DNA of 64,000 nt. Source: Saprospiraceae bacterium (lineage in GTDB: Bacteria; Bacteroidota; Bacteroidia; Chitinophagales; Saprospiraceae). This document shows, one piece after another, positions 1 through 64,000 of the stretch (positions within the stretch are counted from its first letter, which is position 1; each line of letters begins with the position of its first letter). The notes beneath the pieces were generated by a model, which made no database searches, had not been told where the DNA came from, and saw nothing but the letters and a program-made list of their open reading frames with translations. The position numbers and the translations under genes are program-made. The stretch covers positions 101,282 through 165,281 of the forward strand of contig JALHQW010000012.1 in NCBI GenBank assembly GCA_022841745.1, read 5' to 3'.

Positions 1-164
1 AACAGTCCAGCCAGCATTCCAAGCTTCATTAGCAGAAGACCTGTAATGTCAAGGAATATGAATGTTCCCTGCGCATTGGCTGAACTAACAGAAGTCATTA
101 CAAGAAGCACTATCAATGAACTTGACAGGAACAAGCCCCGGAAAGATTTGATTGATTTACTCAT
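1..164 (-). CDS. Secreted protein, N-terminal part only (runs off the left edge)
   Basis: A minus-strand frame opens at an ATG at 164-162 and stays open to the window edge (54 residues seen). It begins with a basic n-region (MSKSIKSFRG), a hydrophobic core (SSSLIVLLVMTSVSS) and an ANAQ-type signal peptidase site, typical of exported Bacteroidota proteins. The mature part that is visible is hydrophobic and short, so no function can be given. It is divergent from the caspase gene at 440. Confidence 0.55.
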   Translation of the reverse strand, partial: MSKSIKSFRGLFLSSSLIVLLVMTSVSSANAQGTFIFLDITGLLLMKLGMLAGL

Positions 165-310
165 GGTGCTGCGATTTAAAAACATTGTGATTTTCATATG
201 AGTACCAAGACGAAACTGATTGTTACCATTTTGTAGGATCATTCTCAACCTTTCAAGGAAAATCACAATTTTTGCATTCAATGAAAATTGGTAACTCCTT
301 AGGAGGGTGT

Positions 311-404
311 GGGGGTAGAGAGAAAAAATTTCATTTTTTCTCTCTACCCCCATATTTTGGGGTGTTTTTTGGGAAAATTGATAATTTTTCCCAAAAAACA
401 CCCC
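311..404. repeat. Two tandem perfect hairpins
   Basis: Arms 311-328 and 334-351 (18 bp, loop TTTCA) are perfectly complementary, and so are arms 359-377 and 386-404 (19 bp, loop of 8). The two hairpins are 7 bases apart and fill the space between two divergent genes, so they are not ordinary convergent terminators. The A/T-rich inner part of the first and the G/T-rich second arm could terminate transcription in either direction. Confidence 0.8.
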
Positions 405-439
405 CTGCTAAATAGTTACGAAAGTTGTTGCTTTGCATT

Positions 440-3031
440 ATGAGTACAAAGGCACCGAAAAATGATGGAATGAAGCAGTTGGCAATAGCCCTCATCTCCC
501 TCCTTACTTGGCAGGTACTAGGTCAGACACCCAAGGGAGTCACCTCCCAAGAATTTGCTGTTCGTCCAGCCGCTACTGCCACTACCAGGGCGGTAGTGGT
601 AGGCATTTCTGACTACCAAGACCCCGCTATTACGGATTTGCATTTCGCCGACCGGGATGCCGAGGCGTTCGCTGCTTGGCTACGCTCCCCAGCGGGCGGC
701 TCGTTGAATAATGACCAGTTGAAGCTTTTGACAAACCAGCGTGCCACCGTCGCCCAGTTTGGAAAATCACTTGATTGGCTTATTGATGAAAGCAAAGAGG
801 GCGACCAAGCAATCATCTATTTCAGCGGGCATGGCGATGTAGAAACAAAAACCTACAGCCAGCAAGGGTACCTGCTTTGTTGGGATTCTCCTCCACAATC
901 TTATATGACAGGGGCATTTGCAGTGTATTTCTTAAAGGATGTTGTAGCAACACTGACCCTTAAAAACAAGGCTAGAGCCGTCGTCATTACGGATGCTTGC
1001 CATGCTGGCACTTTGGCAGGCAGTTCAATCAATGGCTCGCAACTCACCAGCCAGAACTTGGCGCAGCAGTTCGCCAATGAAATCAAAATCTTATCCTGCC
1101 AGCCCGACGAGTTCAGTGTAGAGGGGGTACAATGGGGCGATGGAAGGGGCGTTTTCAGCTACTACCTCGTGGATGGGCTGTACGGCCTAGCCGACGGCAA
1201 CAGTGATGGCTTTGTGAACCTCATGGAAATAGGGCGCTACCTCGAAGACCATGTGACTCCAGATGTGGCCCCCATTAGCCAAGTACCGATGGTGTCTGGC
1301 AATAAGACGCACAATTTGGGGAAAGCCATACCAGATATTGTGGCAGACATCGCAAAAGCCAAGTCTGAACAAATGCCCCAGCTTAAGCAGACCAACCAAA
1401 AAGGAATTGAAGAAGATGTGCTCGCCACGTTGGATACCATGTTGCGGCAAGTTTACCAGCTGTTTACAAAGTCCCTGGAAAACAAGCAGTTTTTGCAACC
1501 AGCGGGGGCTTGTGCAGACTCCTACTATGGCCGCTTAATTGCGGAACCGAAATTGGCGAGGCTTCACAACACCATGCGCAGGAACTACGCTGCGGCCCTG
1601 CAAGACGACGCCCAACAAGTATTGAACAAATGGATGAAAACCGATATGGCCGAACTCATGCTCTCAAAGAAAACCCAGAAGGATCGCTATCAAATTTACC
1701 CCAGGTACCTTGACCGGGCTGCAGAGTTGTTGGGCGATGACCATTATATGCACCCTGTATTGAAAGCGAGAAAACTCTTCTTTGAAGGTTATTTGATGGC
1801 ATTATCGAACTACAACCCTAACCAAGAACTCGGTGAAGCGGCACTTTCAAAGTTTCGGGAAGCGCTGGGATACCAACCCAATATGTCCCCAGCATATTGG
1901 CAGATGAGTGCTGTATTTGGCAACAACCTAAAAAACCCTGACTCAGCAGCCCACTACGCAATGAAGGCAGCTACAATTTCGCCAGCGTGGCTATTACCTT
2001 ATACCAGTATGGCATACATGCTAATAAACAAACGGAAAGACCTGGAAAAGGCCAAATATTTTCTGGGAAAAGCAAGCGAAATTGATTCGTCCTCTACCGT
2101 CACCTTTACCACTTGGGGTTTTTATTATTTAACGCTGGAAGATTATAACAGTGCCGAGCAACAATTCAAGAATGCAATAAACAAAGACCCGTTGAATGCC
2201 AATGCTTATACTGGCCTTGCTCATACCTATTTCTGGTCAAAAAAGTTAGATGAAGCAGAAGTTGCTTATGAAACCGCTTTTGGCATTGACTCAACCCTGG
2301 CCTATGCATGCATTAACCTTGGGTTCATATATTCAAAAAAGGGAGGCCATATTCCGGAAAGGGAAAACCTGTACTTGAAAGCAATTGAACTGGACTCAAC
2401 GCTAGTGGAAGGTTACTACAACCTTGGCAATGTCTATCTTGAATCCGGCCGATTTTCAGCAGCCGAAAAACTACATGAAAGAATTACAATAGCTGTGGGG
2501 GCGGTGCATGCCCATGACTACCTTGCATTTGTTGTATATACACCAACAGGCCGATACCAGCAGGCTGTCCAGCAATATATCGAAGTGATTCGAATAGATT
2601 CAACCATCTGGTCGGCCTACGCCAACCTTGGCAAGGTGTATCAATACCTTTCGGAATGGGAAAAATCGGCGGCAGCACTGGAAAAGGCTGTCAGTTTTCG
2701 GCCTCAAAGCGCAGCACTACTTGCCATCCTTGGCAATGCGCACATACACCTCCCTTCACGCATCAAAGAGGGAGAAATACTGCTCCAGAAAGCGCTTGAA
2801 TTGAAACCCACTTACCCTGATACTTATATCCATATTGCCCAAATGCATGTTATCAGGCAACAAAAAAAGCTGGCTTGGGAATACCTTGAAAAGGGACTGG
2901 AGAAGGGCATTGGCAACGGCCAATTGAAATATGATGATTTGCAGTTGATGCCAGATTTTGCGAAGATGAGGAAGAAGGGGAAATGGCAAAAACTAATGAA
3001 AAAATACTTCCCGGACAAGGTTAAGGACTAA
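440..3031 (+). CDS. Exported caspase-like (peptidase C14) protein with C-terminal TPR array
   Basis: About 863 residues. A signal peptide follows the start (ALISLLTWQVLGQ). Residues about 45-290 form a caspase/metacaspase p20-like domain with the catalytic His in YFSGHGD and the catalytic Cys in ITDACHAGT. Residues about 400-860 are helical repeats with clear TPR signatures (for example AYTGLAHTYFWSKKLDEAE), which usually bind partner proteins. ATG at 440 or 470 could be the start; both precede the signal peptide. The protease-first, TPR-last order is the reverse of the CHAT proteins at 11582 and 36819. It probably acts in the periplasm or at the cell surface; its substrate is unknown. Confidence 0.88.
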   Translation: MSTKAPKNDGMKQLAIALISLLTWQVLGQTPKGVTSQEFAVRPAATATTRAVVVGISDYQDPAITDLHFADRDAEAFAAWLRSPAGGSLNNDQLKLLTNQRATVAQFGKSLDWLIDESKEGDQAIIYFSGHGDVETKTYSQQGYLLCWDSPPQSYMTGAFAVYFLKDVVATLTLKNKARAVVITDACHAGTLAGSSINGSQLTSQNLAQQFANEIKILSCQPDEFSVEGVQWGDGRGVFSYYLVDGLYGLADGNSDGFVNLMEIGRYLEDHVTPDVAPISQVPMVSGNKTHNLGKAIPDIVADIAKAKSEQMPQLKQTNQKGIEEDVLATLDTMLRQVYQLFTKSLENKQFLQPAGACADSYYGRLIAEPKLARLHNTMRRNYAAALQDDAQQVLNKWMKTDMAELMLSKKTQKDRYQIYPRYLDRAAELLGDDHYMHPVLKARKLFFEGYLMALSNYNPNQELGEAALSKFREALGYQPNMSPAYWQMSAVFGNNLKNPDSAAHYAMKAATISPAWLLPYTSMAYMLINKRKDLEKAKYFLGKASEIDSSSTVTFTTWGFYYLTLEDYNSAEQQFKNAINKDPLNANAYTGLAHTYFWSKKLDEAEVAYETAFGIDSTLAYACINLGFIYSKKGGHIPERENLYLKAIELDSTLVEGYYNLGNVYLESGRFSAAEKLHERITIAVGAVHAHDYLAFVVYTPTGRYQQAVQQYIEVIRIDSTIWSAYANLGKVYQYLSEWEKSAAALEKAVSFRPQSAALLAILGNAHIHLPSRIKEGEILLQKALELKPTYPDTYIHIAQMHVIRQQKKLAWEYLEKGLEKGIGNGQLKYDDLQLMPDFAKMRKKGKWQKLMKKYFPDKVKD

Positions 3032-3120
3032 GAGCATGTCTAGGATTTGTGGAAATTAAGATGGGAGAGCATGCATAAAAGCTGCTCTCCCATTGCCAAA
3101 ACGCTACTTTATGTTTAATA

Positions 3121-3564
3121 CTATGCCCTTATTGTTGTAAAATGAAAAGCCTTCGACAACCGATTGACGGTGGCTTCCGACATACCCGGCGAGTCCACCG
3201 TGATTCGGATGATTGAGATGCCAGAAGGCATTTTTTTGAAGTCAACCACTACCCTGAGCACACCATTTTTGGTGTTCAAATCTCCCATCCAAAAGCCACA
3301 TTTGCCACCCTTTGAGGCACCTTCATGCCGAAATTTGAACTGGCTGCCTTTGTTCGAATCAAGGAAGCGTTGGATGGCTTCAGTTGCCACGGCAGGGCAA
3401 GCCTCCACCTCGTTCTCGAAGAAACTGACAACCACCTCTTGCCCCATCCAGGCTTCGAGCAGACAGGCGTTCTTTTCCTGGAATGCTTGGGTGAATATTT
3501 GTTTCCCTGTAAGATTGCCCATCGTAGGAAGGGCGGCGATGCTGAGAAGAATGAATGCTTTCAT
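3121..3564 (-). CDS. Small secreted protein, DUF4783-like
   Basis: 147 residues with a short signal peptide (MKAFILLSIAALPTMG). The middle contains SQFKFRHEGASKGGKCGFWMGDL followed by a VLRVVVDF strand; a KxxHxG-S-K-GG pattern like this is characteristic of DUF4783 proteins, which are NTF2-like folds of unknown role. Family assignment is from memory of the motif, so moderate. The bipartite element at 3589-3618 lies only 24 bases upstream of the ATG. Confidence 0.6.
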   Translation of the reverse strand: MKAFILLSIAALPTMGNLTGKQIFTQAFQEKNACLLEAWMGQEVVVSFFENEVEACPAVATEAIQRFLDSNKGSQFKFRHEGASKGGKCGFWMGDLNTKNGVLRVVVDFKKMPSGISIIRITVDSPGMSEATVNRLSKAFHFTTIRA

Positions 3565-3588
3565 GATGGTGGATTTTAGATTCAGGGG

Positions 3589-3618
3589 TATGTTCCATGC
3601 ATCGCCTTGTTGTTATCT
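3589..3618 (-). promoter_or_regulatory. Bipartite upstream element, copy A
   Basis: On the minus strand the element reads AGATAACA-N14-GGAACATA, upstream of the gene starting at 3564. It is one of five copies with exactly 14 bases between the two halves. It may be a promoter of an alternative sigma factor, with the downstream half as a -10 region. Confidence 0.5.
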
Positions 3619-3735
3619 CATTTTGGAAATCAGTATGAAATAAGTTTGATTGCCAGCTTTATTACACAGGCCACCATTGGGTTTTGTACAAATCAAACTC
3701 ATCAACCTTTATCAACTTTATTGCCCCTTCTCGGC

Positions 3736-3767
3736 ATTTGCACAAGACCTATTGGCGTGTAGTATAG
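3736..3767 (+). repeat. 32-bp interspersed repeat, copy 1
   Basis: Matches 16711-16742 at 28 of 32 positions by eye; the core is ATTTGCACAARACCTATT. A shorter inverted copy is at 16650-16666. It lies in a non-coding gap (3565-3864) and its role is unknown. Confidence 0.55.
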
Positions 3768-3795
3768 TAGTCGTAATTAATCGCAAATGATTTGC

Positions 3796-3828
3796 AAAAA
3801 AAAAGCCCGTCAACATCGTTGACGAGCT
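3796..3828 (-). terminator. Rho-independent terminator
   Basis: Minus-strand stem GTCAACGATGTTGAC within GCTC/GGGC flanks, followed by a run of nine T. It sits about 37 bases past the stop of the gene at 4380-3865. Confidence 0.8.
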
Positions 3829-3864
3829 CTTATTAAAAAGTTTTTAGGGGTGGTCAATGGGGGG

Positions 3865-4380
3865 TCATATTTGCGCCCATGGCGTAAGCCTGCATTGGTC
3901 AAGGGCATTGTGCATCCTTACTACACGCTTTTCGATTTGTGCATTTTGAACCGTGTTGACAGCATTGAAAACAAAACCGAATAGCTCGCCTGCGGCGGTG
4001 AAAATTTTATCGATTCCGAACAATGCATTGGCACCTCCTTGAACGGAATTCTCATCGTAGTAGGCGAAAAATGCCTGAAACTTGCTATCAATCCTATTGA
4101 CATAAGTGCTTATGTCGCTGTCGCTCACCTTTTGTCCTGAGCGGATTTTTGCTTCGAAGGCACCAATCATGGCATCCACGCTATTGGCAATCTCGTTATA
4201 CCGCTTGATAGCACCTTTGTATTCAGGTGACTCGTTGTCCCACTCCCACTTGATGGCATTGGCAATATCGCGGGAGGCGAATTTCATTTCAAGCAGGTCG
4301 TTCACGCCGTCGGAATAGTTTTGGGCAAAAAGGCTTACAGTTGAGCCAATGAAGACAATCAAAAAAAGAAGATTTTTCAT
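3865..4380 (-). CDS. Secreted helical protein of unknown function
   Basis: 171 residues. The signal peptide (MKNLLFLIVFIGSTVSLFAQ) is followed by an almost entirely helical, charged protein with no motif I recognise. It ends in a normal TGA stop, evidence that TGA is a terminator in this part of the window, and is followed by a Rho-independent terminator. A similar secreted monocistronic layout is seen for its neighbours. Confidence 0.7.
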   Translation of the reverse strand: MKNLLFLIVFIGSTVSLFAQNYSDGVNDLLEMKFASRDIANAIKWEWDNESPEYKGAIKRYNEIANSVDAMIGAFEAKIRSGQKVSDSDISTYVNRIDSKFQAFFAYYDENSVQGGANALFGIDKIFTAAGELFGFVFNAVNTVQNAQIEKRVVRMHNALDQCRLTPWAQI

Positions 4381-4447
4381 AAGAATTGGATTGAATTGGT
4401 GAAAGATATATTAAATCGTGGTTGATTGTGACAATGCGTGTTCAGCA

Positions 4448-5086
4448 TTAATCATAATCTTCATCGTCATCGTCATCTTCATGATGTAGTTCGTAATTGT
4501 CATAGCCACCTTCGAGATACTCAATTCTATCTGCCCTTGAAGGGTGCGTGGAAGTCTCACCTATTGCCGTACAAAGCATATATGCAAGTTTGACCATTTC
4601 AAAGTCAATGTCGAAATGTGCGGACCATTTACCTGCAAACCAATCAGCCTGCAGCTCGCTTTCGCGCTGTTCATCAACGCCATGGACATGGCCATTCTGC
4701 CAGTGTCCAATCTCGTGTAAGAGTATGGTTGCTACTACCGCTCCAACTTCCTCGCTGTCTCCTATTAAACCCAACCTTTGTTCAAGGTTTCTTATAAATA
4801 TTGGGCTGTAATAAATCTTATATTCTCCAGTTAATTTATCAAATTCGGCTTGCATGTTCCGAACGTTCTTAGCAGGCAATGCAAAGAATTTGTAGCTGGA
4901 TATTCCCATTTCTGAATTGATATCCTCTATCGCTTCCTGCATCATCTGTGATAATTCCTCATCTTCTTCTGATTCGATTACCATTGGAACCGGCTTTACA
5001 GCCTGGCCACTAAAGGCACACCTGAAGTTTTGGGAAAACAATGGAAGAGTGATTGTGAACAGGGCGATGAAACAACAAGTTCTCAT
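4448..5086 (-). CDS. Secreted M48-like zinc metallopeptidase
   Basis: About 212 residues from the ATG at 5086, which directly precedes a signal peptide (MRTCCFIALFTITLPLFSQ); an upstream ATG at 5149 is in frame but would bury it. The zinc site is LLHEIGHWQNGH, with a downstream third-ligand helix ESELQADWFAG and the HPSRADRIEYLEGGY tail typical of M48-family peptidases. The C-terminus is an acidic Asp/Glu run. The bipartite element at 5209-5238 is upstream. Likely periplasmic. Confidence 0.8.
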   Translation of the reverse strand: MRTCCFIALFTITLPLFSQNFRCAFSGQAVKPVPMVIESEEDEELSQMMQEAIEDINSEMGISSYKFFALPAKNVRNMQAEFDKLTGEYKIYYSPIFIRNLEQRLGLIGDSEEVGAVVATILLHEIGHWQNGHVHGVDEQRESELQADWFAGKWSAHFDIDFEMVKLAYMLCTAIGETSTHPSRADRIEYLEGGYDNYELHHEDDDDDEDYD

Positions 5087-5208
5087 GGATGATTCATTTA
5101 TAATGATGCCTTCTCTATCGCTTCCGGCATTGCGTCCTACTTCTTTCAAGGAGTTTCGGATTTTCTCCCTGCAAGCAATTTTGATTGTCTCATCGTTGCT
5201 TACATCCG

Positions 5209-5238
5209 TATGTACCAGTCATTTCCCCCTTGTTATCA
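5209..5238 (-). promoter_or_regulatory. Bipartite upstream element, copy B
   Basis: Minus strand TGATAACA-N14-GGTACATA upstream of the M48-like gene. A further shared stretch (GTAAGCAACGATGA on the minus strand) extends downstream of it and is nearly identical in copies D and E. Confidence 0.6.
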
Positions 5239-5396
5239 ACTTGAAGAAAAAAAATGAAATTCTTTTCCAAGTGAAATGCTTCAACCCGTTCAGTGCAGAG
5301 TGCGCTCGCTTTTGCTCACATCACTCCAGTTTCAAAGCAAAAAAAAGGGAGCAGCTTTTGGCCGCCCCCTCGTTTTCAAAAGAAGATTTTTTAGGA

Positions 5397-8300
5397 TTAG
5401 TGAATGACCACGATTCGGCGGGTCATGGATGAACCTCCAACGGATATTTTCAACAAGTACATCCCGTTTGGCCTTGCGCTTGCATCAAAACTGAACTGTC
5501 CGCCAGTGGTAGTAGTATGGAAGGTTTCAAGCTGCCTACCTGCTGCATCCAGCAGTTCAATCCTGACATTTTCAATGCTTTCCATTTCCAAATCAACCTT
5601 GAACATGCCCGAAGTGGGGTTCGGGAAGATGGCCAAATTTTTCACGGAGCCTATCTCAAGGCTACTGGAAACGATGCCCAAGCTCCCAGATGTGCCGCAA
5701 CCATTGGCATCCGTCACGCTGACCGTGTAAGTACCGGGTGCCAATCCAGTTGCAGTTTGCCCGGTCTGTCCATTTGACCAGTTGTAGGTGTAAGGGGCGG
5801 TGCCGCCTTCCACGGTTGCTGTTACAGAGCCGTCGCCATTGTCGGTAAGATTGACGACGCTTGGGCCAGAGGTGCTGCATGGGAAGAGGATATTGACTGA
5901 GCCACCTAACGTAACTGCTTGTAACTCTCCGTCAATATTTTCAAAGTAGGGTGCAGTAGGATTGTCGGTGAAGTTCATTGTTGCGTTTTGGCCTACATTG
6001 CCGATAGCTTTGAAACGCAGTGTGAACAGGTAGCTGGAATCGGCCAAAGATTTTGGTTCGCCACTGAACCAAACAAAGGCAAGACTACCTGTTGCATCGT
6101 TGACATTGAAGTTGGTTGGTTGCAAGCTAATGTTGCCGTTCATCCCAACAATTTCCTGAAACTCCAGCTTAGATGCATCCCAACCAAGCGAATACTGCAT
6201 GGCAAGCATATCTTGGAAATTGGTTACGCCCAAGCTTATTTCTACTGTTTCGCCTGCTTCAACAGAAGCGTTGGTCAAGTATAGGCCGACGTCGGAATTG
6301 CTGCGCTCGCCTGACTTATCCCCACCTGTATCACCAAACTGGTTGGTGTTCGCATTGTTGGTCACATCGCCCATTTTGGCCGCCGTAAAGTCCAGGTTGG
6401 CCGTATTAGCGGACACCCCGTTTAGACTGATGCTTTCTGGAAAAGCACTTGCAAATGGATTCTGTGGGTTAGGGAAGCTGAACGTCTTTGGCACAAAGCG
6501 CCACGACTCTACATCTGGAAAATCAGTGATGATGCCAAGTATCAGTCGCTGGATGTCAACGAGGTCGCCACCATTGATGGGATTCGTGGCACTGGTCGGT
6601 TTGGTATTGGCGGCAATCAGTTTATGCGGTGAATTGAGTGGCTCAAGTCCGAGGATATGCCGTTGGATTTTCACCAAGTCGCCTCCGTTCACGCCATTGA
6701 GGTAGTTGATGTCCTTTTTAGGTGTTACAACATAATTGCCCCCGGCACTCACGTTTTGGAAACAATAGTTGCCCTGTGCATCGGTAGTGGTAGTTTGAGG
6801 CGACGAGCCACCTGTAAGTGTCACCGTCACGTTTCCAATTCCGGCGTTGTCCTCCCGGGTAATTTTACCGCAAAGCTGCACGGTAGATAGCACACAGGCC
6901 GACCCACCCGTCATGGTTGGGTTCACATCAGTGTCTGCGCCGTTGTACTTGATTTGGGCATAAATGGCGGTGGGTATGTTCTCAAACGAGATGGGCGAAC
7001 TAGCACCGCTGTTACCTGCAACTTGTATCTTCAGCATGGCAATGATTGTATTGTTTGGCAAACTCAAAGGATTGCCATCCGACCAAAGCATTGACCCAGT
7101 CGTCGAATTGTCGTCAGTGGTCAATGGAAAACCTGGCAGGTTCACCGGCACTATCTCGACCAATTGTCCAACGTTGGTATTGCCGAGTTTTACTGAAAAC
7201 TGGAAAGTGGAAACATTGGTGAAATTAGATACCCTGATGGGTACTTCCAGCAATTGACCTTGCGCACCGCATACATCATCATCTAAATTGAACTGGGGAA
7301 TAAATTGGGCCGGAACTGTAACAGGCACAACCACATCCTCGCAGTATTGCTGCGAGCTTCCGCAACTGTTCGTCACCGTCAGGCAGCAGTTATAAGTGCC
7401 TGGGGGCAATGGCTGCGTTGGGTTTGGCTGGCTGCTGCTTCCAGCATTGCCAAACGTCCATGCGTAAGCGGTCGGGTTGCCCGTCGTGGCGCTCGTGAAG
7501 CTGACCGTCCCGCTGTTCTGGGTAAAAGTGAACGATGCAGTGGGCGGCTGGCAGACTGTGACGGGCAGGCAAAATTGCGTTGAGCTACCGCAACTGTTCG
7601 TCACCGTCAGGCAGCAGTTGTAAGTGCCCGGAGGCAATGGCTGTGTCGGGTTTGGTTGGGTGCTGCTGCCAGCGTTGCCAAACGTCCATGCGTAAACGGT
7701 CGGATTGCCAGTCGTGGCGCTCGTGAAGCTGACCATCCCGTTGTTCTGGGTAAAACTGAACGATGCGGTTGGCGGCGGGCAAGCGATGACAATGGTTGAG
7801 CAGATGGGCGGCGAGGTAGTGCAGCCGTTAGATACGGTCAGACAGCAGTTGTAAGAACCCGGCGACGGAAAAGTAAAGGTTGGGTTCTGCTGAGTGCTGG
7901 CGCCAATTCCCCCAAAGTTCCAGGAATACGAGTTGGGGCTTGGTGTGCCGTTACTTTGGTTGAAAAAGCTCACCGTGCTGCCCGAAACGCTAAAGGTAAA
8001 CGCAGGGTTGAGTATGCAGTCCACTGGAATGTCCAAGGTCTTGCAGCAGTAGTAATAACAACCTGATGACTGGTCGTAATACCGTACATAGATGGTCTGC
8101 GCGCTGCCCGGAGGCAGTACGACAGTTGTCTGGTTGCCAGTGCCGATTTGATTGGTGCCATTGAACCACGTCACTTGTTGGAAGGTGCTGTTGACCTGCA
8201 ACGTGGTGTTGCCACCTTGCCCGAAAGTTGGCGTAATAGTCCCTGAACAAATAGTTGGGTCGCAGAGATAAACCCGGATGCAGCAGATGAACCAGCAGTT

Positions 8301-11300
8301 GGAGTTTAAATCATAATAACGGACGCTGATGTCCCTTGGCCCGCAGTTGGATGGCGATGGAACTGGCAGCGGCTGCGAAGTAAAGCCATTGCCCAAGGAT
8401 TGACCAGTTTGGTCCACCTGCCAGGCAATGTTCTGGTAGTTGCCGGAAGACAAGGTAAACTGGTAACCTTGGCCAGTGACATAGACTGGCGGTGCAATGG
8501 TGCCGCAGTTGAACGGACTGCACAGGTAAATCGTACGGCAGCAGATATACCAGCAGCCTGAGCCAGGGTTGAAATAACGAACCGTAATGGTGCGCTCGCC
8601 ACAGGGCGAAGGTATCGGATAGGGCTGTGAAATCTCGCCTGTGCCAAGGGCCAAAGCGCCACCGGGGTGGTCGTCCACCGTCCAACTGATATTGGTTGCA
8701 CCATTAAAATTGAGGTCGAATTGGTAGCTGTTGCTGCTGGACAAATAGTTGTAGGTGAAATCGTAGCAAGTGAAGGGGTTGCACAGATAAACTGTCCTGC
8801 AACAGATTTTCCAGCAACCCGTGACAGGGTTGTAATATTTGACGGAAATGGTACGGGGTACGCACTGTGAAGGAATGGTCCAATTGACTTGCCCCGTGTT
8901 GCCGATGACCGTGTTCGGTGCATCGTCCCATGCCCAAGAAATGTTTGTGTACTGGCTGGCATTTTGCAGGTTGAATACCATCTGGTTGCCATTGAAGCTA
9001 TAGAGAATACTGCCCTCGCAGTTCACTGGAGGCTCGATACAGAATTTGCGGCAGCAATACTCCACGCAGCCATTGGCACCGATGATGGGGAAACAAACAT
9101 CATAATTGCCTGCAGAGGGAAAGGTATAATTAAAGGTAGTATTGGTCGCATTGGACACGTTTTGGCCATTCACCCGCCATGTCTGGCCCGGTGCCATTGC
9201 TTGGCCGCTGGCGGTGAAATTGTATTGCAGCGAGTTGCTAACAGCTGAGTAGGCGATGGTGCCACAGCTGAAATTATAGACGGGTGTGGGTGGGCAGCAG
9301 TTCCAGTCCACCGTCAAGGTATAATTGCCAACTTGGTTGTTGTATCCATCTACAACCACATAATAAATGCCCGCTGGCAGGGATACCTGAATGGTTTCGG
9401 ACGATGTACCAGCATTGGTGCTCCATTCGATGCACTGGTCTTTGTCGCAAGCGGAGAGCAGGAACAACTCAAGGTTGGTTGTCAGGTTGGTCAACGTAAC
9501 CATGACGGTGGTGGGGCTTGGGAGGTTAAAACGGTGTATCCGCTCTGGCCCGCTGTTGGAGATGTTCATTTGGTTGTTGTTGGCGGGCTTTCTATAAATG
9601 CTGACATTGCTTTGCGCAAAATTCGTAGAGTGGGAAAAAGGGACATCACAGGTTAGTTCCTGTGCGATGGAGCTGCAGTTCAGTTCATTGCAGAAGAAGT
9701 CAATATTGAAGTTACCTTGTGAAGTAGCGAATTGACCGTCAACAACGATATAATAGGTGCCAGCCGAAACAGGGTGGACGATGGCTTCGAGGTTGCTTGC
9801 CGAATTAGTGGATGTGCTGGAAGCAAGACAAGTGACCGTATTGCAGTTATCAGACAACAGGAACAGGTCGAGGTCAAGCCCTGAAGTGAGTATTTCAAGG
9901 CCGATTTGCAAGTCAGACGGTTGATTGACGGTGATTTTATAGACTTTTTCAGGGCCTTGAAAAGTCGCTCCAGCCACACATGGATAGCTAGAAATATTGT
10001 TGCCACCGCCAACAGTTGTTTGGTTTTGCAGGAAAGTTCCGCAAGTGACCGTGGTAGCGTTGGCGCAAAAGTTGGTTGAACCACAACCCGGGTCTGGCGC
10101 TATCTTGTAAAGGTTAAAATTGTCAAAACCAGCACCAGCTTCCCCACCGCCAATGACGGCGTAGCCATTGTCGGCTGTTTTTAGGATGTCGGTTCCATAA
10201 GCAGAATAAAATCCAAAGCCATAGGATGAATCCCACACAAGGTTCAGGTCACTATCAAATTTCCTGACTGATATGCCATCGCTAGACGCCCAAAAATTGC
10301 TATAGCGTCCGCAAATAACAGGTCTGTTGTCGCAGGACAAACCAAGGCCATAAAAATCCAAGGTGTAATCAGAGAGGTCTGATGACACAATCTCAGCATC
10401 CAATGCAGTCCCAGAAGCATTCAGTTTCAACAACCAATCCCCCAAGCCAACGCTCAACGGCCCCCAAGGAGAAATATTGAATGGGCAATAGTCTCTTGAA
10501 TGTCCTAAAATGTAAATGGTGCCGTCAGGTGCGGCAACAATATCACGGCCAAAATCATCAGACCTGAAGCTCCCGTATTGTTTGCTCCAAATAACGTTAA
10601 GGTTTATGTCCAATTGGGCGCACCATACATCGGTATACCCTATTTCTCCACAGGCTGGCCCATTATCTGTTCTGCCCAACAGCAAATAGTTGCTGCCAGA
10701 TTTTTCAACACGAGCATAAAAACCCCAAATACCATTTGTATAGTTAGATCTCCTGCTTACTTCATTGCCATTATTATCCATTTTCACAATTACACCAAAC
10801 CCGGCGCTAGAGGCTTGACCTCCCACCATAAACCCAGTTGGCGTCGTCACAATGCTACTTGCCTCTGATATGTTCAGGATTTCTTTGTTCCAGATAGTGG
10901 CACCGGTGGATTTGTTGACTTTGATGATGCGTGCTTTATCGCTTTCCGTAGCGAGTTCGCCTACCAGTACATAACCATCAGAGACCTCTACGGCACCAGA
11001 TACCTTGTCCCCAAAGTAGTTGGCGGAACTGCCATAGGTTTTTTGCCATTGAATGGCACCACTTGAATTGGTCTTTACAATCCATCCATCGGACATACCA
11101 CCCAAATACCCGGTTACATCCCCATTGTTGGATTGGGTAAAACCAACCATGAGGTAGCCCCCATCGCTGGTCTGCAAAAAAGTCTTGGCCTGGTCATTTT
11201 GCGTGCCGCCATAGGAATCGTTCCATTGGAACGAAGGCCCGGTCTGCGCTGCAACCAAGCTTACAAAAAGCAAGAAAACGAAAATCAATGTAGCATTTTT

Positions 11301-11303
11301 CAT
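5397..11303 (-). CDS. Giant multidomain cell-surface protein with T9SS type A sorting domain
   Basis: About 1968 residues from the ATG at 11303, which begins the signal peptide MKNATLIFVFLLFVSLVAAQ. In order: a propeller-like region with repeated GGT/GG-D-W-K motifs (about 30-410), two PPC-like beta domains (about 420-690), a run of about six Cys-rich ~90-residue modules each ending in a Y-x-ICCRT-x-YLC-type strand, three PKD-like domains, two cohesin-like domains separated by a carboxypeptidase-regulatory/dockerin-like part, one SprB repeat (TAPYTYNWSNGQTGQTATGL), and a T9SS C-terminal domain (IFPNPTSGMFKVDL...MYLLKI). A probable secreted adhesin or scaffold. The bipartite element copy C is just upstream. 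Confidence 0.88.
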   Translation of the reverse strand: MKNATLIFVFLLFVSLVAAQTGPSFQWNDSYGGTQNDQAKTFLQTSDGGYLMVGFTQSNNGDVTGYLGGMSDGWIVKTNSSGAIQWQKTYGSSANYFGDKVSGAVEVSDGYVLVGELATESDKARIIKVNKSTGATIWNKEILNISEASSIVTTPTGFMVGGQASSAGFGVIVKMDNNGNEVSRRSNYTNGIWGFYARVEKSGSNYLLLGRTDNGPACGEIGYTDVWCAQLDINLNVIWSKQYGSFRSDDFGRDIVAAPDGTIYILGHSRDYCPFNISPWGPLSVGLGDWLLKLNASGTALDAEIVSSDLSDYTLDFYGLGLSCDNRPVICGRYSNFWASSDGISVRKFDSDLNLVWDSSYGFGFYSAYGTDILKTADNGYAVIGGGEAGAGFDNFNLYKIAPDPGCGSTNFCANATTVTCGTFLQNQTTVGGGNNISSYPCVAGATFQGPEKVYKITVNQPSDLQIGLEILTSGLDLDLFLLSDNCNTVTCLASSTSTNSASNLEAIVHPVSAGTYYIVVDGQFATSQGNFNIDFFCNELNCSSIAQELTCDVPFSHSTNFAQSNVSIYRKPANNNQMNISNSGPERIHRFNLPSPTTVMVTLTNLTTNLELFLLSACDKDQCIEWSTNAGTSSETIQVSLPAGIYYVVVDGYNNQVGNYTLTVDWNCCPPTPVYNFSCGTIAYSAVSNSLQYNFTASGQAMAPGQTWRVNGQNVSNATNTTFNYTFPSAGNYDVCFPIIGANGCVEYCCRKFCIEPPVNCEGSILYSFNGNQMVFNLQNASQYTNISWAWDDAPNTVIGNTGQVNWTIPSQCVPRTISVKYYNPVTGCWKICCRTVYLCNPFTCYDFTYNYLSSSNSYQFDLNFNGATNISWTVDDHPGGALALGTGEISQPYPIPSPCGERTITVRYFNPGSGCWYICCRTIYLCSPFNCGTIAPPVYVTGQGYQFTLSSGNYQNIAWQVDQTGQSLGNGFTSQPLPVPSPSNCGPRDISVRYYDLNSNCWFICCIRVYLCDPTICSGTITPTFGQGGNTTLQVNSTFQQVTWFNGTNQIGTGNQTTVVLPPGSAQTIYVRYYDQSSGCYYYCCKTLDIPVDCILNPAFTFSVSGSTVSFFNQSNGTPSPNSYSWNFGGIGASTQQNPTFTFPSPGSYNCCLTVSNGCTTSPPICSTIVIACPPPTASFSFTQNNGMVSFTSATTGNPTVYAWTFGNAGSSTQPNPTQPLPPGTYNCCLTVTNSCGSSTQFCLPVTVCQPPTASFTFTQNSGTVSFTSATTGNPTAYAWTFGNAGSSSQPNPTQPLPPGTYNCCLTVTNSCGSSQQYCEDVVVPVTVPAQFIPQFNLDDDVCGAQGQLLEVPIRVSNFTNVSTFQFSVKLGNTNVGQLVEIVPVNLPGFPLTTDDNSTTGSMLWSDGNPLSLPNNTIIAMLKIQVAGNSGASSPISFENIPTAIYAQIKYNGADTDVNPTMTGGSACVLSTVQLCGKITREDNAGIGNVTVTLTGGSSPQTTTTDAQGNYCFQNVSAGGNYVVTPKKDINYLNGVNGGDLVKIQRHILGLEPLNSPHKLIAANTKPTSATNPINGGDLVDIQRLILGIITDFPDVESWRFVPKTFSFPNPQNPFASAFPESISLNGVSANTANLDFTAAKMGDVTNNANTNQFGDTGGDKSGERSNSDVGLYLTNASVEAGETVEISLGVTNFQDMLAMQYSLGWDASKLEFQEIVGMNGNISLQPTNFNVNDATGSLAFVWFSGEPKSLADSSYLFTLRFKAIGNVGQNATMNFTDNPTAPYFENIDGELQAVTLGGSVNILFPCSTSGPSVVNLTDNGDGSVTATVEGGTAPYTYNWSNGQTGQTATGLAPGTYTVSVTDANGCGTSGSLGIVSSSLEIGSVKNLAIFPNPTSGMFKVDLEMESIENVRIELLDAAGRQLETFHTTTTGGQFSFDASARPNGMYLLKISVGGSSMTRRIVVIH
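7380..7790 (-). repeat. Near-identical tandem PKD-module repeats inside the giant gene
   Basis: Two modules of about 210 bases (around 7380-7560 and 7600-7780) encode almost the same PKD-like domain, each with the A-W-TFGNAGSS-QPNP core. Synonymous differences are few, which suggests recent duplication or conversion. Confidence 0.75.
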
Positions 11304-11367
11304 TGGAGAAAAGTTTTGATTAATGGAAAAGGACCGAAGGCCATTCATATTGACCTTCGGGTTGGTC

Positions 11368-11397
11368 TATGTTCCATGCTTCGGGGGGCTGTTATCA
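11368..11397 (-). promoter_or_regulatory. Bipartite upstream element, copy C
   Basis: Minus strand TGATAACA-N14-GGAACATA, 65 bases upstream of the ATG (11303) of the giant T9SS protein. Confidence 0.6.
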
Positions 11398-11581
11398 GTT
11401 TGCGGGATTTTTTTTGGAAAAGATGCCGAGGAGGGGGAGGGAGAGTTGGAGTAGGGCAACGCTGACAACTCTTGGGAGGGATGGCTATTTTCTGCCAGTA
11501 ATGAAAAAATGGTATTGAGTGCTTGGGATTTTTGGGCGGTGGGGTATCTTTCGGCTTTGTTAACCTTTAAAATTCAGACCT

Positions 11582-14575
11582 ATGAAAAACTGTTTGATTG
11601 GCTTGTTTTTGTGTTTGCCGTTTCATCTAAATGCTCAATTATCGGAATTGCCGAGACCTGATATTTCTAATGAAATACTGAGAGCTATTGATTCCATTGA
11701 TCAATCATTGCCCATAGTCAATCAAGTAGAAATCCCTGCGGACATAGAGAAAATAGAAAGAAATTTAGATAGCATCTACAATTTGATTTTCATTTATGCA
11801 TCAAGAGGGGATATAGTCGGTTCACGAAATGCTGGCATAAGCGGGCTTCATTATGCGAGGACTAACTTTCCCAGGATTGACGCCCATTGTGCAAATGCTT
11901 GGGGAAAATTAGCCGGAGCTTATTATTATTTCGAAGATGTTGGTATGGCATTGGGTGCGGCATTTAAAGCAGCAAAAATGCAGGAGGAACTCATTGGGTT
12001 GGAGGCTCGTGACTACTTATCTAGCCTTCGTAGGATAGGAGTAATTTATGAAAGTTTGGGAGATATGGCACGTAGCATCCCATTTTATGAGGCAGCCGTG
12101 CGAGGATTTAGAAAGACTTTGGGCGAGTCAAACCTAACATACATTGGCAACCTGTGTGAATTGGCACGTGTTTATCACCAAGCTGGGAAATTTGAAATTT
12201 CAGAGAAAACATTTTTGGAAGGTTTGAAGTTAGAGGAAAAAGCCGATGGAAAATCACGCTCTTATGGATTACATGTGCTGGGGCTGGGCAACCTTTACGC
12301 AACACTTGGCCAATTCGAAAAAGCCGAAAAATATTTGCTTATAGCTCAAGAAGTTTTAGACAGCAACCAAATAGACAAATACGATAATTCTTATGTTTGG
12401 CCTAGGATACATCGTGCTGAACTTCACTTTGCAGCACTCAATTATGGAGAAGCCAAAATAATTCTCGACAAATTATGCCATTTGCTATCGCCAAGAAGAG
12501 ACGAACAGGAGAATCTGGTTTATGCCACAGTCGCAACACTTGCAGGAAGACTATATACTGCACTGGAAAGTTACCAAGAAGCTGAAAAACTGCTATCCGA
12601 CGCACTTGAAATCCGGGAAAAGCGGATGGTCGAAAACCACTACCTCTACGCCGAGACATTATCAGCCATGGCCTACTTGCGAACTGCCGAGGGAAATTAT
12701 GATGAGGCCGTTAGTTTGAACGAAAAAGTGGTAAAAATACAAAAGAACCTTTTTGGCGAATGCAATCCCAATACGCTATCTGGAAAATTTGAACTAGGGA
12801 GGTTGTATATCCTGAAGGGTGCCAATGAAACTGGAAGCAAATTATTAGAAAATGCCAGCCAATGCCTAAATGATATTTTATTTAAAGGGGCTGATTTTTT
12901 GACGGAGTCCGAACTCATGGTTTTTTGGCAGAATTTTTCAAAATACACTGATTTTTATTTTTCCCTACCTTTTACTTTTGAAACATCTCATCAGGGCTTG
13001 GCTGGCTCCATTTACAATGATGTACTCTCGCACAAGGGCATAGCGGCAGAGACAAAAAAAACAATACTTCAATCAATTGCCTCAGAAGGGGGCAGTGTTT
13101 TGGCAACCTATCAGGCGCTCACTGACAAAAACAAGCAGTTGGCCAAGCATTATTTTAACAACAATGGAGTCGAGGCAGAGGTTTCCAAACTACAAGTTGA
13201 GGCAGACAGCCTTGAGCGTGTTCTTGTCAAGCATTCTGCCACATTTGCAAAGACACACCGCATGGCAAAATGGCCCAATATCGCTGCCAACCTGAAATCC
13301 GATGAAGCCACAATAGAATTCATACATTTCACTTACCACAACCCTGAACCAACCGATTCTACTTTATACGCAGCCATAGTTTTGCGACCAGGATGGAAAA
13401 CGCCAAAGTTGGTTTACCTCTGTGAGCACAATGAACTCGAAAGTTTATTTGTTGCAGATGATGCCATTACCGCTGCAGCTAAACTCTATGACCACACAAG
13501 CAAGAGAGGAGTTTCACCTGGTGGCAATACCATTGCTCCCCAGCTTTATCATTTGTTGTGGGCACCCCTTGATAGCCTATTAAAAGATGTTGAAACCATA
13601 TATTATGCGCCCTCAGGTTTTTTGCACCGAATTGCGTTTGATGCTATTCTCACTGGAAAAAAAGAGGAGGTGTTGGCCGACCGTTTTAAGCTATACCAAC
13701 TTTTTAGCACTAGAAATTTAGCCATAAACGCAATTGCACCAAAAACAGCAAACCTAAATACAGCCATGTTATTTGGCGGTATCAGCTATGATGATTTGAA
13801 TCACGTACCATTGGCAGCGGTAAATATCAACGATGCAACTAACGAAATGGCTTTTATAGATTATAGTAGCCGAGTGCTGCCCCCGACCCGCAGCCACCGT
13901 GGCGACGGCTGGTCGTACCTGCCCGGCACCAAACAGGAGGTGGACAGGCTCTCCAAGCTGCTGGCCAAGCAAGGCTACGGCACGTCCACCTTCACCGATA
14001 CTGTGGCCACAGAGGAGCGGTTCAAGCAGCTAGGCGTGGGCAGCCCCTCGCCCGCCATCCTGCACATCGCCACCCACGGCTTCTTCTTCCCCGACCCTGC
14101 TTTGAAAAAATCGCAGGGCATGGACTTCGGCGGCAGCACCTCCATCCCGCTCTCCGAGCACCCGCTGATGCGCTCCGGCCTCTTGCTCGCCGGTGCCAAC
14201 AAGGCGTGGAAGGAGGGAAAGCCCTTCCCCGGTCGGGAGGACGGCATCCTGACCGCCTACGAGATAGCACAGGTGAACCTGACCGGAACGAAGCTGGCCG
14301 TGCTCTCCGCCTGCGAGACGGGCCTCGGCGACATCCAAGGCTCGGAAGGCGTGATGGGCCTCCAGCGCTCGCTGAAGATGGCGGGCGTGGAGAAGCTCAT
14401 CGTCAGCCTCTGGGCCGTGCCGGACAAGGAATCAGCGGTGTTCATGGAGATGTTCTACACCAAATGGCTGGCCGAGGGCAAGGAGATTAGGGACGCTTTT
14501 TACGAGACGCAAAGATGGATGCGCAAGCGGTACAAGAACCCGCTGGTTTGGGCGGGGTTTGTGCTGGTGGAGTGA
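11582..14575 (+). CDS. Exported TPR-CHAT caspase-like protein
   Basis: 997 residues. Signal peptide MKNCLIGLFLCLPFHLNAQ, then tetratricopeptide repeats (about 60-430), a linker, and a CHAT (caspase HetF associated with TPRs) domain over the last ~330 residues. Catalytic His is in LHIATHGFFF and catalytic Cys in VLSACETG. The gene changes composition abruptly near base 13,880: the TPR part is AT-rich, the CHAT core is clearly GC-rich. A second, broken copy of the last ~100 codons lies at 17987-18289. Upstream GTTAACCTTTAAA resembles a Bacteroidota -7 promoter element. The substrate is unknown. Confidence 0.9.
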   Translation: MKNCLIGLFLCLPFHLNAQLSELPRPDISNEILRAIDSIDQSLPIVNQVEIPADIEKIERNLDSIYNLIFIYASRGDIVGSRNAGISGLHYARTNFPRIDAHCANAWGKLAGAYYYFEDVGMALGAAFKAAKMQEELIGLEARDYLSSLRRIGVIYESLGDMARSIPFYEAAVRGFRKTLGESNLTYIGNLCELARVYHQAGKFEISEKTFLEGLKLEEKADGKSRSYGLHVLGLGNLYATLGQFEKAEKYLLIAQEVLDSNQIDKYDNSYVWPRIHRAELHFAALNYGEAKIILDKLCHLLSPRRDEQENLVYATVATLAGRLYTALESYQEAEKLLSDALEIREKRMVENHYLYAETLSAMAYLRTAEGNYDEAVSLNEKVVKIQKNLFGECNPNTLSGKFELGRLYILKGANETGSKLLENASQCLNDILFKGADFLTESELMVFWQNFSKYTDFYFSLPFTFETSHQGLAGSIYNDVLSHKGIAAETKKTILQSIASEGGSVLATYQALTDKNKQLAKHYFNNNGVEAEVSKLQVEADSLERVLVKHSATFAKTHRMAKWPNIAANLKSDEATIEFIHFTYHNPEPTDSTLYAAIVLRPGWKTPKLVYLCEHNELESLFVADDAITAAAKLYDHTSKRGVSPGGNTIAPQLYHLLWAPLDSLLKDVETIYYAPSGFLHRIAFDAILTGKKEEVLADRFKLYQLFSTRNLAINAIAPKTANLNTAMLFGGISYDDLNHVPLAAVNINDATNEMAFIDYSSRVLPPTRSHRGDGWSYLPGTKQEVDRLSKLLAKQGYGTSTFTDTVATEERFKQLGVGSPSPAILHIATHGFFFPDPALKKSQGMDFGGSTSIPLSEHPLMRSGLLLAGANKAWKEGKPFPGREDGILTAYEIAQVNLTGTKLAVLSACETGLGDIQGSEGVMGLQRSLKMAGVEKLIVSLWAVPDKESAVFMEMFYTKWLAEGKEIRDAFYETQRWMRKRYKNPLVWAGFVLVE

Positions 14576-14580
14576 ATAAA

Positions 14581-14615
14581 AAAGGGCGGCCTGTTAGTAC
14601 AAGCCGCCCTTCTTA
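14581..14615. terminator. Bidirectional terminator between convergent genes
   Basis: Stem AAGGGCGGC (14582-14590) with GCCGCCCTT (14603-14611), flanked by A and T runs. It separates the TPR-CHAT gene from the convergent papain-like gene. Confidence 0.85.
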
Positions 14616-14629
14616 ATGCAAGGGGTATA

Positions 14630-15823
14630 TCATTCGCCCACCAGTTTTAGATCCCACTGGTTACTTTTATCAATTATCTTGTAGTTATGGCTATGCCCCA
14701 GGGCATAATTTCCGTCCCATTTGCAGTCCCAAGCACCGTTTGTCCAGATGCACTCCCAGAGATAGCAGCTATTGCTGGCCAGGTAGGCGGGCATCTCAAT
14801 TGTTTGTCCTGAGTGAATCAACACCGATGTGCCATTCAAGTTGAAAGTGACATCACCACAGGCTGAGGTGTTGCGGATTTTGATTTTACCAGGGAATATG
14901 GGGATGGTAACGTACAACTCTTTGGCAATGGAGGGAAACAGTGAGTAAGAGATGTAGAAAAAACCCTGGTCGTGCGTCCAGTTACCCCATGAATTTTGGA
15001 CAATTAGTCGTTGGTTGGAGTCATCATAACCAACGATAGTTACAGCATGGCCACCTTGATTGTCAGCAGATTTGCTCACATAGGTGTAGGGATAGTTAAA
15101 GGTCTGGTTGATGAAGTTGTTGTTCACGTCAAAAGCCAACATCACTGGGTAGCCCAAATTCAATAGGTTTTTAACGGCACTGACGGTTTTGGCCACCGTA
15201 TTCCAAGAAGCGATTTTGCCAATGGCTCCCTGTGAAATCTGGGTGGAATTTGGCTGAGTAGAACAGCCGTTGGCATCGCTGTAAGGCATTTGCGACCAAG
15301 AGCATACACCTTTGGTTTTCATAAAATTAAAAACATTGCCCAAATATGCGCCAGCTACGTTGCAGGCACCTGGGGCTTTGGTTGAGTTGTAGATGTACTC
15401 TGGGCTTCTAAGTGCCTGCTCATTTGTATAGCTCCAATTGTTGAACACACTGGCATAGTAGCTGCTGACGCAGTAGGCCGCCGCAAAAGCCGTACAAGAA
15501 CCTTCCCCTCCCTGACTGCGAACGGGGGGCGTATTCAGTTTTTTGTAGCCACTCCTTTCAGAAACTTCATCTCCTGCAATTGAACTGATTTCAGCAATAT
15601 CAACTTGGGGCAACGTTGAGTATTCCACTGAATCCATAAACAGAACACCTCCCAGTTTTAAGGAGTCAATATTGATTGATGCGTCCAATCCAGCTTCTTC
15701 AGCATCGGTTGTTATTTCATTTTGGGGTTTTTCTGCACTGCCGACACTTTCTTTTTGGCAAGAGATAAAGGCAAGGCTAAACATGGTGACCAAGGCGGTT
15801 AGTAAAAAATGATGCTTCTTCAT
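14630..15823 (-). CDS. Papain-like (C1A) cysteine protease lipoprotein
   Basis: 397 residues. A lipobox (LAFISC) ends the signal peptide, so it should be lipid-anchored. The catalytic Cys is in GGEGSCTAFAAAYC (about residue 112), the His in GGHAVTIVGYDD and the Asn in VQNSWGNW, the classic C1A order. The last ~80 residues form a separate beta-rich domain (from IKIRNTSACGD to DLKLVGE) that closely resembles the C-terminus of the astacin-like lipoprotein at 28384-29445. Bipartite element copy D is upstream. Confidence 0.9.
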   Translation of the reverse strand: MKKHHFLLTALVTMFSLAFISCQKESVGSAEKPQNEITTDAEEAGLDASINIDSLKLGGVLFMDSVEYSTLPQVDIAEISSIAGDEVSERSGYKKLNTPPVRSQGGEGSCTAFAAAYCVSSYYASVFNNWSYTNEQALRSPEYIYNSTKAPGACNVAGAYLGNVFNFMKTKGVCSWSQMPYSDANGCSTQPNSTQISQGAIGKIASWNTVAKTVSAVKNLLNLGYPVMLAFDVNNNFINQTFNYPYTYVSKSADNQGGHAVTIVGYDDSNQRLIVQNSWGNWTHDQGFFYISYSLFPSIAKELYVTIPIFPGKIKIRNTSACGDVTFNLNGTSVLIHSGQTIEMPAYLASNSCYLWECIWTNGAWDCKWDGNYALGHSHNYKIIDKSNQWDLKLVGE

Positions 15824-15947
15824 GATTAAAATATTGGTTCAATTAGCCTACTCTTCCGGTTTTCAGCATCCCCGCCGTACTCTTGAGGTCATTTAGCCTC
15901 GGATTTTCCGGTTGCTCCGCAAGCATCGTTATTGTTGCTTACGTTGG

Positions 15948-15977
15948 TATGTACCTGCACGGTTTGCCTTGTTATCA
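15948..15977 (-). promoter_or_regulatory. Bipartite upstream element, copy D
   Basis: Minus strand TGATAACA-N14-GGTACATA, about 125 bases upstream of the papain-like gene. The flanking GTAAGCAACAAT on the downstream side is shared with copies B and E. Confidence 0.6.
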
Positions 15978-16024
15978 ATTCCAAGAAAAAATTTTGAAAA
16001 CTATTTTGACTCCGGCGATTCTTT

Positions 16025-16306
16025 TCAAAACCAAATTTGAATCCGAATCAACTGCTTCTTTTTGAGCCTGAAACATGCCCGTGCCTTATGGCCCATGAAT
16101 GGGATATTTAATTTTGAGATTACCTCCTTTATATTTAGCGAATTGCTGTTGTGGGAGTTTTTTGACAATCCAGCCATTGGCATTACTGCGCTAGTTGGCC
16201 AAACTGAAATAGAGACGCCACTAAGGTAAAACCCCGTTTTATGCTGCGCTTGGATGCCATTCATTACTGCAAAAACCGTAACCAAAAGCAATATCAACTT
16301 TTTCAT
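16025..16306 (-). CDS. Small secreted protein (uncertain)
   Basis: 93 residues with a convincing signal peptide (MKKLILLLVTVFAVMNGIQAQ) and a short mature part of no recognised family. The C-terminal third is basic and could be out-of-context extension after a lesion. It could be the remnant of a longer secreted protein. Confidence 0.4.
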   Translation of the reverse strand: MKKLILLLVTVFAVMNGIQAQHKTGFYLSGVSISVWPTSAVMPMAGLSKNSHNSNSLNIKEVISKLNIPFMGHKARACFRLKKKQLIRIQIWF

Positions 16307-16387
16307 GAATCAGGTTTATTTTATGGATATGTTCCTGATTTTAGGCTTATGTTATCTGACCGGGAAAAAATGGATTCTGGAAAATAA

Positions 16388-16611
16388 ACATGAATCATCC
16401 CGAATTTTGAGCGAAGCAGTGATTCAAAAAATGGCTTTTCGGTGGTTTTGCTAAGCGAAACCACCGAAAACCTATAAATAATATGGGCGGTGGCATCTAA
16501 GATGCCGCCGCCCATATTATTTATGGTTGTAATCGGCTGATTTTCCCCAGAAAATCAGCCGATTACAACCAATCTGATTGCCACCAATTGAAAATTCGGG
16601 ATGATTCATGT
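16388..16611. repeat. Composite palindromic element: terminal inverted repeats around three hairpins
   Basis: Perfect 21-bp inverted repeats at 16388-16408 and 16591-16611 enclose three back-to-back hairpins: 16436-16470 (16-bp arms, loop TAA), 16474-16524 (24-bp arms with one G-T pair, loop TAA) and 16525-16570 (21-bp perfect arms, loop CCCA). No gene lies inside. It may be a MITE-like element or a folding-based target or donor of a recombinase. Confidence 0.85.
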
Positions 16612-16649
16612 TTCAGCGTTAAATTTCACACCTGCTGTACGCTACGCAA

Positions 16650-16742
16650 ATAGGTCTTGTGCAAATGAACCTTTTAGAAACCCTTATAAACCTCATCAAC
16701 GCAGCTTGGTATTTGCACAAAACCTATTAGTGTGCAGTATAG
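16650..16742. repeat. Inverted pair of a 17-bp core, with second copy of the 32-bp repeat
   Basis: 16650-16666 is the reverse complement of 16711-16727 with one mismatch, and 16711-16742 matches the repeat at 3736-3767. No gene is seen between 16307 and 16799, which otherwise holds the composite palindrome. Confidence 0.55.
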
Positions 16743-16799
16743 GTTCCCCTTCAGGGGTCAGGGGCAATGCCACGAGGAAACCTTTAAACACACCCACTA

Positions 16800-17900
16800 T
16801 CATCTCCTGTCCCGCTCCCAATCCCAGAGGATTTTTTCCATGACCTCCGTTTCCTGCATGGATGGATATTTCCTTTGGTAGAAACTGATATTGTCCGTCA
16901 TTCGGCTTCGGTTGCCCATGAACATATTGAGCAGTTTCCCCTCCAGCTCCGAATTTCTGGATGAAACGCCCAATGTTTCTGGCACTGAACTTCGAAGCAT
17001 TTTTACATGGTTTGCTAACATCTGATAATCTCCGTCATCGAGATAGCCAAAACGAAGTGCTTTTCCATTTGGGGAATTGATTTTGTTTCTCCAATAGCCT
17101 TGAAGATAGATGTCGCCAAAACCCAGCACGAACATGCAAACATCGGTCATGCGCTCATTGTCCAATGTATCTGCTTTTCGAATACCCGAACTTTCGAGTA
17201 CATAGTGGCAAAGCTCATGGGCAAGAATGGAAAGGGATGACTGTTTGTCATACTTGTAAGCTTGGTCTATGGTAATCGTCACCCAACCTTCTCCATCCAC
17301 CTTAAATTGTCCAGCAGTGTTGATTGGCGTAAGGTCATAAACCACATATGGCGTAAGTAAAGGCACATTGAAAAGCGGTGCCACCCTGGCTGCATGGCGG
17401 AGCATCTTTGCCGCCGCTTCTTCGAGGCTCAAGGGCATGAGCTGCACATGATGCAAGATGAAATTCGTTTCAGCATGCGCTGGAGTGTCTTTCCATCCTT
17501 GCTGTATCAGCGCCAGCATCGTCTTTTTCAAAGGCGCTTGTGGATAGGTGGTTATCTTGTTAACGGAGCGGGTTACAGGTGATGCTGCCACGTTCGGTGC
17601 TTGGTGCAGAAAAGGCTGGTACCCATTGCCATGGATGGCCGAGGCTTGATTGGCTCGCCCAGCAGCGCCATTCTTGGCTGTCTGATTTTTATCATTCGCT
17701 GGGGCCAACGTTCTAAACTGCCCCCAGGTGAAAATGCGCTGCCAAAGCAGCTTGAGCAACAGCAGCCACCATAAAGGGTTGGCTGGTTCTTCCCAGTTGA
17801 TATAGTGGACTTCGCCGCAGGCACAGCCAAAAGCGATGCCCCGCCGGGAAGCACGATGGGCTTTGATGGTGCCGCAAGGGTATTGATGAACTTTGAACAT
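16800..17900 (-). CDS. Metallopeptidase-like protein with ImmA/IrrE-type HExxH
   Basis: 366 residues. The N-terminus carries two CxC/Cys pairs (YPCGT, FGCACG) that could bind a metal, then a hydrophobic stretch (ANPLWWLLLLKLLW). The active site is LAHELCHYVLESSG, followed by NERMTDVCMFVLGFG, where the Glu/Asp helix resembles the third zinc ligand in ImmA/IrrE-like and related gluzincins. The C-terminal ~100 residues are helical. Cytoplasmic or single-pass; the substrate is unknown. A degenerate copy of the bipartite element (17917-17946) is directly upstream. Confidence 0.65.
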   Translation of the reverse strand: MFKVHQYPCGTIKAHRASRRGIAFGCACGEVHYINWEEPANPLWWLLLLKLLWQRIFTWGQFRTLAPANDKNQTAKNGAAGRANQASAIHGNGYQPFLHQAPNVAASPVTRSVNKITTYPQAPLKKTMLALIQQGWKDTPAHAETNFILHHVQLMPLSLEEAAAKMLRHAARVAPLFNVPLLTPYVVYDLTPINTAGQFKVDGEGWVTITIDQAYKYDKQSSLSILAHELCHYVLESSGIRKADTLDNERMTDVCMFVLGFGDIYLQGYWRNKINSPNGKALRFGYLDDGDYQMLANHVKMLRSSVPETLGVSSRNSELEGKLLNMFMGNRSRMTDNISFYQRKYPSMQETEVMEKILWDWERDRR

Positions 17901-17916
17901 GGTGGCTATTTTTAGG

Positions 17917-17946
17917 TAAGTGCCAGATTTGAAAGCTTTGTTATCG
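17917..17946 (-). promoter_or_regulatory. Bipartite upstream element, degenerate copy F
   Basis: Minus strand CGATAACA-N14-GGCACTTA: the same 14-base spacing with 7/8 and 6/8 matches, just upstream of the gene starting at 17900. Confidence 0.35.
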
Positions 17947-17986
17947 TTTCGGTGAAAAAATCCGTGAATGCGATTAAACTGCTCAG

Positions 17987-18289
17987 ATGAGCCTCACAGA
18001 AATCCAACTGGCCGTGCTCTCCGCCTGCGAGACCGGCCTCGGCGATATACAAGGCTCGGAAGGTGTGATGGGCCTACAGCGCTCCCTGAAGATGGCGGGG
18101 GCAGAGAAGCTCATCGTCAGCCTATGGTCAGTTCCCGATAAGGAGTCGGCGGTGTTCATGGAGACGTTCTACACCAAATGGCTGGCGGAGGGCAAGGAAA
18201 TCCGGGATGCGTTTTACGAGACGCAGCAATGGATGCGGAAACGGTACTAAGACCCGTTTGTATAGGCGGGGTTTGTGCTGGTGGAGTAA
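17987..18289 (+). pseudogene. Detached C-terminal fragment of a CHAT domain
   Basis: Encodes the catalytic-Cys block VLSACETG through to AGFVLVE, about 90% identical in DNA to the end of the TPR-CHAT gene at 11582-14575. Two nonsense codons break it: TAA at 18248-18250 and TAG at 18263-18265, where the intact copy has Lys and Trp. No TPR or catalytic-His part precedes it. It is a partial duplication left by recombination, or a spent donor cassette. Confidence 0.85.
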
Positions 18290-18301
18290 TATGAAGGATT
18301 T

Positions 18302-18339
18302 TTATTGGGATGACTTTTTCCAAAAAGCCATCCCAATAA
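18302..18339. repeat. Long hairpin
   Basis: Arms 18302-18319 and 18322-18339 pair over 18 bp with one G-T pair and a two-base loop. It follows the CHAT remnant directly. No gene is supported between 18290 and 18644. Confidence 0.75.
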
Positions 18340-18586
18340 TATCCAGAGCAATTACTTATTTTTCAATACTTCATCTCCCATACCCGGCAGAACTTCCGAT
18401 TTGTCTCGTGCATAAGGGGGAAATTGTCCGTGCCGGATATCATCCCCCTGGAAAGGCACAGAGTAGTGCGTTTTTGAAAGGAAACTGGTCTTATCCTCGA
18501 CCTGTTTTTTCTCGGTGATGCCCGGGTGCAAGCCATCTGTTGCCTTAACGATGCAATTATAAACAGCATATTCTATAAAAGCTGTT

Positions 18587-18620
18587 AAGCCCGGAAGCTG
18601 AACAAATCAACTCCGGGCTT
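18587..18620 (-). terminator. Likely terminator of the small lipoprotein gene
   Basis: AAGCCCGGA (18587-18595) pairs with TCCGGGCTT (18612-18620), 25 bases past the stop of the gene at 18920-18645. The T tract is weak. Confidence 0.5.
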
Positions 18621-18644
18621 CACGAAATATCAATTATCATAACG

Positions 18645-18920
18645 TCACTGCTTTTTGAGCTTATAGGGAGACGAGGAACTTGTTGGAGAACGGCTAGTTT
18701 GGGTAGCTGGCTTATATGTAGGAGCTTCTTGAAAATTGATAACAGGAGTGGGTACCCTTTCGTTTGGGTCATATAGGTATCCGCTGCCATAATCAGTTGT
18801 CGGACTGCTATTATAAGGATACTGAGCTGCGACCTCCGCTAACATGGATAGTGTTTCACAAGATGCAAAAAGTGTAGTGGCAGCAATAAACATGGCTATT
18901 TTAAAGAATTTCTTTTTCAT
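18645..18920 (-). CDS. Small lipoprotein
   Basis: 91 residues: MKKKFFKIAMFIAATTLFASC is a clear lipoprotein signal with Cys at position 21. The mature part is rich in Pro, Ser, Thr and Tyr and low in complexity, with no known domain. It is 60 bases downstream of the lipoprotein gene at 19742-18981 on the same strand and may be co-transcribed with it. Confidence 0.65.
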   Translation of the reverse strand: MKKKFFKIAMFIAATTLFASCETLSMLAEVAAQYPYNSSPTTDYGSGYLYDPNERVPTPVINFQEAPTYKPATQTSRSPTSSSSPYKLKKQ

Positions 18921-18980
18921 GGCAAATCAATTGAATGGTTGAGAACTAGGATGAAGGTGGTTTTTGGGGCGTCCATAGGA

Positions 18981-19742
18981 CTAGTTTTTGATGCTCAAAC
19001 GGTTCTTCAGGTGCTTTTCGAAATGCTGTACCGAGCGCAGTTCACGGTAGTTCTCAGCCGTAGTGCCGCTGTGCAGTTGCTCAATCGGGGAAGCAGAACG
19101 GTCTTCCAAAGCTTCACCAGATTTTTCGGTATTTTTGCCAACCTTTACAACAAGTTTTTCCGAACCGCCACCATTGGTAAATCCATCGTAATCATATTCA
19201 TCCGGCGAGAAAAGGTTGTTGGAATAGGAGTGTTCTGAAACCTCACGGCTATGGTTGGCATCGAAGCTGAAAAAATAGCTGCCCTCCTTCTTCACCCTCA
19301 TTTTGGTAGCAGCAATCGTATAGCCTCCGTTGGCAATTGGCGGGGTGTGTGCCCAGTTAAGCGTTTCATCGGAGGATTGGCCATCATTCCCATAATACGC
19401 CAATCTAGGGAGTGTATTGGTTGAAGGCGCATCACTGCCCTCCTCGCAGAGGGTATTCAAAAAACTATTGAAAACCACTACCGCAATTTCAAGTTCGTCT
19501 CCCTCCTGAATACCCCAGATTGGCTCCTCGTCGCTAAAAAACGTTTCACCTGTCCGCTCATTGGTAATCAGTAGATTCTCATGGTCATAGGCATTGTCAA
19601 CTGTCACGGCCAACGGGATGAGCAAGTCGCATACCCGCTTGATTTGGCAGGCGGCCTCTGGGTTTTCAAACAGGTCCTCGCAGGCGGTGAAGCCCATCAT
19701 CATAATAACCAAAACTGTTGCAGAAATGAGTTGCTTTTTCAT
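18981..19742 (-). CDS. Lipoprotein of unknown function
   Basis: 253 residues with lipobox MGFTAC. The mature protein begins with two Cys pairs and contains a beta-rich middle (DELEIAVVVFNSFLNTLC; TKMRVKKEGSYFFSFDANHS) that looks like an immunoglobulin-type fold, but no family is recognised. The C-terminal ~50 residues are helical and charged. Bipartite element copy E is 75 bases upstream. Confidence 0.7.
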   Translation of the reverse strand: MKKQLISATVLVIMMMGFTACEDLFENPEAACQIKRVCDLLIPLAVTVDNAYDHENLLITNERTGETFFSDEEPIWGIQEGDELEIAVVVFNSFLNTLCEEGSDAPSTNTLPRLAYYGNDGQSSDETLNWAHTPPIANGGYTIAATKMRVKKEGSYFFSFDANHSREVSEHSYSNNLFSPDEYDYDGFTNGGGSEKLVVKVGKNTEKSGEALEDRSASPIEQLHSGTTAENYRELRSVQHFEKHLKNRLSIKN

Positions 19743-19816
19743 GACGTTAATTTTAATAGTGAAAATTGATGTTTATTTCAAGCAATTTTGAAGTTCTTCA
19801 TCGTTGCTTACAGCCG

Positions 19817-19846
19817 TATGTACCGACTACTTCTCCCCTGTTATCA
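19817..19846 (-). promoter_or_regulatory. Bipartite upstream element, copy E
   Basis: Minus strand TGATAACA-N14-GGTACATA upstream of the lipoprotein gene at 19742, with the same downstream extension (GTAAGCAACGATGA) as copy B. Confidence 0.6.
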
Positions 19847-19996
19847 GGTTTGGAAAAAAAACTTCAAAAAAAAAATTACCCCCCCTTGCCTCCAAAGGAC
19901 AATGAAATATTCAGCCTTGCTGTTTACCTTTGAGAAGATGATGTTTATGGACGCTACCATCGTCGTCGTTTAACCTGTGTAAAATCAAAGCTGTCT

Positions 19997-22900
19997 ATGA
20001 AAAAAATTTGGCTGTTTACTTTTTGGGTGGGAGTGGCAGTGGCTGCTTGGGGGCAGAGGGCGGAGTTGGTGCTGCCGATTGGAATTGATGGTCTGGTAAG
20101 TTCCCTTGAATTTAGCCCAGATAGGAGATGGTTAATTGCCGCAGCGGGTGGAAGGATTTTCATTATTGACTCAAAAAATGGACAAATCCTTCATATCTTA
20201 AAGGATAAGGATGATTACATTGATGGATTTTCCCTGCATCCCAAGGGCCGACTAATAGCAGTTCAAAAGTCTTTCTCAGTTGAAATATTGGACTTAAGCA
20301 CCTATGAAAAAATTACCGTCCTTAGTGATACTTGCCAAATCAGTTCGGCAAAGTTTAGTAAAAGTGGAGATTTACTTTTAACAACCAACGAATGCAATAT
20401 ATTTAAGGAGAACGAAATCACTCTTATCACATCTTCTGTGAAAATATGGGAAGTAAGCAGTGGAAAAAACATAAACACAATCGTTGATTACCCAAATATC
20501 ACTGCTGCTAGTTTCTCTATTGATGAAACATCCATCATTACAGCAAAGGCTGATGGCAATATAGCAGCATGGAATTTGAAAAAAGAACAGGTAGAAATTT
20601 CTTCACCTCACACGAGACCAGTAAGAGATATAAATTGTGCAAACGACGGCGTACATTTTGCTACCGCTGGTTTCGACAATTATGCTGTAATATTTAAACT
20701 TTCTGACAAAAAGAATATTTCGAAATTTGAATTAGGTGATAGGGTAAATAATGTAATGTTTAGCCCTGACTCCAAAATGCTTGGCGCTGTAAGTTCCGAT
20801 AGCACAGCGAGAATTTGGGATGTTGCGTCTGGCAAATTGTTGTTTAAAATATATCTGCCTACATGGCTAAAAAGTATTTCTTTCAGCCCAGATGGAAAAT
20901 ATTTTGCTCTTGGTGGCGTGGATTTGCTTAATGTTTATGAAACTTCTAGTGGTAATCAAACCCTATCTATAGCGTCACATGTTTCAGCTTGTAATCAAGC
21001 TAGTTTCAATAGAAAGGCTACAAAGTTAGTAGTTGCAAGTCAAGATGGAATAGGCAGGATATGGAACCTAGAAGTGGGTTCAACGCTACAAGCCCTCAAA
21101 GGACACACTGATGAAATTCGAACTGCCCTTTTCAACCCAAGTGAATCCCAAATTGTAACCGCTAGCCAAGATAGTACAATTAAAATTTGGGATGTAAATA
21201 CCGGAGGCTTATTGGCAAACTTTAAAAGAGGATGGACAAATTCTTGCTCAATTTCTCCATCGGGGAATAATATTTTTGTTTCAAGTAGTATATCAGCCGA
21301 CGCTTTAGATTATCAAAGTGGAAGCGTAGTCAAAAGCTTCGAAGGGCATTCAACTGGAACATGGACGGCTGTGCTGAATTCAAATGAAAATTTATTAGTA
21401 ACTTCAAGCTGGGACAGCACTGCTATTATATGGGATTTTCATTCCGGAGATGTTCTTCACAAATTAATTGGAGACCATTGGTGTGTTAATTCAGCTATTT
21501 TTAGTCCAGATAGTTATTATGTGGTTACTGCCAGTCAAGATGGGGTAGTTAGAATATGGGAAACCAATACAGGCAATCTGGTTGATACACTCTTAGGCAA
21601 ATCATTTATTGACGTCTCGTTTAACCCAGATGGACAATTTTTAGCTGCATGTGATAATGATGGTTCTATTTACATCTGGAATTTTAATGACAAAAGTCTA
21701 ATTAAAATATGGAGAGGACATCTTCCTGGGCATGGCGTCTCATCAATTAGGTTTAGTTCAGACGGGAAACTTTTATTGACTGCCGGCGACTATACTACTA
21801 GAATATGGGAAACCTCCTCCGGGAGGGAACTCGTTACCCTAACAGCCCTCGACAGCGCCGACTGGGTCGTCACCACGCCCTCCGGCCTCTTCGATGCCTC
21901 GCCCGGCGCCATGAAGCTGCTCTACTATGTCGTCAACACCCCCGACGACGAGGAGTCCCCCTGGAACGTCATTGAACTGGAGCAGCTCAAAGAGCGCTAC
22001 TATGAGCCGGGGCTGCTCTCCAAGGCCCTTGGCTACACCTCCGAGCCACTGCGCAGCGTCGAAACTTTTGGTGAGGTGAAGCTGCACCCGTCCGCCAAGG
22101 TCTCGGCGGTGGACAGCACTGGGGCTATCACCATCCGCTTGAAGAACAAGGGAGGGGGAATAGGCAAGGTGCATATCTTCATCAACGAAAAAGAGGTGGA
22201 GAGCGATGCCCGCCCCGCCGGGTTCGATGACCAGTCCGATAGCCTGACCATCCGTTTCGATTTGAGGGAATTGCCCTATTTCCTGGCCGATTTTGACAAC
22301 AAGGTAGAGGTGCGGGCCGAGAACTCGGAAGGCTACCTGCTTGGCCGGGGAACCGGCGTCAGTTACAGCCCGGCGGGCATTCGTCCGTCAACTGAGGAGC
22401 CGCCAAAGCTCTACCTGCTCTCCTGTGGCGTGTCGGACTACACTGGCACCGAGATTGACCTGCGGTATGCCGCCAAGGATGCCACCGATATGGCTGCTGC
22501 CCTCAAACAAGGAGGGAAGAGCCTTTTTGGAGCAAGCGCTACCAAGGAATGGCTGCTCACCGACCAGCAGTCCGCCGATACCCTGAGGCCCACGCTGGCG
22601 AACCTTCGCAGGGCCTTTGAGGAGATTGGCCGACAGGCAAAGGCGCAGGACGTGGTGGCCGTTTACCTGGCCGGCCACGGCATCAACTGGGGCGGCCAGG
22701 ACGGCGATTTCTACTACCTCACCCAGGACGCCTACACCGCCAACCCGGATGCTTACAACGATCCGGCCATCCGGCAAAATGCCACCATCAGCAGCCGGGA
22801 ACTTACGGAGCTGTTCAAAAAGATACCCGCATTGAAGCAAGTGCTCATCATTGATGCATGCGCCTCCGGCAAGGCGGGCGAGAAGATGGAAAACCTGCTG

Positions 22901-23587
22901 GCACAGCGGAACGTCCCCTCCAGCACCCTCCGGGCGCTCGACCGCATGAAAGACCGCACGGGCATGCACATCATCACCGGCTGCACCGCCGATGCCGTCA
23001 GCTACGAGGCCAACCGCTACGGGCAGGGCGTGCTCACCTACAGCTTGCTTGAAGGCATGAAAGGGGCAGCGCTGCGGGAGGAGCGGTTCGTGGACGTCAG
23101 CCAGTGGTTCCAGTACGCCCGGGAGCGGGTGCCGCAACTGGCCAAGGAAATCGGCGGCATCCAGGAGCCCCGCATCTTCCAGCCCTACGGCGCACAGAGT
23201 TTCGACGTGGGCAGGCTGGAGGCTGCCGACAAGGAGGCAATACCCTTGGCCCAGGCAAAGCCCGTTTTCCTCCAGTCCGCCTTTTTCGACGAGGCTAACT
23301 TCAACGACCCCTTGAACTTGGGCCAGCAGGTGGACGCCCAGCTGCTCGACTTCAGCACCGCCCACCAACGGGGGAGGGGCATCGTGTTCATCCCCGTCAG
23401 GGACTTTCCCGATGGCTACTACCTCCGTGGGGCCTACAGCAGCCAAGGACAGGCCCTGCGCCTGAACGTGAACGTGTTCAAGGGAACCGAGAAAAAGGCA
23501 ACGTTCCAGTTGACGGAAAAATCTGGGAACGCTGCCCTTTTGCCTGCGATGGTTATGGAGGAGTTGAAGAAGGTTCGGTTGAATTAA
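19997..23587 (+). CDS. Exported WD40-repeat protein with C-terminal caspase domain
   Basis: 1196 residues. Signal peptide MKKIWLFTFWVGVAVAAWGQ, then about 14 WD40 blades (residues ~25-620; repeated FSPDG...IWD/IWE), a beta-rich linker, and a C14 caspase domain (about 800-1060) with His in YLAGHGINWGG and Cys in IIDACASGKAGE. A C-terminal ~130 residues follow the protease. The WD40 part is AT-rich; from about base 21,838 to the end the DNA is strongly GC-rich, a sharp internal switch. WD40-caspase fusions are thought to sense a ligand or partner through the propeller and then activate the protease. Confidence 0.9.
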   Translation: MKKIWLFTFWVGVAVAAWGQRAELVLPIGIDGLVSSLEFSPDRRWLIAAAGGRIFIIDSKNGQILHILKDKDDYIDGFSLHPKGRLIAVQKSFSVEILDLSTYEKITVLSDTCQISSAKFSKSGDLLLTTNECNIFKENEITLITSSVKIWEVSSGKNINTIVDYPNITAASFSIDETSIITAKADGNIAAWNLKKEQVEISSPHTRPVRDINCANDGVHFATAGFDNYAVIFKLSDKKNISKFELGDRVNNVMFSPDSKMLGAVSSDSTARIWDVASGKLLFKIYLPTWLKSISFSPDGKYFALGGVDLLNVYETSSGNQTLSIASHVSACNQASFNRKATKLVVASQDGIGRIWNLEVGSTLQALKGHTDEIRTALFNPSESQIVTASQDSTIKIWDVNTGGLLANFKRGWTNSCSISPSGNNIFVSSSISADALDYQSGSVVKSFEGHSTGTWTAVLNSNENLLVTSSWDSTAIIWDFHSGDVLHKLIGDHWCVNSAIFSPDSYYVVTASQDGVVRIWETNTGNLVDTLLGKSFIDVSFNPDGQFLAACDNDGSIYIWNFNDKSLIKIWRGHLPGHGVSSIRFSSDGKLLLTAGDYTTRIWETSSGRELVTLTALDSADWVVTTPSGLFDASPGAMKLLYYVVNTPDDEESPWNVIELEQLKERYYEPGLLSKALGYTSEPLRSVETFGEVKLHPSAKVSAVDSTGAITIRLKNKGGGIGKVHIFINEKEVESDARPAGFDDQSDSLTIRFDLRELPYFLADFDNKVEVRAENSEGYLLGRGTGVSYSPAGIRPSTEEPPKLYLLSCGVSDYTGTEIDLRYAAKDATDMAAALKQGGKSLFGASATKEWLLTDQQSADTLRPTLANLRRAFEEIGRQAKAQDVVAVYLAGHGINWGGQDGDFYYLTQDAYTANPDAYNDPAIRQNATISSRELTELFKKIPALKQVLIIDACASGKAGEKMENLLAQRNVPSSTLRALDRMKDRTGMHIITGCTADAVSYEANRYGQGVLTYSLLEGMKGAALREERFVDVSQWFQYARERVPQLAKEIGGIQEPRIFQPYGAQSFDVGRLEAADKEAIPLAQAKPVFLQSAFFDEANFNDPLNLGQQVDAQLLDFSTAHQRGRGIVFIPVRDFPDGYYLRGAYSSQGQALRLNVNVFKGTEKKATFQLTEKSGNAALLPAMVMEELKKVRLN

Positions 23588-23641
23588 TGAATGGCTGATA
23601 ACAACAAGCTTGAATATTGGAACTAACCGCAAAAAATAAGA

Positions 23642-25594
23642 ATGAAAATGAGCCCGAAATTCACTTATTGGATAGCGCTGATTGTTTTGTCATGGGTATC
23701 GCAACTTTCGGCACAGCCAAAAAAATTAGCACTATTGATAGGTGTAAGCACCTACCCACCCACCTCAGGCTGGAAAACCCTGCATTCCGCCAACGATTTG
23801 GTAGTATTGGGCACTGTGCTTACCGAACAAGGCTATGCTGTCCAGCAAGTTGTGGATGAAAAAGCGACCAAAAAAGGCATCTTGGAAGCTCTTTCCAATG
23901 CAATACAGGAGTTACAGCCCGGCGATATGTTCCACTTCCACTTCTCCGGCCACGGCCAGCAAGTGCAGGATGTTAGTGGCGATGAGTTCGACAACCTTGA
24001 CGAGGCACTTGTACCCTTCGATGCCTCGTCCATATATACCAGTGGTTACACGGGGCAAAACCACCTGTTGGACGATGAGCTGCGCTCAGCACTGCTTGAA
24101 ATCCGGGAAAAAATCGGCCCGACCGGGCAGGTTTTTGTAACCTTGGATGCCTGCCATTCTGGAACGGCGACCCGGAGTATCTCTATTTGTAGAGGTACTG
24201 ATGCTGTCATGGCGTCTCCCGATTTCAAGTACAATGACTCAGCTGAAACAGGCCACCTACTTGATGAAGCCGAGAGGAATACAAAACTGGCACCTGTGGT
24301 TGTATTCACAGCATCATCTGAGCGGCAAGCGAATTGGGAATTCCCAGCTGATGATGGCAAGCGGTATGGCCCATTGAGCTATGCGCTCGCCAAGGTGCTG
24401 CCGGAAAACACACAAACAACCTACAAAGGGCTTTTCGATAAGGTCCGCTCGGAAATGGCTGCTATAGCACCCAAGCAAACCCCCTTTGCGGAGGGTACCT
24501 TAAACATGGTGATAGGTGAAAACGAAACCATGAAATCGGAATCACCCCATTTTACAGTGGCTTTTGCAAAAGACAAGAAAGAACTGCAAATCAATGGTGG
24601 GTTGTTGCACCAGTTGCACCCAGGCACCAAACTATTGTTTTACCCTTCGGATACTTGGGAGCCTGCAAAAGCAATAGCCATTGCGTCAGGAAAAATAACC
24701 TACAGCGAATTGATACGAGCCGATGTTGAATTGGACGCACCCATTGAACCAAGTAAAATCATTTCTGCTTGGGCTTTTATAGCAGACCAACAACTTGGCG
24801 ATTCCCGCTTGGCGATTCAAGTCCATTTGCCCAACCACAAGGATTTGGAAATGGAGTTTCGGGAGCAAATCGCCACCTTTCCGGCTGCTTATTTTGTTGA
24901 TGGCAAATTTGACCTCTTGCTGGAAGAAACAGCGACTAATCAATTTCGCCTAAGTACTCACGATGAATTCGTGCTTTGCGAAGCGGAGTTCAGCACTCCC
25001 TTTGCTGATGCCGCCTATCTAATAGAAGATGTTATCTCGAAATTTTACAAGTACAAATTCTTGAAAAACCTCCAATACGATGACCCTTGGCTCAGGGTAT
25101 CCATGAAAATCAAACCGGTACACGACCAACCTGACACTGCCTATGATGATGGCATCGTCGAACTTGAAGTAGGAGAGCAGTTTTATATTGAAATAACAAA
25201 CAATGGTGAAAAAGCGTGCTATATTAACCTATTGGACATCCAACCAGATGCCATCGTAACACCACTCATCCCTGGGTTAGCTGGAGAATTCCCACCTCAG
25301 GATTTGCTGCTGATGCCTGGCCAAAGCAAGCGGCTACGCACCAGCAGTGGCAATGAACTTTGGGATGCCGGTTTGCCAGCTGGATACGATGTACTGAAAC
25401 TCATTGCAACGGAAGACCCCATAGACCTGCGCACCATTTTATCAGCAAGGGGCAGCACAAACGAAGTCAATCCAATATTGCGGGCATTTTATCAATCTTT
25501 TTCCATGCAAAAAAGAAGCAGCAGCGGGGATAATTTGTCAACTGGGGCTGCATCGGTTACTTCGGCTGTCATTCATATTGTGGCGGATAAATGA
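23642..25594 (+). CDS. Exported metacaspase-like protein with DUF4384 domain
   Basis: 650 residues. Signal peptide (FTYWIALIVLSWVSQLSAQ), caspase domain with His in HFSGHGQQ and Cys in TLDACHSGT (residues ~25-270), a middle region of no known family, and a DUF4384-like beta domain (EVGEQFYIEITNNGEKACYINLLDI, about 505-640). Starts 54 bases after the WD40-caspase gene, so the two may be one transcription unit. A loose match to the bipartite element (TGATAACA at 23598, GGAACT about 15 bases on) lies in the gap. Type I metacaspase-like; probably cleaves after Arg/Lys by analogy only. Confidence 0.88.
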   Translation: MKMSPKFTYWIALIVLSWVSQLSAQPKKLALLIGVSTYPPTSGWKTLHSANDLVVLGTVLTEQGYAVQQVVDEKATKKGILEALSNAIQELQPGDMFHFHFSGHGQQVQDVSGDEFDNLDEALVPFDASSIYTSGYTGQNHLLDDELRSALLEIREKIGPTGQVFVTLDACHSGTATRSISICRGTDAVMASPDFKYNDSAETGHLLDEAERNTKLAPVVVFTASSERQANWEFPADDGKRYGPLSYALAKVLPENTQTTYKGLFDKVRSEMAAIAPKQTPFAEGTLNMVIGENETMKSESPHFTVAFAKDKKELQINGGLLHQLHPGTKLLFYPSDTWEPAKAIAIASGKITYSELIRADVELDAPIEPSKIISAWAFIADQQLGDSRLAIQVHLPNHKDLEMEFREQIATFPAAYFVDGKFDLLLEETATNQFRLSTHDEFVLCEAEFSTPFADAAYLIEDVISKFYKYKFLKNLQYDDPWLRVSMKIKPVHDQPDTAYDDGIVELEVGEQFYIEITNNGEKACYINLLDIQPDAIVTPLIPGLAGEFPPQDLLLMPGQSKRLRTSSGNELWDAGLPAGYDVLKLIATEDPIDLRTILSARGSTNEVNPILRAFYQSFSMQKRSSSGDNLSTGAASVTSAVIHIVADK

Positions 25595-25652
25595 AAATAG
25601 AAAGGTGACGCTTGAATCAAATACCAACTTAACCTAAAAATTCAACACCATC

Positions 25653-25874
25653 ATGCTAAAACCCGGCCGCTACCGCCACTTCAAAAGCAACTACTACCGA
25701 GTCATCGGCACCGCCACCCATTCCGAGACCTTGGAAGAAATGGTCGTTTACGTCCCGCAGTACGGCGAAGGGAAAATGTGGGTGCGTCCACTGGAAATGT
25801 TCCAATCCAAAGCCCTGCTCGATGGCAAGGAAGTTGAACGATTTGAATACCTGGGCGAGGGAGTTCAAGGCTGA
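25653..25874 (+). CDS. DUF1653 family protein
   Basis: 73 residues. The pattern YRHFKSNYYRVIGTATHSET...VVYVPQYGEGKMWVRPLEMF covers the complete DUF1653 domain, a small beta protein of unknown role found across bacteria. No signal peptide, so cytoplasmic. It follows the DUF4384 caspase gene by 58 bases on the same strand. Confidence 0.85.
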   Translation: MLKPGRYRHFKSNYYRVIGTATHSETLEEMVVYVPQYGEGKMWVRPLEMFQSKALLDGKEVERFEYLGEGVQG

Positions 25875-25946
25875 AGCTTACAGCATCCCGTTTTTTTCTC
25901 CATGCGTATAAGGATAAAACAGACTGAAAGTTTACCTTAGCGGCTG

Positions 25947-26106
25947 TTCAAAAAAACGTTCTTGGCGACCTATTCACCAAAGATAGCCAAAATCAAGTCA
26001 CAGATTGCTAAAGCCCGTTACCGATTGAAAAATGGGATAGGGAAAGAGGAGACGTCAAAGAGGAATTTGGAACGGTTCACTAAGTTATTGACGGAACCAA
26101 GAGATT
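25947..26106 (+). pseudogene. Possible gene fragment, no start codon
   Basis: An open stretch of 53 codons ending in TAG reads as a basic helical peptide (SPKIAKIKSQIAKARYRLKN...). There is no plausible start and no recognised family. The rest of the 518-base gap 25875-26392 holds only the terminator at 26259-26301. Confidence 0.25.
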
Positions 26107-26258
26107 AGAAGCTATAATACCGCTGTTTTAGCCTCAACGAGCCTATCAAAAATTGATTACGTTTTTAAGAGGATTTCTCAAAAGCCATGGCTTTCAAATA
26201 GTGCGCAACCTCCACAATTATACTCAACTTAAAAAAACAGCCAGAAAATCAAAGCTTT

Positions 26259-26301
26259 ATCGGGGCGATTTCCAAAACGGGAGTCGCCCCGATTTTTTTT
26301 T
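26259..26301 (+). terminator. Rho-independent terminator
   Basis: ATCGGGGCGA (26259-26268) pairs with TCGCCCCGAT (26284-26293), followed by eight further T. Confidence 0.85.
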
Positions 26302-26392
26302 GAGAAAAATCAAAACCTGTGGGCACCACCTTCTTGGCCCTGCACTAATGGGTTATCTAAACAATCACCAGTTTTCACTTTAAAAAAATACA

Positions 26393-27112
26393 ATGAAAAA
26401 ATCAATCTTCTTCCACCTTATTGCAGCAATCGCTTTCATGCTTGGCTTTTCGGCATGTTTCCAGGATTCCATCCAAGACGTATTGCCTGCCCAGCACAGC
26501 AGCAATGGTTTCGTGGACGCCACAAACACGGATGTTGAAAAATACATCCCTGCAAAGGGGCAACGTGTCGCAGGCCGCTACATCGTTCAATTAACCAATG
26601 AAGAGATGATGCCCGGTTCGCTCTTGGATACCCTATCGAAAACCAACCGGGAGGCCTTGGCCAAATCTGCCGAAAAAAGGCTGACCGAGCGGAGCTAGGA
26701 AATGGATGAACTGTTCAAGGAATGGGGAATTGACAAGGATAAAATCTTGGAAATCTATACAGAAGCAATAAGTGGCTTTGCTGCCGACTTGACCGAAGAA
26801 GAAGTAAGTAAATTGCTTTCCGACAAAAGGGTGCTCTCATTGACCGAAGACCAAGTGGTGGAATTGGAAATGCCCAAATTCGAGGCGGTTGGGATGCCAA
26901 AGCCCCAAACCAAGCCCTGCGGGATTACACGCCACAATGGCCCAGGCACTGGCCCTTCTTCCAAATGGATTTGGATAGTTGATAGCGGCATTTCCCAGCA
27001 TTCCGACCTGAACGTCGTCACCAATTCAATTTCACCAGATAAATTAATTCTAAATGAAAAATTCAATCTTGTTTTCCATGACATTGCTGGTTTCAATGGT
27101 TTGCCTTTCTAA
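26393..27112 (+). pseudogene. Truncated subtilisin-like (S8) protease lipoprotein
   Basis: A lipoprotein signal (MLGFSAC) is followed by an I9-type inhibitor propeptide (GRYIVQLTNEEM) and the start of an S8 catalytic domain with the active Asp in WIVDSGISQHSDL. A TAG at 26696-26698 interrupts the propeptide in frame. The reading frame then ends soon after the Asp block, so His and Ser regions are missing. Its 3' end runs into the start of the gene at 27054, suggesting a deletion fused two loci. Not functional as a protease. Confidence 0.75.
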
Positions 27113-27446
27113 CCAAGTCAATGCACAAACCTGCAACTATGCCATGAGCCGTGAGCACGCTGCCTATTTTGCCACATCTAAGGGTTACAATGGGTATGGT
27201 ATGCTTCCCATTTTGTCCAAAGCTGACTTCAAGAGAATTTTAACAGACGAGTGGGAGGAATACTATGAATTTGAAGTGCCTACTTGTTCCTACTGCAACA
27301 ACGCAGGTACGCTACGTTCATGGGACAACAACTTGGCGCTCTGCAATATCGCTAACTACTACCATCACCGCTACATGACCGATGTGCAAGGCTCTTTGCG
27401 TTTCATGGATTTGGAAATTGAGCGCATGTCCAAGAAAAGAAATTGA
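27054..27446 (+). CDS. Small secreted protein of unknown function
   Basis: 130 residues with signal peptide MKNSILFSMTLLVSMVCLSNQVNAQ. The mature part has five Cys, two of them as CSYC, and is rich in Tyr, His and Asn. No family recognised. The first codons (ATGAAAAATTCAATC) are shared with the astacin-like gene at 28384, pointing to recombination at gene starts. It is followed 34 bases later by the broken gene at 27481. Confidence 0.6.
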   Translation: MKNSILFSMTLLVSMVCLSNQVNAQTCNYAMSREHAAYFATSKGYNGYGMLPILSKADFKRILTDEWEEYYEFEVPTCSYCNNAGTLRSWDNNLALCNIANYYHHRYMTDVQGSLRFMDLEIERMSKKRN

Positions 27447-27480
27447 ACGCCTAAATCCACACACTTTAAAATCTTGAGTC

Positions 27481-28035
27481 ATGTTTTTAATCAATAAATT
27501 CATTTTGTGGGCTTCATTGCTCACTTGCCTATTGAGCTCGTTGTCGGCTTCGGCACAAAATAACAGTGACTGCTATGAAAAACGCCTTCGCAAAGGCTAC
27601 ATAATCACAGCCAGTAAAACCGTCAGTGGCAAAACCACCACGAAGCGATACCAAGCCCGTACCCAAAAAGATTATCTGATGTACCTCGTCGAGTTGGACG
27701 CTTATGGCAGAGACGTCAAACGCATAGATGCCGGAGGCGATCCCATGCCCGATGGGCTTTTCTTCCGGGCCGAGCTTCGGCAAGAAATGGACTACGTCTA
27801 TGGCAACGACAACCGCCTCAAATTGGAGCAACAACTCAAAATGGCCATGCTTTTCAAATATTGCGAACCTTGGACGGTTAAGCTCGACTATTAAATCCGC
27901 TGGAAGTCGGTTACGGAAATCAAGGTGCTTCAATCCGAACTGGCCACCCGCAACGTCAGCCTGTTTGAAAAAATGATAGCGCTCGACGAAAAGCAGTGGC
28001 AAATAGTGCGCAAACTGAACAATGAACACTTCTAA
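27481..28035 (+). pseudogene. Secreted protein gene with an in-frame TAA
   Basis: 137 residues from a signal peptide (WASLLTCLLSSLSASAQ) are followed by TAA at 27892-27894, after which the same frame stays open for 46 codons with protein-like sequence (EIKVLQSELATRNVSLFEKM) to a second TAA. The first 137 residues could still be made. No family recognised. Confidence 0.55.
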
Positions 28036-28091
28036 GAACTTGATTCACAAATAGCTCATTTTCAGTATTTTACGAATCAAGTTGTTTCTCG

Positions 28092-28265
28092 CACGACGGC
28101 AAATTTGCTGTCCTTTACTTGCTGAAACTCACCAGCAGCAAGCCGCTCCACGTACAAGATTTTGATTTCCAGTTCGCCATCCGCTATATCCGGCGGCACA
28201 GCCCTTTCTGGCACTGGCAGCGGCGGCGTGACCTGGACAAAACGGTGAAGACGTTATTTGGATGA
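28092..28265 (+). pseudogene. C-terminal gene fragment
   Basis: About 57 codons without a start (HDGKFAVLYLLKLTSS ... DLDKTVKTLFG) end in TGA just before the terminator at 28264. It is out of frame with the broken gene at 27481 and could be its frameshifted end or the tail of a lost gene. Confidence 0.35.
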
Positions 28266-28292
28266 CCCGGCAATGTGCCGGGTCTTTTTTTT
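28264..28292 (+). terminator. Rho-independent terminator
   Basis: GACCCGGC (28264-28271) pairs with GCCGGGTC (28277-28284), then eight T. Confidence 0.9.
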
Positions 28293-28383
28293 AAAATTAA
28301 TCAAAAGGCGTGGGTACCACCTTTTCAAAACCTGCATAAAGTAGCTGTAAAACATATTTTCAAACCTTTTCAACTTCCTAAAA

Positions 28384-29445
28384 ATGAAAAATTCAATCTT
28401 CTTCAACCTAATTGCTGCAATCGTTTTCATGCTTGGTTTTGCCGCCTGCCAGAAAGACGAACTCGACCCAGCCGCTGTTTATTTCAGCGATGCTGAACTG
28501 GCAGAAATCAACGACAACACCTGCCTAACCGTCATCCCTGACGACCTCGCCACCACCTTCGACGAAACACCGCCGACGGAAGGCATCGAGGAACGTGCCA
28601 CCGGAATGAAAAACAAGTTTTGGCCAACTGGCGGCACCATCCGGGTGAAATTCCTGAACGGTTCTGCTTACTTGCAAAACAAGGTGATGCAATACGCCGA
28701 GCAATGGGAGCAAAACGCCAATATCAATTTGGTGAAAGTGACCTCCGGTAATTCAGAGATACGGGTCAATTTCAGCAGTGAGGGCAACTTTTCGGTTCTC
28801 GGCACCGATGCGCAGGCCGTTTCCCAAAGCCAAAAGACCATGAACCTAGCCTTGACGGACAACAGCTCCGAGGCGATTATCCGCAGGAAGGCGTTGCACG
28901 AGTTTGGCCATGCCATCGGACTCACTCACGAGCACCAAAGCCCCTTGGCAAACATACCCTGGAACGTGCCTGCTGTTTACACTTTTTACGAACAAATTGG
29001 TTGGACGCAGCAGAAGGTTGACCAACAAATTTTGACCAAAAAGACATGGGCACAAACGCAGCATACCGACTATGACCAACAATCCATCATGCAATACCCA
29101 GTGGCAGCCCAATTGACTACCAACGGCTTTTCCATCACGGAAAGCACCCAACTTTCCACCACAGACAAGAACTTTATTGGCCGCATCTATTCCAACCAAA
29201 AAATCAAAGTGCGCCATGCCGCCAACACCACCTACGCCATCACCTTTTGGCTGTACGGCATCTACCATACCATCCAGCCCGGCGAGAGTATGTGGGTGCC
29301 CGCCAAGACCAGCGGCAACCAACTCAGCATCTGGGAGTGCATCGGCAACAACTGCGCATGGGACGGCTACGCCCCGCCTTATGGCTACAACTACAAAATA
29401 GTGTCGCAGGGAAGCAATGGGAACTTGACGCTGGCCTACGATTGA
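28384..29445 (+). CDS. Astacin-like (M12A) metalloprotease lipoprotein
   Basis: 353 residues. Lipobox MLGFAAC, then a catalytic domain with the full zinc motif HEFGHAIGLTHEH (about residues 168-180) and a Met-turn in YDQQSIMQYP. The C-terminal ~80 residues (from IKVRHAANTTY) form a domain with W-E-C-I and N-x-KI motifs that matches the C-terminus of the papain-like lipoprotein at 14630-15823. Probably anchored in a membrane and acting outside the cytoplasm. Confidence 0.88.
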   Translation: MKNSIFFNLIAAIVFMLGFAACQKDELDPAAVYFSDAELAEINDNTCLTVIPDDLATTFDETPPTEGIEERATGMKNKFWPTGGTIRVKFLNGSAYLQNKVMQYAEQWEQNANINLVKVTSGNSEIRVNFSSEGNFSVLGTDAQAVSQSQKTMNLALTDNSSEAIIRRKALHEFGHAIGLTHEHQSPLANIPWNVPAVYTFYEQIGWTQQKVDQQILTKKTWAQTQHTDYDQQSIMQYPVAAQLTTNGFSITESTQLSTTDKNFIGRIYSNQKIKVRHAANTTYAITFWLYGIYHTIQPGESMWVPAKTSGNQLSIWECIGNNCAWDGYAPPYGYNYKIVSQGSNGNLTLAYD

Positions 29446-29598
29446 AGACCGCATGAGGGCTGGGACACTTTAATCCACATACCACGGTAAATGAAAAAAT
29501 GCCCGGTGCAATCGGGGCCCCAAGCAATGACATTCGATTGCCCTGGCATCGCTATATCCATTTTTAACCGCCCTTTCGGGCAATAAACTATTTGTGCT

Positions 29599-29931
29599 AT
29601 GTTTAAAATCCTTGTTTTCCTGCTGTATTTTTTACCAGGCAATATGCAGCCCAACAAACTGTGCAACTGCCCACAGGTATCCAACCTCCAAACCATTGGA
29701 AAAACGAGCACCTCGTATTCCATTTCATGGAGTGGTAATTCCTTCGCAAGTGCCTACACCGTGAAGTACACCCGCCAAGAAGATGGGTACGCAAGCCCTG
29801 AGTTCTCCGCTCCCAACGGTTCCTTCACGTTCAGCAATTTGACTACCGGGCATTATACGTTCCAGGTAGCGGCTGTTTGCAACGGTGAGAAGAGCAGTTT
29901 CATTGGCGTGGAGGACATCATTGACAATTGA
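29599..29931 (+). CDS. Small secreted fibronectin type III-like protein
   Basis: 110 residues: a signal peptide (MFKILVFLLYFLPGN) and one beta-sandwich domain with the typical pattern SYSISWSGN...AYTVKYT...FTFSNLTTGHYTFQVAAVC. A single FnIII-like fold with no catalytic part. It could bind or modify surface partners. Confidence 0.6.
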   Translation: MFKILVFLLYFLPGNMQPNKLCNCPQVSNLQTIGKTSTSYSISWSGNSFASAYTVKYTRQEDGYASPEFSAPNGSFTFSNLTTGHYTFQVAAVCNGEKSSFIGVEDIIDN

Positions 29932-29943
29932 GCGGCCAATGGT

Positions 29944-31410
29944 TCAATGGCGGAGGGACGCTTTCAGTTCCTCCGTCTTTTCTTTCAGCCAATCCTTAAG
30001 TGCAATCGGTTTCAAGCCCATATAGTTGACAATAAAAGCATCCACGGCGGATTTGGACTGCCCTGGCGTAAGCGCCAACTTCAGCAAAGCCTTGAACCCT
30101 TTCAAGAAATTGCGGTATTCCTCCTTTTTGGACTTTGAAATCGTTTTATTGCCATGTAGGTAGCGGTCGAAATTCTTCAATTGGCGCTCCACAGGCTCAA
30201 GCTCCCCATCGTGCCGGAAAAGCTCATAGCAGGCGCGCAGCGAAAGCGAACGGGCACGAAGGTTATAAATGTCATGGCTACGCTGTGGCATTGGCTCCAA
30301 ATGTTTTAGGGCAGTGCGGTAGTGGGAATGCTGGCCAGTACCCATGCCTCGTTGGAAATAAATGGAGCCGAGGGAGAGGCGTTCCACCATTTCTCTTTCC
30401 GCCACTGGCAAGTATCGTTTCTGCCGCTGGAGGAATTCGAGTGCCCAGTCGTACTCCCCCAGTTTTGCGGCTGAAATGACCATGTTGAGGAAATGGTTCG
30501 GAGGGATTTTGCCGTTCGAACCCACCGAGAGGCCCATCTCGAAAGAGGTTCTGTAAAGTTCGAAGACCCAACGTGAAGGCGATGCTGCCCCTGTGGCAGA
30601 GAATCGGATGGCCTTTGAGGAGAGCAGTTTCAAGGCCATTTGCTGCTCACTGACCGCCATGTGCGGAAGGTGGTTGAGCACCAACGACCTCACTTCCTCA
30701 AAACTGCCCAACCCGTCTTGGTCGTTCAAGAGCCGGAAAAGGGCCTGAAAGGATTGCAGCACGGGGAACTTGCCGGGCTGCTTCTCTTCAAAACGTCTGG
30801 TTGTCTCCAAAAAAGTCAGCCGCTCGTGGGCATCAATGACCTGTTGACGTACGAGGTTTTCCCCGGCATTTTGGAGGTAGGCAATGGCAAATTGGTGTTC
30901 AAGGTGCTCAATCGCCTTTTGCAGCAGGCGGTTGTCCTTGTCCAACACATCCGTTTCGGGGTGGTGGTAGAGCGACTGGTAGAGGAAGGCCGCTTCGGCG
31001 TGGAAGGCTTGGCCCCGTTCGCCGGCCTCCTCCAGCTTCCGCAGCCGCTTGCCGATGGCCTCTTTGAACAGGTGGTAGTCATCCTTGCGGGCAAGCGCAC
31101 CGACAAGCAGTTCGCTGCGCAAACGGGACGACTTTTTCAGTTCCTTCAGCACGAGATAGTCCTCCAGCAGGCGGCAGGTTTCCGACTTTAGGCGGCGCAG
31201 TTTCCCGTCGTCGAAAGGCTCGTCGCCAAAGGCGTGGGCGAACAACGCCTCGTCCGGTACTTCTTTACGTGACGGCTGCGACAGCAGCTTGAAACAAGCG
31301 ATATGTTCTGGTTTCGCACCGTGCAGGGGGCAGGCCAGAAAGGTGGACACTTCGGCGATTTCGGCCTTCCCCAGCAGCCTAATCATGCTGTCCAATGTGT
31401 TGCGGGGCAT
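29944..31410 (-). CDS. Large helical protein of unknown function
   Basis: About 488 residues from ATG 31410 (a TTG at 31482 is also in frame). The protein is almost all helix, rich in Leu, Arg and Glu, with a TPR-like or HEAT-like feel (LSLRACYELFRHDGELEPVE) but no clear repeat register. No signal peptide or membrane segment. It lies next to the LytTR protein at 31647 (divergent). Confidence 0.7.
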   Translation of the reverse strand: MPRNTLDSMIRLLGKAEIAEVSTFLACPLHGAKPEHIACFKLLSQPSRKEVPDEALFAHAFGDEPFDDGKLRRLKSETCRLLEDYLVLKELKKSSRLRSELLVGALARKDDYHLFKEAIGKRLRKLEEAGERGQAFHAEAAFLYQSLYHHPETDVLDKDNRLLQKAIEHLEHQFAIAYLQNAGENLVRQQVIDAHERLTFLETTRRFEEKQPGKFPVLQSFQALFRLLNDQDGLGSFEEVRSLVLNHLPHMAVSEQQMALKLLSSKAIRFSATGAASPSRWVFELYRTSFEMGLSVGSNGKIPPNHFLNMVISAAKLGEYDWALEFLQRQKRYLPVAEREMVERLSLGSIYFQRGMGTGQHSHYRTALKHLEPMPQRSHDIYNLRARSLSLRACYELFRHDGELEPVERQLKNFDRYLHGNKTISKSKKEEYRNFLKGFKALLKLALTPGQSKSAVDAFIVNYMGLKPIALKDWLKEKTEELKASLRH

Positions 31411-31646
31411 AATTTTCAGTTTTTTTCGAGTGCCGGTTTTCCGGCAAACCTTCAATTGATGGATTTTTACAAGTGATTGCAAATCAAATAATTAATCAGT
31501 CAAAAATCCATAAAAAATACGCTAATAATCACAATTTTCTCTTTTACAAACCCGCTCAAAGCGGGTTGCTGGCAGTAGCTGGTGCCGATACCTTCGCCCA
31601 TGTAACAAAATAGTACACCGATGCAGCTACTCCAACCGAATACGCA

Positions 31647-31982
31647 ATGAAAGCGCCACCCGATAATCCCGGCAAAACGGTCGCCTTCCCGGTGAAGAAC
31701 GGCTACCGGATAGCCCGGTGCGCCGACATCGTTCGGTGCGAAGCGGCAGGCAATTATACAACGGTTTTCTTGGCAAACGGCCAGGATTTTTCGCTCTGCA
31801 AGCGGCTGAAGGAGGTGGAGGCGATGCTGCCGGGGGAGGTTTTTTGCCGGGTACACCAGTCGCATCTGGTGAATTTGGGGTGGGTGGAGCTATGGGTGCG
31901 GGAGGGGCTGGTGCTTGGGAATGGGGCGAGGGTGGCTGTGGCGAGGGGTAGGAAAGACGGGCTGAAGAGTCGGCTTATTTGA
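31647..31982 (+). CDS. Single-domain LytTR DNA-binding protein
   Basis: 111 residues covering a LytTR domain: an RCEAAGNYTTVFLANGQ strand pair, LKEVEAMLP helix, and FCRVHQSHLVNLGWVE, the conserved R-x-H-x-S-x-x-VN motif. There is no receiver domain, so it may be controlled by another protein or act alone as a regulator of neighbouring genes. Confidence 0.85.
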   Translation: MKAPPDNPGKTVAFPVKNGYRIARCADIVRCEAAGNYTTVFLANGQDFSLCKRLKEVEAMLPGEVFCRVHQSHLVNLGWVELWVREGLVLGNGARVAVARGRKDGLKSRLI

Positions 31983-32024
31983 TGCTGAAAACAGATTGAT
32001 AGATTTTGAACGGCTATATTTTGG

Positions 32025-32109
32025 GATGCTTCAGGCAAGGCAATTTCACGCAACGCCGCAACGTGTTGGAAATTAATGTGTTACGTGAAATTGCCTTGCG
32101 TAAAGCATC
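32025..32109. repeat. Long imperfect inverted repeat
   Basis: Arms 32025-32050 and 32084-32109 pair over 26 positions with three mismatches; the core AGGCAATTTCACG... is perfect. The 33-base loop contains CAAC and GTTG and could extend the fold. It lies in the leader of the beta-barrel gene at 32146 and may be a REP-like element. Confidence 0.75.
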
Positions 32110-32145
32110 TCTATATTTTTCAACTAAAAATTCAAATTTAAAAAA

Positions 32146-33009
32146 ATGAAAAAAATTGCTAAATCCTTTTGGGTTTTATCGCTCTCCTTGAGCCTATGCA
32201 CTGTTTGTTTGAATGCTCAAACATCTTTTTTTGTTGGGCCTATGGCAACAGGGCACATTTCAAAGTTGAACGTGTCAGGTGATTATTCAAAAGTCATTAC
32301 CCCGTGGGGAGATGATGGAGGAGATTTTATTGCCGATTTGCAAAACATAGACTCAAAATCGTTGATAGGCTACAGTGGCGGGCTTACATTAGGCTTCAAA
32401 TTCAATCGGTTCTCAGTGATGACGGGTGGCAGATTTGTGCAGAAGGGCGGCAAGTTTGAGTCAAGGGACTATAATTTCCTTGTCCCGAACTATGACCTCG
32501 CAGTTCCTCAATACTTTGATTTAAAGGATGTGGGGACATTGAAAATAAAAGAAACACAAAATTACATCCAAATACCATTGCTGGTAAGATATCAAATCTT
32601 TGGCAAGGACGTAGGGGTAACGCTATCGCTTGGCCCAGCTTTCAACATAGGTATTGGGTCTGCTACGCAAGACATCAGTTTTGAGGGGCTTACAGAAAGT
32701 GAGACTTTTCCGCCCAATAAACATAGTTTTGGCAAAGACATTCAGGATGCATACAAGCCCCAGCAGACGAGTTTTATTATTTCGCCAGGGGTGGCGCTGC
32801 CACTTGGGGAAAACGGAAGGCTGAACATCAATCTATTTTGGGAGAAGGACTTTTCAACTTCAATTAACGAGAATTATAGATTTGTTTTTACAGACCCCTA
32901 TGGGACTACTTCGCTGGTAAGTTTGGACGGGGAGAAGAAATCCAAATCTTTCGGCATCAGCATCAGCTACGAGCACCACCTTGAATTCAGAATCGGCGAT
33001 AAATACTAA
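32146..33009 (+). CDS. Outer-membrane beta-barrel protein (PorT-like fold)
   Basis: 287 residues with signal peptide (FWVLSLSLSLCTVCLNAQ). The mature protein alternates amphipathic strands (SVMTGGRFVQKGGKF; YIQIPLLVRYQIFG; FGISISYEHHLEFRI), including the IPLLxRY strand seen in Bacteroidota 'outer membrane beta-barrel' PF13568-type proteins. Possibly an eight-stranded barrel. It heads a set of same-strand genes running to 36705. Confidence 0.8.
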   Translation: MKKIAKSFWVLSLSLSLCTVCLNAQTSFFVGPMATGHISKLNVSGDYSKVITPWGDDGGDFIADLQNIDSKSLIGYSGGLTLGFKFNRFSVMTGGRFVQKGGKFESRDYNFLVPNYDLAVPQYFDLKDVGTLKIKETQNYIQIPLLVRYQIFGKDVGVTLSLGPAFNIGIGSATQDISFEGLTESETFPPNKHSFGKDIQDAYKPQQTSFIISPGVALPLGENGRLNINLFWEKDFSTSINENYRFVFTDPYGTTSLVSLDGEKKSKSFGISISYEHHLEFRIGDKY

Positions 33010-33020
33010 CCTATAAACTT

Positions 33021-33302
33021 ATGCTTGTCTGTAAAAACTGCGGGTCAGCAAACCCCGATGGCAGTGCCCGCTGCGTGAAGTGCAGGATGGTTGGCAACTT
33101 GACGCCCATAGGGGAAAACAACCTTGGCAAAAGCCAACCGGAAGCATCAAATGCAATGGTAGTGTGCAAGAATTGCGGCAGTGAAACGCCAATAGATTCT
33201 ATGAACTGCGGCCACTGCAAATTTCCGCAAAGGCAACAAAGTTTGGAAAACAAAATCATTGAATACAAACCGACCTTGAAGGTATTGAGAAATCTTGGCT
33301 AG
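33021..33302 (+). CDS. Double zinc-ribbon protein
   Basis: 93 residues with two copies of a zinc ribbon: VCKNCGSANPDGSARCVKC and VCKNCGSETPIDSMNCGHC. The four CxxC pairs imply two bound zinc ions. No enzyme domain. It starts 11 bases after the barrel gene, within the same unit as the MotA/MotB-like pair. Confidence 0.8.
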   Translation: MLVCKNCGSANPDGSARCVKCRMVGNLTPIGENNLGKSQPEASNAMVVCKNCGSETPIDSMNCGHCKFPQRQQSLENKIIEYKPTLKVLRNLG

Positions 33303-33340
33303 TCCATTTAAAATATCCAACATAAAGACAACCACAAGCC

Positions 33341-34258
33341 ATGTCGAGGAGAAATACCGAAATGTTCAACCTGTCCTTTTTGGACGTGCTTTCCGGGGCA
33401 TTGGGGGCAGTGATATTCCTTTTTATCATTACCCCAAAAGGCGGTCGACCTGCGGCAAAAACACAGCAAGTTACAGTGGCCATTGACACCTTGCACAAAC
33501 AGGTATTCGGAAGCCTTCACGACAGCCTCTTAAATAAGGATATAGGGGACACTTTGCTCGTCTTGGTAACTGAATTCAAAAAAATGCCTTCTGTTGAAGA
33601 TTGTCCAGATTGCCCTCCACCCATTATTTGCCCAGAATGCCCAAAAGTAAGGAGGGATAGAGGCAATGTCGTTGACAAAAATGTCCAACCAGAGAATTCA
33701 CCAACCCAAGATGTAACAGTAAAACCTGATAAACACGACCCTGTTACACCAGCCCCTCCAAATAACCCTAACACCCAGAACGGTGGCGAACATTCGGGCA
33801 GTAATGAGTACAATGGCGACCCACCTTCTGTGCCTTGCAAGGTATCATTTGAAGTCATTTGGGAAGATATTGGGGATAACGTGGACTTGTTTGTTTGCAA
33901 AGGGAAGGACTGCGTTTATGGAGCCAGTGGGAAACGAAACAACAACAACATCGGTCAATGGGACCCCGGAAAATCAAAAACCAAGTTTTTGGGCAGCGAC
34001 CTACGTACCACCCAAGAAGCAGTAAGGCAGTTCGATAAAATACTTCCAGGCACTTATAAAATATATGCCCATTTCAAAGAAAGCGGTAAAGGGAAAAATA
34101 GTGTCAGTGTGAAGGGATTGGTTTATACCCGAGGCGTCGGGGGAAGAGAAAAGGGGGAGACATTTTTCAAATCCTTGCCCTTGAGTAAACAAGAAAGAAC
34201 CCTATTGGGAACAGTCGAGCTAAAAGAGAACGGGGAATTCATTTTCATTAAAAACTAA
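33341..34258 (+). CDS. MotB/TolR-like membrane protein with DUF2135-like domain
   Basis: 305 residues. One N-terminal membrane segment (LSFLDVLSGALGAVIFLFII) carries the Asp expected of MotB/TolR/ExbD ion-channel subunits. A Pro/Asp-rich linker with CPDCPP-x-C-x-C Cys clusters leads to a C-terminal beta domain (EVIWEDIGDNVDLFVCKG ... GTYKIYAHF) like the vDLhV-type DUF2135 fold. It lacks an OmpA peptidoglycan-binding domain. It ends 3 bases before the MotA/TolQ-like gene, so the two are almost certainly co-translated partners. Confidence 0.65.
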   Translation: MSRRNTEMFNLSFLDVLSGALGAVIFLFIITPKGGRPAAKTQQVTVAIDTLHKQVFGSLHDSLLNKDIGDTLLVLVTEFKKMPSVEDCPDCPPPIICPECPKVRRDRGNVVDKNVQPENSPTQDVTVKPDKHDPVTPAPPNNPNTQNGGEHSGSNEYNGDPPSVPCKVSFEVIWEDIGDNVDLFVCKGKDCVYGASGKRNNNNIGQWDPGKSKTKFLGSDLRTTQEAVRQFDKILPGTYKIYAHFKESGKGKNSVSVKGLVYTRGVGGREKGETFFKSLPLSKQERTLLGTVELKENGEFIFIKN

Positions 34259-34261
34259 ATC

Positions 34262-35017
34262 ATGAACTCGAAAGCCATTCAAATAGTCATTAGCCTTTTT
34301 TCAGCCATAGCCTTTTGGTTTGTACTGATGGTATTGTCCTCATTCTCAGAGTCTGTCCCCGGGCTTAATCGGTTTTTCCAACTCCTCGGTGGCAACATCA
34401 ATGGCTATATCCAAGCGCTCATGTACGCCGCCTTTTTATATGGAACGTTCGATCTTAGGAACAACCACCAGTTCATAAAGGGGCAGTACGGTGGGTTCAA
34501 CCTTAACCTTTTGCCCACCCAAGACCAGTTGGTCATTACGCCAAAAGAAGTGAACGATATAAAATTGGGCACCATCGAGGTGGAGAAAAGAGGGTTCAAT
34601 TTCTTGGTTTCCACGTTTATCAAGAAAGCCTGCACCCAGTACAGGAACGACCAATCCGTTAGCGATACGCTCCATGTATTGGAAGCACAGGTGAACAACA
34701 GCAAGGGAGAAATTGAGGGCAACCTTGAGATGGTAAAATACATGATAAACGCCATCATGTCGCTTGGGTTTATCGGCACCCTCATCGGCCTATCGGCAGC
34801 CATCGGTATGGCCGACCTTGCTAAAACGGAAGAGGGGATGCCGAAGATAACCAGCAGCTTGAACTTTGCCTTTGACACCACTCTCGTCGCTTTGTTTTTA
34901 GGCTTGCTCCTCAATTATTATTACCACCGATATTTGGAAGACTTGGACACGTTTTACGCAAGGACGAAGTCATATATCATTGACAATTTGATTAGCAGGA
35001 TTTACGTACCAAGATAG
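34262..35017 (+). CDS. MotA/TolQ/ExbB-like proton channel protein
   Basis: 251 residues. Two N-terminal membrane segments, a cytoplasmic helical region, and two C-terminal ones (MSLGFIGTLIGLSAAI and AFDTTLVALFLGLLLNYYYH) with the G-x-x-GT-x-x-GL and A-x-x-TT patterns of the MotA/TolQ/ExbB family. These proteins form pentamers around a MotB/TolR dimer and turn ion flow into movement. The partner is the gene just upstream. No ExbB/TolQ-type TonB or Tol genes are nearby, so what it drives is unknown. Confidence 0.8.
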   Translation: MNSKAIQIVISLFSAIAFWFVLMVLSSFSESVPGLNRFFQLLGGNINGYIQALMYAAFLYGTFDLRNNHQFIKGQYGGFNLNLLPTQDQLVITPKEVNDIKLGTIEVEKRGFNFLVSTFIKKACTQYRNDQSVSDTLHVLEAQVNNSKGEIEGNLEMVKYMINAIMSLGFIGTLIGLSAAIGMADLAKTEEGMPKITSSLNFAFDTTLVALFLGLLLNYYYHRYLEDLDTFYARTKSYIIDNLISRIYVPR

Positions 35018-35076
35018 GATGACGATGCATAGAACCCCTCAGTATGAACCACTACGAATTTCAATACAATCAGGCT

Positions 35077-36705
35077 ATGACTAGAAATACAACAACCTTT
35101 ATCGCACTGTTATTGACAGTTTTTCCATTTCACCTCACGGCACAAAGCACTATATTCAATGGAAAGGAATATCTCCCCATGCCCTTTCCGGCACAAAATG
35201 ACTTAAAGTTTCCCGCCCTAGATAATATGCTGGCAGTGGACAATGCTGGTAATGTTCAGCAGAAAGACCAAAACAGAAGTCTCCCATCTTTTGCTATGAC
35301 AAAAGGCAGTGAAGGTATTTCCCCTTTTCAATACTCCTTTGAAGAAGACAGTGAAAAAGACTTTAACGAACTTTCATTGGTGGACAATTCCGCTGATTTT
35401 CCATACAGGGTGAACGTAAAACTTTTCGCTGATTTTCCCAACGGAGCAAGCACTACCTGTTCTGGGGCTTTGATTGACATTAGGCATGTCTTGACTGCAG
35501 GACACTGCGTACACTCAATAGACAAGGGTGGGTGGGCAGAAAGCATCATAGCCGCACCAGCTTATGACAATGGCATTAACCAATGGTACGGAACATCAGA
35601 AAAGGTGCATTTAATGTCTTGGACCGGCTGGACTCAAAATGAGTCATACGAACAAGACATGGCACTTATTGAACTAGACCGTCCCATCGGGGCTTTAACA
35701 GGATGGTTTGGATATGGCTACAATGACAGTGATGATTTTTACTTGAACAACACATTTCACAATCCTGGGTATCCCGCATCTACCCCCTACGATGGTGAAT
35801 ACATGTATTATTGGTACGGAAACTATGACTACACGTCAACACCAAACATCATCTATCACAACAACCAAGCGTATAGCGGCCAAAGCGGCAGCAATTCTTA
35901 TTTCAAAGACGCCAACGCTGATAGATATGTCTATGCTTGTCTCTCACATGGCAACAGTCAATCTCCATTTCATACGGGTCATACCCGATTGACAGGCGTA
36001 CGCTACAATGACATTTTGGACAAAATAAATGAACACACACCGGGGAGTCCCGACTTAATACCGTTGAAAGTAACTGTGTCTCCAAAGTCAGTTCAAGCTG
36101 GTGAAGCTTTGAATAATCTTGACTTTTATGTGCATAATTACGCTTCAGAAGCATTTCTAGGAACGGTTACAGCTGAAGTGTATCTGTCTTCAAATGCAAT
36201 TGTTTCTAGCAACGACCTATTAATCGGCACCACTTCATTTAGCAATGTAAGCATAGAAGCGAAACACACAAGTGCCTTTACTTCGTCATCTGTGGTGATA
36301 CCCCAAAATACAACGACAGATGAATACTATATCGGTATTATTATTACCAATCAAGACGCCGAAACTGATAATAACAACACGGAAAAATGGGATACATATC
36401 CGATAGAGGTTTTATCTCCTTCCCCAACAACCGAAACGAAGTTGGCAGTAGCTTCCATTTATACCTTCCCGACACCTACCGAAAACACGGTGCATTTCCG
36501 ATTTGAACTCCCCCACCCCACCGACCTCCGCCTCGATCTGCTCACCGTGGACGGACGGCTGGTGAAAACAGCCCTTGATGGGAAAACAACGAGTGGTAGT
36601 CATTTGGTGGAAGTTGAAGTTTCGGAAATGGCTGGCGGCGTTTACATCTTCCGCTTGACGAGCGAGGGAGGAGCGGCGGTTGGCCGTTTTTTAGTGGTGA
36701 GGTGA
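35077..36705 (+). CDS. Trypsin-like (S1) serine protease with T9SS sorting domain
   Basis: About 542 residues from ATG 35077, which opens the signal peptide (TFIALLLTVFPFHLTAQ). The triad is visible: His in VLTAGHC, Asp in DMALIELDRP, Ser in SGQSGSN. A CARDB-like beta domain (TVSPKSVQAGEALNNLDFYV) follows, then a type A T9SS C-terminal domain (TFPTPTENTVHFRF ... GGVYIFRLTS). Secreted to the surface or medium. It follows the MotA/TolQ-like gene by 59 bases. Confidence 0.9.
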   Translation: MTRNTTTFIALLLTVFPFHLTAQSTIFNGKEYLPMPFPAQNDLKFPALDNMLAVDNAGNVQQKDQNRSLPSFAMTKGSEGISPFQYSFEEDSEKDFNELSLVDNSADFPYRVNVKLFADFPNGASTTCSGALIDIRHVLTAGHCVHSIDKGGWAESIIAAPAYDNGINQWYGTSEKVHLMSWTGWTQNESYEQDMALIELDRPIGALTGWFGYGYNDSDDFYLNNTFHNPGYPASTPYDGEYMYYWYGNYDYTSTPNIIYHNNQAYSGQSGSNSYFKDANADRYVYACLSHGNSQSPFHTGHTRLTGVRYNDILDKINEHTPGSPDLIPLKVTVSPKSVQAGEALNNLDFYVHNYASEAFLGTVTAEVYLSSNAIVSSNDLLIGTTSFSNVSIEAKHTSAFTSSSVVIPQNTTTDEYYIGIIITNQDAETDNNNTEKWDTYPIEVLSPSPTTETKLAVASIYTFPTPTENTVHFRFELPHPTDLRLDLLTVDGRLVKTALDGKTTSGSHLVEVEVSEMAGGVYIFRLTSEGGAAVGRFLVVR

Positions 36706-36818
36706 AGGAAAATGCGCTATCGGTATAGCATTAATGAAAATTGTAACAGCCAAGTGGATTCAATTCCATTTGGCTGCTGTACTTTGTGACATTGTTTAAC
36801 TGTAAAAATCAAGATGAT

Positions 36819-39791
36819 ATGGGCTTGTACAATTCGAAGATTTCGATATTGGCGTTTTTGATACTTACAGGTAAAGTTATATACGCACAACCCTTGGACA
36901 GCCTCCAATTCAAGCAATTATTCGATTCTATCGAGACCCTCAACCATACCGGACGGCATGACGAAGCTTTCCAGCTTTCAAAAGACTTGCACGTTCGTAC
37001 GGTAGAAAATTTTGGCGAAAATAGCGCACTTACTGCTAATTCGTGCCAGGCTTTGGCAGTAGCTTATTTGTACAACAGTGAATTTAATGAAGCTGAACCC
37101 TTGCTCCAACAATGCATCAATATCAGGAAATCCCTCTTTGGTAATGATTACATTGAGCTTTCAACAACCTACAACTCGCTCGCAACCTTGTATTCTGATT
37201 CTGGAGATCCACAAAAGGCCGAACCACTCTTATTGGAAGCCCTAAGGATACTCAAAATTTATTTTCCTCCCAATCATTCCAGTTTTGCCCAAACATTAAA
37301 CAATTTAGGCGTCGCTTACGATTTACTCGGAAACCCACAAAAAGCGATTGAAATGTACCGACAGTCGCTTGACATCAAATTGTCAAGCGACAATCCGTCG
37401 CCTTTGAAAATTTCAAACTCATACAACAACATTGCTGCCGTTTATGAATATAGCAATGAACTCGAAAAGGCCATTGAATACTATCAAATCTCTTTAGGGT
37501 TACTCGAAGATAATGGGATGCAAAATACCCAAGAATATGCCTTGGGCCTGATGAACCTAGGTGTAGCTTGGACGCACGCCAAGAACTATGCAAAAGCGGA
37601 AGAAATATTACTGGCCGCCAAGGAAAGTGCCGCCTTGGCTTTTAGCGAAACGCATTTCAAAAAAGCATTCCTCTTGTTGAATATCAGTATAAACCTCCTT
37701 GAAACGGGAGATTATTTCACTGCAAGGCCAATGATTTATGAAGCCTTAAATATTTTCAGGGTCAATTTTGGGGAAGGCAGCTATTATGAAATGCCTTGCT
37801 TTGTGGCCTTGGGGAATATTCAACAAAATTGGGGTAGTTCAGATTCAAGCTTGTTTTATTTCAAAAAAGCACTTGATATTGGGGAGAAAAATCTTGGTGA
37901 GACTCATGCAGAAGTTATTGTGGCTTTAAACAATGTTGGGACGGCGTTTGACAAGCTTGGCAATTTTGAAGCTGCCATGCAAACTTTTCGGTCTGCAAAG
38001 GAACGGCACGAAAAAAAATTTCATGATAATGGCCAAGATATTATATCCTCCGTTGATTATTTGATTGCCCAAGTTAATCTTTCAAATGTTGTGCTCAACA
38101 CTTATTGGCAGATTAATGATTCAGACACATTAATAGCCTTAAATGCCGAGCTATCCAAATCTTTTAATATCTTCAATGAACTAAGAAGCAGTGCAAATGA
38201 TGGGCTAACCCGGCAAGCTTTGATTAGCAGCAGCTACAATCTTTTTGAAACAGCAATCATGTCGGCATTGCTTCAAAAACATACAGAGGCTTTTATCATT
38301 ACAGAGCTTGGAAAAGCGAATAATCTATTATCCACTTTTACTGAGCAGAAAGACATTAAGATAGCTGGTGTCCCCTTGGAGATACTTGACGAGGAATACC
38401 AACTCAAGGTGAAAAAGATTTTCCTTGAAAAACAGATTGCCGCCAAAATTGACAATCTTGACTTCTCCAACCTAACAGGGCCAAGCTATCAACTCGATTC
38501 TATTAAATTGAAAATAGCGGCTCTTAAATCTATTATCGAAAAAGATTACCCCAACTACTACCGCCTCAAATACGACCTCTCCACCGCCAGTCTCGCCTAC
38601 GTTCAGGACACCTTGCTGACCACTGACCAGACCCTCCTAGAATATTTCGTCGGCGACTCCTCCATCTTCATCTTCACCGTCGGCAAGGGCAAGTACGACG
38701 TGGTGGAGGTCAAAAAAGACTTCCCACTGGAGGATTGGGTGAAGCAGTTGCAGGAGGGGCTTTACGGGTATTATGGGAAAAACAGGTCGGAGCAGTCCGA
38801 CGCCCTTTACCGCCAAACCCTCACCCAATACGCCGACATCGCCCCAAAACTCTATGAAAAACTCATCGCTCCCGTTCAAGACCAACTGACCGGGGACATC
38901 GTCATCGTCCCCGACGGCGTGCTCGGCTATGTGCCCTTCGAGGCACTGCTAACGGCAAAGCCCACGCAGGCCACCAATTTTGCGACCTACTCGTTTTTTG
39001 TAAAAGACCATAAAGTTTCCTACTGCTACTCCGCCACCCTGCTGCGGGAGATGAAGGAAAAACGGCACAAGCAGCCGCCCACCAAGCCCTTCGTCGCCTT
39101 CGCCCCCTTTTACGAGGGCAGCTACGAAAAGGCGGAAAGCACCGTGGATGTCCGCTTCGACACCCTCGCCGACGGGCGGGACACGGTCATTGTTGACGAT
39201 GTCGTCACCCGAAAAGAGTTCAAGTCCCTGCCCGCCAGCGGCGAGGAGACCGCCACCGCCGCCAAGCTCTGGAAGGGCGACTACTTCCTCAACGCCGACG
39301 CCACCGAGCAGCGCTTCTACGACCTGGCGGGCGGCTACCGCATCGTCCACCTCAGCACCCACGGCATCGCCGACGCACGGGTGGGCGACTATTCCTACCT
39401 CGCCTTTGCGGAGCAAAAAGATTCTATAGAAAACGAGTTCCTCTACGTGCGTGACCTCTACAACACCCAGCTCAACGCCGACCTCGTCGTGCTATCCGCC
39501 TGTGAAACCGCACAGGGCGAACTGCAACGGGGCGAGGGCATCATCAGCCTGGCCCGTGCCTTCGCCTACGCCGGGGCCAAGAGCATCGTGACCACCCTCT
39601 GGACGGTGGACGACTCGGCCTCCAAGGATTTGACCAAGGAGTTTTACCTGCAACTGAAAAATGGAAAGACCAAGGATGCCTCCCTGCAATCGGCCAAGCT
39701 GAAACTCATAAAAGGCAAGGACGCCAAGCGCCAGCACCCGTTCTTCTGGGCGGGGTTCATTGGTGTGGGGGATATGAGTCCAGTGAAATAA
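36819..39791 (+). CDS. Exported TPR-CHAT caspase-like protein
   Basis: About 990 residues from ATG 36819, which opens a signal peptide (ISILAFLILTGKVIYAQ). TPR array over residues ~30-420, a helical spacer, and a CHAT domain in the last ~320 residues with His in VHLSTHGIAD and Cys in VLSACETAQG. The DNA turns sharply GC-rich from about 38,550 onward, as in the other two large effector genes. The gene converges on, and abuts without a gap, the anti-sigma-like gene 40748-39792 next to an ECF sigma factor, a layout that invites a regulated-proteolysis model. Confidence 0.9.
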   Translation: MGLYNSKISILAFLILTGKVIYAQPLDSLQFKQLFDSIETLNHTGRHDEAFQLSKDLHVRTVENFGENSALTANSCQALAVAYLYNSEFNEAEPLLQQCINIRKSLFGNDYIELSTTYNSLATLYSDSGDPQKAEPLLLEALRILKIYFPPNHSSFAQTLNNLGVAYDLLGNPQKAIEMYRQSLDIKLSSDNPSPLKISNSYNNIAAVYEYSNELEKAIEYYQISLGLLEDNGMQNTQEYALGLMNLGVAWTHAKNYAKAEEILLAAKESAALAFSETHFKKAFLLLNISINLLETGDYFTARPMIYEALNIFRVNFGEGSYYEMPCFVALGNIQQNWGSSDSSLFYFKKALDIGEKNLGETHAEVIVALNNVGTAFDKLGNFEAAMQTFRSAKERHEKKFHDNGQDIISSVDYLIAQVNLSNVVLNTYWQINDSDTLIALNAELSKSFNIFNELRSSANDGLTRQALISSSYNLFETAIMSALLQKHTEAFIITELGKANNLLSTFTEQKDIKIAGVPLEILDEEYQLKVKKIFLEKQIAAKIDNLDFSNLTGPSYQLDSIKLKIAALKSIIEKDYPNYYRLKYDLSTASLAYVQDTLLTTDQTLLEYFVGDSSIFIFTVGKGKYDVVEVKKDFPLEDWVKQLQEGLYGYYGKNRSEQSDALYRQTLTQYADIAPKLYEKLIAPVQDQLTGDIVIVPDGVLGYVPFEALLTAKPTQATNFATYSFFVKDHKVSYCYSATLLREMKEKRHKQPPTKPFVAFAPFYEGSYEKAESTVDVRFDTLADGRDTVIVDDVVTRKEFKSLPASGEETATAAKLWKGDYFLNADATEQRFYDLAGGYRIVHLSTHGIADARVGDYSYLAFAEQKDSIENEFLYVRDLYNTQLNADLVVLSACETAQGELQRGEGIISLARAFAYAGAKSIVTTLWTVDDSASKDLTKEFYLQLKNGKTKDASLQSAKLKLIKGKDAKRQHPFFWAGFIGVGDMSPVK

Positions 39792-40748
39792 TTACTGTTT
39801 CAAACCATTGAAACTCGCCAATAGCTTAGCGGCATCCGCTTGCCTTGGGTGCTGGTTCTTCACATCTGCCAGTTCTTCGGTCAGTTTTAGGAACTGCTTA
39901 CGTTTGGCTGGGCCTTGTGCAAGGTAGGACAGCGCCAAGTACCACTGCGCCGATAGGAAATCCGGGGCGAATTCATTGCCTACCACTCCATTGAACTCCG
40001 TAGCGGCTTGCCCGTATCGCTTCAAGTTGAAAAGCGCATGGCCCCGCAGGTAGCGCACTTGGCTTTCGTTGCCAGCTTCTTTTTTGGCGAGCAATTCTAT
40101 GGTTTTACCGTATTGCTTAGCATCGAACGCCTCCGCCGCCAATTCAAAAACCGATGGCTCGCTCCCCGCACCTTTCAGGCCACTGGAAAAATCGGCCACG
40201 TCGTAGTTGTCGGTGGCCAATGCGAGGTACTGGCTATTTTGTTGGACTGGCGGTTTATCATTCTTGGGATTTGTCGTTGGCGCCTGAGGCTTGGCGTCAG
40301 TGCCCTTTTCTTCCTCCGTAGCAATTGGAACATCGGACTTCTGCTGCGGAGCAGCAGGGGCAGTTGGGGTTTCTCCGGGCCAGTTGTTGGGTTGAACTAT
40401 CACATCGTCCGGCTGCATAAAATACCATATTCCCGAAAACACCAAAATGGCCAAACCCAACAAGGGCAGCCATTTTTTCCAAGAACCATTACCTGCGGGC
40501 GGCGGGGACGAGGGCGTAGGGGCTTCAAAGGGGTTCGGCGGCGGGTTGTTTTTCCAGTCGGCCATCCTGCTTTTCAGCCGTTTTTCGAGCATGAGTTCCA
40601 TGGCATCGTGCTCTAACCGCTGCATTTCCACCTCGGTGGCAAGCGCCTCGTCGCCAGCCATGTCCCGCTCGAAGGCTTGGGCTTCCTCCGGCGGCAATTG
40701 CCCCGTCAGATAGGCTTCAATTCTCTCCTTTTGTAGGCGTTTACTCAT
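39792..40748 (-). CDS. Membrane anti-sigma-like protein with C-terminal TPR
   Basis: About 318 residues. The N-terminal ~80 residues (RIEAYLTGQLPPEEAQAFERDM) match the zinc-free anti-sigma N-domain seen next to Bacteroidota ECF factors. One membrane segment follows (WLPLLGLAILVFSGIWYFM), then a Pro/Thr-rich linker and a TPR-like extracytoplasmic region (VRYLRGHALFNLKRYGQAATEF). Its ATG at 40748 overlaps the end of the sigma gene by 8 bases, so translation is coupled. Expected to hold the sigma factor until a periplasmic signal arrives. Confidence 0.8.
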   Translation of the reverse strand: MSKRLQKERIEAYLTGQLPPEEAQAFERDMAGDEALATEVEMQRLEHDAMELMLEKRLKSRMADWKNNPPPNPFEAPTPSSPPPAGNGSWKKWLPLLGLAILVFSGIWYFMQPDDVIVQPNNWPGETPTAPAAPQQKSDVPIATEEEKGTDAKPQAPTTNPKNDKPPVQQNSQYLALATDNYDVADFSSGLKGAGSEPSVFELAAEAFDAKQYGKTIELLAKKEAGNESQVRYLRGHALFNLKRYGQAATEFNGVVGNEFAPDFLSAQWYLALSYLAQGPAKRKQFLKLTEELADVKNQHPRQADAAKLLASFNGLKQ

Positions 40749-41340
40749 CGTTGGTTGCAATATTTAAAGCTTTGAGCAAATGCGGGTTTTTGTCAAAGAC
40801 CTCCCTCAGCCGTTCCCGGCAGCGGTAGGCCTGCTTCTTGGCCATTTCGGGGCTGCTAAAACCTAATTGCTCGGCAATTTCCTTCATGGAATAGTCGAGT
40901 TTGTAGTATTGCAGCAGTTCCTGGCAGCGGGCATCCACCTGTGCGACAGCCAACTCCAGCAGTTCCCGCTTTTCGCCGTCGAAGATTTCAGCCTCCACGC
41001 TGGCCACTTCGCCATCGTAATGTTCAGGTTTCAGTTCAGCCGAAGTAGGGTCTTTTTTTCGGCGGTACGTCACCCAATGCCATTTTGCGATGGCCATGAA
41101 ATAAGTGCGCAACGAACTCTTCCCATCGAACCGTCCCTGCCGGATGTTCCTGTCGAAAATCACCGCAGCTTCTTGGTAAACGTCCTCCCCATCCTCGGCA
41201 TTGCCACCGTGGGTTTTCACGTAGTTCTGCACCCAGCCTTCCAGCCCGTCCTGCGTCAGGAACTGGTACAAAGCCCACTCCCACTTGCGGGGGTCGCCGC
41301 AGCGCATGGCTTCCAGAAGCTGTTGATCAGTGTACTTCAT
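40741..41340 (-). CDS. ECF-type RNA polymerase sigma factor
   Basis: 199 residues with sigma region 2 (EDGEDVYQEAAVIFDRNIRQGRF...SSLRTYFMAIAKWHW) and region 4 (LDYSMKEIAEQLGFSSPEMAKKQAYRCRERL). It has the size and layout of an ECF factor. It overlaps its anti-sigma partner. Its target promoters are unknown; the repeated TGATAACA-N14-GGWACATA element is a candidate. Confidence 0.9.
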   Translation of the reverse strand: MKYTDQQLLEAMRCGDPRKWEWALYQFLTQDGLEGWVQNYVKTHGGNAEDGEDVYQEAAVIFDRNIRQGRFDGKSSLRTYFMAIAKWHWVTYRRKKDPTSAELKPEHYDGEVASVEAEIFDGEKRELLELAVAQVDARCQELLQYYKLDYSMKEIAEQLGFSSPEMAKKQAYRCRERLREVFDKNPHLLKALNIATNDE

Positions 41341-41632
41341 TGATTTAGTGCCGGAAATGGACAGAAGGTGCCCAATTGAAGTTCAAAAATAGAATATTTT
41401 TTTACTGTGGTTAAAATGTTGGCCATTTCATGGCAACGCTCAAAAAGTTTCTTCGCCTGGGTCTGCTTGAGGCTCCCGCCAGTCCTTTAGGCAGCTTTAT
41501 TTTATAAAAACGCCATCGCAGTTTTGATACTGATTTGACAGTCAAGGTGAATTCGGATTTGGCAGCTAAGGCAAGGTGCCAGCAAGGAAGGGAATTTGAT
41601 TTTGTGTACTCTTTTGTGTAAACCAAGAAAAA

Positions 41633-41665
41633 AGGACTTGCGAATTAAATTCGTAAGTCCTTTAT
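41633..41665 (-). terminator. Terminator downstream of tRNA-Gly
   Basis: On the minus strand AGGACTTACGAATT pairs with AATTCGCAAGTCCT around TA, followed by TTTTTTC. No gene is seen between 41341 and 41673 apart from this. Confidence 0.8.
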
Positions 41666-41673
41666 TATCAGGG

Positions 41674-41746
41674 AGCGGAAAATGGGATTCGAACCCACGG
41701 CCCTCAGCTTGGGAAGCTGATGCTCTACCAACTGAGCTACTTCCGC
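41674..41746 (-). tRNA. tRNA-Gly (anticodon CCC)
   Basis: The minus strand folds as a full cloverleaf: acceptor GCGGAAG with TTTCCGC, D-arm GCTC/GAGC, anticodon arm TCAGC-TTCCCAA-GCTGA, and T-arm GTGGG-TTCGAAT-CCCAT. The loop gives anticodon CCC, reading GGG. No CCA is encoded. It marks the junction between the chromosome-like part and the mobile region. It is not a UGA reader. Confidence 0.95.
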
Positions 41747-41747
41747 A

Positions 41748-42028
41748 AAGTATTGTCAGTAAACGATTTAGCAAAGATAGAGAAACTTGTAAAACTTCCT
41801 GGTGTAAATCTGGTGTAAATTTTCCCCATCTTTTCCCACAAAACCATTTCATTTTTCGGAAAAAGTTGGAGGTGTCGAGTAGTCAAAAATTTGATTTTAA
41901 GTGTCCCAAAGTTGAACGATTTTTCTTCTTTTTTTTGAATCTCATCCATAATCCTGCCCATAACCCGGTTTATTGAAAAACCCATTGATTTTCAACCAGT
42001 TAGGAGGGTTCTTTCTTTTCAACTAACC
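41748..42028. other. Non-coding junction, no gene seen
   Basis: AT-rich sequence with a short tandem repeat (CTGGTGTAAAT twice near 41800) between the tRNA gene and the first mobile-region gene. It could hold an old attachment site, but no matching second copy is seen. Confidence 0.4.
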
Positions 42029-42856
42029 TCAGTAAAACATTTTTCTTTCATTCCCGGCGACGTTGTGCCAGCCAAGAAAGACCTCTTTGCCCATTTGGGA
42101 GAGGGATTTGAAAAGGAAGTATTCTGTGAGGTTTTGAAAAAGGGGGAGGCCTGCAAGTTTTCCAAGGACAGATTCCAAGGTGGCTTCAAACTCCAAAACC
42201 CAAAGGACTCTATAACCACGGTTGAAATCATACCGCTGGTTGACACTTCCGGTTAGAACCGCCTCGCCGTGGCGAATACACTTTTCCACCGTTTTTTTGG
42301 CATCCCTACCGTTCTCCAACTCTACCAAAAATAGTTCTTCTTGTGAGGTGGTCTGTAACTTGAACGCCATGTCCGGTTTGATGGAGGAGTTGGGTTTGTA
42401 CTCGAACGCCGTTTTCGATTTGAGGTTTTTTTCAACCCTGTTGTTGCCAACGGTATCAAAATAGCGGTCGCAAAAGAGTAGTGTGACTCCCTCTTGTTGG
42501 CAAGCCAAATCCAAAGCAATGTGAAAATCAATGATTCTTGTACGGTGAACTTGGTCTTGTGTGTCTGTTAAAATCGTTCCTTTGGGACAGTGGATTTCAC
42601 TTTCTTCCAATTCACATAAATCTTGTAGCACTGAAATAGATTTCTCAGTCAGGTAGTGCTTGACTTCATCTCCCATGCCGTGCGGTATTTTTTTGACCAT
42701 CGGAAAGCTGCTCTCCCGCAAGTCCTTCAAGAGAGTGCTCAGGTTGGAGCGGTGACGTTCAATGCCCAACTGCATCATCTGGGAGTAGGTGAGGAACTTG
42801 TACCTTGCAAGTGCTTGTAAGACCTGGATTTGTTTTGGTGAAAATCTGGTAATCAT
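42029..42856 (-). CDS. Replication-relaxation family protein
   Basis: 275 residues. An N-terminal winged helix (FSPKQIQVLQALARYKFLTYSQMMQLG...LSTLLKDLRESS) and a restriction-endonuclease-like core (KTAFEYKPNSSIKPDMAF, FLVELENGRD) match the replication-relaxation family (PF13814) of mobile elements. These are linked with plasmid mobilisation and with HerA/VirD4-like ATPases. Its ATG overlaps the TGA of the ATPase gene (ATGA), so the two are coupled. It ends in TGA, with TAG two codons later. Confidence 0.75.
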   Translation of the reverse strand: MITRFSPKQIQVLQALARYKFLTYSQMMQLGIERHRSNLSTLLKDLRESSFPMVKKIPHGMGDEVKHYLTEKSISVLQDLCELEESEIHCPKGTILTDTQDQVHRTRIIDFHIALDLACQQEGVTLLFCDRYFDTVGNNRVEKNLKSKTAFEYKPNSSIKPDMAFKLQTTSQEELFLVELENGRDAKKTVEKCIRHGEAVLTGSVNQRYDFNRGYRVLWVLEFEATLESVLGKLAGLPLFQNLTEYFLFKSLSQMGKEVFLGWHNVAGNERKMFY

Positions 42857-44580
42857 GGCTCGTCAATGAAAAGTCCAAAAGGAGGTTTGCCGTCTTTGGG
42901 TTTTTTTGGGTTTTCAGTGGAAGGGGAGTTCTGGGATTCTGAGGATTGACCATTGCCCTTCCACTCCTCCATCGGCTTGTAATAATGGGCGACCTGATAG
43001 GCATCCAATGCCTTCTCCTCTTCTTTGTTCAGATAATACTCCCCTGGGTTATCGAGCAGGAAGCTCGGTGACTTGAACTTCATCACTCCCCTGTTCCGGG
43101 GTTTCAGGAAAAATTCATAATCGCTAAGGGTAGCACCGGTTGGGAGTTTAATCACCTCTTGAATGCTGTCAATATTATCGTCGCCCCCTCCGGCAATTTT
43201 TACTGCTGTGTTTTTTATCACCGCTTTGGTCTGTTTCTCGAACTGTTCAGTGTACTGGTTGGCAAGAATGAGGTGTAGACCAAAACCCCTGAGTTGAACC
43301 AGCATGAATTCGAGGCTTCCCGTGCAAAAGTTCTGCGCCTCGTCAATTATGCAGAAAGTGTGGAAGTGTCCGTTTTTCTTTCTTTTCCTGACGATGCTCT
43401 TGATGCTGGCGACAAGGAACTTTCCAAAGGCAACCTGACTCATATCCCCCAATCCCGACAAGTTGAAAATAATGACCTTCCCGTTGTTCAATGCTGCCTC
43501 CAAGTCAAAGGTTTCCTTTCCCCCCAATAGGTTTCTCATGACAGGAGAATTGTCCACTACCCTGCTCGTCCTGCTCAACAAAGCATCCCTTGTCTTGCTG
43601 CCGGGTTTCAAATAATAGTCGTCGAAAATGGTGTCAAATTTTTGCGCCTCCTTGAAAAGCTCGGCATCGCAATTCAACAGATTCAACAAATCCAACATGG
43701 TCGAACCATCTCTCCTAAGCAGGAAGTACACGCACTTTTCCATTAGGTTGACCATGTTTTCGGACAACTCCCCTCCTTCCTTGTCCAAGATTTCTTCCAT
43801 TGCCAGGATAATCTGTTCTGCTGTGAAATTGATGTTCTTGAGCGATTTGTCGGCTATGGCAAAGGGGTTGAACGTCGGGGTAAAGCCCGGTTCGAGATAG
43901 GGGTCTATGTAAATGACCCTTTCATGGTCTGAGTTCATGTAAAACCGTTTGGCATTTTCTGCCAAGCTGCCGTGGGGGTCAATCACCACCATGCTGTATT
44001 GCGGGAACTTGTTCTGCAAGCCAAACAGCAGGGATTCCAACAATACGGACTTTCCCTCTCCTGTCGGGGCAACACAGTACAAGTGCATGAACAACTTGCT
44101 GATAGGAATAGTGGCGGTTGGACGCAAAATCTCCCTGATGTAGCGGTTCAACACTTTCCCAAAGCCATGTACTTGAAGGATTTTGTAGTAATCGTCTTCG
44201 TTCAATCCGTAATGGAAGACAACATCAGCCCTCTGTTTCTCGGTATTAATCCCACCCTTGTTCCTGTTCAATTGGTTGAATACAGGATAGAATGGGAACT
44301 GCTCAGGCATAATGTGCTGGTTGAACAAGGCTGAATATTCATCATAGGTGAACCCCCTCCATTTCATTACCTCTTCGGTAATAAAGGTTTTTTGACCGTT
44401 CAATTCCATGTCCAAGGCAACGATTTTGTCCAACCGTTGGCACCAGACATCCATGAACCGCATGAACACCTCCGGCTCAACTTCGACCAGTTCGCCAATG
44501 GGTATGGACTCCTCGCCTGAGTTCAGGCAAAAGAGTTGCTCGACCTCGGCAGGTCGGATTATCTTCTTGAAGAATTCCAT
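42853..44580 (-). CDS. HerA/VirD4-like coupling ATPase
   Basis: 575 residues with an N-terminal domain and a RecA-like motor: Walker A in CVAPTGEGKSVLLES (about residue 170), Walker B in FCIIDEAQNF (about 412), and a sensor-like LHLILANQYTEQF. This fits TraG/TraD/VirD4-type coupling proteins or HerA-like translocases of integrative and plasmid elements. No relaxase or T4SS channel genes follow in the window, so transfer would need helpers. Its TGA stop overlaps the next ATG, showing that TGA terminates here. Confidence 0.82.
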   Translation of the reverse strand: MEFFKKIIRPAEVEQLFCLNSGEESIPIGELVEVEPEVFMRFMDVWCQRLDKIVALDMELNGQKTFITEEVMKWRGFTYDEYSALFNQHIMPEQFPFYPVFNQLNRNKGGINTEKQRADVVFHYGLNEDDYYKILQVHGFGKVLNRYIREILRPTATIPISKLFMHLYCVAPTGEGKSVLLESLLFGLQNKFPQYSMVVIDPHGSLAENAKRFYMNSDHERVIYIDPYLEPGFTPTFNPFAIADKSLKNINFTAEQIILAMEEILDKEGGELSENMVNLMEKCVYFLLRRDGSTMLDLLNLLNCDAELFKEAQKFDTIFDDYYLKPGSKTRDALLSRTSRVVDNSPVMRNLLGGKETFDLEAALNNGKVIIFNLSGLGDMSQVAFGKFLVASIKSIVRKRKKNGHFHTFCIIDEAQNFCTGSLEFMLVQLRGFGLHLILANQYTEQFEKQTKAVIKNTAVKIAGGGDDNIDSIQEVIKLPTGATLSDYEFFLKPRNRGVMKFKSPSFLLDNPGEYYLNKEEEKALDAYQVAHYYKPMEEWKGNGQSSESQNSPSTENPKKPKDGKPPFGLFIDEP

Positions 44581-44595
44581 GATGTTAGGATTGAA

Positions 44596-46044
44596 TTATT
44601 TTGATTGACGGCGAACAGCCGCTGCCTCCTGCTGTATTAGACTCGCCCTGTTCGATGTGAACTTCAAATCCTCTTGGGTAATGTGCAATTGATGCTTGAG
44701 GTCGTCCACGACCTGACCCCGTGAAATCTTCTCCTGAATCCTTTCTTCGATGCGCTTCTGCTCGGAAAGCAGGTTCTGCATCTTCGTTTGCTCAAGTGTA
44801 GCCCGTTGCTGGTATTCGTCCCGTAGGATGTTGATACCCATTTTTTCGTAGGCAATATCCTTCAAAGCCAAGTATTGGTCTTGGGAAATCCTTTCGAGTT
44901 GGAGTTTGGAACTCCCGACCTCGTTGGCGAATTCCTTCTTGTGCAATGACATCTGCTGCAAGTTCAAATCGAGGTCTTTTGAAATGGACTGAATGGCTAC
45001 CTGGTGTTTCTGATAGGCAATGTTCGCCCGGTTCAACACGTCCTCTGCCCGGATGGAATACCGCTCTGCCTCGTTCTTGATTTGCATGACCTCGACACCG
45101 AAGGATTTGACCTGGTTGTGCAGCGTCTGCACCTTGTCCACGATGCGGATTTGCTGCTGGTCGAGCCTGACTATTTCCCGCCCGAACTGCACTTTTATAT
45201 CAGAAAACTGCTTGGAAACATCCACCTGCATCCTTCCTATGGTTTCCCGAATGTTGTTCAGTTCATTGAAAAAATTCAATTCCAATTGGGAGAATTTTTC
45301 AACCACATAGGATTTGAACGTCATCATTTCCTTTTCAACGAGCAAGAATGTCTCCGCTACTTTCGTAAAGCCAGTCCTTACCTCCTCCCTAAGTTGAGCG
45401 CTCTCATCTTTTGCTTCGTATCGGTATTCAAGGATTCTCTTGTCCTGCTCAAATAGATGGGATGCGACCTCGTGCTTTATTTCCCGGAGTTGAAGCTCCT
45501 CTTCCTTTTTTTTGACGACTTGTTGGAACTGCTGTTTCTCGAACTCGTCGGAGCGGGCATAGCCAGTGACCTCGGAATTGCCAAAAATATCAGTCAGCAA
45601 ATTCTCCTTGTTCTTTCGGTCAATCTGCACCAAAGCCTGTTGAATGTCTTGTTTGTGTTCTGTCTTCAGATTTTCGTTTTCCTTATGAAGGTCGGAAACC
45701 TCTGATTTCAGGTTGTTCAATTGTTCAATGATTTCCTGCTGAGGTGCTGGGGGAAGACCAGCATTACTCTCTTCGTTATAAGGCAAATCACTTTTTGGTG
45801 CTTGTTTCTTCCATTCATGCACCTTGAAAGTGCGTTCCAGGAAAACAGTGACATTGCCTGTCTTTTTGTCATACTCAAGCAGACGGTAAATTATGTATCC
45901 AAACCCTGCAATGGCTGCTACTATTATTAGTGTATGCAGAAGTTGAATGATTGCTTGAGCCACAAAACCAAAAACGATAAGTCCTATGACCAAAATGCAC
46001 CCCTTTTCGGAGTTCGCATCACCGGAGTTGTTGTAGGTATTCAT
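44596..46044 (-). CDS. Membrane-anchored coiled-coil protein
   Basis: 482 residues. Two adjacent hydrophobic segments near the N-terminus (CILVIGLIVFGFVAQAI; LHTLIIVAAIAGFGYIIYRLL) are followed by about 400 residues of heptad-rich coiled coil (for example LEERIQEKISRG-type and EQLNNLKSEVSDLHKENENL). No enzyme motif. It sits 15 bases upstream of the ATPase gene and 14 downstream of the zinc-ribbon gene, so it is part of the same module and could scaffold or tether the ATPase. Confidence 0.75.
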   Translation of the reverse strand: MNTYNNSGDANSEKGCILVIGLIVFGFVAQAIIQLLHTLIIVAAIAGFGYIIYRLLEYDKKTGNVTVFLERTFKVHEWKKQAPKSDLPYNEESNAGLPPAPQQEIIEQLNNLKSEVSDLHKENENLKTEHKQDIQQALVQIDRKNKENLLTDIFGNSEVTGYARSDEFEKQQFQQVVKKKEEELQLREIKHEVASHLFEQDKRILEYRYEAKDESAQLREEVRTGFTKVAETFLLVEKEMMTFKSYVVEKFSQLELNFFNELNNIRETIGRMQVDVSKQFSDIKVQFGREIVRLDQQQIRIVDKVQTLHNQVKSFGVEVMQIKNEAERYSIRAEDVLNRANIAYQKHQVAIQSISKDLDLNLQQMSLHKKEFANEVGSSKLQLERISQDQYLALKDIAYEKMGINILRDEYQQRATLEQTKMQNLLSEQKRIEERIQEKISRGQVVDDLKHQLHITQEDLKFTSNRASLIQQEAAAVRRQSK

Positions 46045-46058
46045 GTTTGTTGATTTAT

Positions 46059-46685
46059 TTATTTTGAAATTTCACTGAACCCGCTTGGGTCGAAGGAATA
46101 AAAGCTATTGTTCAGACCGACAAAGCATCGAAATCCTTCCGTGTTTGCAACCAAGTGGTAAGTCAGCAAAGCACACTCCCCTTCTAACAAGATTCCTTTC
46201 TTGGAATACGCCTTTTCGGTTTTCAGGTAGGCCCTGAAATCCTTCATTGTTGGTTTGGTCTGAGCAAGTTTGATTTGTGCGAATACGAGAAAGCAGGCAA
46301 TAACTGGAAAGATGACACAATTGCGAATCATCACATTCCGGCTGTATTCAATCCTTTCCAATAGGTATGGCATTTTCGTATTGCCGAAAGACGATTCTGG
46401 AAGTATGCTGAAAACCATTGAAAGCAAGGGGAAACAGAAAAGACCAATCATTATAAATTGTCCAAAGTTCAACATAATGGCGACAGACCATTCCAACCTG
46501 CCCATGTAGTAATAAAAAGTGGTCAATGGCAAAACAATGACGGTCGCCAAGGCTCCGAACCTTAGAATCTGAATTCGAAAGTACCTTTCGTAGGCAAGCG
46601 CCTTGTTCCGTTGCAAATGGTTGCAATTGTGACAGTAGTAGGAAGTCTCATTCATGTCATCCCCGCAAAATTGGCAGTCTTTCAT
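46059..46685 (-). CDS. Zinc-ribbon membrane protein
   Basis: About 208 residues from ATG 46685 (MKDCQFCGDDM). An N-terminal zinc ribbon, CQFCGDDMNETSYYCHNC, precedes two or three membrane segments (RFGALATVIVLPLTTFYYYM; IMIGLFCFPLLSMVFSI; NCVIFPVIACFLVFAQI). No known family. First gene of the four-gene unit with the coiled-coil protein, ATPase and replication-relaxation protein. Confidence 0.7.
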   Translation of the reverse strand: MKDCQFCGDDMNETSYYCHNCNHLQRNKALAYERYFRIQILRFGALATVIVLPLTTFYYYMGRLEWSVAIMLNFGQFIMIGLFCFPLLSMVFSILPESSFGNTKMPYLLERIEYSRNVMIRNCVIFPVIACFLVFAQIKLAQTKPTMKDFRAYLKTEKAYSKKGILLEGECALLTYHLVANTEGFRCFVGLNNSFYSFDPSGFSEISK

Positions 46686-46918
46686 GTTGGTTGTGTTTTG
46701 AGCCAAGCAAGGTTTAGGGCAATAATTACCCACCTCAGTACCTGACACTAAGTGAACTTTAATAAAACATTAGAAAAATTGGAATGTAGAGGGTTGGGGA
46801 AATCTTCAAACAACCCATCCAACGGGTCAAATGTATTTAGGCAGACTTTTAAAAGTCAAGAGCCATGTGTCATCCTGTTTGGAATTCAGTGATAACTTGC
46901 TGTCATTTTTTCCGTTGA

Positions 46919-48883
46919 CTACCTTATTCTGAACTTTTTGGTGATTTCTGCTATGCTGTTGGCGAGTTGCTGAAAGATTGATTCCACCTTCAATGAGTCG
47001 GACAGATTTTTTATTGGTTGGTTTGCAAGGAGCGACATCACTTGTTTTTTCTTTTCCCTTGAAATAGTAACCTCCTCGCCATTTTTCATCATAAGCCTTG
47101 ACTTGAGGGGGAGCACACCACTTACCTCCAATTTGTTGATAATGGTGGAATGATTGACCCGGACGAAAAAGTGTGGAGAAAGCCGTTGAACCTCTTTTTG
47201 GTAATTGCCTTGTTCCAAATCTTTCAAGGAATAGTATCCTTCGATTTCTACCCCCGTTTTTAGACAAAAGAGAACCTTGTTTTCCTCTGGCTTCTTTTTT
47301 ACCATGACCAAGTCAGCGAGTTTTATCTGGCGACCGTGTTTCAAATCCATTGTCTGGTTTGTCAATACAAGTGCCTGTTCCAAATCATCATTACGTTTCA
47401 GAGTTCTGTTCCATTTTGGTAAGTAGAAAAAAAGCAACGTAGCAAAAGCTATCACGACAATGATAAGCCCTCTGGCTGACTGCATCCAACTCTTTTTTTC
47501 GACCTTTTCCTTTTCGATTGTTTCGTATTTTTTAAAGATTTTATTGGCAGATTCCGTAATATTGGCAAAGCTCAACCCGTTGCGAAGTTCTTCCTTTTTT
47601 TGGTGGGCTTCCACACATCGTCTTGAAGCATTTACCATCCCTTCGGTATCCTCCAAAGCCTCCAATACCTTAATCTGAATGGAATAATGCTCCACCATTA
47701 CAGTGATAACCTCGAACAATTCAAGTGGTTCTATTGCTGAAAACCTTTGAATTATGGTGTCCGTATCTTCCAAGAAACCGTTTGCAACAGCAAACTCTCC
47801 CTGCTCGAAACTTGCCGTAGCCAAAAGCGAATTTCTCCTGATGTATGGCACCCAATCAAGGATGGTATCAGGGATGCTGGATAAGACAAACATTGCACTA
47901 TCCGGTTGTTGCAATGCCAAGTATAACTCCCCCAACGACAAGGCTGGCGCAATCCTCAATTCTTTATCATTCAAGGAATCCGTCAAATCAAGCATCTGAC
48001 TTTGAAAAGACACTGCGTTTCTCAGTAATTCAATGCTGTCCCTTTCTTCAAGTGCCTGTAAACTCAACAACCCTCCTACTGCCAAGAGGGGTTCAATATC
48101 GGTGGTGGTATCAGTGCCAACGCTTACTTCTGGAAAGTTATCCTTTAGATGGAAGTTACCAACCAAAGCCATTTTCAGGTTATATTTTGAGGCAAATGAG
48201 AAAAAGTCGCAAAACATGGGCAATACCTCTTTTCCGTAATCCTCCAAGGCATCTTCATCCACGTCCTTCAAGTTATCAATAAAAGCAGAAACATAGCTGT
48301 ACCAATCCTCCCTCCTGATGTGAAATCTCATAAGTTTTGCGGCGCCCTCGATAGTGCCCTGGTCGTCACCACATCTTTTTGAAAGTTCTATTGCACGTTC
48401 CAACTCCAGCTTCGCTTGGACATAGGATGCTCTTTTCTCATGGGTCTTTGCCAACAGGTAAAGGGATTTTCTACCTGATTTCAAATCCTTCCCAAAACCC
48501 AAGAATCCATGTGAACCACCCTCGAGTGATTTCCGGGAATAGAACTTGATGGAATCAAGGGCTTGGACACCCTCTTTTTCATAATAGCACCTCGCAATCC
48601 AGTATGCTGATTCGGAATGTTTTGCAGGACTTTTCCCACCAGATGCGATTTCCTTGCACTGCTTGAAGTAGATGATTGCGGAATCAAGATGATGATGGTG
48701 ATAAAATGATTGGGCTTGCTCGAATACTGGTGCTACCTTTTTAACGGTCTGGACATGACGAACATAGCCCCAAATATTGTAGCCAAGTAGGAGGGGTACA
48801 ATTAACAGCAAAGCAATGAAAACTACCTTGGCGAACCTGTTCGTCAAAAACTTTTTTAGGTACGATTTTTCCTGGTACAACAT
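46919..48883 (-). CDS. TPR membrane protein with C-terminal LytTR domain
   Basis: 654 residues. A membrane segment near the start (VVFIALLLIVPLLLGYNIWGYV), a TPR-rich region (residues ~45-440), a second membrane segment (GLIIVVIAFATLLFFYL, about 465), and a LytTR DNA-binding domain at the end (RLSPHFFVRVNHSTIINKLEV). A known Bacteroidota layout of one-protein signalling across the membrane, with TPR sensor outside and LytTR inside. It ends in TAG. Its targets are unknown; it may control the neighbouring mobile module. Confidence 0.85.
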   Translation of the reverse strand: MLYQEKSYLKKFLTNRFAKVVFIALLLIVPLLLGYNIWGYVRHVQTVKKVAPVFEQAQSFYHHHHLDSAIIYFKQCKEIASGGKSPAKHSESAYWIARCYYEKEGVQALDSIKFYSRKSLEGGSHGFLGFGKDLKSGRKSLYLLAKTHEKRASYVQAKLELERAIELSKRCGDDQGTIEGAAKLMRFHIRREDWYSYVSAFIDNLKDVDEDALEDYGKEVLPMFCDFFSFASKYNLKMALVGNFHLKDNFPEVSVGTDTTTDIEPLLAVGGLLSLQALEERDSIELLRNAVSFQSQMLDLTDSLNDKELRIAPALSLGELYLALQQPDSAMFVLSSIPDTILDWVPYIRRNSLLATASFEQGEFAVANGFLEDTDTIIQRFSAIEPLELFEVITVMVEHYSIQIKVLEALEDTEGMVNASRRCVEAHQKKEELRNGLSFANITESANKIFKKYETIEKEKVEKKSWMQSARGLIIVVIAFATLLFFYLPKWNRTLKRNDDLEQALVLTNQTMDLKHGRQIKLADLVMVKKKPEENKVLFCLKTGVEIEGYYSLKDLEQGNYQKEVQRLSPHFFVRVNHSTIINKLEVSGVLPLKSRLMMKNGEEVTISREKKKQVMSLLANQPIKNLSDSLKVESIFQQLANSIAEITKKFRIR

Positions 48884-48963
48884 CTGCTCTCATTGGATTA
48901 TCGCTGCAAAATAAAAAGCCGCCTGAAACAGGTCGGCAAATTGAATCAAAAAAATGGATTTGT

Positions 48964-49194
48964 TTACAGAATTTGTGGAAAGCACAAGGCAGTTATTACG
49001 AGCAATAGGACAATCACCAAAACCACAAACCTGAGTCTTTTGGCTTCCATCCCAGTGTATTCGTAGTACACTTGTGTTGTGCAGTTCTTTTTGACCAACT
49101 CATCTATTTCTTGCCTGACTTTCAAGCCACGCAGGGCAAGATAAACTGCGGCAATTCCTGCCAAAATCTGGATTAAAAAAATCAAATCAACCAT
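48964..49194 (-). CDS. Small membrane protein
   Basis: 76 residues with two hydrophobic helices (LIFLIQILAGIAAVYLAL; FVVLVIVLLLVITALCF) separated by a charged loop with one Cys. No family recognised. It ends in TAA and is the last gene before the TGA-interrupted block. Confidence 0.55.
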   Translation of the reverse strand: MVDLIFLIQILAGIAAVYLALRGLKVRQEIDELVKKNCTTQVYYEYTGMEAKRLRFVVLVIVLLLVITALCFPQIL

Positions 49195-49295
49195 GACACG
49201 AGAATTTTGTTACAGTTTATATTTTATCTCTCGTATCTTATTGATTTTCAAAACTTTGTCAATTACTTCCAGCTACAAAGAACGTATCCGACTTT

Positions 49296-49320
49296 CAGAA
49301 AAGAAGGGCTAAAAGCCCTC
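49296..49320 (-). terminator. Terminator hairpin overlapping the distal TAG of the DUF2958 gene
   Basis: Minus strand GAGGGC-TTTTA-GCCCTTC-TTTTCT. The TAG at 49311-49309 lies in the loop, so the terminator is matched to the extended reading frame and not to the internal TGA 106 bases upstream. Confidence 0.65.
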
Positions 49321-49605
49321 CAATTCTGAAAATCTGCACGGACGGAAGAACTTGTCTCTTTCGATTCCAAGCCCAAGCCTGTCCCTGAAACTTTGCAACT
49401 CTTCCAGACTAAAAGTTCACCGCTCGTTTTCGATGCCGATGACAAACCCGAAAAAAACCCCATCTTCTTCATTGAACTCCGTCGGATACCGTGTTCGGAC
49501 AGAGGCTGCATGAAAGAATTTGCAGACGATAATCGGGTCGGCTACATCTGACTGGTCGCCAATCCTGCGGAAATCCTTTAGAATCTCCTGAGTAAGCAAT
49601 TTCAT
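49309..49605 (-). CDS. DUF2958 family protein with one in-frame TGA
   Basis: 98 codons from ATG 49605 (MKLLTQEILKDF) to TAG. Before the TGA (49419-49417): DPIIVCKFF...YPTEFNEEDGVFFGFVIGIENER. After it, in the same frame: TFSLEELQSFRDRLGLGIERD, which is the standard second half of DUF2958, a small protein common on plasmids and conjugative elements. In the family as I recall it, the junction reads E-W-G-Y/T-FSL, so TGA falls on the Gly. The protein has Arg where relatives have Trp (TRYPTEF vs TWYATEY). A TACCTTTG promoter element is upstream at 49660-49653. Confidence 0.7.
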
Positions 49606-49652
49606 GGTGGTGTGGAAAAGAACTAAAAGTGCGGTCTTCCAAACCCGCATTC

Positions 49653-49660
49653 CAAAGGTA
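49653..49660 (-). promoter_or_regulatory. Bacteroidota-type -7 element before the DUF2958 gene
   Basis: Minus strand GTACCTTTGGAATG contains TACCTTTG, a match to the TAnnTTTG consensus, about 48 bases upstream of ATG 49605. An almost identical block precedes the gene at 50196. No gene is seen in 49606-49841. Confidence 0.55.
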
Positions 49661-49841
49661 CAAACTGCAATAAAAAATGTCTTGAAAAATCGAAAGGGAA
49701 GAATAGGCTTTGGATGTTTACTTTCCGCCATGACCATGAAAAGAAAGTACATTCTCCTATCACTCACCGATTGAAAGGTTTACCCGCAAAAAATGATTGG
49801 AAAGTTGAAGGGCCACACATGGAAGGTGGTACTGCTGAAGT

Positions 49842-49870
49842 AAAAACAGGAGGAGAGGGGAACCTCCTGT
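49842..49870 (-). terminator. Rho-independent terminator
   Basis: Minus strand ACAGGAGG-N9-CCTCCTGT followed by TTTTT, starting 5 bases after the TAA of the gene with three in-frame TGA. Confidence 0.85.
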
Positions 49871-49875
49871 TAGGA

Positions 49876-50196
49876 TTAGAAGATTTCCCTCTGCTTTACA
49901 GAATCCCGGATAGCTTGTTGGTTGTATTGCTTTTGCAACGCACGGGCTTCCTCAAGGCTATCCGTCGAAGTACCGATGTCCACGACAACTTGACTTTGCA
50001 GATTCGTTCGTCAGCCAATAGTCAGGTTGTTGTTGGTCATTCAATAGAACACCGCTTGAAAAGCCAATAAAGGAATAGACCGAATTTCGTTGTTGGTAAA
50101 GGCAACTACATACCTTTTCATGCGCTTTCCTTTGAGAAGCGCCGTAAATCAAGAAAGGTCAACACTTTCCAGAATACGTTTGATAATGTCCTCCAT
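49876..50196 (-). CDS. Small protein with three in-frame TGA codons
   Basis: 106 codons from ATG 50196 (MEDIIKRILESVDLS) to TAA 49878-49876, broken only by TGA at codons 16 (50151-50149), 52 (50043-50041) and 62 (50013-50011). The frame reads MKRYVVAFTNNEIRSIPLLAFQ... and TNLQSQVVVDIGTSTDSLEE..., which look like real protein. It has a TAnnTTTG promoter element 55 bases upstream and a strong terminator 5 bases after the TAA. I do not recognise the family. With no UGA reading, the longest product would be 35 residues. Confidence 0.5.
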
Positions 50197-50250
50197 GGTG
50201 TTTAAAAAGAAGATAAAAGTCTGTGCTTCCCCTCTTGTTTAAGCACATTT

Positions 50251-50258
50251 CAAAGGTA
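50251..50258 (-). promoter_or_regulatory. Bacteroidota-type -7 element before the three-TGA gene
   Basis: Minus strand GTACCTTTGAAATG contains TACCTTTG; a TTGG lies 18 bases further upstream, near -33 spacing. It repeats the block in front of the DUF2958 gene. Confidence 0.55.
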
Positions 50259-50296
50259 CAAAAAGGCATGGATTTCCAAAATTCCATGCCTTTTAA
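50259..50296. terminator. Bidirectional terminator-like hairpin
   Basis: AAAAGGCATGGA (50261-50272) pairs perfectly with TCCATGCCTTTT (50283-50294). It overlaps the -33 region of the promoter at 50258-50251. Confidence 0.7.
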
Positions 50297-50399
50297 AATT
50301 GTAAAAACCGATTTAAAAACTTGAAAAGGGGGATGGAAAGAATAATAAGTACCTGCTGTGCAGCATTGAAAATAGGGTAAGTTTTTGGAAGCAGGTCTT

Positions 50400-50535
50400 T
50401 TGAGAATGCCCCTGGGGGCGAAACTCCCCCGAATCTGAAAACGACCGCCGATGCGTGACGTCGTAATGTCCGGGTGGGAACTACCTAAAGTGCCAACAAG
50501 GAAACAGCCGGGAGGAATCCTTCCGGCTCCCCTTT
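50400..50535. other. GC-rich structured intergenic segment, possible RNA
   Basis: Three local helices stand out in a GC-rich island: GGGGG/CCCCC (50414-50430), ACGAC-CGC/GCG-GTCGT (50441-50464) and AGCCGG/CCGGCT (50506-50528), with an A-rich joining segment between. No convincing reading frame uses it. It could be a plasmid regulatory RNA or a ribozyme relic; I do not recognise the family. Confidence 0.4.
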
Positions 50536-50588
50536 GACAAACCTCAGTGTCTTCATTAGAATAGAGTTGTTTTATCTCACCAGCCTCA

Positions 50589-51008
50589 ATGACGCACGGA
50601 CCATCAGAAAACCCCTCCCCAAGCGGCAATGGACAAAATCCCAATCCCAGCTTGGGCAAAAGTTTCGATGTCGAAAATGTATTCGAGGAATTTTACCAAT
50701 GGTTTCAGGAAGCTTTTCAGGGAAAAGCGTTTACAAAGCCAGAGATGGAAGCCCTCTACAAAGTGTTTTTGGAGGCAAAGTATTATAGGCACGAAACTGA
50801 CAGTTTACTCCAACTGATAAAGCAGCTTGAAGAAAAAATGGATACGGGCATCCTCCTTGCCGAAGGCTCTGCCAGCCTTAGGAGTGCAACAGAAACCCAG
50901 GCAAACACAATTTTCATCCAAAATCAACTTATTGAAAACTTGAAAGTGCAGGTACAAACCCTGCTTGACGATAAGGTGTCAAGAGACTTTCAAAGACCTT
51001 TAAATTAA
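50589..51008 (+). CDS. Small coiled-coil protein of unknown function
   Basis: 139 residues ending in TAA: a low-complexity Asn/Pro/Gly start, then helices (VFEEFYQWFQEAF; LLQLIKQLEEKMD; ENLKVQVQTLLDDK). No in-frame TGA. It precedes the HTH-coiled-coil gene on the same strand by 74 bases; the two may act together. Family unknown. Confidence 0.55.
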   Translation: MTHGPSENPSPSGNGQNPNPSLGKSFDVENVFEEFYQWFQEAFQGKAFTKPEMEALYKVFLEAKYYRHETDSLLQLIKQLEEKMDTGILLAEGSASLRSATETQANTIFIQNQLIENLKVQVQTLLDDKVSRDFQRPLN

Positions 51009-51082
51009 GGTTGTAATTCCCCTACACATCAATACTTTCAAGCCGTTTTCAACTTGAAAATTTTTCAACCTATTGTAAAACC

Positions 51083-51634
51083 ATGCATTACGTTCTCCCA
51101 AGGGACATTTCCCAGAAGTTTCAAATCTCTTTACAAACGGTTTACAACTACCTTTCAAAGTTTGAGGGTAAAATCCGCACCAAGAAAGAGTTTTGAAAGA
51201 CTTTTGTTGAAATGGAAGACTTTACAACCTTTTTTCAAGCGGCTTTACACCCGTTTGAAAGCCAGCTTGAAATACCGCAGCCAACAGTGGACTCTAAAGA
51301 AGTTGAAAACTTGAAAGAGAATGTAACAAAGGTTGAAACCGAATACCAACTGGCGCTCCAAAGGACGGAAGACCTCGAAAAGTACAACCTCAACCTTCAG
51401 GAACAGCTATCGAGGTATGGTATCATGCTCACAGAGGAGAAAGCGGAAAAAAAGGACATCCTGACCAAATACGAAACGGTACAAACCGAGTACCTTCAAA
51501 AAGTGGAATCCCTGTTCCGTGAAAAGTCCCTGTTTGAAAAGAGATACCACCTTGTGCTTGGCTTCCTTATCGTCTTACTGATACTCCTCGCCTGGTTGCT
51601 CCTTGTGAAAATTGATATTATGAAGAACGTATAA
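51083..51634 (+). CDS. HTH coiled-coil membrane protein, HTH reachable only through an in-frame TGA
   Basis: 183 codons from ATG 51083 to TAA. Codons 1-37 encode a complete helix-turn-helix with wing (ISQKFQISLQTVYNYLSKFEGKIRTKKEF), then TGA at 51194-51196, then KTFVEMEDFTTFF, a coiled coil (~65-150) and a C-terminal membrane helix (VLGFLIVLLILLAWLLLVKI). The TGA sits at the turn of a beta hairpin (KKEF-x-KTFV), where glycine is the natural residue. An internal ATG at 51212 could still make the HTH-less form. The HTH suggests DNA binding tied to the membrane, perhaps for plasmid partition. Confidence 0.6.
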
Positions 51635-51684
51635 CCAAAATTTTGAGGAAGGACATGATTTTCAAAACCCAATTTTTGAACGGT

Positions 51685-51717
51685 TAAAAAACGATGAGAA
51701 ACCCCAGTTCTCATCGT
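51685..51717 (-). terminator. Terminator of the rep gene
   Basis: Minus strand ACGATGAGAA-N7-TTCTCATCGT followed by TTTTTA, 39 bases after the rep TAA and between convergent genes. Confidence 0.85.
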
Positions 51718-51755
51718 GCCAAATTGCGTGAATTTCAACGTCAGGGGTTACTACC

Positions 51756-53075
51756 CTATATTTTCCCGTCCGTTGTATCGTACCCTTCACTATTCAAGAA
51801 TTCTTCAAATTCGTAAGCGGTTTTCGGCAAATGTTTCTCCGCAAGAAAGTTCCTCCGCTGCAACTGGATAATGGAAGAATCAAAACCTTTGGTTTCCAAC
51901 ATCTTTTTAAAGAGTGGATTGGTTTGAACCGTAGTCAGGAACTCCTCTTTCAAGGCATTTAAAACCTCCCCGTCCAACGATTTTAAAAGGTTTTCAACCG
52001 CTGTGACCTTCTGCCTTTCAAACTGTTTCAGGAGTTCAATCCTCTTTTTTTCATGGGCTGTCTCTTGCTGCGTCGCTATGACTTTCGATTGCTTTTTGTC
52101 CTTTTTGAGCCTGTCGTGCTCGGTTTCAATCGGTCTGAAGTCCACCTCGAATGCCTTCATCAAATAAGCAGGGACGTTGCGGATTTCCTTCCCACTTGCC
52201 AACTCCCCTTCCACGAACCTGATATTCGCAAGGATATAGTCCTCGTCGTGCTTCTCCAATAATTCTTTGGCGATGCCATCCCTGATGCCCATTGCATGTA
52301 GTTTCTGCATGATTTCCTCGTTCATCTTCTCCTCGCTCTCGAATTTCGTGATGCCGCTTACCCTGAAAACGATGGCGGTGATTTTCCTACCCTCGTTTTC
52401 GAGGTCGTACACCACTTTCAAGTCGGTCTTTTCATTGATTTCTTCGATGGCAACATCCAAAATCCTTTTTTTGAGCATGGTGAAAATCTTGTACTGTCAC
52501 TCCTCTACGCCCACCAATTTCCTAAAAGCCTCCATTCCGATGCGGATTCTACCGATATTCTGATAATCTTTCAGCATCTCGTACAGTGCCAAACTATGCT
52601 TGCTGTTCAAATCCCTTCGGATGAACATGTTCAGTTTCACGTACATCGTTGGTCTTTTGATGGCCTCCAATATCGGGGTTGGGAACTCGAAGGTCAACCT
52701 TGCGGTATTTCCCCTTTTCTGGCCCACGATTTTCACAAAGGAAAGAAAGGGAAATGCGCCCCGTTCGTACTTCTCCTTGCCCAAAATGTTATACTCAATG
52801 GCAAGGGACACCAAAGCCTTGAGAGCTTGTTTCAATTCAGTATTGTCGTTGCGGGAAATACCGGAAAGCTTCTTGACCATTCAGAGGTCAACGCTGAAAG
52901 TATTGTTTTCTGGATTGCGTTTCAATTGGTCTTTGGCTATCCGAATCAGTGAGTTGATGGCTTTCCTCTGCTGCAAGGTCGTCACGTTGTTCATCTGAAC
53001 CAAGCTACTGCTCTTCTTGATTTCAAGTACGCCGTCGTTCTCCTCGAATAGCGAAATCTGTTGCTGAGTGTCCAT
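51756..53075 (-). CDS. Rep_3 family plasmid replication initiator with two in-frame TGA
   Basis: 439 codons from ATG 53075 to TAA. Winged-helix domain 1 (NTFSVDL-x-MVKKLSGISRNDNTELKQALKAL...EYNILG) and domain 2 (FRKLVGVEE-x-QYKIFTMLKKRILDVAIEEINEKTDL...GRKITAIVFRV) are the standard halves of Rep_3/RepB initiators, which bind iterons to open the origin. TGA occurs at codons 65 (52883-52881) and 193 (52499-52497); no frameshift or other stop. Family alignment recalled from memory puts Gly or a small polar residue at both sites (E-G-Q-Y). There is no TGG Trp codon in the whole gene. A charged helical C-terminus follows the Rep fold. Confidence 0.75.
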
Positions 53076-53159
53076 TTTAGCGGGTAGAAACTAAAATAAC
53101 AAAACTTGATATGGTGTTATGTTATGTTTCAAATTCTAAAAATCAAGAGTATTTTTCAA

Positions 53160-53320
53160 CTCCCAAAATGTTATGATACCCCTTCATGGAAATACCCATT
53201 TTGTTATGATAGTGGAGTAAAGAAATACCCACAGTGTTATGATGAAATACCATTTCTGTTATAGTAGAAGAGTGGGCATATACCCAATCTGTTATGATAA
53301 ATATCCAATCTGTTATGATA
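53160..53320 (+). repeat. Iteron array (plasmid-type replication origin)
   Basis: Six direct repeats of about 22 bases, consensus ATACCCAWTYTGTTATGATA, lie 85 bases upstream of the rep start. TGTTATRRTR cores begin at 53169, 53202, 53235, 53257, 53290 and 53311, spacings of 33, 33, 22, 33 and 21 bases, so all face one side of the helix. A seventh copy in reverse lies at 54819-54840. Rep-binding iterons like these define the oriV of Rep_3 plasmids. Confidence 0.92.
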
Positions 53321-53458
53321 GGGCATCGGGATGATAGGTGAGAACTGGCATCCCGGACGGCTAAACACTTAAACGTTATATTAAACAAATACAAACACTA
53401 CGGGGGAAACAGGGGAGTGGTGTTGTTCCCAAATTTTAATTTTCAAAAAAAGAGGGTC

Positions 53459-53489
53459 AAAAAAGTAGAGCCGATTTGTGGTCGGCTCT
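53459..53489 (-). terminator. Rho-independent terminator
   Basis: Minus strand AGAGCCGA-N7-TCGGCTCT then ACTTTTTT, 13 bases after the TAA of the gene at 53744-53502. Confidence 0.85.
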
Positions 53490-53501
53490 ATCGGCAGGAT
53501 G

Positions 53502-53744
53502 TTACCTGATTTGTTTCTGTTCCACTACGATTTCAAAAGCGTAAGTGCCAAAATCGTCAATGTACTTGATGTGCGTGTCGGTTTTCAGCCTAAAGTCTGT
53601 TTCACGAAGGTCACGCTCGCTTTGCTCCTCAAACAGCAGAGCTTTTGAATGCGCAATTGCAGCTTCCCTTGTATGGAACAAAAAGGCTTCGGCGTTCAAG
53701 CCACCAAGTTGTCACCGTGAAAATGTCACCACCCGGATTGTCAT
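53502..53744 (-). CDS. Small protein with one in-frame TGA
   Basis: 80 codons from ATG 53744 (MTIRVVTFSR) with TGA at codon 11 (53714-53712), then QLGGLNAEAFLFHTREAAIAHSKALL...YIDDFGTYAFEIVV to TAA. The part after TGA has an alternating strand-helix-strand pattern and no other good start (only TTG at 53699). Family not recognised. Terminator matched to the TAA. Confidence 0.5.
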
Positions 53745-53749
53745 GTTGT

Positions 53750-53957
53750 AAAAGAACAGGATAAAAATGCAGTCAACCTGCGGTTTCATAACGTTTTTCG
53801 GAGCAGGGGTGTTGCCTAACGGAAAAAGTCTATCCAATCGCAATTAGCCACTTTACTAACCCAGTTTTTCAACTTTTCCGATTGTCAAAAATCGGTATCA
53901 AATAAACTACCGAGTCAATAGGAAAACATAGTTTTCGCTTGAAAGCTAAGGACAAAG
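53750..53957. other. Intergenic, no gene supported
   Basis: AT-rich sequence between the small TGA gene and the SprT terminator. A 37-codon frame tolerant of TGA exists (53929-53816) but is too short to support. Confidence 0.3.
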
Positions 53958-53962
53958 AAAAA

Positions 53963-53979
53963 CTCCCCGATTCGGGGAG
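53963..53979 (-). terminator. Terminator of the SprT-like gene
   Basis: CTCCCCG-loop-CGGGGAG followed by TTTTT on the minus strand, 17 bases after the TGA stop of the gene. Confidence 0.85.
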
Positions 53980-53996
53980 ACAATTAGTGATTTGCA

Positions 53997-54722
53997 TCAC
54001 TGGACTTCCTCAAACATTTCACCGCATTCGTCGCACTTGATTTTGAGAGCAGGTCTTCCCCACACGTTCACTTTGCAGCCGGGGCATGAATACTTGGTTT
54101 TGTTCCGGCTTGGTGGTCGTAGCCGTTTCAGGCGTGATTTGCGCTCGTCGCCTTCCTCGCCATCGTCCGTGCCGGACGTGCTTGCGCCCGTAAGTAGGCG
54201 CTTCATCATTTCGCCCTCCAAAGAGGTAAAAGGTAGGGTGTACTGTTTCGGCATTTTCTCAAAAGCCTGTTGGTACTTTCCCCCTTCTTCGATGTAGTGC
54301 GTCATGCGCTGACCTGTTTCCTTGCCGCCCGGTTTCCCCGTGTCGGAAGGTATCAAGCCGATTGTTCGCATTTTTGCAGCCCACTCTTTGTTGTGATAAC
54401 CACTGCGAGACGGTTCTCCAAATTCCCATTGCCACAGGTGCGCCATTTCATGCACAAGGGTTGAGAAGATTTCGATTGGCGTCCGGTAAAGCGTTGTAGG
54501 GGTGAGGGAAATTTCGTGCGTTCCGAAACTTTCCTCGTCAACTCGTTTCCAGCGTTCAGGTGCCATGAATCCATGCGAACCTGAAAGCCTGGAAAAATTC
54601 AGGATACAACCGGGGAGCTTGTTGTCGAACAGCTTCTGGTTGTAGAACTGGTAAGCGCCGTTCAGGGAGTTGAACTGCTCCTGTGTCGGCGTCGGCAACG
54701 GTGGTTTTTGTTTTTTACTCAT
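53997..54722 (-). CDS. SprT-like zinc metalloprotein
   Basis: 241 residues. The SprT-type zinc site is LVHEMAHLWQWEFG, with H-N-KEWAAKM downstream supplying the further ligand region. A C-terminal zinc ribbon (YSCPGCKVNVWGRPALKIKCDECGEMF) completes the protein. SprT-like proteins of this length are frequent on plasmids and ICEs; the relative Spartan cleaves DNA-protein crosslinks, but the role of these mobile versions is not known. It ends with TGA, and the terminator 17 bases later suggests that this TGA is a real stop. That is evidence against a wholesale code change. Confidence 0.82.
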   Translation of the reverse strand: MSKKQKPPLPTPTQEQFNSLNGAYQFYNQKLFDNKLPGCILNFSRLSGSHGFMAPERWKRVDEESFGTHEISLTPTTLYRTPIEIFSTLVHEMAHLWQWEFGEPSRSGYHNKEWAAKMRTIGLIPSDTGKPGGKETGQRMTHYIEEGGKYQQAFEKMPKQYTLPFTSLEGEMMKRLLTGASTSGTDDGEEGDERKSRLKRLRPPSRNKTKYSCPGCKVNVWGRPALKIKCDECGEMFEEVQ

Positions 54723-54818
54723 GTGAACAGAATTTTTTGTTGCGTACCCTACAATTCCTATTCACTGAGCATCGAATTTCAAGAGATTTAAAAGCTTCCT
54801 TCAAAACCTTGTATGCCC

Positions 54819-54840
54819 TATCATAACAAAATGGGTATTT
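54819..54840 (-). repeat. Seventh iteron, inverted
   Basis: The minus strand is identical to the iteron at 53190-53211 over about 21 bases. It lies about 1.5 kb away, upstream of the SprT-like gene start (54722), and could be an operator for that gene or a second Rep-binding site used in handcuffing. Confidence 0.85.
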
Positions 54841-54957
54841 ATTTTACAAACAATATACACACGTTTTTAAAGTTTTAAACGCTTTGAAACCCAACAAAAA
54901 GACTTGATAATCAATTGATTGCGACTATAAGGAATGTAATTTTACCAGCATCGCCGG

Positions 54958-55344
54958 ATGAAACATTTTGACAAGTGGAACAAGCTGAAAAAGACCATCC
55001 ACCAAAACCGCCCGGAATTTTTCGTAAACGAAAGAGAAGTCCGGTATGCCCACTTGGGAATAAACGTGGGGTTTGAGGAGGATGGAAAAGGCGGCGATTT
55101 TAAAAGACCCGTTCTTATTTTGAAAAAGATTTGAAACGTCTTTGCCGTACTCCCAATGACCACGAAGGGGAAGGATACCAAATTCTACTACCGCCTTCCT
55201 GACCACTATTTCGGAAAGACTTCGAGGATAATCTTGTCGCAGTGCAGGGTAGTGGACAAGAACAGGTTCATCGAAAGCATCGGGACGCTATCGGAAGGGG
55301 ATTTCAAGGACGTAAAAGAAAAACTTAAAGCGCTGATGCTTTAA
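54958..55344 (+). CDS. MazF/PemK-like toxin family protein with one in-frame TGA
   Basis: 128 codons from ATG 54958 to TAA. First part: FDKWNKLKKTI...EFFVNEREVRYAHLGINVGFEEDGKG-x-FKRPVLILKKI; TGA at 55132-55134; second part: NVFAVLPMTTKGKDTKFYYRL...SRIILSQCRVVDKNRFIESIGTLS. This is a complete MazF/PemK-like fold, the family of type II toxin mRNA endoribonucleases. TGA falls in the hairpin turn between the RPVLILKK and VFAVLP strands, a Gly/Asn position. No antitoxin gene is next to it, so it may be a solitary relative. A strong terminator is built into its last codons. Confidence 0.7.
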
Positions 55345-55355
55345 GTTTCTTTTTT
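55321..55355 (+). terminator. Terminator overlapping the end of the MazF/PemK-like gene
   Basis: AAACTTAAAGC (55321-55331) pairs with GCTTTAAGTTT (55338-55348), then CTTTTTT. The TAA at 55342-55344 is inside the second arm, so the terminator evolved with the full-length frame. Confidence 0.9.
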
Positions 55356-55540
55356 CTCTCCGACCGAAGCCGGAGGAGAATCCCGAAGGACGTTTGTGCC
55401 ATCAGTATAGTCAAACGCTTCTGAAAGTCAAGTTCTTACACTTTCAAATCAGGTTTCAAGCAGCTTTAAAATTTGAAAATGGCTTCCTGAAAACGATAAT
55501 CTGTTACCTTTACGAATTATTTAAAATTTCATTTGATTAG

Positions 55541-58234
55541 ATGCAAAGCACCAAAATTACCCTCTCACAACTTGAAAGTTTCCTGCTGAAAGCGGCTGAT
55601 ATTTTGAGGGGGAGCATGGACGCCTCGGAGTTTAAAGAGTACATTTTCGGGATGCTGTTCCTGAAAAGGATGAGCGACCAGTTCGCTACCCGGAAGACCT
55701 ACCTTATCAAGGAAAGTTATAGCCACTTGACCGGGGAGGCTTTGGACATGGTAATGGAATCACCCACTACTTTCGGTGAGACCTACTATGTTCCGGCAGA
55801 AGCAAGATGGGAGAAAATCAGGTACTTCCACCACAACGCAGGGGAGCAACTCGACCAAGCTCTTGCCGCTTTGGAGAATGCCAATGACTCTTTAAGAGGT
55901 GTGCTGCATGACAATATTGGGTTCAACAAAACGAAGGGCAATAAACGTGTCATTCCTGACAACAAAATCAAAGACCTGATTGACCACTTCGACAAAATCA
56001 AGCTCACTAACGACAATTTCGAGTTTCCCGACCTGCTCGGTGCGGCTTACGAATACCTTATCAAGTTCTTTGCGGACAGCGCCGGAAAGAAAGGAGGAGA
56101 GTTCTATACTCCAGCGCAAGTAGTACGTCTGTTGGTGCAACTGCTGAAACCACGTGCAGGAATGAGTATTTACGACCCAACTGCTGGTTCGGGCGGTATG
56201 CTGATTCAATCTGCACAGTTCGTAGAGGAGCAAGGACAGGATGCCCGCAACCTCACTTTGGCAGGTCAGGACAACAACGGTACGGTCTGGTCTATCTGCA
56301 AGATGAACATGATTTTGCACAACGTCCTCGATGCCGACATTCGCCTCGGCGATACCGTCGAAGACCCGCAGCATACGGAAGGTGGTTTCTTGAAAAAGTT
56401 TGACCGCATACTTGCGAACCCACCATTTTCCCAGAATTATTCAAAAGCCAATATTAAATTCCCTACACGTTTCCCCTACGGGTCTGCGCCCGAATCAGGC
56501 AAAAAAGGCGACCTGATGTTCGTGCAACACATGATAGCCTGCCTGAAAGAAGACGGTAAAATGGCTTGCATCATCCCGCACGGCGTCCTGTTTCGTGGGG
56601 GAGCGGAAAAGATTATCCGTGAAGGCATCGTAAAGGACAACCTACTCGAAGCCATCATCGCCTTGCCGCCGTCTCTGTTTTATGGAACTGGCATTCCTGC
56701 CTGTGTCATTGTCATCAACAAAAACAAGCCGGACGAACTGCGCCACAAAATCCTGTTCGTAAACGCTGATGCCGAATACGGGGAGGGCAAAGCCCAAAAC
56801 TTCCTTCGCCCGGAAGATATTGAAAAGATTGACACTGCCTTCTCTACAAAAGTGCCAATACCTAAATACTCCCGCCTCGTTGACCTGAAAGAAATACAGG
56901 ATAACGAATTTAACCTGAACATCCGCCGCTACGTGGACAACACGCCAGACCCAGAACCGGAAGACGTAAGGGCGCATCTGCTCGGTGGTGTACCGAAAAG
57001 CGAAGTGGCTGCACAAGAACCTTTCTACTACAAGTTCGGGATGAAAAAGACCGTGTTCTTTCAAGATAGGGACGCCAACTATTTTGATTTCAAAACTGAC
57101 CTGACCGACCCCAAAGGGGCAGGGAAATCCGGCATCAAGGAACTGATAGAAACGCATGACGGGGTGAAGCAAACCCTCGCCCGTTTCCGCAAGGAAACAA
57201 ACGACTGGTGGATGGAAGCCAAGAATGATTTCACCCGCTTGGAAACGGACAACGACCTGCCGAAAATCAGGGCGGAATTGCTGGCTGGATTTCAAAACAG
57301 GTTGCTGCCGCTCGAACTGTTCGATAAGTTTCAGGTATCGGGCATCTTCGTAAACTGGTGGCAGACCATCAATTACGACTTGAAAACCATTTCCTCCCAC
57401 GGTTGGAGCGTGAACCTTATCCCTGACGAGTACATCAAAAAAGCATTTTTCCAAAAGGAAATGGATGAACTCGATGCGCTGGAAACCAAGATTTCTGACG
57501 AGGAAAACACCCTACAGGAAGCAATAGAGGAAGGGGAAGTAGAACCAGAAACCGACGACGATGGCAACGAAAAAGCACTCACCACAAAATGGGTAGTGGA
57601 ACAACTGCTGGCGGCTGCACACGACCTGCTCGGCAACTTCGTTGATAATCCCAGCAAGCCGAAAGCGACCGATGACGCTAAAACGAACCTGCCAAAACAA
57701 GTCCCAGAAAGCTCCAAAATCGAGATTCTGAAATACATGGCGCTGGCGCAACGCATCAGCAAAACGGAGGCTCGTATCAAAGCCTTGAAAAAGACGCTCA
57801 AAGAAAAACAGGCTCGCCTCGAAGACCTCGTGGACGCCAAGAAATACGGACTTGACGGCTTCATCGCCCACTTGAACGACCTTATCATTTTGCGTGAAGC
57901 GGAAAAAGTTGCAGCAGAAAAGGATGCCGAAAAAGCAAAAATCCAGAAACGCATAGACGAATACAACGAGAAGAAAGGCAAAGTAGCGGAATTGGTGGCT
58001 GCCATCGGGCTACCCATCACCAACGAGGAAGCCCGTGACCTTATCTTACAAAAACACCATGACCTGATGCAGGAACAACTTGAACGCTACCTGAACCGTG
58101 AAAAGCGTGAACTGGTGGCATTGGTGGATAAACTTTGGGATAAATATACTTTAAGTAGAAATGACTTGGAAAAGGAACTTGGAACGGTACTTTCCAAGTT
58201 GAATGATTTTTTGACTGCTTTAAATTATCAATAG
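55541..58234 (+). CDS. hsdM: Type I restriction-modification DNA methyltransferase subunit HsdM
   Basis: 897 residues. N-terminal helical HsdM domain ([35 protein letters not shown]), then the N6-adenine methyltransferase core with the AdoMet motif [10 protein letters not shown] (about residue 210) and catalytic NPPF (about 292). The C-terminal ~350 residues are an extra charged coiled-coil region ([21 protein letters not shown]), longer than typical HsdM (about 500). Ends TAG, 2 bases before hsdS. An upstream TTACCTTTA resembles a -7 element (55508-55520). No in-frame TGA. Confidence 0.95.
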
Positions 58235-58236
58235 GT

Positions 58237-59514
58237 ATGGGAGAGTGGATTGATGTAAAAATAGGTGAGTTATTTACGACTACCTTTCCTGGCGAATGGG
58301 GGAAAGAACCTACCAATTCTGTTCAAATTCCTGTAATTGGGACAAAGAATTTTAAGAATAATGGAAAAATTAAATTTGATAATATTTCATACAGATTTAT
58401 TCCATCTTCAAAACTTGAAAAAGTAAGAGCAATCAAAGGTGATATTCTAATTGAAAAATCTGGCGGCAGTCCTACTCAACCAGCAGGAAGGGTAGTTTTT
58501 ATTGAGGATGACTTTAACGGAACAAGCTCTAATTTTGTTGAAGTTTGTAAAGTAAATCCAAAGCATTTTAATGTCTTTGTTTTCTACCTTCTTTTTTATG
58601 CCTATCAAACTGGTAAGGTTTTAAAATACCAACAGCAAACCACTGGTATCATCAACTTTAAGCTAAGGGAGTATAAAAAAGATGAGTTACTAAAAATTCC
58701 TAAATCTCTCTCCGAACAAACCACCATCGCCACCATCCTCACCACAATAAACCAAGCCATTGAAAAAACGGAAAAACTCATCGTAAAATATGAGCGCATC
58801 AAAATAGGGCTGATGCAAGACTTGCTCACTCGTGGCATTGACGAGCAGGGGAGAATTCGCAGTGAGGATACGCACGAGTTTAAAGATAGCCCGTTGGGAA
58901 GAATCCCGATAGAGTGGGAAGTTGCGCCATTTGATTCATTTCTCGAATTGAAACAGTATGGATTGTCTGTCTCTGCTTCTGAAAATGGAGTTCCACTTTT
59001 GAGAATGAACAATTTGAAGAACGGTGAACTCGAAATATCAGATTTGAAGTTTTGCCCCGCACCCGTTAGTGAACAAGTCATCTTAAATGATTTGGATTTG
59101 CTTTTCAACCGCACGAACAGCATTGATTATGTGGGAAGAACTGGGATTTTCAGGCAGCAAAAAATTCCATTCACTTTTGCATCATACTTGGTTAGGCTTG
59201 TTCCCAAAAAGAACCTAATGCCGGAGTATTTGAACTATTGGATGAATTTTCCAAAGAATCATGTTTGGATTAAAACCATTGCTACACAAGCAGTCCACCA
59301 GGCGAACATTAATCCAACCAATCTTGGAAAACTATCCGTTTACGTTCCAAAGGTTGAGGAACAAGAAAGGATTATTTCCATCATTGATGAATCGAAAAAA
59401 GGAATTGTTGCAATGCAAAAGGAGTTGTCCAAGCTGTATTTGCAAAAAACAGGATTGATGCAAGACCTCCTCACTGGCAAAGTCAGTGTGGATGGTTTGA
59501 ATGAAAACAACTAA
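58237..59514 (+). CDS. hsdS: Type I restriction-modification specificity subunit HsdS
   Basis: 425 residues with two target-recognition domains separated by conserved helical spacers (LSEQTTIATILTTINQAIEKTEKLIVKYERIKIGLMQDLLTRG and EEQERIISIIDESKKGIVAMQKELSKLYLQKTGLMQDLLTGK). The first TRD is AT-rich, as is common for swapped TRDs. The two spacers are similar to each other, a classic HsdS feature. It determines which bipartite DNA site the complex reads. Confidence 0.93.
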   Translation: MGEWIDVKIGELFTTTFPGEWGKEPTNSVQIPVIGTKNFKNNGKIKFDNISYRFIPSSKLEKVRAIKGDILIEKSGGSPTQPAGRVVFIEDDFNGTSSNFVEVCKVNPKHFNVFVFYLLFYAYQTGKVLKYQQQTTGIINFKLREYKKDELLKIPKSLSEQTTIATILTTINQAIEKTEKLIVKYERIKIGLMQDLLTRGIDEQGRIRSEDTHEFKDSPLGRIPIEWEVAPFDSFLELKQYGLSVSASENGVPLLRMNNLKNGELEISDLKFCPAPVSEQVILNDLDLLFNRTNSIDYVGRTGIFRQQKIPFTFASYLVRLVPKKNLMPEYLNYWMNFPKNHVWIKTIATQAVHQANINPTNLGKLSVYVPKVEEQERIISIIDESKKGIVAMQKELSKLYLQKTGLMQDLLTGKVSVDGLNENN

Positions 59515-59525
59515 ATCCTTAAACA

Positions 59526-60773
59526 ATGATTGATTGGCTTCTAAATCTTTTTAACTGGAAAAAAAATCCAAAGATGGATACCGTTTCATTCCTTATTGGT
59601 TCTGGCTTTTCAAAAGCTGATGGACTTCCACTTGTGGGTGAGATTAATGAGAGAATGAGAAGAATTAATGAAGATGAAATCATCATTCATTCAGAGGGGA
59701 CAGCATTTTTTCTAAATGGACAAACAAATGAAAACGAATGGTCAAGAAAAGCAGAGAGATTGTTCGTCCAAGAATTTTTGAAATTTTACTCCAATGAAGT
59801 TATTGATGGAGAAGGTAATTTTCATTATGAAGATTTCTATGATTATTACTCAGAATATTTAAGAACTGAAGATAACGAGTATATTGATGAGTTTTGTGAA
59901 ACCTTTAGAAATGAGAATGATAATGAATACAATCCAATTGCAGACAATTACAACCTTGTATCACAATTTCACAATACTTTTAACCAACTTCTAAGCAATT
60001 TTCTTCAAAGAGCAAAATATTACGAGAACGTCTCTCATCTGAACTACTTTAAATACGATGACTTTATCGGGTTCTTGAATCACCTAATTGAAAAAAATCA
60101 AGTCAAAGTACACACATTGAACCACGATTTGCTATTTGAAAGAGTAGCGTCAGTTCCACCTTTGTGGCAAGAATTTTCAGATGGCTATGAGGAATTAGGT
60201 TCTCCCTATTATTCAGAGGTTAATGTTAATCAAACAATTAACAAAAGGTACAGAGTAAGGCTAAAATATTTCCAAAATAGATTTGACAAAAAAATCTGTC
60301 TTTACAAACTACATGGTAGCATTGATACTTACCAATTCAATATTGCCGACCAACATCGGGATTTAACAAGAGTAAAGTCTGACTATGGAGTTGAACCTCG
60401 GTTCGTAAAGGAGGTACAAGATGAAACAGGAAGATTCAGTTACATTAAAGGATGGCAAAATAATTACCCTGACTTTCTTTCAGGTACTTCAACAAAAGTA
60501 CTTAGCTACGGGAATGAATATTATGAATTGCTGTTCAAACATTTTGCAGAAAATCTAAAAAAATCAAAACTTCTTATCGTAATCGGCTATGGATTTGGTG
60601 ATTCAGGAATCAACGATTATTTGAAGAAATACTTTTTGGACAGAGGGGGCAAAATGGTTGTCATTATTCCAAAGAAACCAGATACCGAATTGATAAACTA
60701 CCCAAATACGGTAATTCTTGAAAAGAAGATGGAACAAGTGTCGCTTCAAGAATACATGAGTTTGCTGAACTAA
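59526..60773 (+). CDS. SIR2-like protein inserted in the hsd operon
   Basis: 415 residues. An N-terminal dinucleotide-binding motif FLIGSGFSKADGLP, a TLNHDLLFE block with the Asn at about residue 199, and YKLHGSID with the His at about 263 match the catalytic Asn and His of SIR2-type NADases. A late LLIVIGYGFGDSGIND motif completes the fold. Proteins of this kind drain NAD+ in several anti-phage systems. It lies 11 bases after hsdS and 23 before hsdR, on the same strand and clearly AT-rich compared with hsdM and hsdR, so it was added later. Confidence 0.82.
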   Translation: MIDWLLNLFNWKKNPKMDTVSFLIGSGFSKADGLPLVGEINERMRRINEDEIIIHSEGTAFFLNGQTNENEWSRKAERLFVQEFLKFYSNEVIDGEGNFHYEDFYDYYSEYLRTEDNEYIDEFCETFRNENDNEYNPIADNYNLVSQFHNTFNQLLSNFLQRAKYYENVSHLNYFKYDDFIGFLNHLIEKNQVKVHTLNHDLLFERVASVPPLWQEFSDGYEELGSPYYSEVNVNQTINKRYRVRLKYFQNRFDKKICLYKLHGSIDTYQFNIADQHRDLTRVKSDYGVEPRFVKEVQDETGRFSYIKGWQNNYPDFLSGTSTKVLSYGNEYYELLFKHFAENLKKSKLLIVIGYGFGDSGINDYLKKYFLDRGGKMVVIIPKKPDTELINYPNTVILEKKMEQVSLQEYMSLLN

Positions 60774-60796
60774 AAGCTATTATCCTATTATCAATC

Positions 60797-63700
60797 ATGC
60801 ACCAAAACCGCCACTGGATAGACGAACGCACCTTCGTAGAAGAACCCCTCCTTCAACAATTGGATGGTCTGGGCTGGCAGGTACTGCGCCTGAAATCGCC
60901 CTCGGAAGGGGTGCAGTACCCGGAAGAATCTTGGAGGGATAATTTCTCGCAAGTCATCATCAAACCGAAGCTGGTGGAGGCAATTCGCACCATCAATCCG
61001 TGGCTGCAAGACGACCAAATCGAGGAGGCTATCCGTAAGCTGACGACCTACTCTGCTGGCAGTTTGCTTGAGAACAACAAGACCGTGCTCGAAACACTGC
61101 TCGGAAATACCAGCGTCACCGAAAACCGCCAAACAGGTCAAAAGTCCCCGACGGTGAAGTTCATAGATTTCGACCATCGGGACAACAATAATTTCTTGGC
61201 GGTCTCGCAATTCAAGGTTCGTATCATCGGTACGGAGAACCATATTTTCCCAGACATTACCTTGTTCCTGAACGGCTTGCCCATTGCGGTTATCGAAGCA
61301 AAATCCCCGAAGGTCAAAGACCCAATGGGAGAAGCTATCGAGCAACTGATGAGGTACAGTATGCAGAGAGGGGAGGCACCAGAAGGCAACAGGGAGTTGT
61401 TCTATTTTAACCAAATCACCGTAGCGACGTGCAGGGATACCGCCAAGTTCGGCACTATCACCACCCACACCGAAAAGCATTTCTACCGTTGGACTGACCC
61501 CTATCCACTTTCGGTCAATGATATTGCCACTGGCACTACCGCACCCAACGACCAACAGCGTTTGGTTGCCGGGATGTTCAGCAAACAAAACCTGCTGGCG
61601 CTAATCAAGTCCTTCACCATTTTCAAGGCGGACGGCAGCAAAATGTACAAGGTGGTGGGCAGATACCAGCAATTCAGGGCGGTGAAAATGATATTGGAAC
61701 GCCTGAAAAATGGCAAGAACCCGCAAGAAAGAGGCGGCATTGTCTGGCATACGCAGGGGAGCGGCAAGTCGCTGACTATGATGTTTCTGGTGCGTGAAAT
61801 GAGGCACGACCCCGAACTGAGCAAATGGAAAATCGTCTTCGTCACTGACCGTACCGATTTGGAAGTGCAGTTGACCGGGACAAGCGGGGCGATTGGGTTC
61901 ACCGTGAAAGTCGCCGAAAGCATCCGCAAACTGAAAGAATACATCCCCGGTGAAACGGCTGACCTTGTGATGGCAATGATTCACAAGTTTCAGGAAAAGC
62001 AGGAAATCAACTATGGCATATTGGACGAGTTGAACACCAGCGACCGCATTTTGGTAATGACCGATGAGGCACACAGAACGCAGTACACGGTGTTGGCTGC
62101 CAATATGCAGAAAGCCATGCCGAACGCTACCCATATCGGCTTCACTGGGACGCCGATTGAAAAGACCGAAAAGCGTTTCGGGGACTACATAGACAAATAC
62201 ACCATGCGCCAATCCATCGAGGATGGCGTGACCCTTGAAATCGTTTATGAGGGGAGGACGCACAACGCCGCTATTACCGACAAAGAGGGGATGAACCGCC
62301 AATTTATTGACGTTTTCAAGGACTACGACCTGAAACAGCAACAGGAGATTTTGGGCTACGCCACTAAACAAGCCTACCTCGAAGCACGGGACACCATCAA
62401 AGCAAAAGCTGTGGACATGGTGAACCATTACGTGGAGCATGTTTTCTCGAATGGGTTCAAAGCGCAAATCGTCGCCGTGACAAGGGAAGCTGCGGTCAGG
62501 TACAAAGAAGCGATTGACCTGGCATTGAAGGCTAAAGTGGAAGCATTGAGAATATCCAATCCTTTGAACATCAAATTGGACTTGTTGGAAAAGGTGGAAA
62601 CTGGTGTTGTCATCTCCGGCTCAACGAATGACGAACAACACCTGAAATCGCATACCGATGGCAGGGTTCACAAGACGATAATCGAGCGTTTCAAATTGGG
62701 CTTCACCGATAGCGGCGACGTAGGCAACGGCATGATGGGCATCGTCATCGTGAACAACATGCTGCTCACTGGATTCGATGCGCCCATCGAACAAGTCATG
62801 TACCTCGACCGTGTGATAATAGCGCACAACCTCCTTCAAGCCATTGCAAGGGTGAACCGTGTCGGTTCTTCTGACAAAGAAAAGGGGTTCGTGGTGGATT
62901 ACGTTGGCGTCGGGCACCACCTCAAAAAAGCCCTCGAAGTCTATGACGAACTGGAACAACAGGAAATGATAGACTGCCTGAGCAACGATACCGAGGAGGT
63001 CAACAACCTCAATCAGGCGCACAAGGAAGTCATGGACTTCATTCAACAATACAAGATTGAAGACCTGAACGACTTCGATGCGTTCTATGATTTGTTCTAC
63101 GATGAGGACATCCGTTTCCAGTTTATCCAGTTGTTCAAAAAGCTATCGAAGGCGCTCGACGTGGTACTGCCGAACCCGAAAGCATTGAACTACCTTAAAG
63201 AATTCAATGCCCTGTCGGAACTGAACGTCATGGCAGGCAGGCATTTCAGGGACACCCGCATGAGCATGAGGGGAGTATCCGCCAAGCTGAGGGCCATCAC
63301 CGACGAGTACCTAATTTCAAAAGGCATTGACCAAAAGATACCGCCGCTTTCCATCCTCGACGACGACTTCCTTTCCGATGTGGCAAAGAGGAGGAGAGCC
63401 AAGACCAAAGCTGCCGAAATAGAACACGCCATTCGCAGCTATATCGAGGAGCATTTGCCGGAAGACCCTGAACTCTACAAATCGCTGGCGGAAATCCTCG
63501 AAAAGATACTCGAAGACAATCAGCACAATTGGGACTTGGTTTATCAGGAACTCAAAAAGCTGCTCGACAAAATCAGGGAGGAGGAGAACAAACCGACCTA
63601 CGGTTTGCACCGCAAAAAGCAGATGCCATTTTTCAGGATGTTCCACGTTGAGTTGTACGATACAAAAGACCTCAGCGAGGAGCAAATCGGGGTATTGGTC

Positions 63701-63886
63701 AACTTGACCCAACACCTGACCAACCTGCTCGAAAGTGAAATGAAGTTGAACGGATTTTGGGAGCCATCCAAGCAATCGGCACAAAACAGGCTGGGAGGGG
63801 AGATTCAAAAACTCCTGATTTCACCGGAGTTTATAGATTTACCGAACATGAGACAAAAATTTCCATCCCTGATTACAAGAATGTAA
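60797..63886 (+). CDS. hsdR: Type I restriction enzyme subunit HsdR
   Basis: 1029 residues. N-terminal PD-(D/E)xK nuclease domain (LPIAVIEAKSPKVKDP), then an SF2 translocase with Walker A in GSGKSLTMMF (about residue 320), VTDRTDLEVQL, DEAHRTQY (about 422) and a helicase C-terminal motif ARVNRVGSSDKEKG. A helical C-terminal domain binds the methylase core. No in-frame TGA and ends in TAA. Full length for the family. Together with hsdM and hsdS it makes a complete type I system. Confidence 0.95.
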   Translation: MHQNRHWIDERTFVEEPLLQQLDGLGWQVLRLKSPSEGVQYPEESWRDNFSQVIIKPKLVEAIRTINPWLQDDQIEEAIRKLTTYSAGSLLENNKTVLETLLGNTSVTENRQTGQKSPTVKFIDFDHRDNNNFLAVSQFKVRIIGTENHIFPDITLFLNGLPIAVIEAKSPKVKDPMGEAIEQLMRYSMQRGEAPEGNRELFYFNQITVATCRDTAKFGTITTHTEKHFYRWTDPYPLSVNDIATGTTAPNDQQRLVAGMFSKQNLLALIKSFTIFKADGSKMYKVVGRYQQFRAVKMILERLKNGKNPQERGGIVWHTQGSGKSLTMMFLVREMRHDPELSKWKIVFVTDRTDLEVQLTGTSGAIGFTVKVAESIRKLKEYIPGETADLVMAMIHKFQEKQEINYGILDELNTSDRILVMTDEAHRTQYTVLAANMQKAMPNATHIGFTGTPIEKTEKRFGDYIDKYTMRQSIEDGVTLEIVYEGRTHNAAITDKEGMNRQFIDVFKDYDLKQQQEILGYATKQAYLEARDTIKAKAVDMVNHYVEHVFSNGFKAQIVAVTREAAVRYKEAIDLALKAKVEALRISNPLNIKLDLLEKVETGVVISGSTNDEQHLKSHTDGRVHKTIIERFKLGFTDSGDVGNGMMGIVIVNNMLLTGFDAPIEQVMYLDRVIIAHNLLQAIARVNRVGSSDKEKGFVVDYVGVGHHLKKALEVYDELEQQEMIDCLSNDTEEVNNLNQAHKEVMDFIQQYKIEDLNDFDAFYDLFYDEDIRFQFIQLFKKLSKALDVVLPNPKALNYLKEFNALSELNVMAGRHFRDTRMSMRGVSAKLRAITDEYLISKGIDQKIPPLSILDDDFLSDVAKRRRAKTKAAEIEHAIRSYIEEHLPEDPELYKSLAEILEKILEDNQHNWDLVYQELKKLLDKIREEENKPTYGLHRKKQMPFFRMFHVELYDTKDLSEEQIGVLVNLTQHLTNLLESEMKLNGFWEPSKQSAQNRLGGEIQKLLISPEFIDLPNMRQKFPSLITRM

Positions 63887-64000
63887 CTATACAGCCGGGG
63901 TAAATTTGTAAAAGTGTCAAAAAAAGGCTGCAATTTCCAAAGAGTCCGTATTTTTTGCCTTTTAAAATGATTGTTTACACTTGACAGAATCAGATTACAT

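Follow-up and report, generated by a model that had tools for sequence, protein, structure and literature searches.

Gene content of the locus

The window, a 64,000-nucleotide stretch of a Saprospiraceae contig, contains an integrative element whose left end adjoins a tRNA-Gly gene and which includes an iteron-plasmid module (Table 1). Sequence common to the window and to the related element of genome G393 begins at 41948, and the copy in the window is cut short by the end of its contig. Translations of the module recovered nine in-frame TGA codons across six genes, on both strands, in frames otherwise free of TAA, TAG and frameshifts, just as the preliminary description had it; the frames are delimited by TAA/TAG, and the absence of these two codons therefore rests on homology continuing beyond the TGA.

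Table 1. Features of the element in the window (positions are those of the window).
Feature	Position	Strand	Code	Remarks
tRNA-Gly (CCC)	41672..41746	-		Adjoins left end of element
Replication-relaxation-like gene	42029..42856	-	Standard	TGA stop, aligned TGA in G393
HerA/TraG-like ATPase	42853..44580	-	Standard	PF01935, 31 bits; TGA stop, aligned TGA in G393
Coiled-coil membrane protein	44596..46044	-	Standard	By eye, no Pfam match; homologue in G393 element
TPR-LytTR protein	46919..48883	-	Standard	PF04397
DUF2958 gene	49309..49605	-	Recoded	1 TGA: codon 63 (49417-49419); TGA in G393 as well
106-codon gene	49876..50196	-	Recoded	3 TGA: codons 16, 52, 62 (50149-50151, 50041-50043, 50011-50013)
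139-codon gene within module	50589..51008	+		No in-frame TGA; TAA stop
HTH/coiled-coil gene	51083..51634	+	Recoded	1 TGA: codon 38 (51194-51196)
Rep_3-type initiator (rep)	51756..53075	-	Recoded	2 TGA: codons 65 (52881-52883), 193 (52497-52499)
Iterons, six 23-nt copies	53157..53321	.		Start-to-start spacing 21-33 nt; adjoin rep
80-codon gene	53502..53744	-		1 TGA: codon 11 (53712-53714)
SprT-like gene within module	53997..54722	-	Standard	TGA stop (53997-53999), same place in G393
PemK/MazF-like gene	54958..55344	+	Recoded	1 TGA: codon 59 (55132-55134); Gly in G393 and G029

With X placed at its TGA codons, rep scored 51.0 bits against Rep3_N and 60.2 bits against Rep3_C, passing both cut-offs (22.4 and 21.1), and these domains, together with the iterons beside the gene, place it in the Rep_3 initiator family. 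The DUF2958 and PemK genes, translated in the same way, lie above their Pfam cut-offs, the 106-codon gene was recovered as a frame with X at its three TGA, and the 80-codon gene has no relative in the plasmid collection. Among the standard-coded genes, the replication-relaxation-like gene scored 25.2 bits against PF13814, just below the 25.3 cut-off. The SprT-like gene passes its Pfam cut-off, and by eye a hairpin and a T run follow its stop in the window.

Three genes of the element, encoding the SprT-like, TraG-like ATPase and replication-relaxation proteins, end at UGA, and all three stops are conserved in G393, in keeping with the earlier view that TGA is a true stop in the flanking ATPase gene and apparently so in the SprT-like gene. 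The host also uses TGA as a stop. Since UGA is conserved as a stop in these three genes beside the recoded ones, one composite integrative element carries two codes, and the loss of UGA as a stop that marks code 25 genes does not extend to the element as a whole.

A complete copy of the element lies at a tRNA gene in G058 (4523-33512, 29 kb), flanked by 43-bp direct repeats derived from tRNA-Met, one of which adjoins a Phage_integrase gene (37.5 bits against a cut-off of 27.1); these features identify it as integrative. The integrases of G058 and G155 contain no in-frame TGA.

Related modules in other genomes

Recoded homologues with in-frame TGA were found in other Saprospiraceae (G009, G058, G393, G289, G416, G029 and G155), and the recoded genes of relatives include ArdC, RadC and RelB/RelE-like ones. 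The 27 recoded genes at eight loci hold 99 TGA, and no TAA or TAG, in 6,328 codons (the G205 copy and a rep fragment in G416 were left out of this count), an outcome put at 2e-80 by a naive model of decay through single-base changes. TAA or TAG lesions in close relatives, which the preliminary description held to speak against its reading, are absent from these 27 genes and present in the G205 copy, which looks decayed (5 TAA and 4 TGA). Divergence by codon position revealed, in five recoded genes, a third-position bias equal to that of the element's ordinary genes. Because homologous modules in separate genomes also carry in-frame TGA and diverge with this bias, decay and error can be set aside, and the TGA codons almost certainly represent genuine recoding.

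Between the window and G393, the standard and recoded parts lie in the same order and have diverged about equally (the long blocks that they share are about 65-70% identical in nucleotides), from which we infer that the composite element is old. GC3 is correlated between the recoded genes and their Saprospiraceae hosts (r = 0.80, n = 8), as expected under long residence in this family.

TGA-bearing initiators were confined to Saprospiraceae among the genomes searched. A class-wide sample of 395 genomes contained initiators in seven genomes outside the family, none of them with TGA; two of these matches, both in G799, contain TAA/TAG. Five out-of-family initiators are 24-28% identical to that of the window, with Gly often absent at the TGA columns. 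The initiator matched 2,405 records of the plasmid collection, with identity of at most 33% among the 30 matches listed, and four scans of the viral collection found no relatives. Taxon names among the initiator matches were Saprospiraceae, Haliscomenobacter and Desulfoprunum (30% identity), and those among the HTH-family matches were Bacteroidetes and Saprospiraceae, with no Absconditabacteria in either set. The G155 module carries a recoded pilin-like gene of a type present in one of 398 Saprospiraceae genomes. Its protein had 106 matches, and the six with an informative taxon name were Absconditabacteria/Absconditabacterales, SR1 or 'gcode 4', a link that comes from one element, and the initiator of that element is no more than a distant relative of the one in the window.

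The residue at UGA

Glycine was the best residue for the 31 TGA columns of seven initiators (+25 bits, a score depressed by the G029 and G155 initiators, which align poorly with the others), followed by K (+7) and W (-7), with all others below -28. Pfam scores of DUF1016, RadC and ArdC were likewise highest with Gly among the residues tried at TGA, and W fell below G for each of the five Pfam domains scored. Relatives often have Gly at the TGA columns, and 7 of the 19 window/G393 columns face other codons. At the nine window sites, Gly occurs in at least one relative at five (codon 16 of the 106-codon gene, codons 65 and 193 of rep, codon 59 of the PemK gene and codon 38 of the HTH gene), only TGA occurs in the relatives compared at two (DUF2958 codon 63 and codon 62 of the 106-codon gene), and Ala stands opposite codon 52 of the 106-codon gene. 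Codon 38 of the HTH/coiled-coil gene is TGA in all five loci aligned. UGA at glycine columns, a hallmark of code 25, was thus found, though not at every site. Metagenome relatives have W at Gly columns, as expected if the gene caller reads TGA as Trp.

The interpretation put forward in the preliminary description is partly upheld. Its first choice, UGA read as Gly, gains strong support from the initiator columns and the Pfam scores. Trp, its second choice, does not, W scoring below G; nor does a CpG-deamination lesion (CGA to TGA), and stop-restart translation found no support either.

Search for a UGA-reading tRNA

ARAGORN and Rfam detected no UCA tRNA in the window, as noted before, or in the related loci. 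The complete G058 element contains neither a UCA tRNA nor any suppressor tRNA, and the creation of a UCA tRNA by its excision was ruled out by eye. No tRNA-Gly(UCA) was found in the hosts G000, G155 and G393, which are drafts with remaining gaps; UCA-type tRNA genes are present in two further genomes of the family. RF00005 matches numbered 51 in G000, 35 in G155 and 52 in G393; the stretches of all matches in G000 and G393 were passed through ARAGORN, followed by inspection by eye for weak array units and odd calls, and in G155 the 31 strongest of the 35 were read by ARAGORN or by eye (the other four score at most 19.3 bits). In a custom tRNA scan, two real tRNAs reached 21.7 and the highest-scoring candidate with UCA 17.0, inside the range of the control triplets. 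Pattern scans covered eight hosts (101 places, 41 read) and 398 genomes, of which 57 contained a match; from these, 30 loci and 11 fetched stretches were read.

The two genes from these scans that ARAGORN calls UCA lie in G352 (L196; four of five anticodon-stem pairs, six of seven acceptor pairs) and G448 (L207), the latter a tRNA-Pro-like repeat unit with five anticodon-stem pairs and UCA in a 7-base loop, which by eye derives from the neighbouring tRNA-Pro. Neither resembles a glycine tRNA by eye, and no recoded initiator was found in either genome. The phage-type tRNA array in G029 contains no UCA. The genome's own tRNA-like arrays carry TTCA in some loops, but by eye their acceptor stems are broken and they hold a CCCGA..TCGGG palindrome with loops that vary, and they were rejected as decoders.

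Discussion

The recoded genes would probably be translated to full length only in cells with a UGA-reading tRNA-Gly, and the foremost candidate, to which we give about even credence, is an Absconditabacteria/Gracilibacteria-type episymbiont of Saprospiraceae; the place of decoding, which we infer, is the uncertain step. In Saprospiraceae, the element would reside in the chromosome and yield full products from its standard-coded genes only (replication-relaxation, TraG-like ATPase, integrase). Once the element has entered a UGA=Gly cell, its recoded genes, comprising those for the initiator acting at the iterons, the HTH/coiled-coil protein and the PemK-like toxin, with ArdC, RadC and RelB/RelE-like proteins in relatives, would be translated and the element would persist as a plasmid. 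From the split between the two gene sets we tentatively suggest, with slightly less confidence, that the genetic code may act as a host-specific expression lock: residence and transfer genes would be standard-coded for Saprospiraceae, and replication, stability and establishment genes written in UGA=Gly for a parasitic Patescibacteria partner, one DNA molecule thus holding two programmes for two cells. The episymbiont is favoured by the recoded homologues in seven other genomes, the preference for Gly columns, the ordinary codon-position divergence, the failure to find a UCA tRNA in the G058 element or the three draft hosts, the pilin-like protein of G155, the integrases without in-frame TGA and the TAA-bearing decay of the G205 copy. 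Counting against the episymbiont are the GC3 that tracks the Saprospiraceae host, the lack of Absconditabacteria among the named initiator and HTH-family matches, the origin of the pilin link in a single element, the UCA-type tRNA genes of G352 and G448 and the use in recoded genes of CGA and CGG, codons that UGA=Gly bacteria avoid. An association of Absconditabacteria with Bacteroidetes has moderate support according to Jaffe et al. (PMC8406219), and Shine-Dalgarno use is poor in both groups (PMC10783764).

The main rival to the episymbiont reading, plausible if on the doubtful side, is a suppressor tRNA that the assemblies lack, either because it is unusual in shape or because the plasmid or phage carrying it was not binned, and which would read UGA as Gly inside Saprospiraceae, perhaps only after the element has left the chromosome, by analogy with recoded phages. 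Such a tRNA would fit the host-following GC3, the restriction of TGA-bearing initiators to this family, the like divergence of the window and G393 parts, the use of UGA as both stop and Gly in neighbouring genes, and the UCA genes that do exist in G352 and G448. It is opposed by the complete G058 element, by the three draft hosts in which none was found, and by the unglycine-like character of the G352 and G448 tRNAs in genomes where no recoded initiator was detected.

One-way capture is improbable. Here, plasmid modules of UGA=Gly bacteria would have entered Saprospiraceae elements repeatedly and be silent there, intact copies being merely young; the decaying G205 copy, the Absconditabacteria-type pilin-like gene of G155 and the failure to find a decoder agree with this, but the shared order and similar divergence of standard and recoded parts between the window and G393, and a GC3 that follows the hosts, do not. 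Decayed genes or assembly errors are very improbable, for although TGA serves the host as a stop, separate assemblies agree on the in-frame TGA, third positions diverge preferentially, 99 TGA occur without TAA/TAG and the truly decayed G205 copy looks different. Equally remote is a reading as Trp or another residue, despite TGG being few or absent in several recoded genes and K ranking second at the initiator columns, as W scored below G in every Pfam domain tried and at the rep columns.

Code 25 is known in Absconditabacteria/Gracilibacteria and some of their phages (PMC10746230), and in the literature consulted stop-to-glycine recoding is described from a single class of bacteria and from certain phages of that class. 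Genes in this code resemble those of our element in having UGA at Gly positions and ending in TAA or TAG; here, however, such genes make up part of an element found in a phylum with the standard code, their neighbours end at UGA and no tRNA-Gly(UCA) was found. Recoded phages, crAss-like and others, also occur in standard-code hosts (PMC10879173). Their likeness is a stop recoded in a mobile genome within such a host, but our element is not recognisably a phage, is recoded from UGA to Gly rather than from UAG to Gln or UGA to Trp, and in its complete G058 copy has no suppressor tRNA. Some phages suit codes 11 and 25 alike; they are proposed to encounter UGA=Gly hosts as well as standard ones and shun in-frame TGA (Liu et al. 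2023, PMC10746230), whereas this element is split between codes. With iteron plasmids of the Rep_3 type and conjugative elements that integrate at tRNA genes, our element has in common Rep3 domains, iterons and a TraG-like ATPase, and in G058 an integrase and tRNA-gene repeats, but here the maintenance genes are in another code. A search of one literature collection found no publication on such a two-code Saprospiraceae element.

Selected UGA=Gly genes in the chromosomes of a standard-code family would imply either that Bacteroidota possess a conditional decoder not yet seen or that DNA passes between host and episymbiont across a code barrier. The finding would give Absconditabacteria-type bacteria a candidate host group, would explain why gene prediction truncates the recoded genes and would make the genetic code a testable regulator of mobile DNA.

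Recoding in the module and its relatives

All nine in-frame TGA codons reported in the preliminary description were found as described, and the recoding of the module is close to certain. The element that carries them lies within the final 22 kb of a 165-kb contig in a draft genome of 8.4 Mb. TGA serves as an ordinary stop in this host, closing 10 of the 20 long frames from two sampled stretches. Within this genome the TGA-bearing initiator occurs only in the window, and initiators of the same Pfam family lie at four other places without a stop. Of 148 related genomes searched with the window initiator, 11 gave matches, with internal TGA codons in the initiators of three other Saprospiraceae: G009 (three; 46% identity), G058 (five; 42%) and G029 (three; 29%). 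When 398 genomes of the family were searched with a profile, 18 gave matches, nine of them with TGA, including every one of the top seven, and a class sample of 395 genomes gave matches in eight, with TGA only in the window copy. The G205 initiator, interrupted by TAA at five places besides TGA, looks dead, a natural picture of loss.

Between the window and the homologous element of G393, the ratio of first- and second-position to third-position codon differences ranged from 0.32 to 0.55 for the five recoded genes compared and from 0.31 to 0.56 for the four standard ones, and long shared blocks had 65-70% nucleotide identity in recoded and standard parts alike. Across 27 recoded genes from eight loci we counted 99 TGA among 6,328 codons; the terminal stops of these genes were TAA (20) or TAG (7). 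The 106-codon, DUF2958 and PemK-like genes are again recoded in G393, with TGA at different glycine columns. Other recoded genes are a DUF1016 nuclease gene in G416 and, in G155, RadC and ArdC (named from Pfam) together with RelB-like, RelE-like and pilin-like genes (named by eye).

UGA as glycine

Summed over 31 TGA columns in seven initiators, glycine scored +25 bits, lysine +7, tryptophan -7 and all others below -28; with tryptophan omitted, glycine rose to +27.5 and lysine to +9.6, and the mean glycine share was 0.34 at these columns vs 0.039 across all columns. Glycine was also the best of the residues tried as replacements for TGA in five Pfam domains. These results strongly support the earlier proposal of UGA as glycine and speak against its alternative, UGA as tryptophan, which fell below glycine at the initiator columns and in all five domains.

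Pfam bit scores with TGA replaced (10 residues tried for YhcG_C and DUF1016_N, five for the others)
Domain	Glycine	Next best tried	Tryptophan
YhcG_C	202.1	199.3	196.1
DUF1016_N	139.6	135.8	132.9
RadC	119.8	117.4	113.1
MPTase-PolyVal	104.7	104.0	97.1
ArdcN	94.2	88.1	84.1

At 19 TGA columns of five recoded genes compared between the window and G393, GGN stood opposite at nine, TGA was present in both at three, and other codons were found at seven. Judged from such alignments, UGA would be read as glycine, with a fit that is strong, if imperfect site by site.

The HTH/coiled-coil gene adjoining rep, named by eye as its Pfam matches were only weak, is recoded at all seven loci where it was found (window, G009, G058, G393, G289, G155 and G029). 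Its codon 38 (window 51194-51196) is TGA in all five well-aligning loci, where it may have been retained for a regulatory role. Among 45 metagenome relatives this column is a gap in 16, and the residues in the others are W (15), R (6), G (5), S (2) and K (1); W is expected where a gene caller reads TGA as tryptophan.

Two codes in one element

TGA is the stop of the SprT, TraG-like ATPase and replication-relaxation genes in the window, with aligned TGA in G393, in agreement with what had been described for the ATPase and SprT-like genes; a hairpin and T run, seen by eye, follow SprT in the window. Both SprT and the 139-codon gene lie inside the module and are not recoded. In-frame TGA is likewise absent from the type I restriction-modification stretch to the right of the module, and from the integrases of G058 and G155. 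A direct repeat of 43 bp, corresponding to the 3' half of a tRNA-Met, marks each end of the complete G058 element (4523-4565 and 33470-33512), and a Phage_integrase gene adjoins the second copy. Between the 106-codon and 139-codon genes, window 50373-50545 is G+C-rich with inverted repeats by eye, and gave no Rfam match and nothing matching in G393.

Features located in the window, elsewhere in its genome and in other Saprospiraceae
Feature	Locus	Positions	Remarks
HsdM, HsdS, HsdR with SIR2-like gene between	window	55541-63886	right of module
Initiator copy, decayed	L250 (G205:C12)	218500-222500	5 TAA, 4 TGA
tRNA, anticodon UCA	L196 (G352:C662)	1490-1562	one mismatch each in anticodon and acceptor stems
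Tandem arrays beside tRNA-Lys, tRNA-Val, tRNA-Ala	L054, L053, L055 (own genome: C42, C37, C21)	19570-20211, 29167-29904, 3252-3575
Dense tRNA array	L137 (G029:C37)	4999-8938	20 genes by ARAGORN; phage-borne look by eye
Dense tRNA array	L283 (G393:C34)	7061-8319	12 genes by ARAGORN; phage-borne look by eye

A possible suppressor in the host, or a possible second host

The main rival to an element moving between Saprospiraceae and cells that read UGA as glycine is an unseen suppressor tRNA in Saprospiraceae. No UCA anticodon was present in the complete G058 element, among 51 tRNA matches in the own genome (the preliminary description had seen none in the window), among 52 in G393 or in the 31 read of 35 in G155, and no gene of the two dense tRNA arrays reads UGA. 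Among the places read across the 398 family genomes, ARAGORN gave two UCA genes, one in G352 and one in a tRNA-Pro-like repeat unit of G448, so that such tRNAs are possible within the family; no recoded initiator was found in either genome. The genomes searched are also draft assemblies, so one could yet be carried by a plasmid or phage lost from them. The tandem arrays of the own genome consist of repeated 3' halves of tRNAs together with a terminator, and their anticodon arm contains a CCCGA..TCGGG palindrome; units of a similar kind occur in G393 (C3, L293) and G448 (C265, L207), the latter with UCA in the loop.

Several findings count against movement between the two kinds of host: GC3 of the recoded genes follows host GC3 (r = 0.80, n = 8), these genes use CGA and CGG codons, there is no confirmed Absconditabacteria copy of them, and the taxon names found among matches to the initiator and HTH genes are Bacteroidota, plus one distant Desulfoprunum.

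Such movement is nevertheless favoured by the failure to find a UGA decoder in the hosts examined, by the decay of the stranded G205 copy, and by the kinds of genes recoded, which serve establishment and stability (initiator, antirestriction, toxin-antitoxin), although neither SprT nor the 139-codon gene is recoded. It is also favoured by the Absconditabacteria-type pilin-like gene of G155, whose product matches Pfam T4SS_pilin weakly (10.6 bits) and occurs only there within the 398 Saprospiraceae genomes. Six of its 106 relatives have an informative taxon name: Absconditabacteria or Absconditabacterales in four (two apparently one genome), SR1 in one and 'gcode 4' in one; tryptophan stands at conserved glycine sites in 39 of the 94 relatives having the C-terminal motif. 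In the literature, an Absconditabacteria-Bacteroidetes association has moderate support (Jaffe et al. 2021, PMC8406219), phages are thought to meet both codes (Liu et al. 2023, PMC10746230), and stop-to-glycine reassignment is given for one class, JAEDAM01 (2026 survey, PMC13092985). Overall, we put at roughly even chances that the element shuttles between Saprospiraceae and cells in which UGA means glycine.
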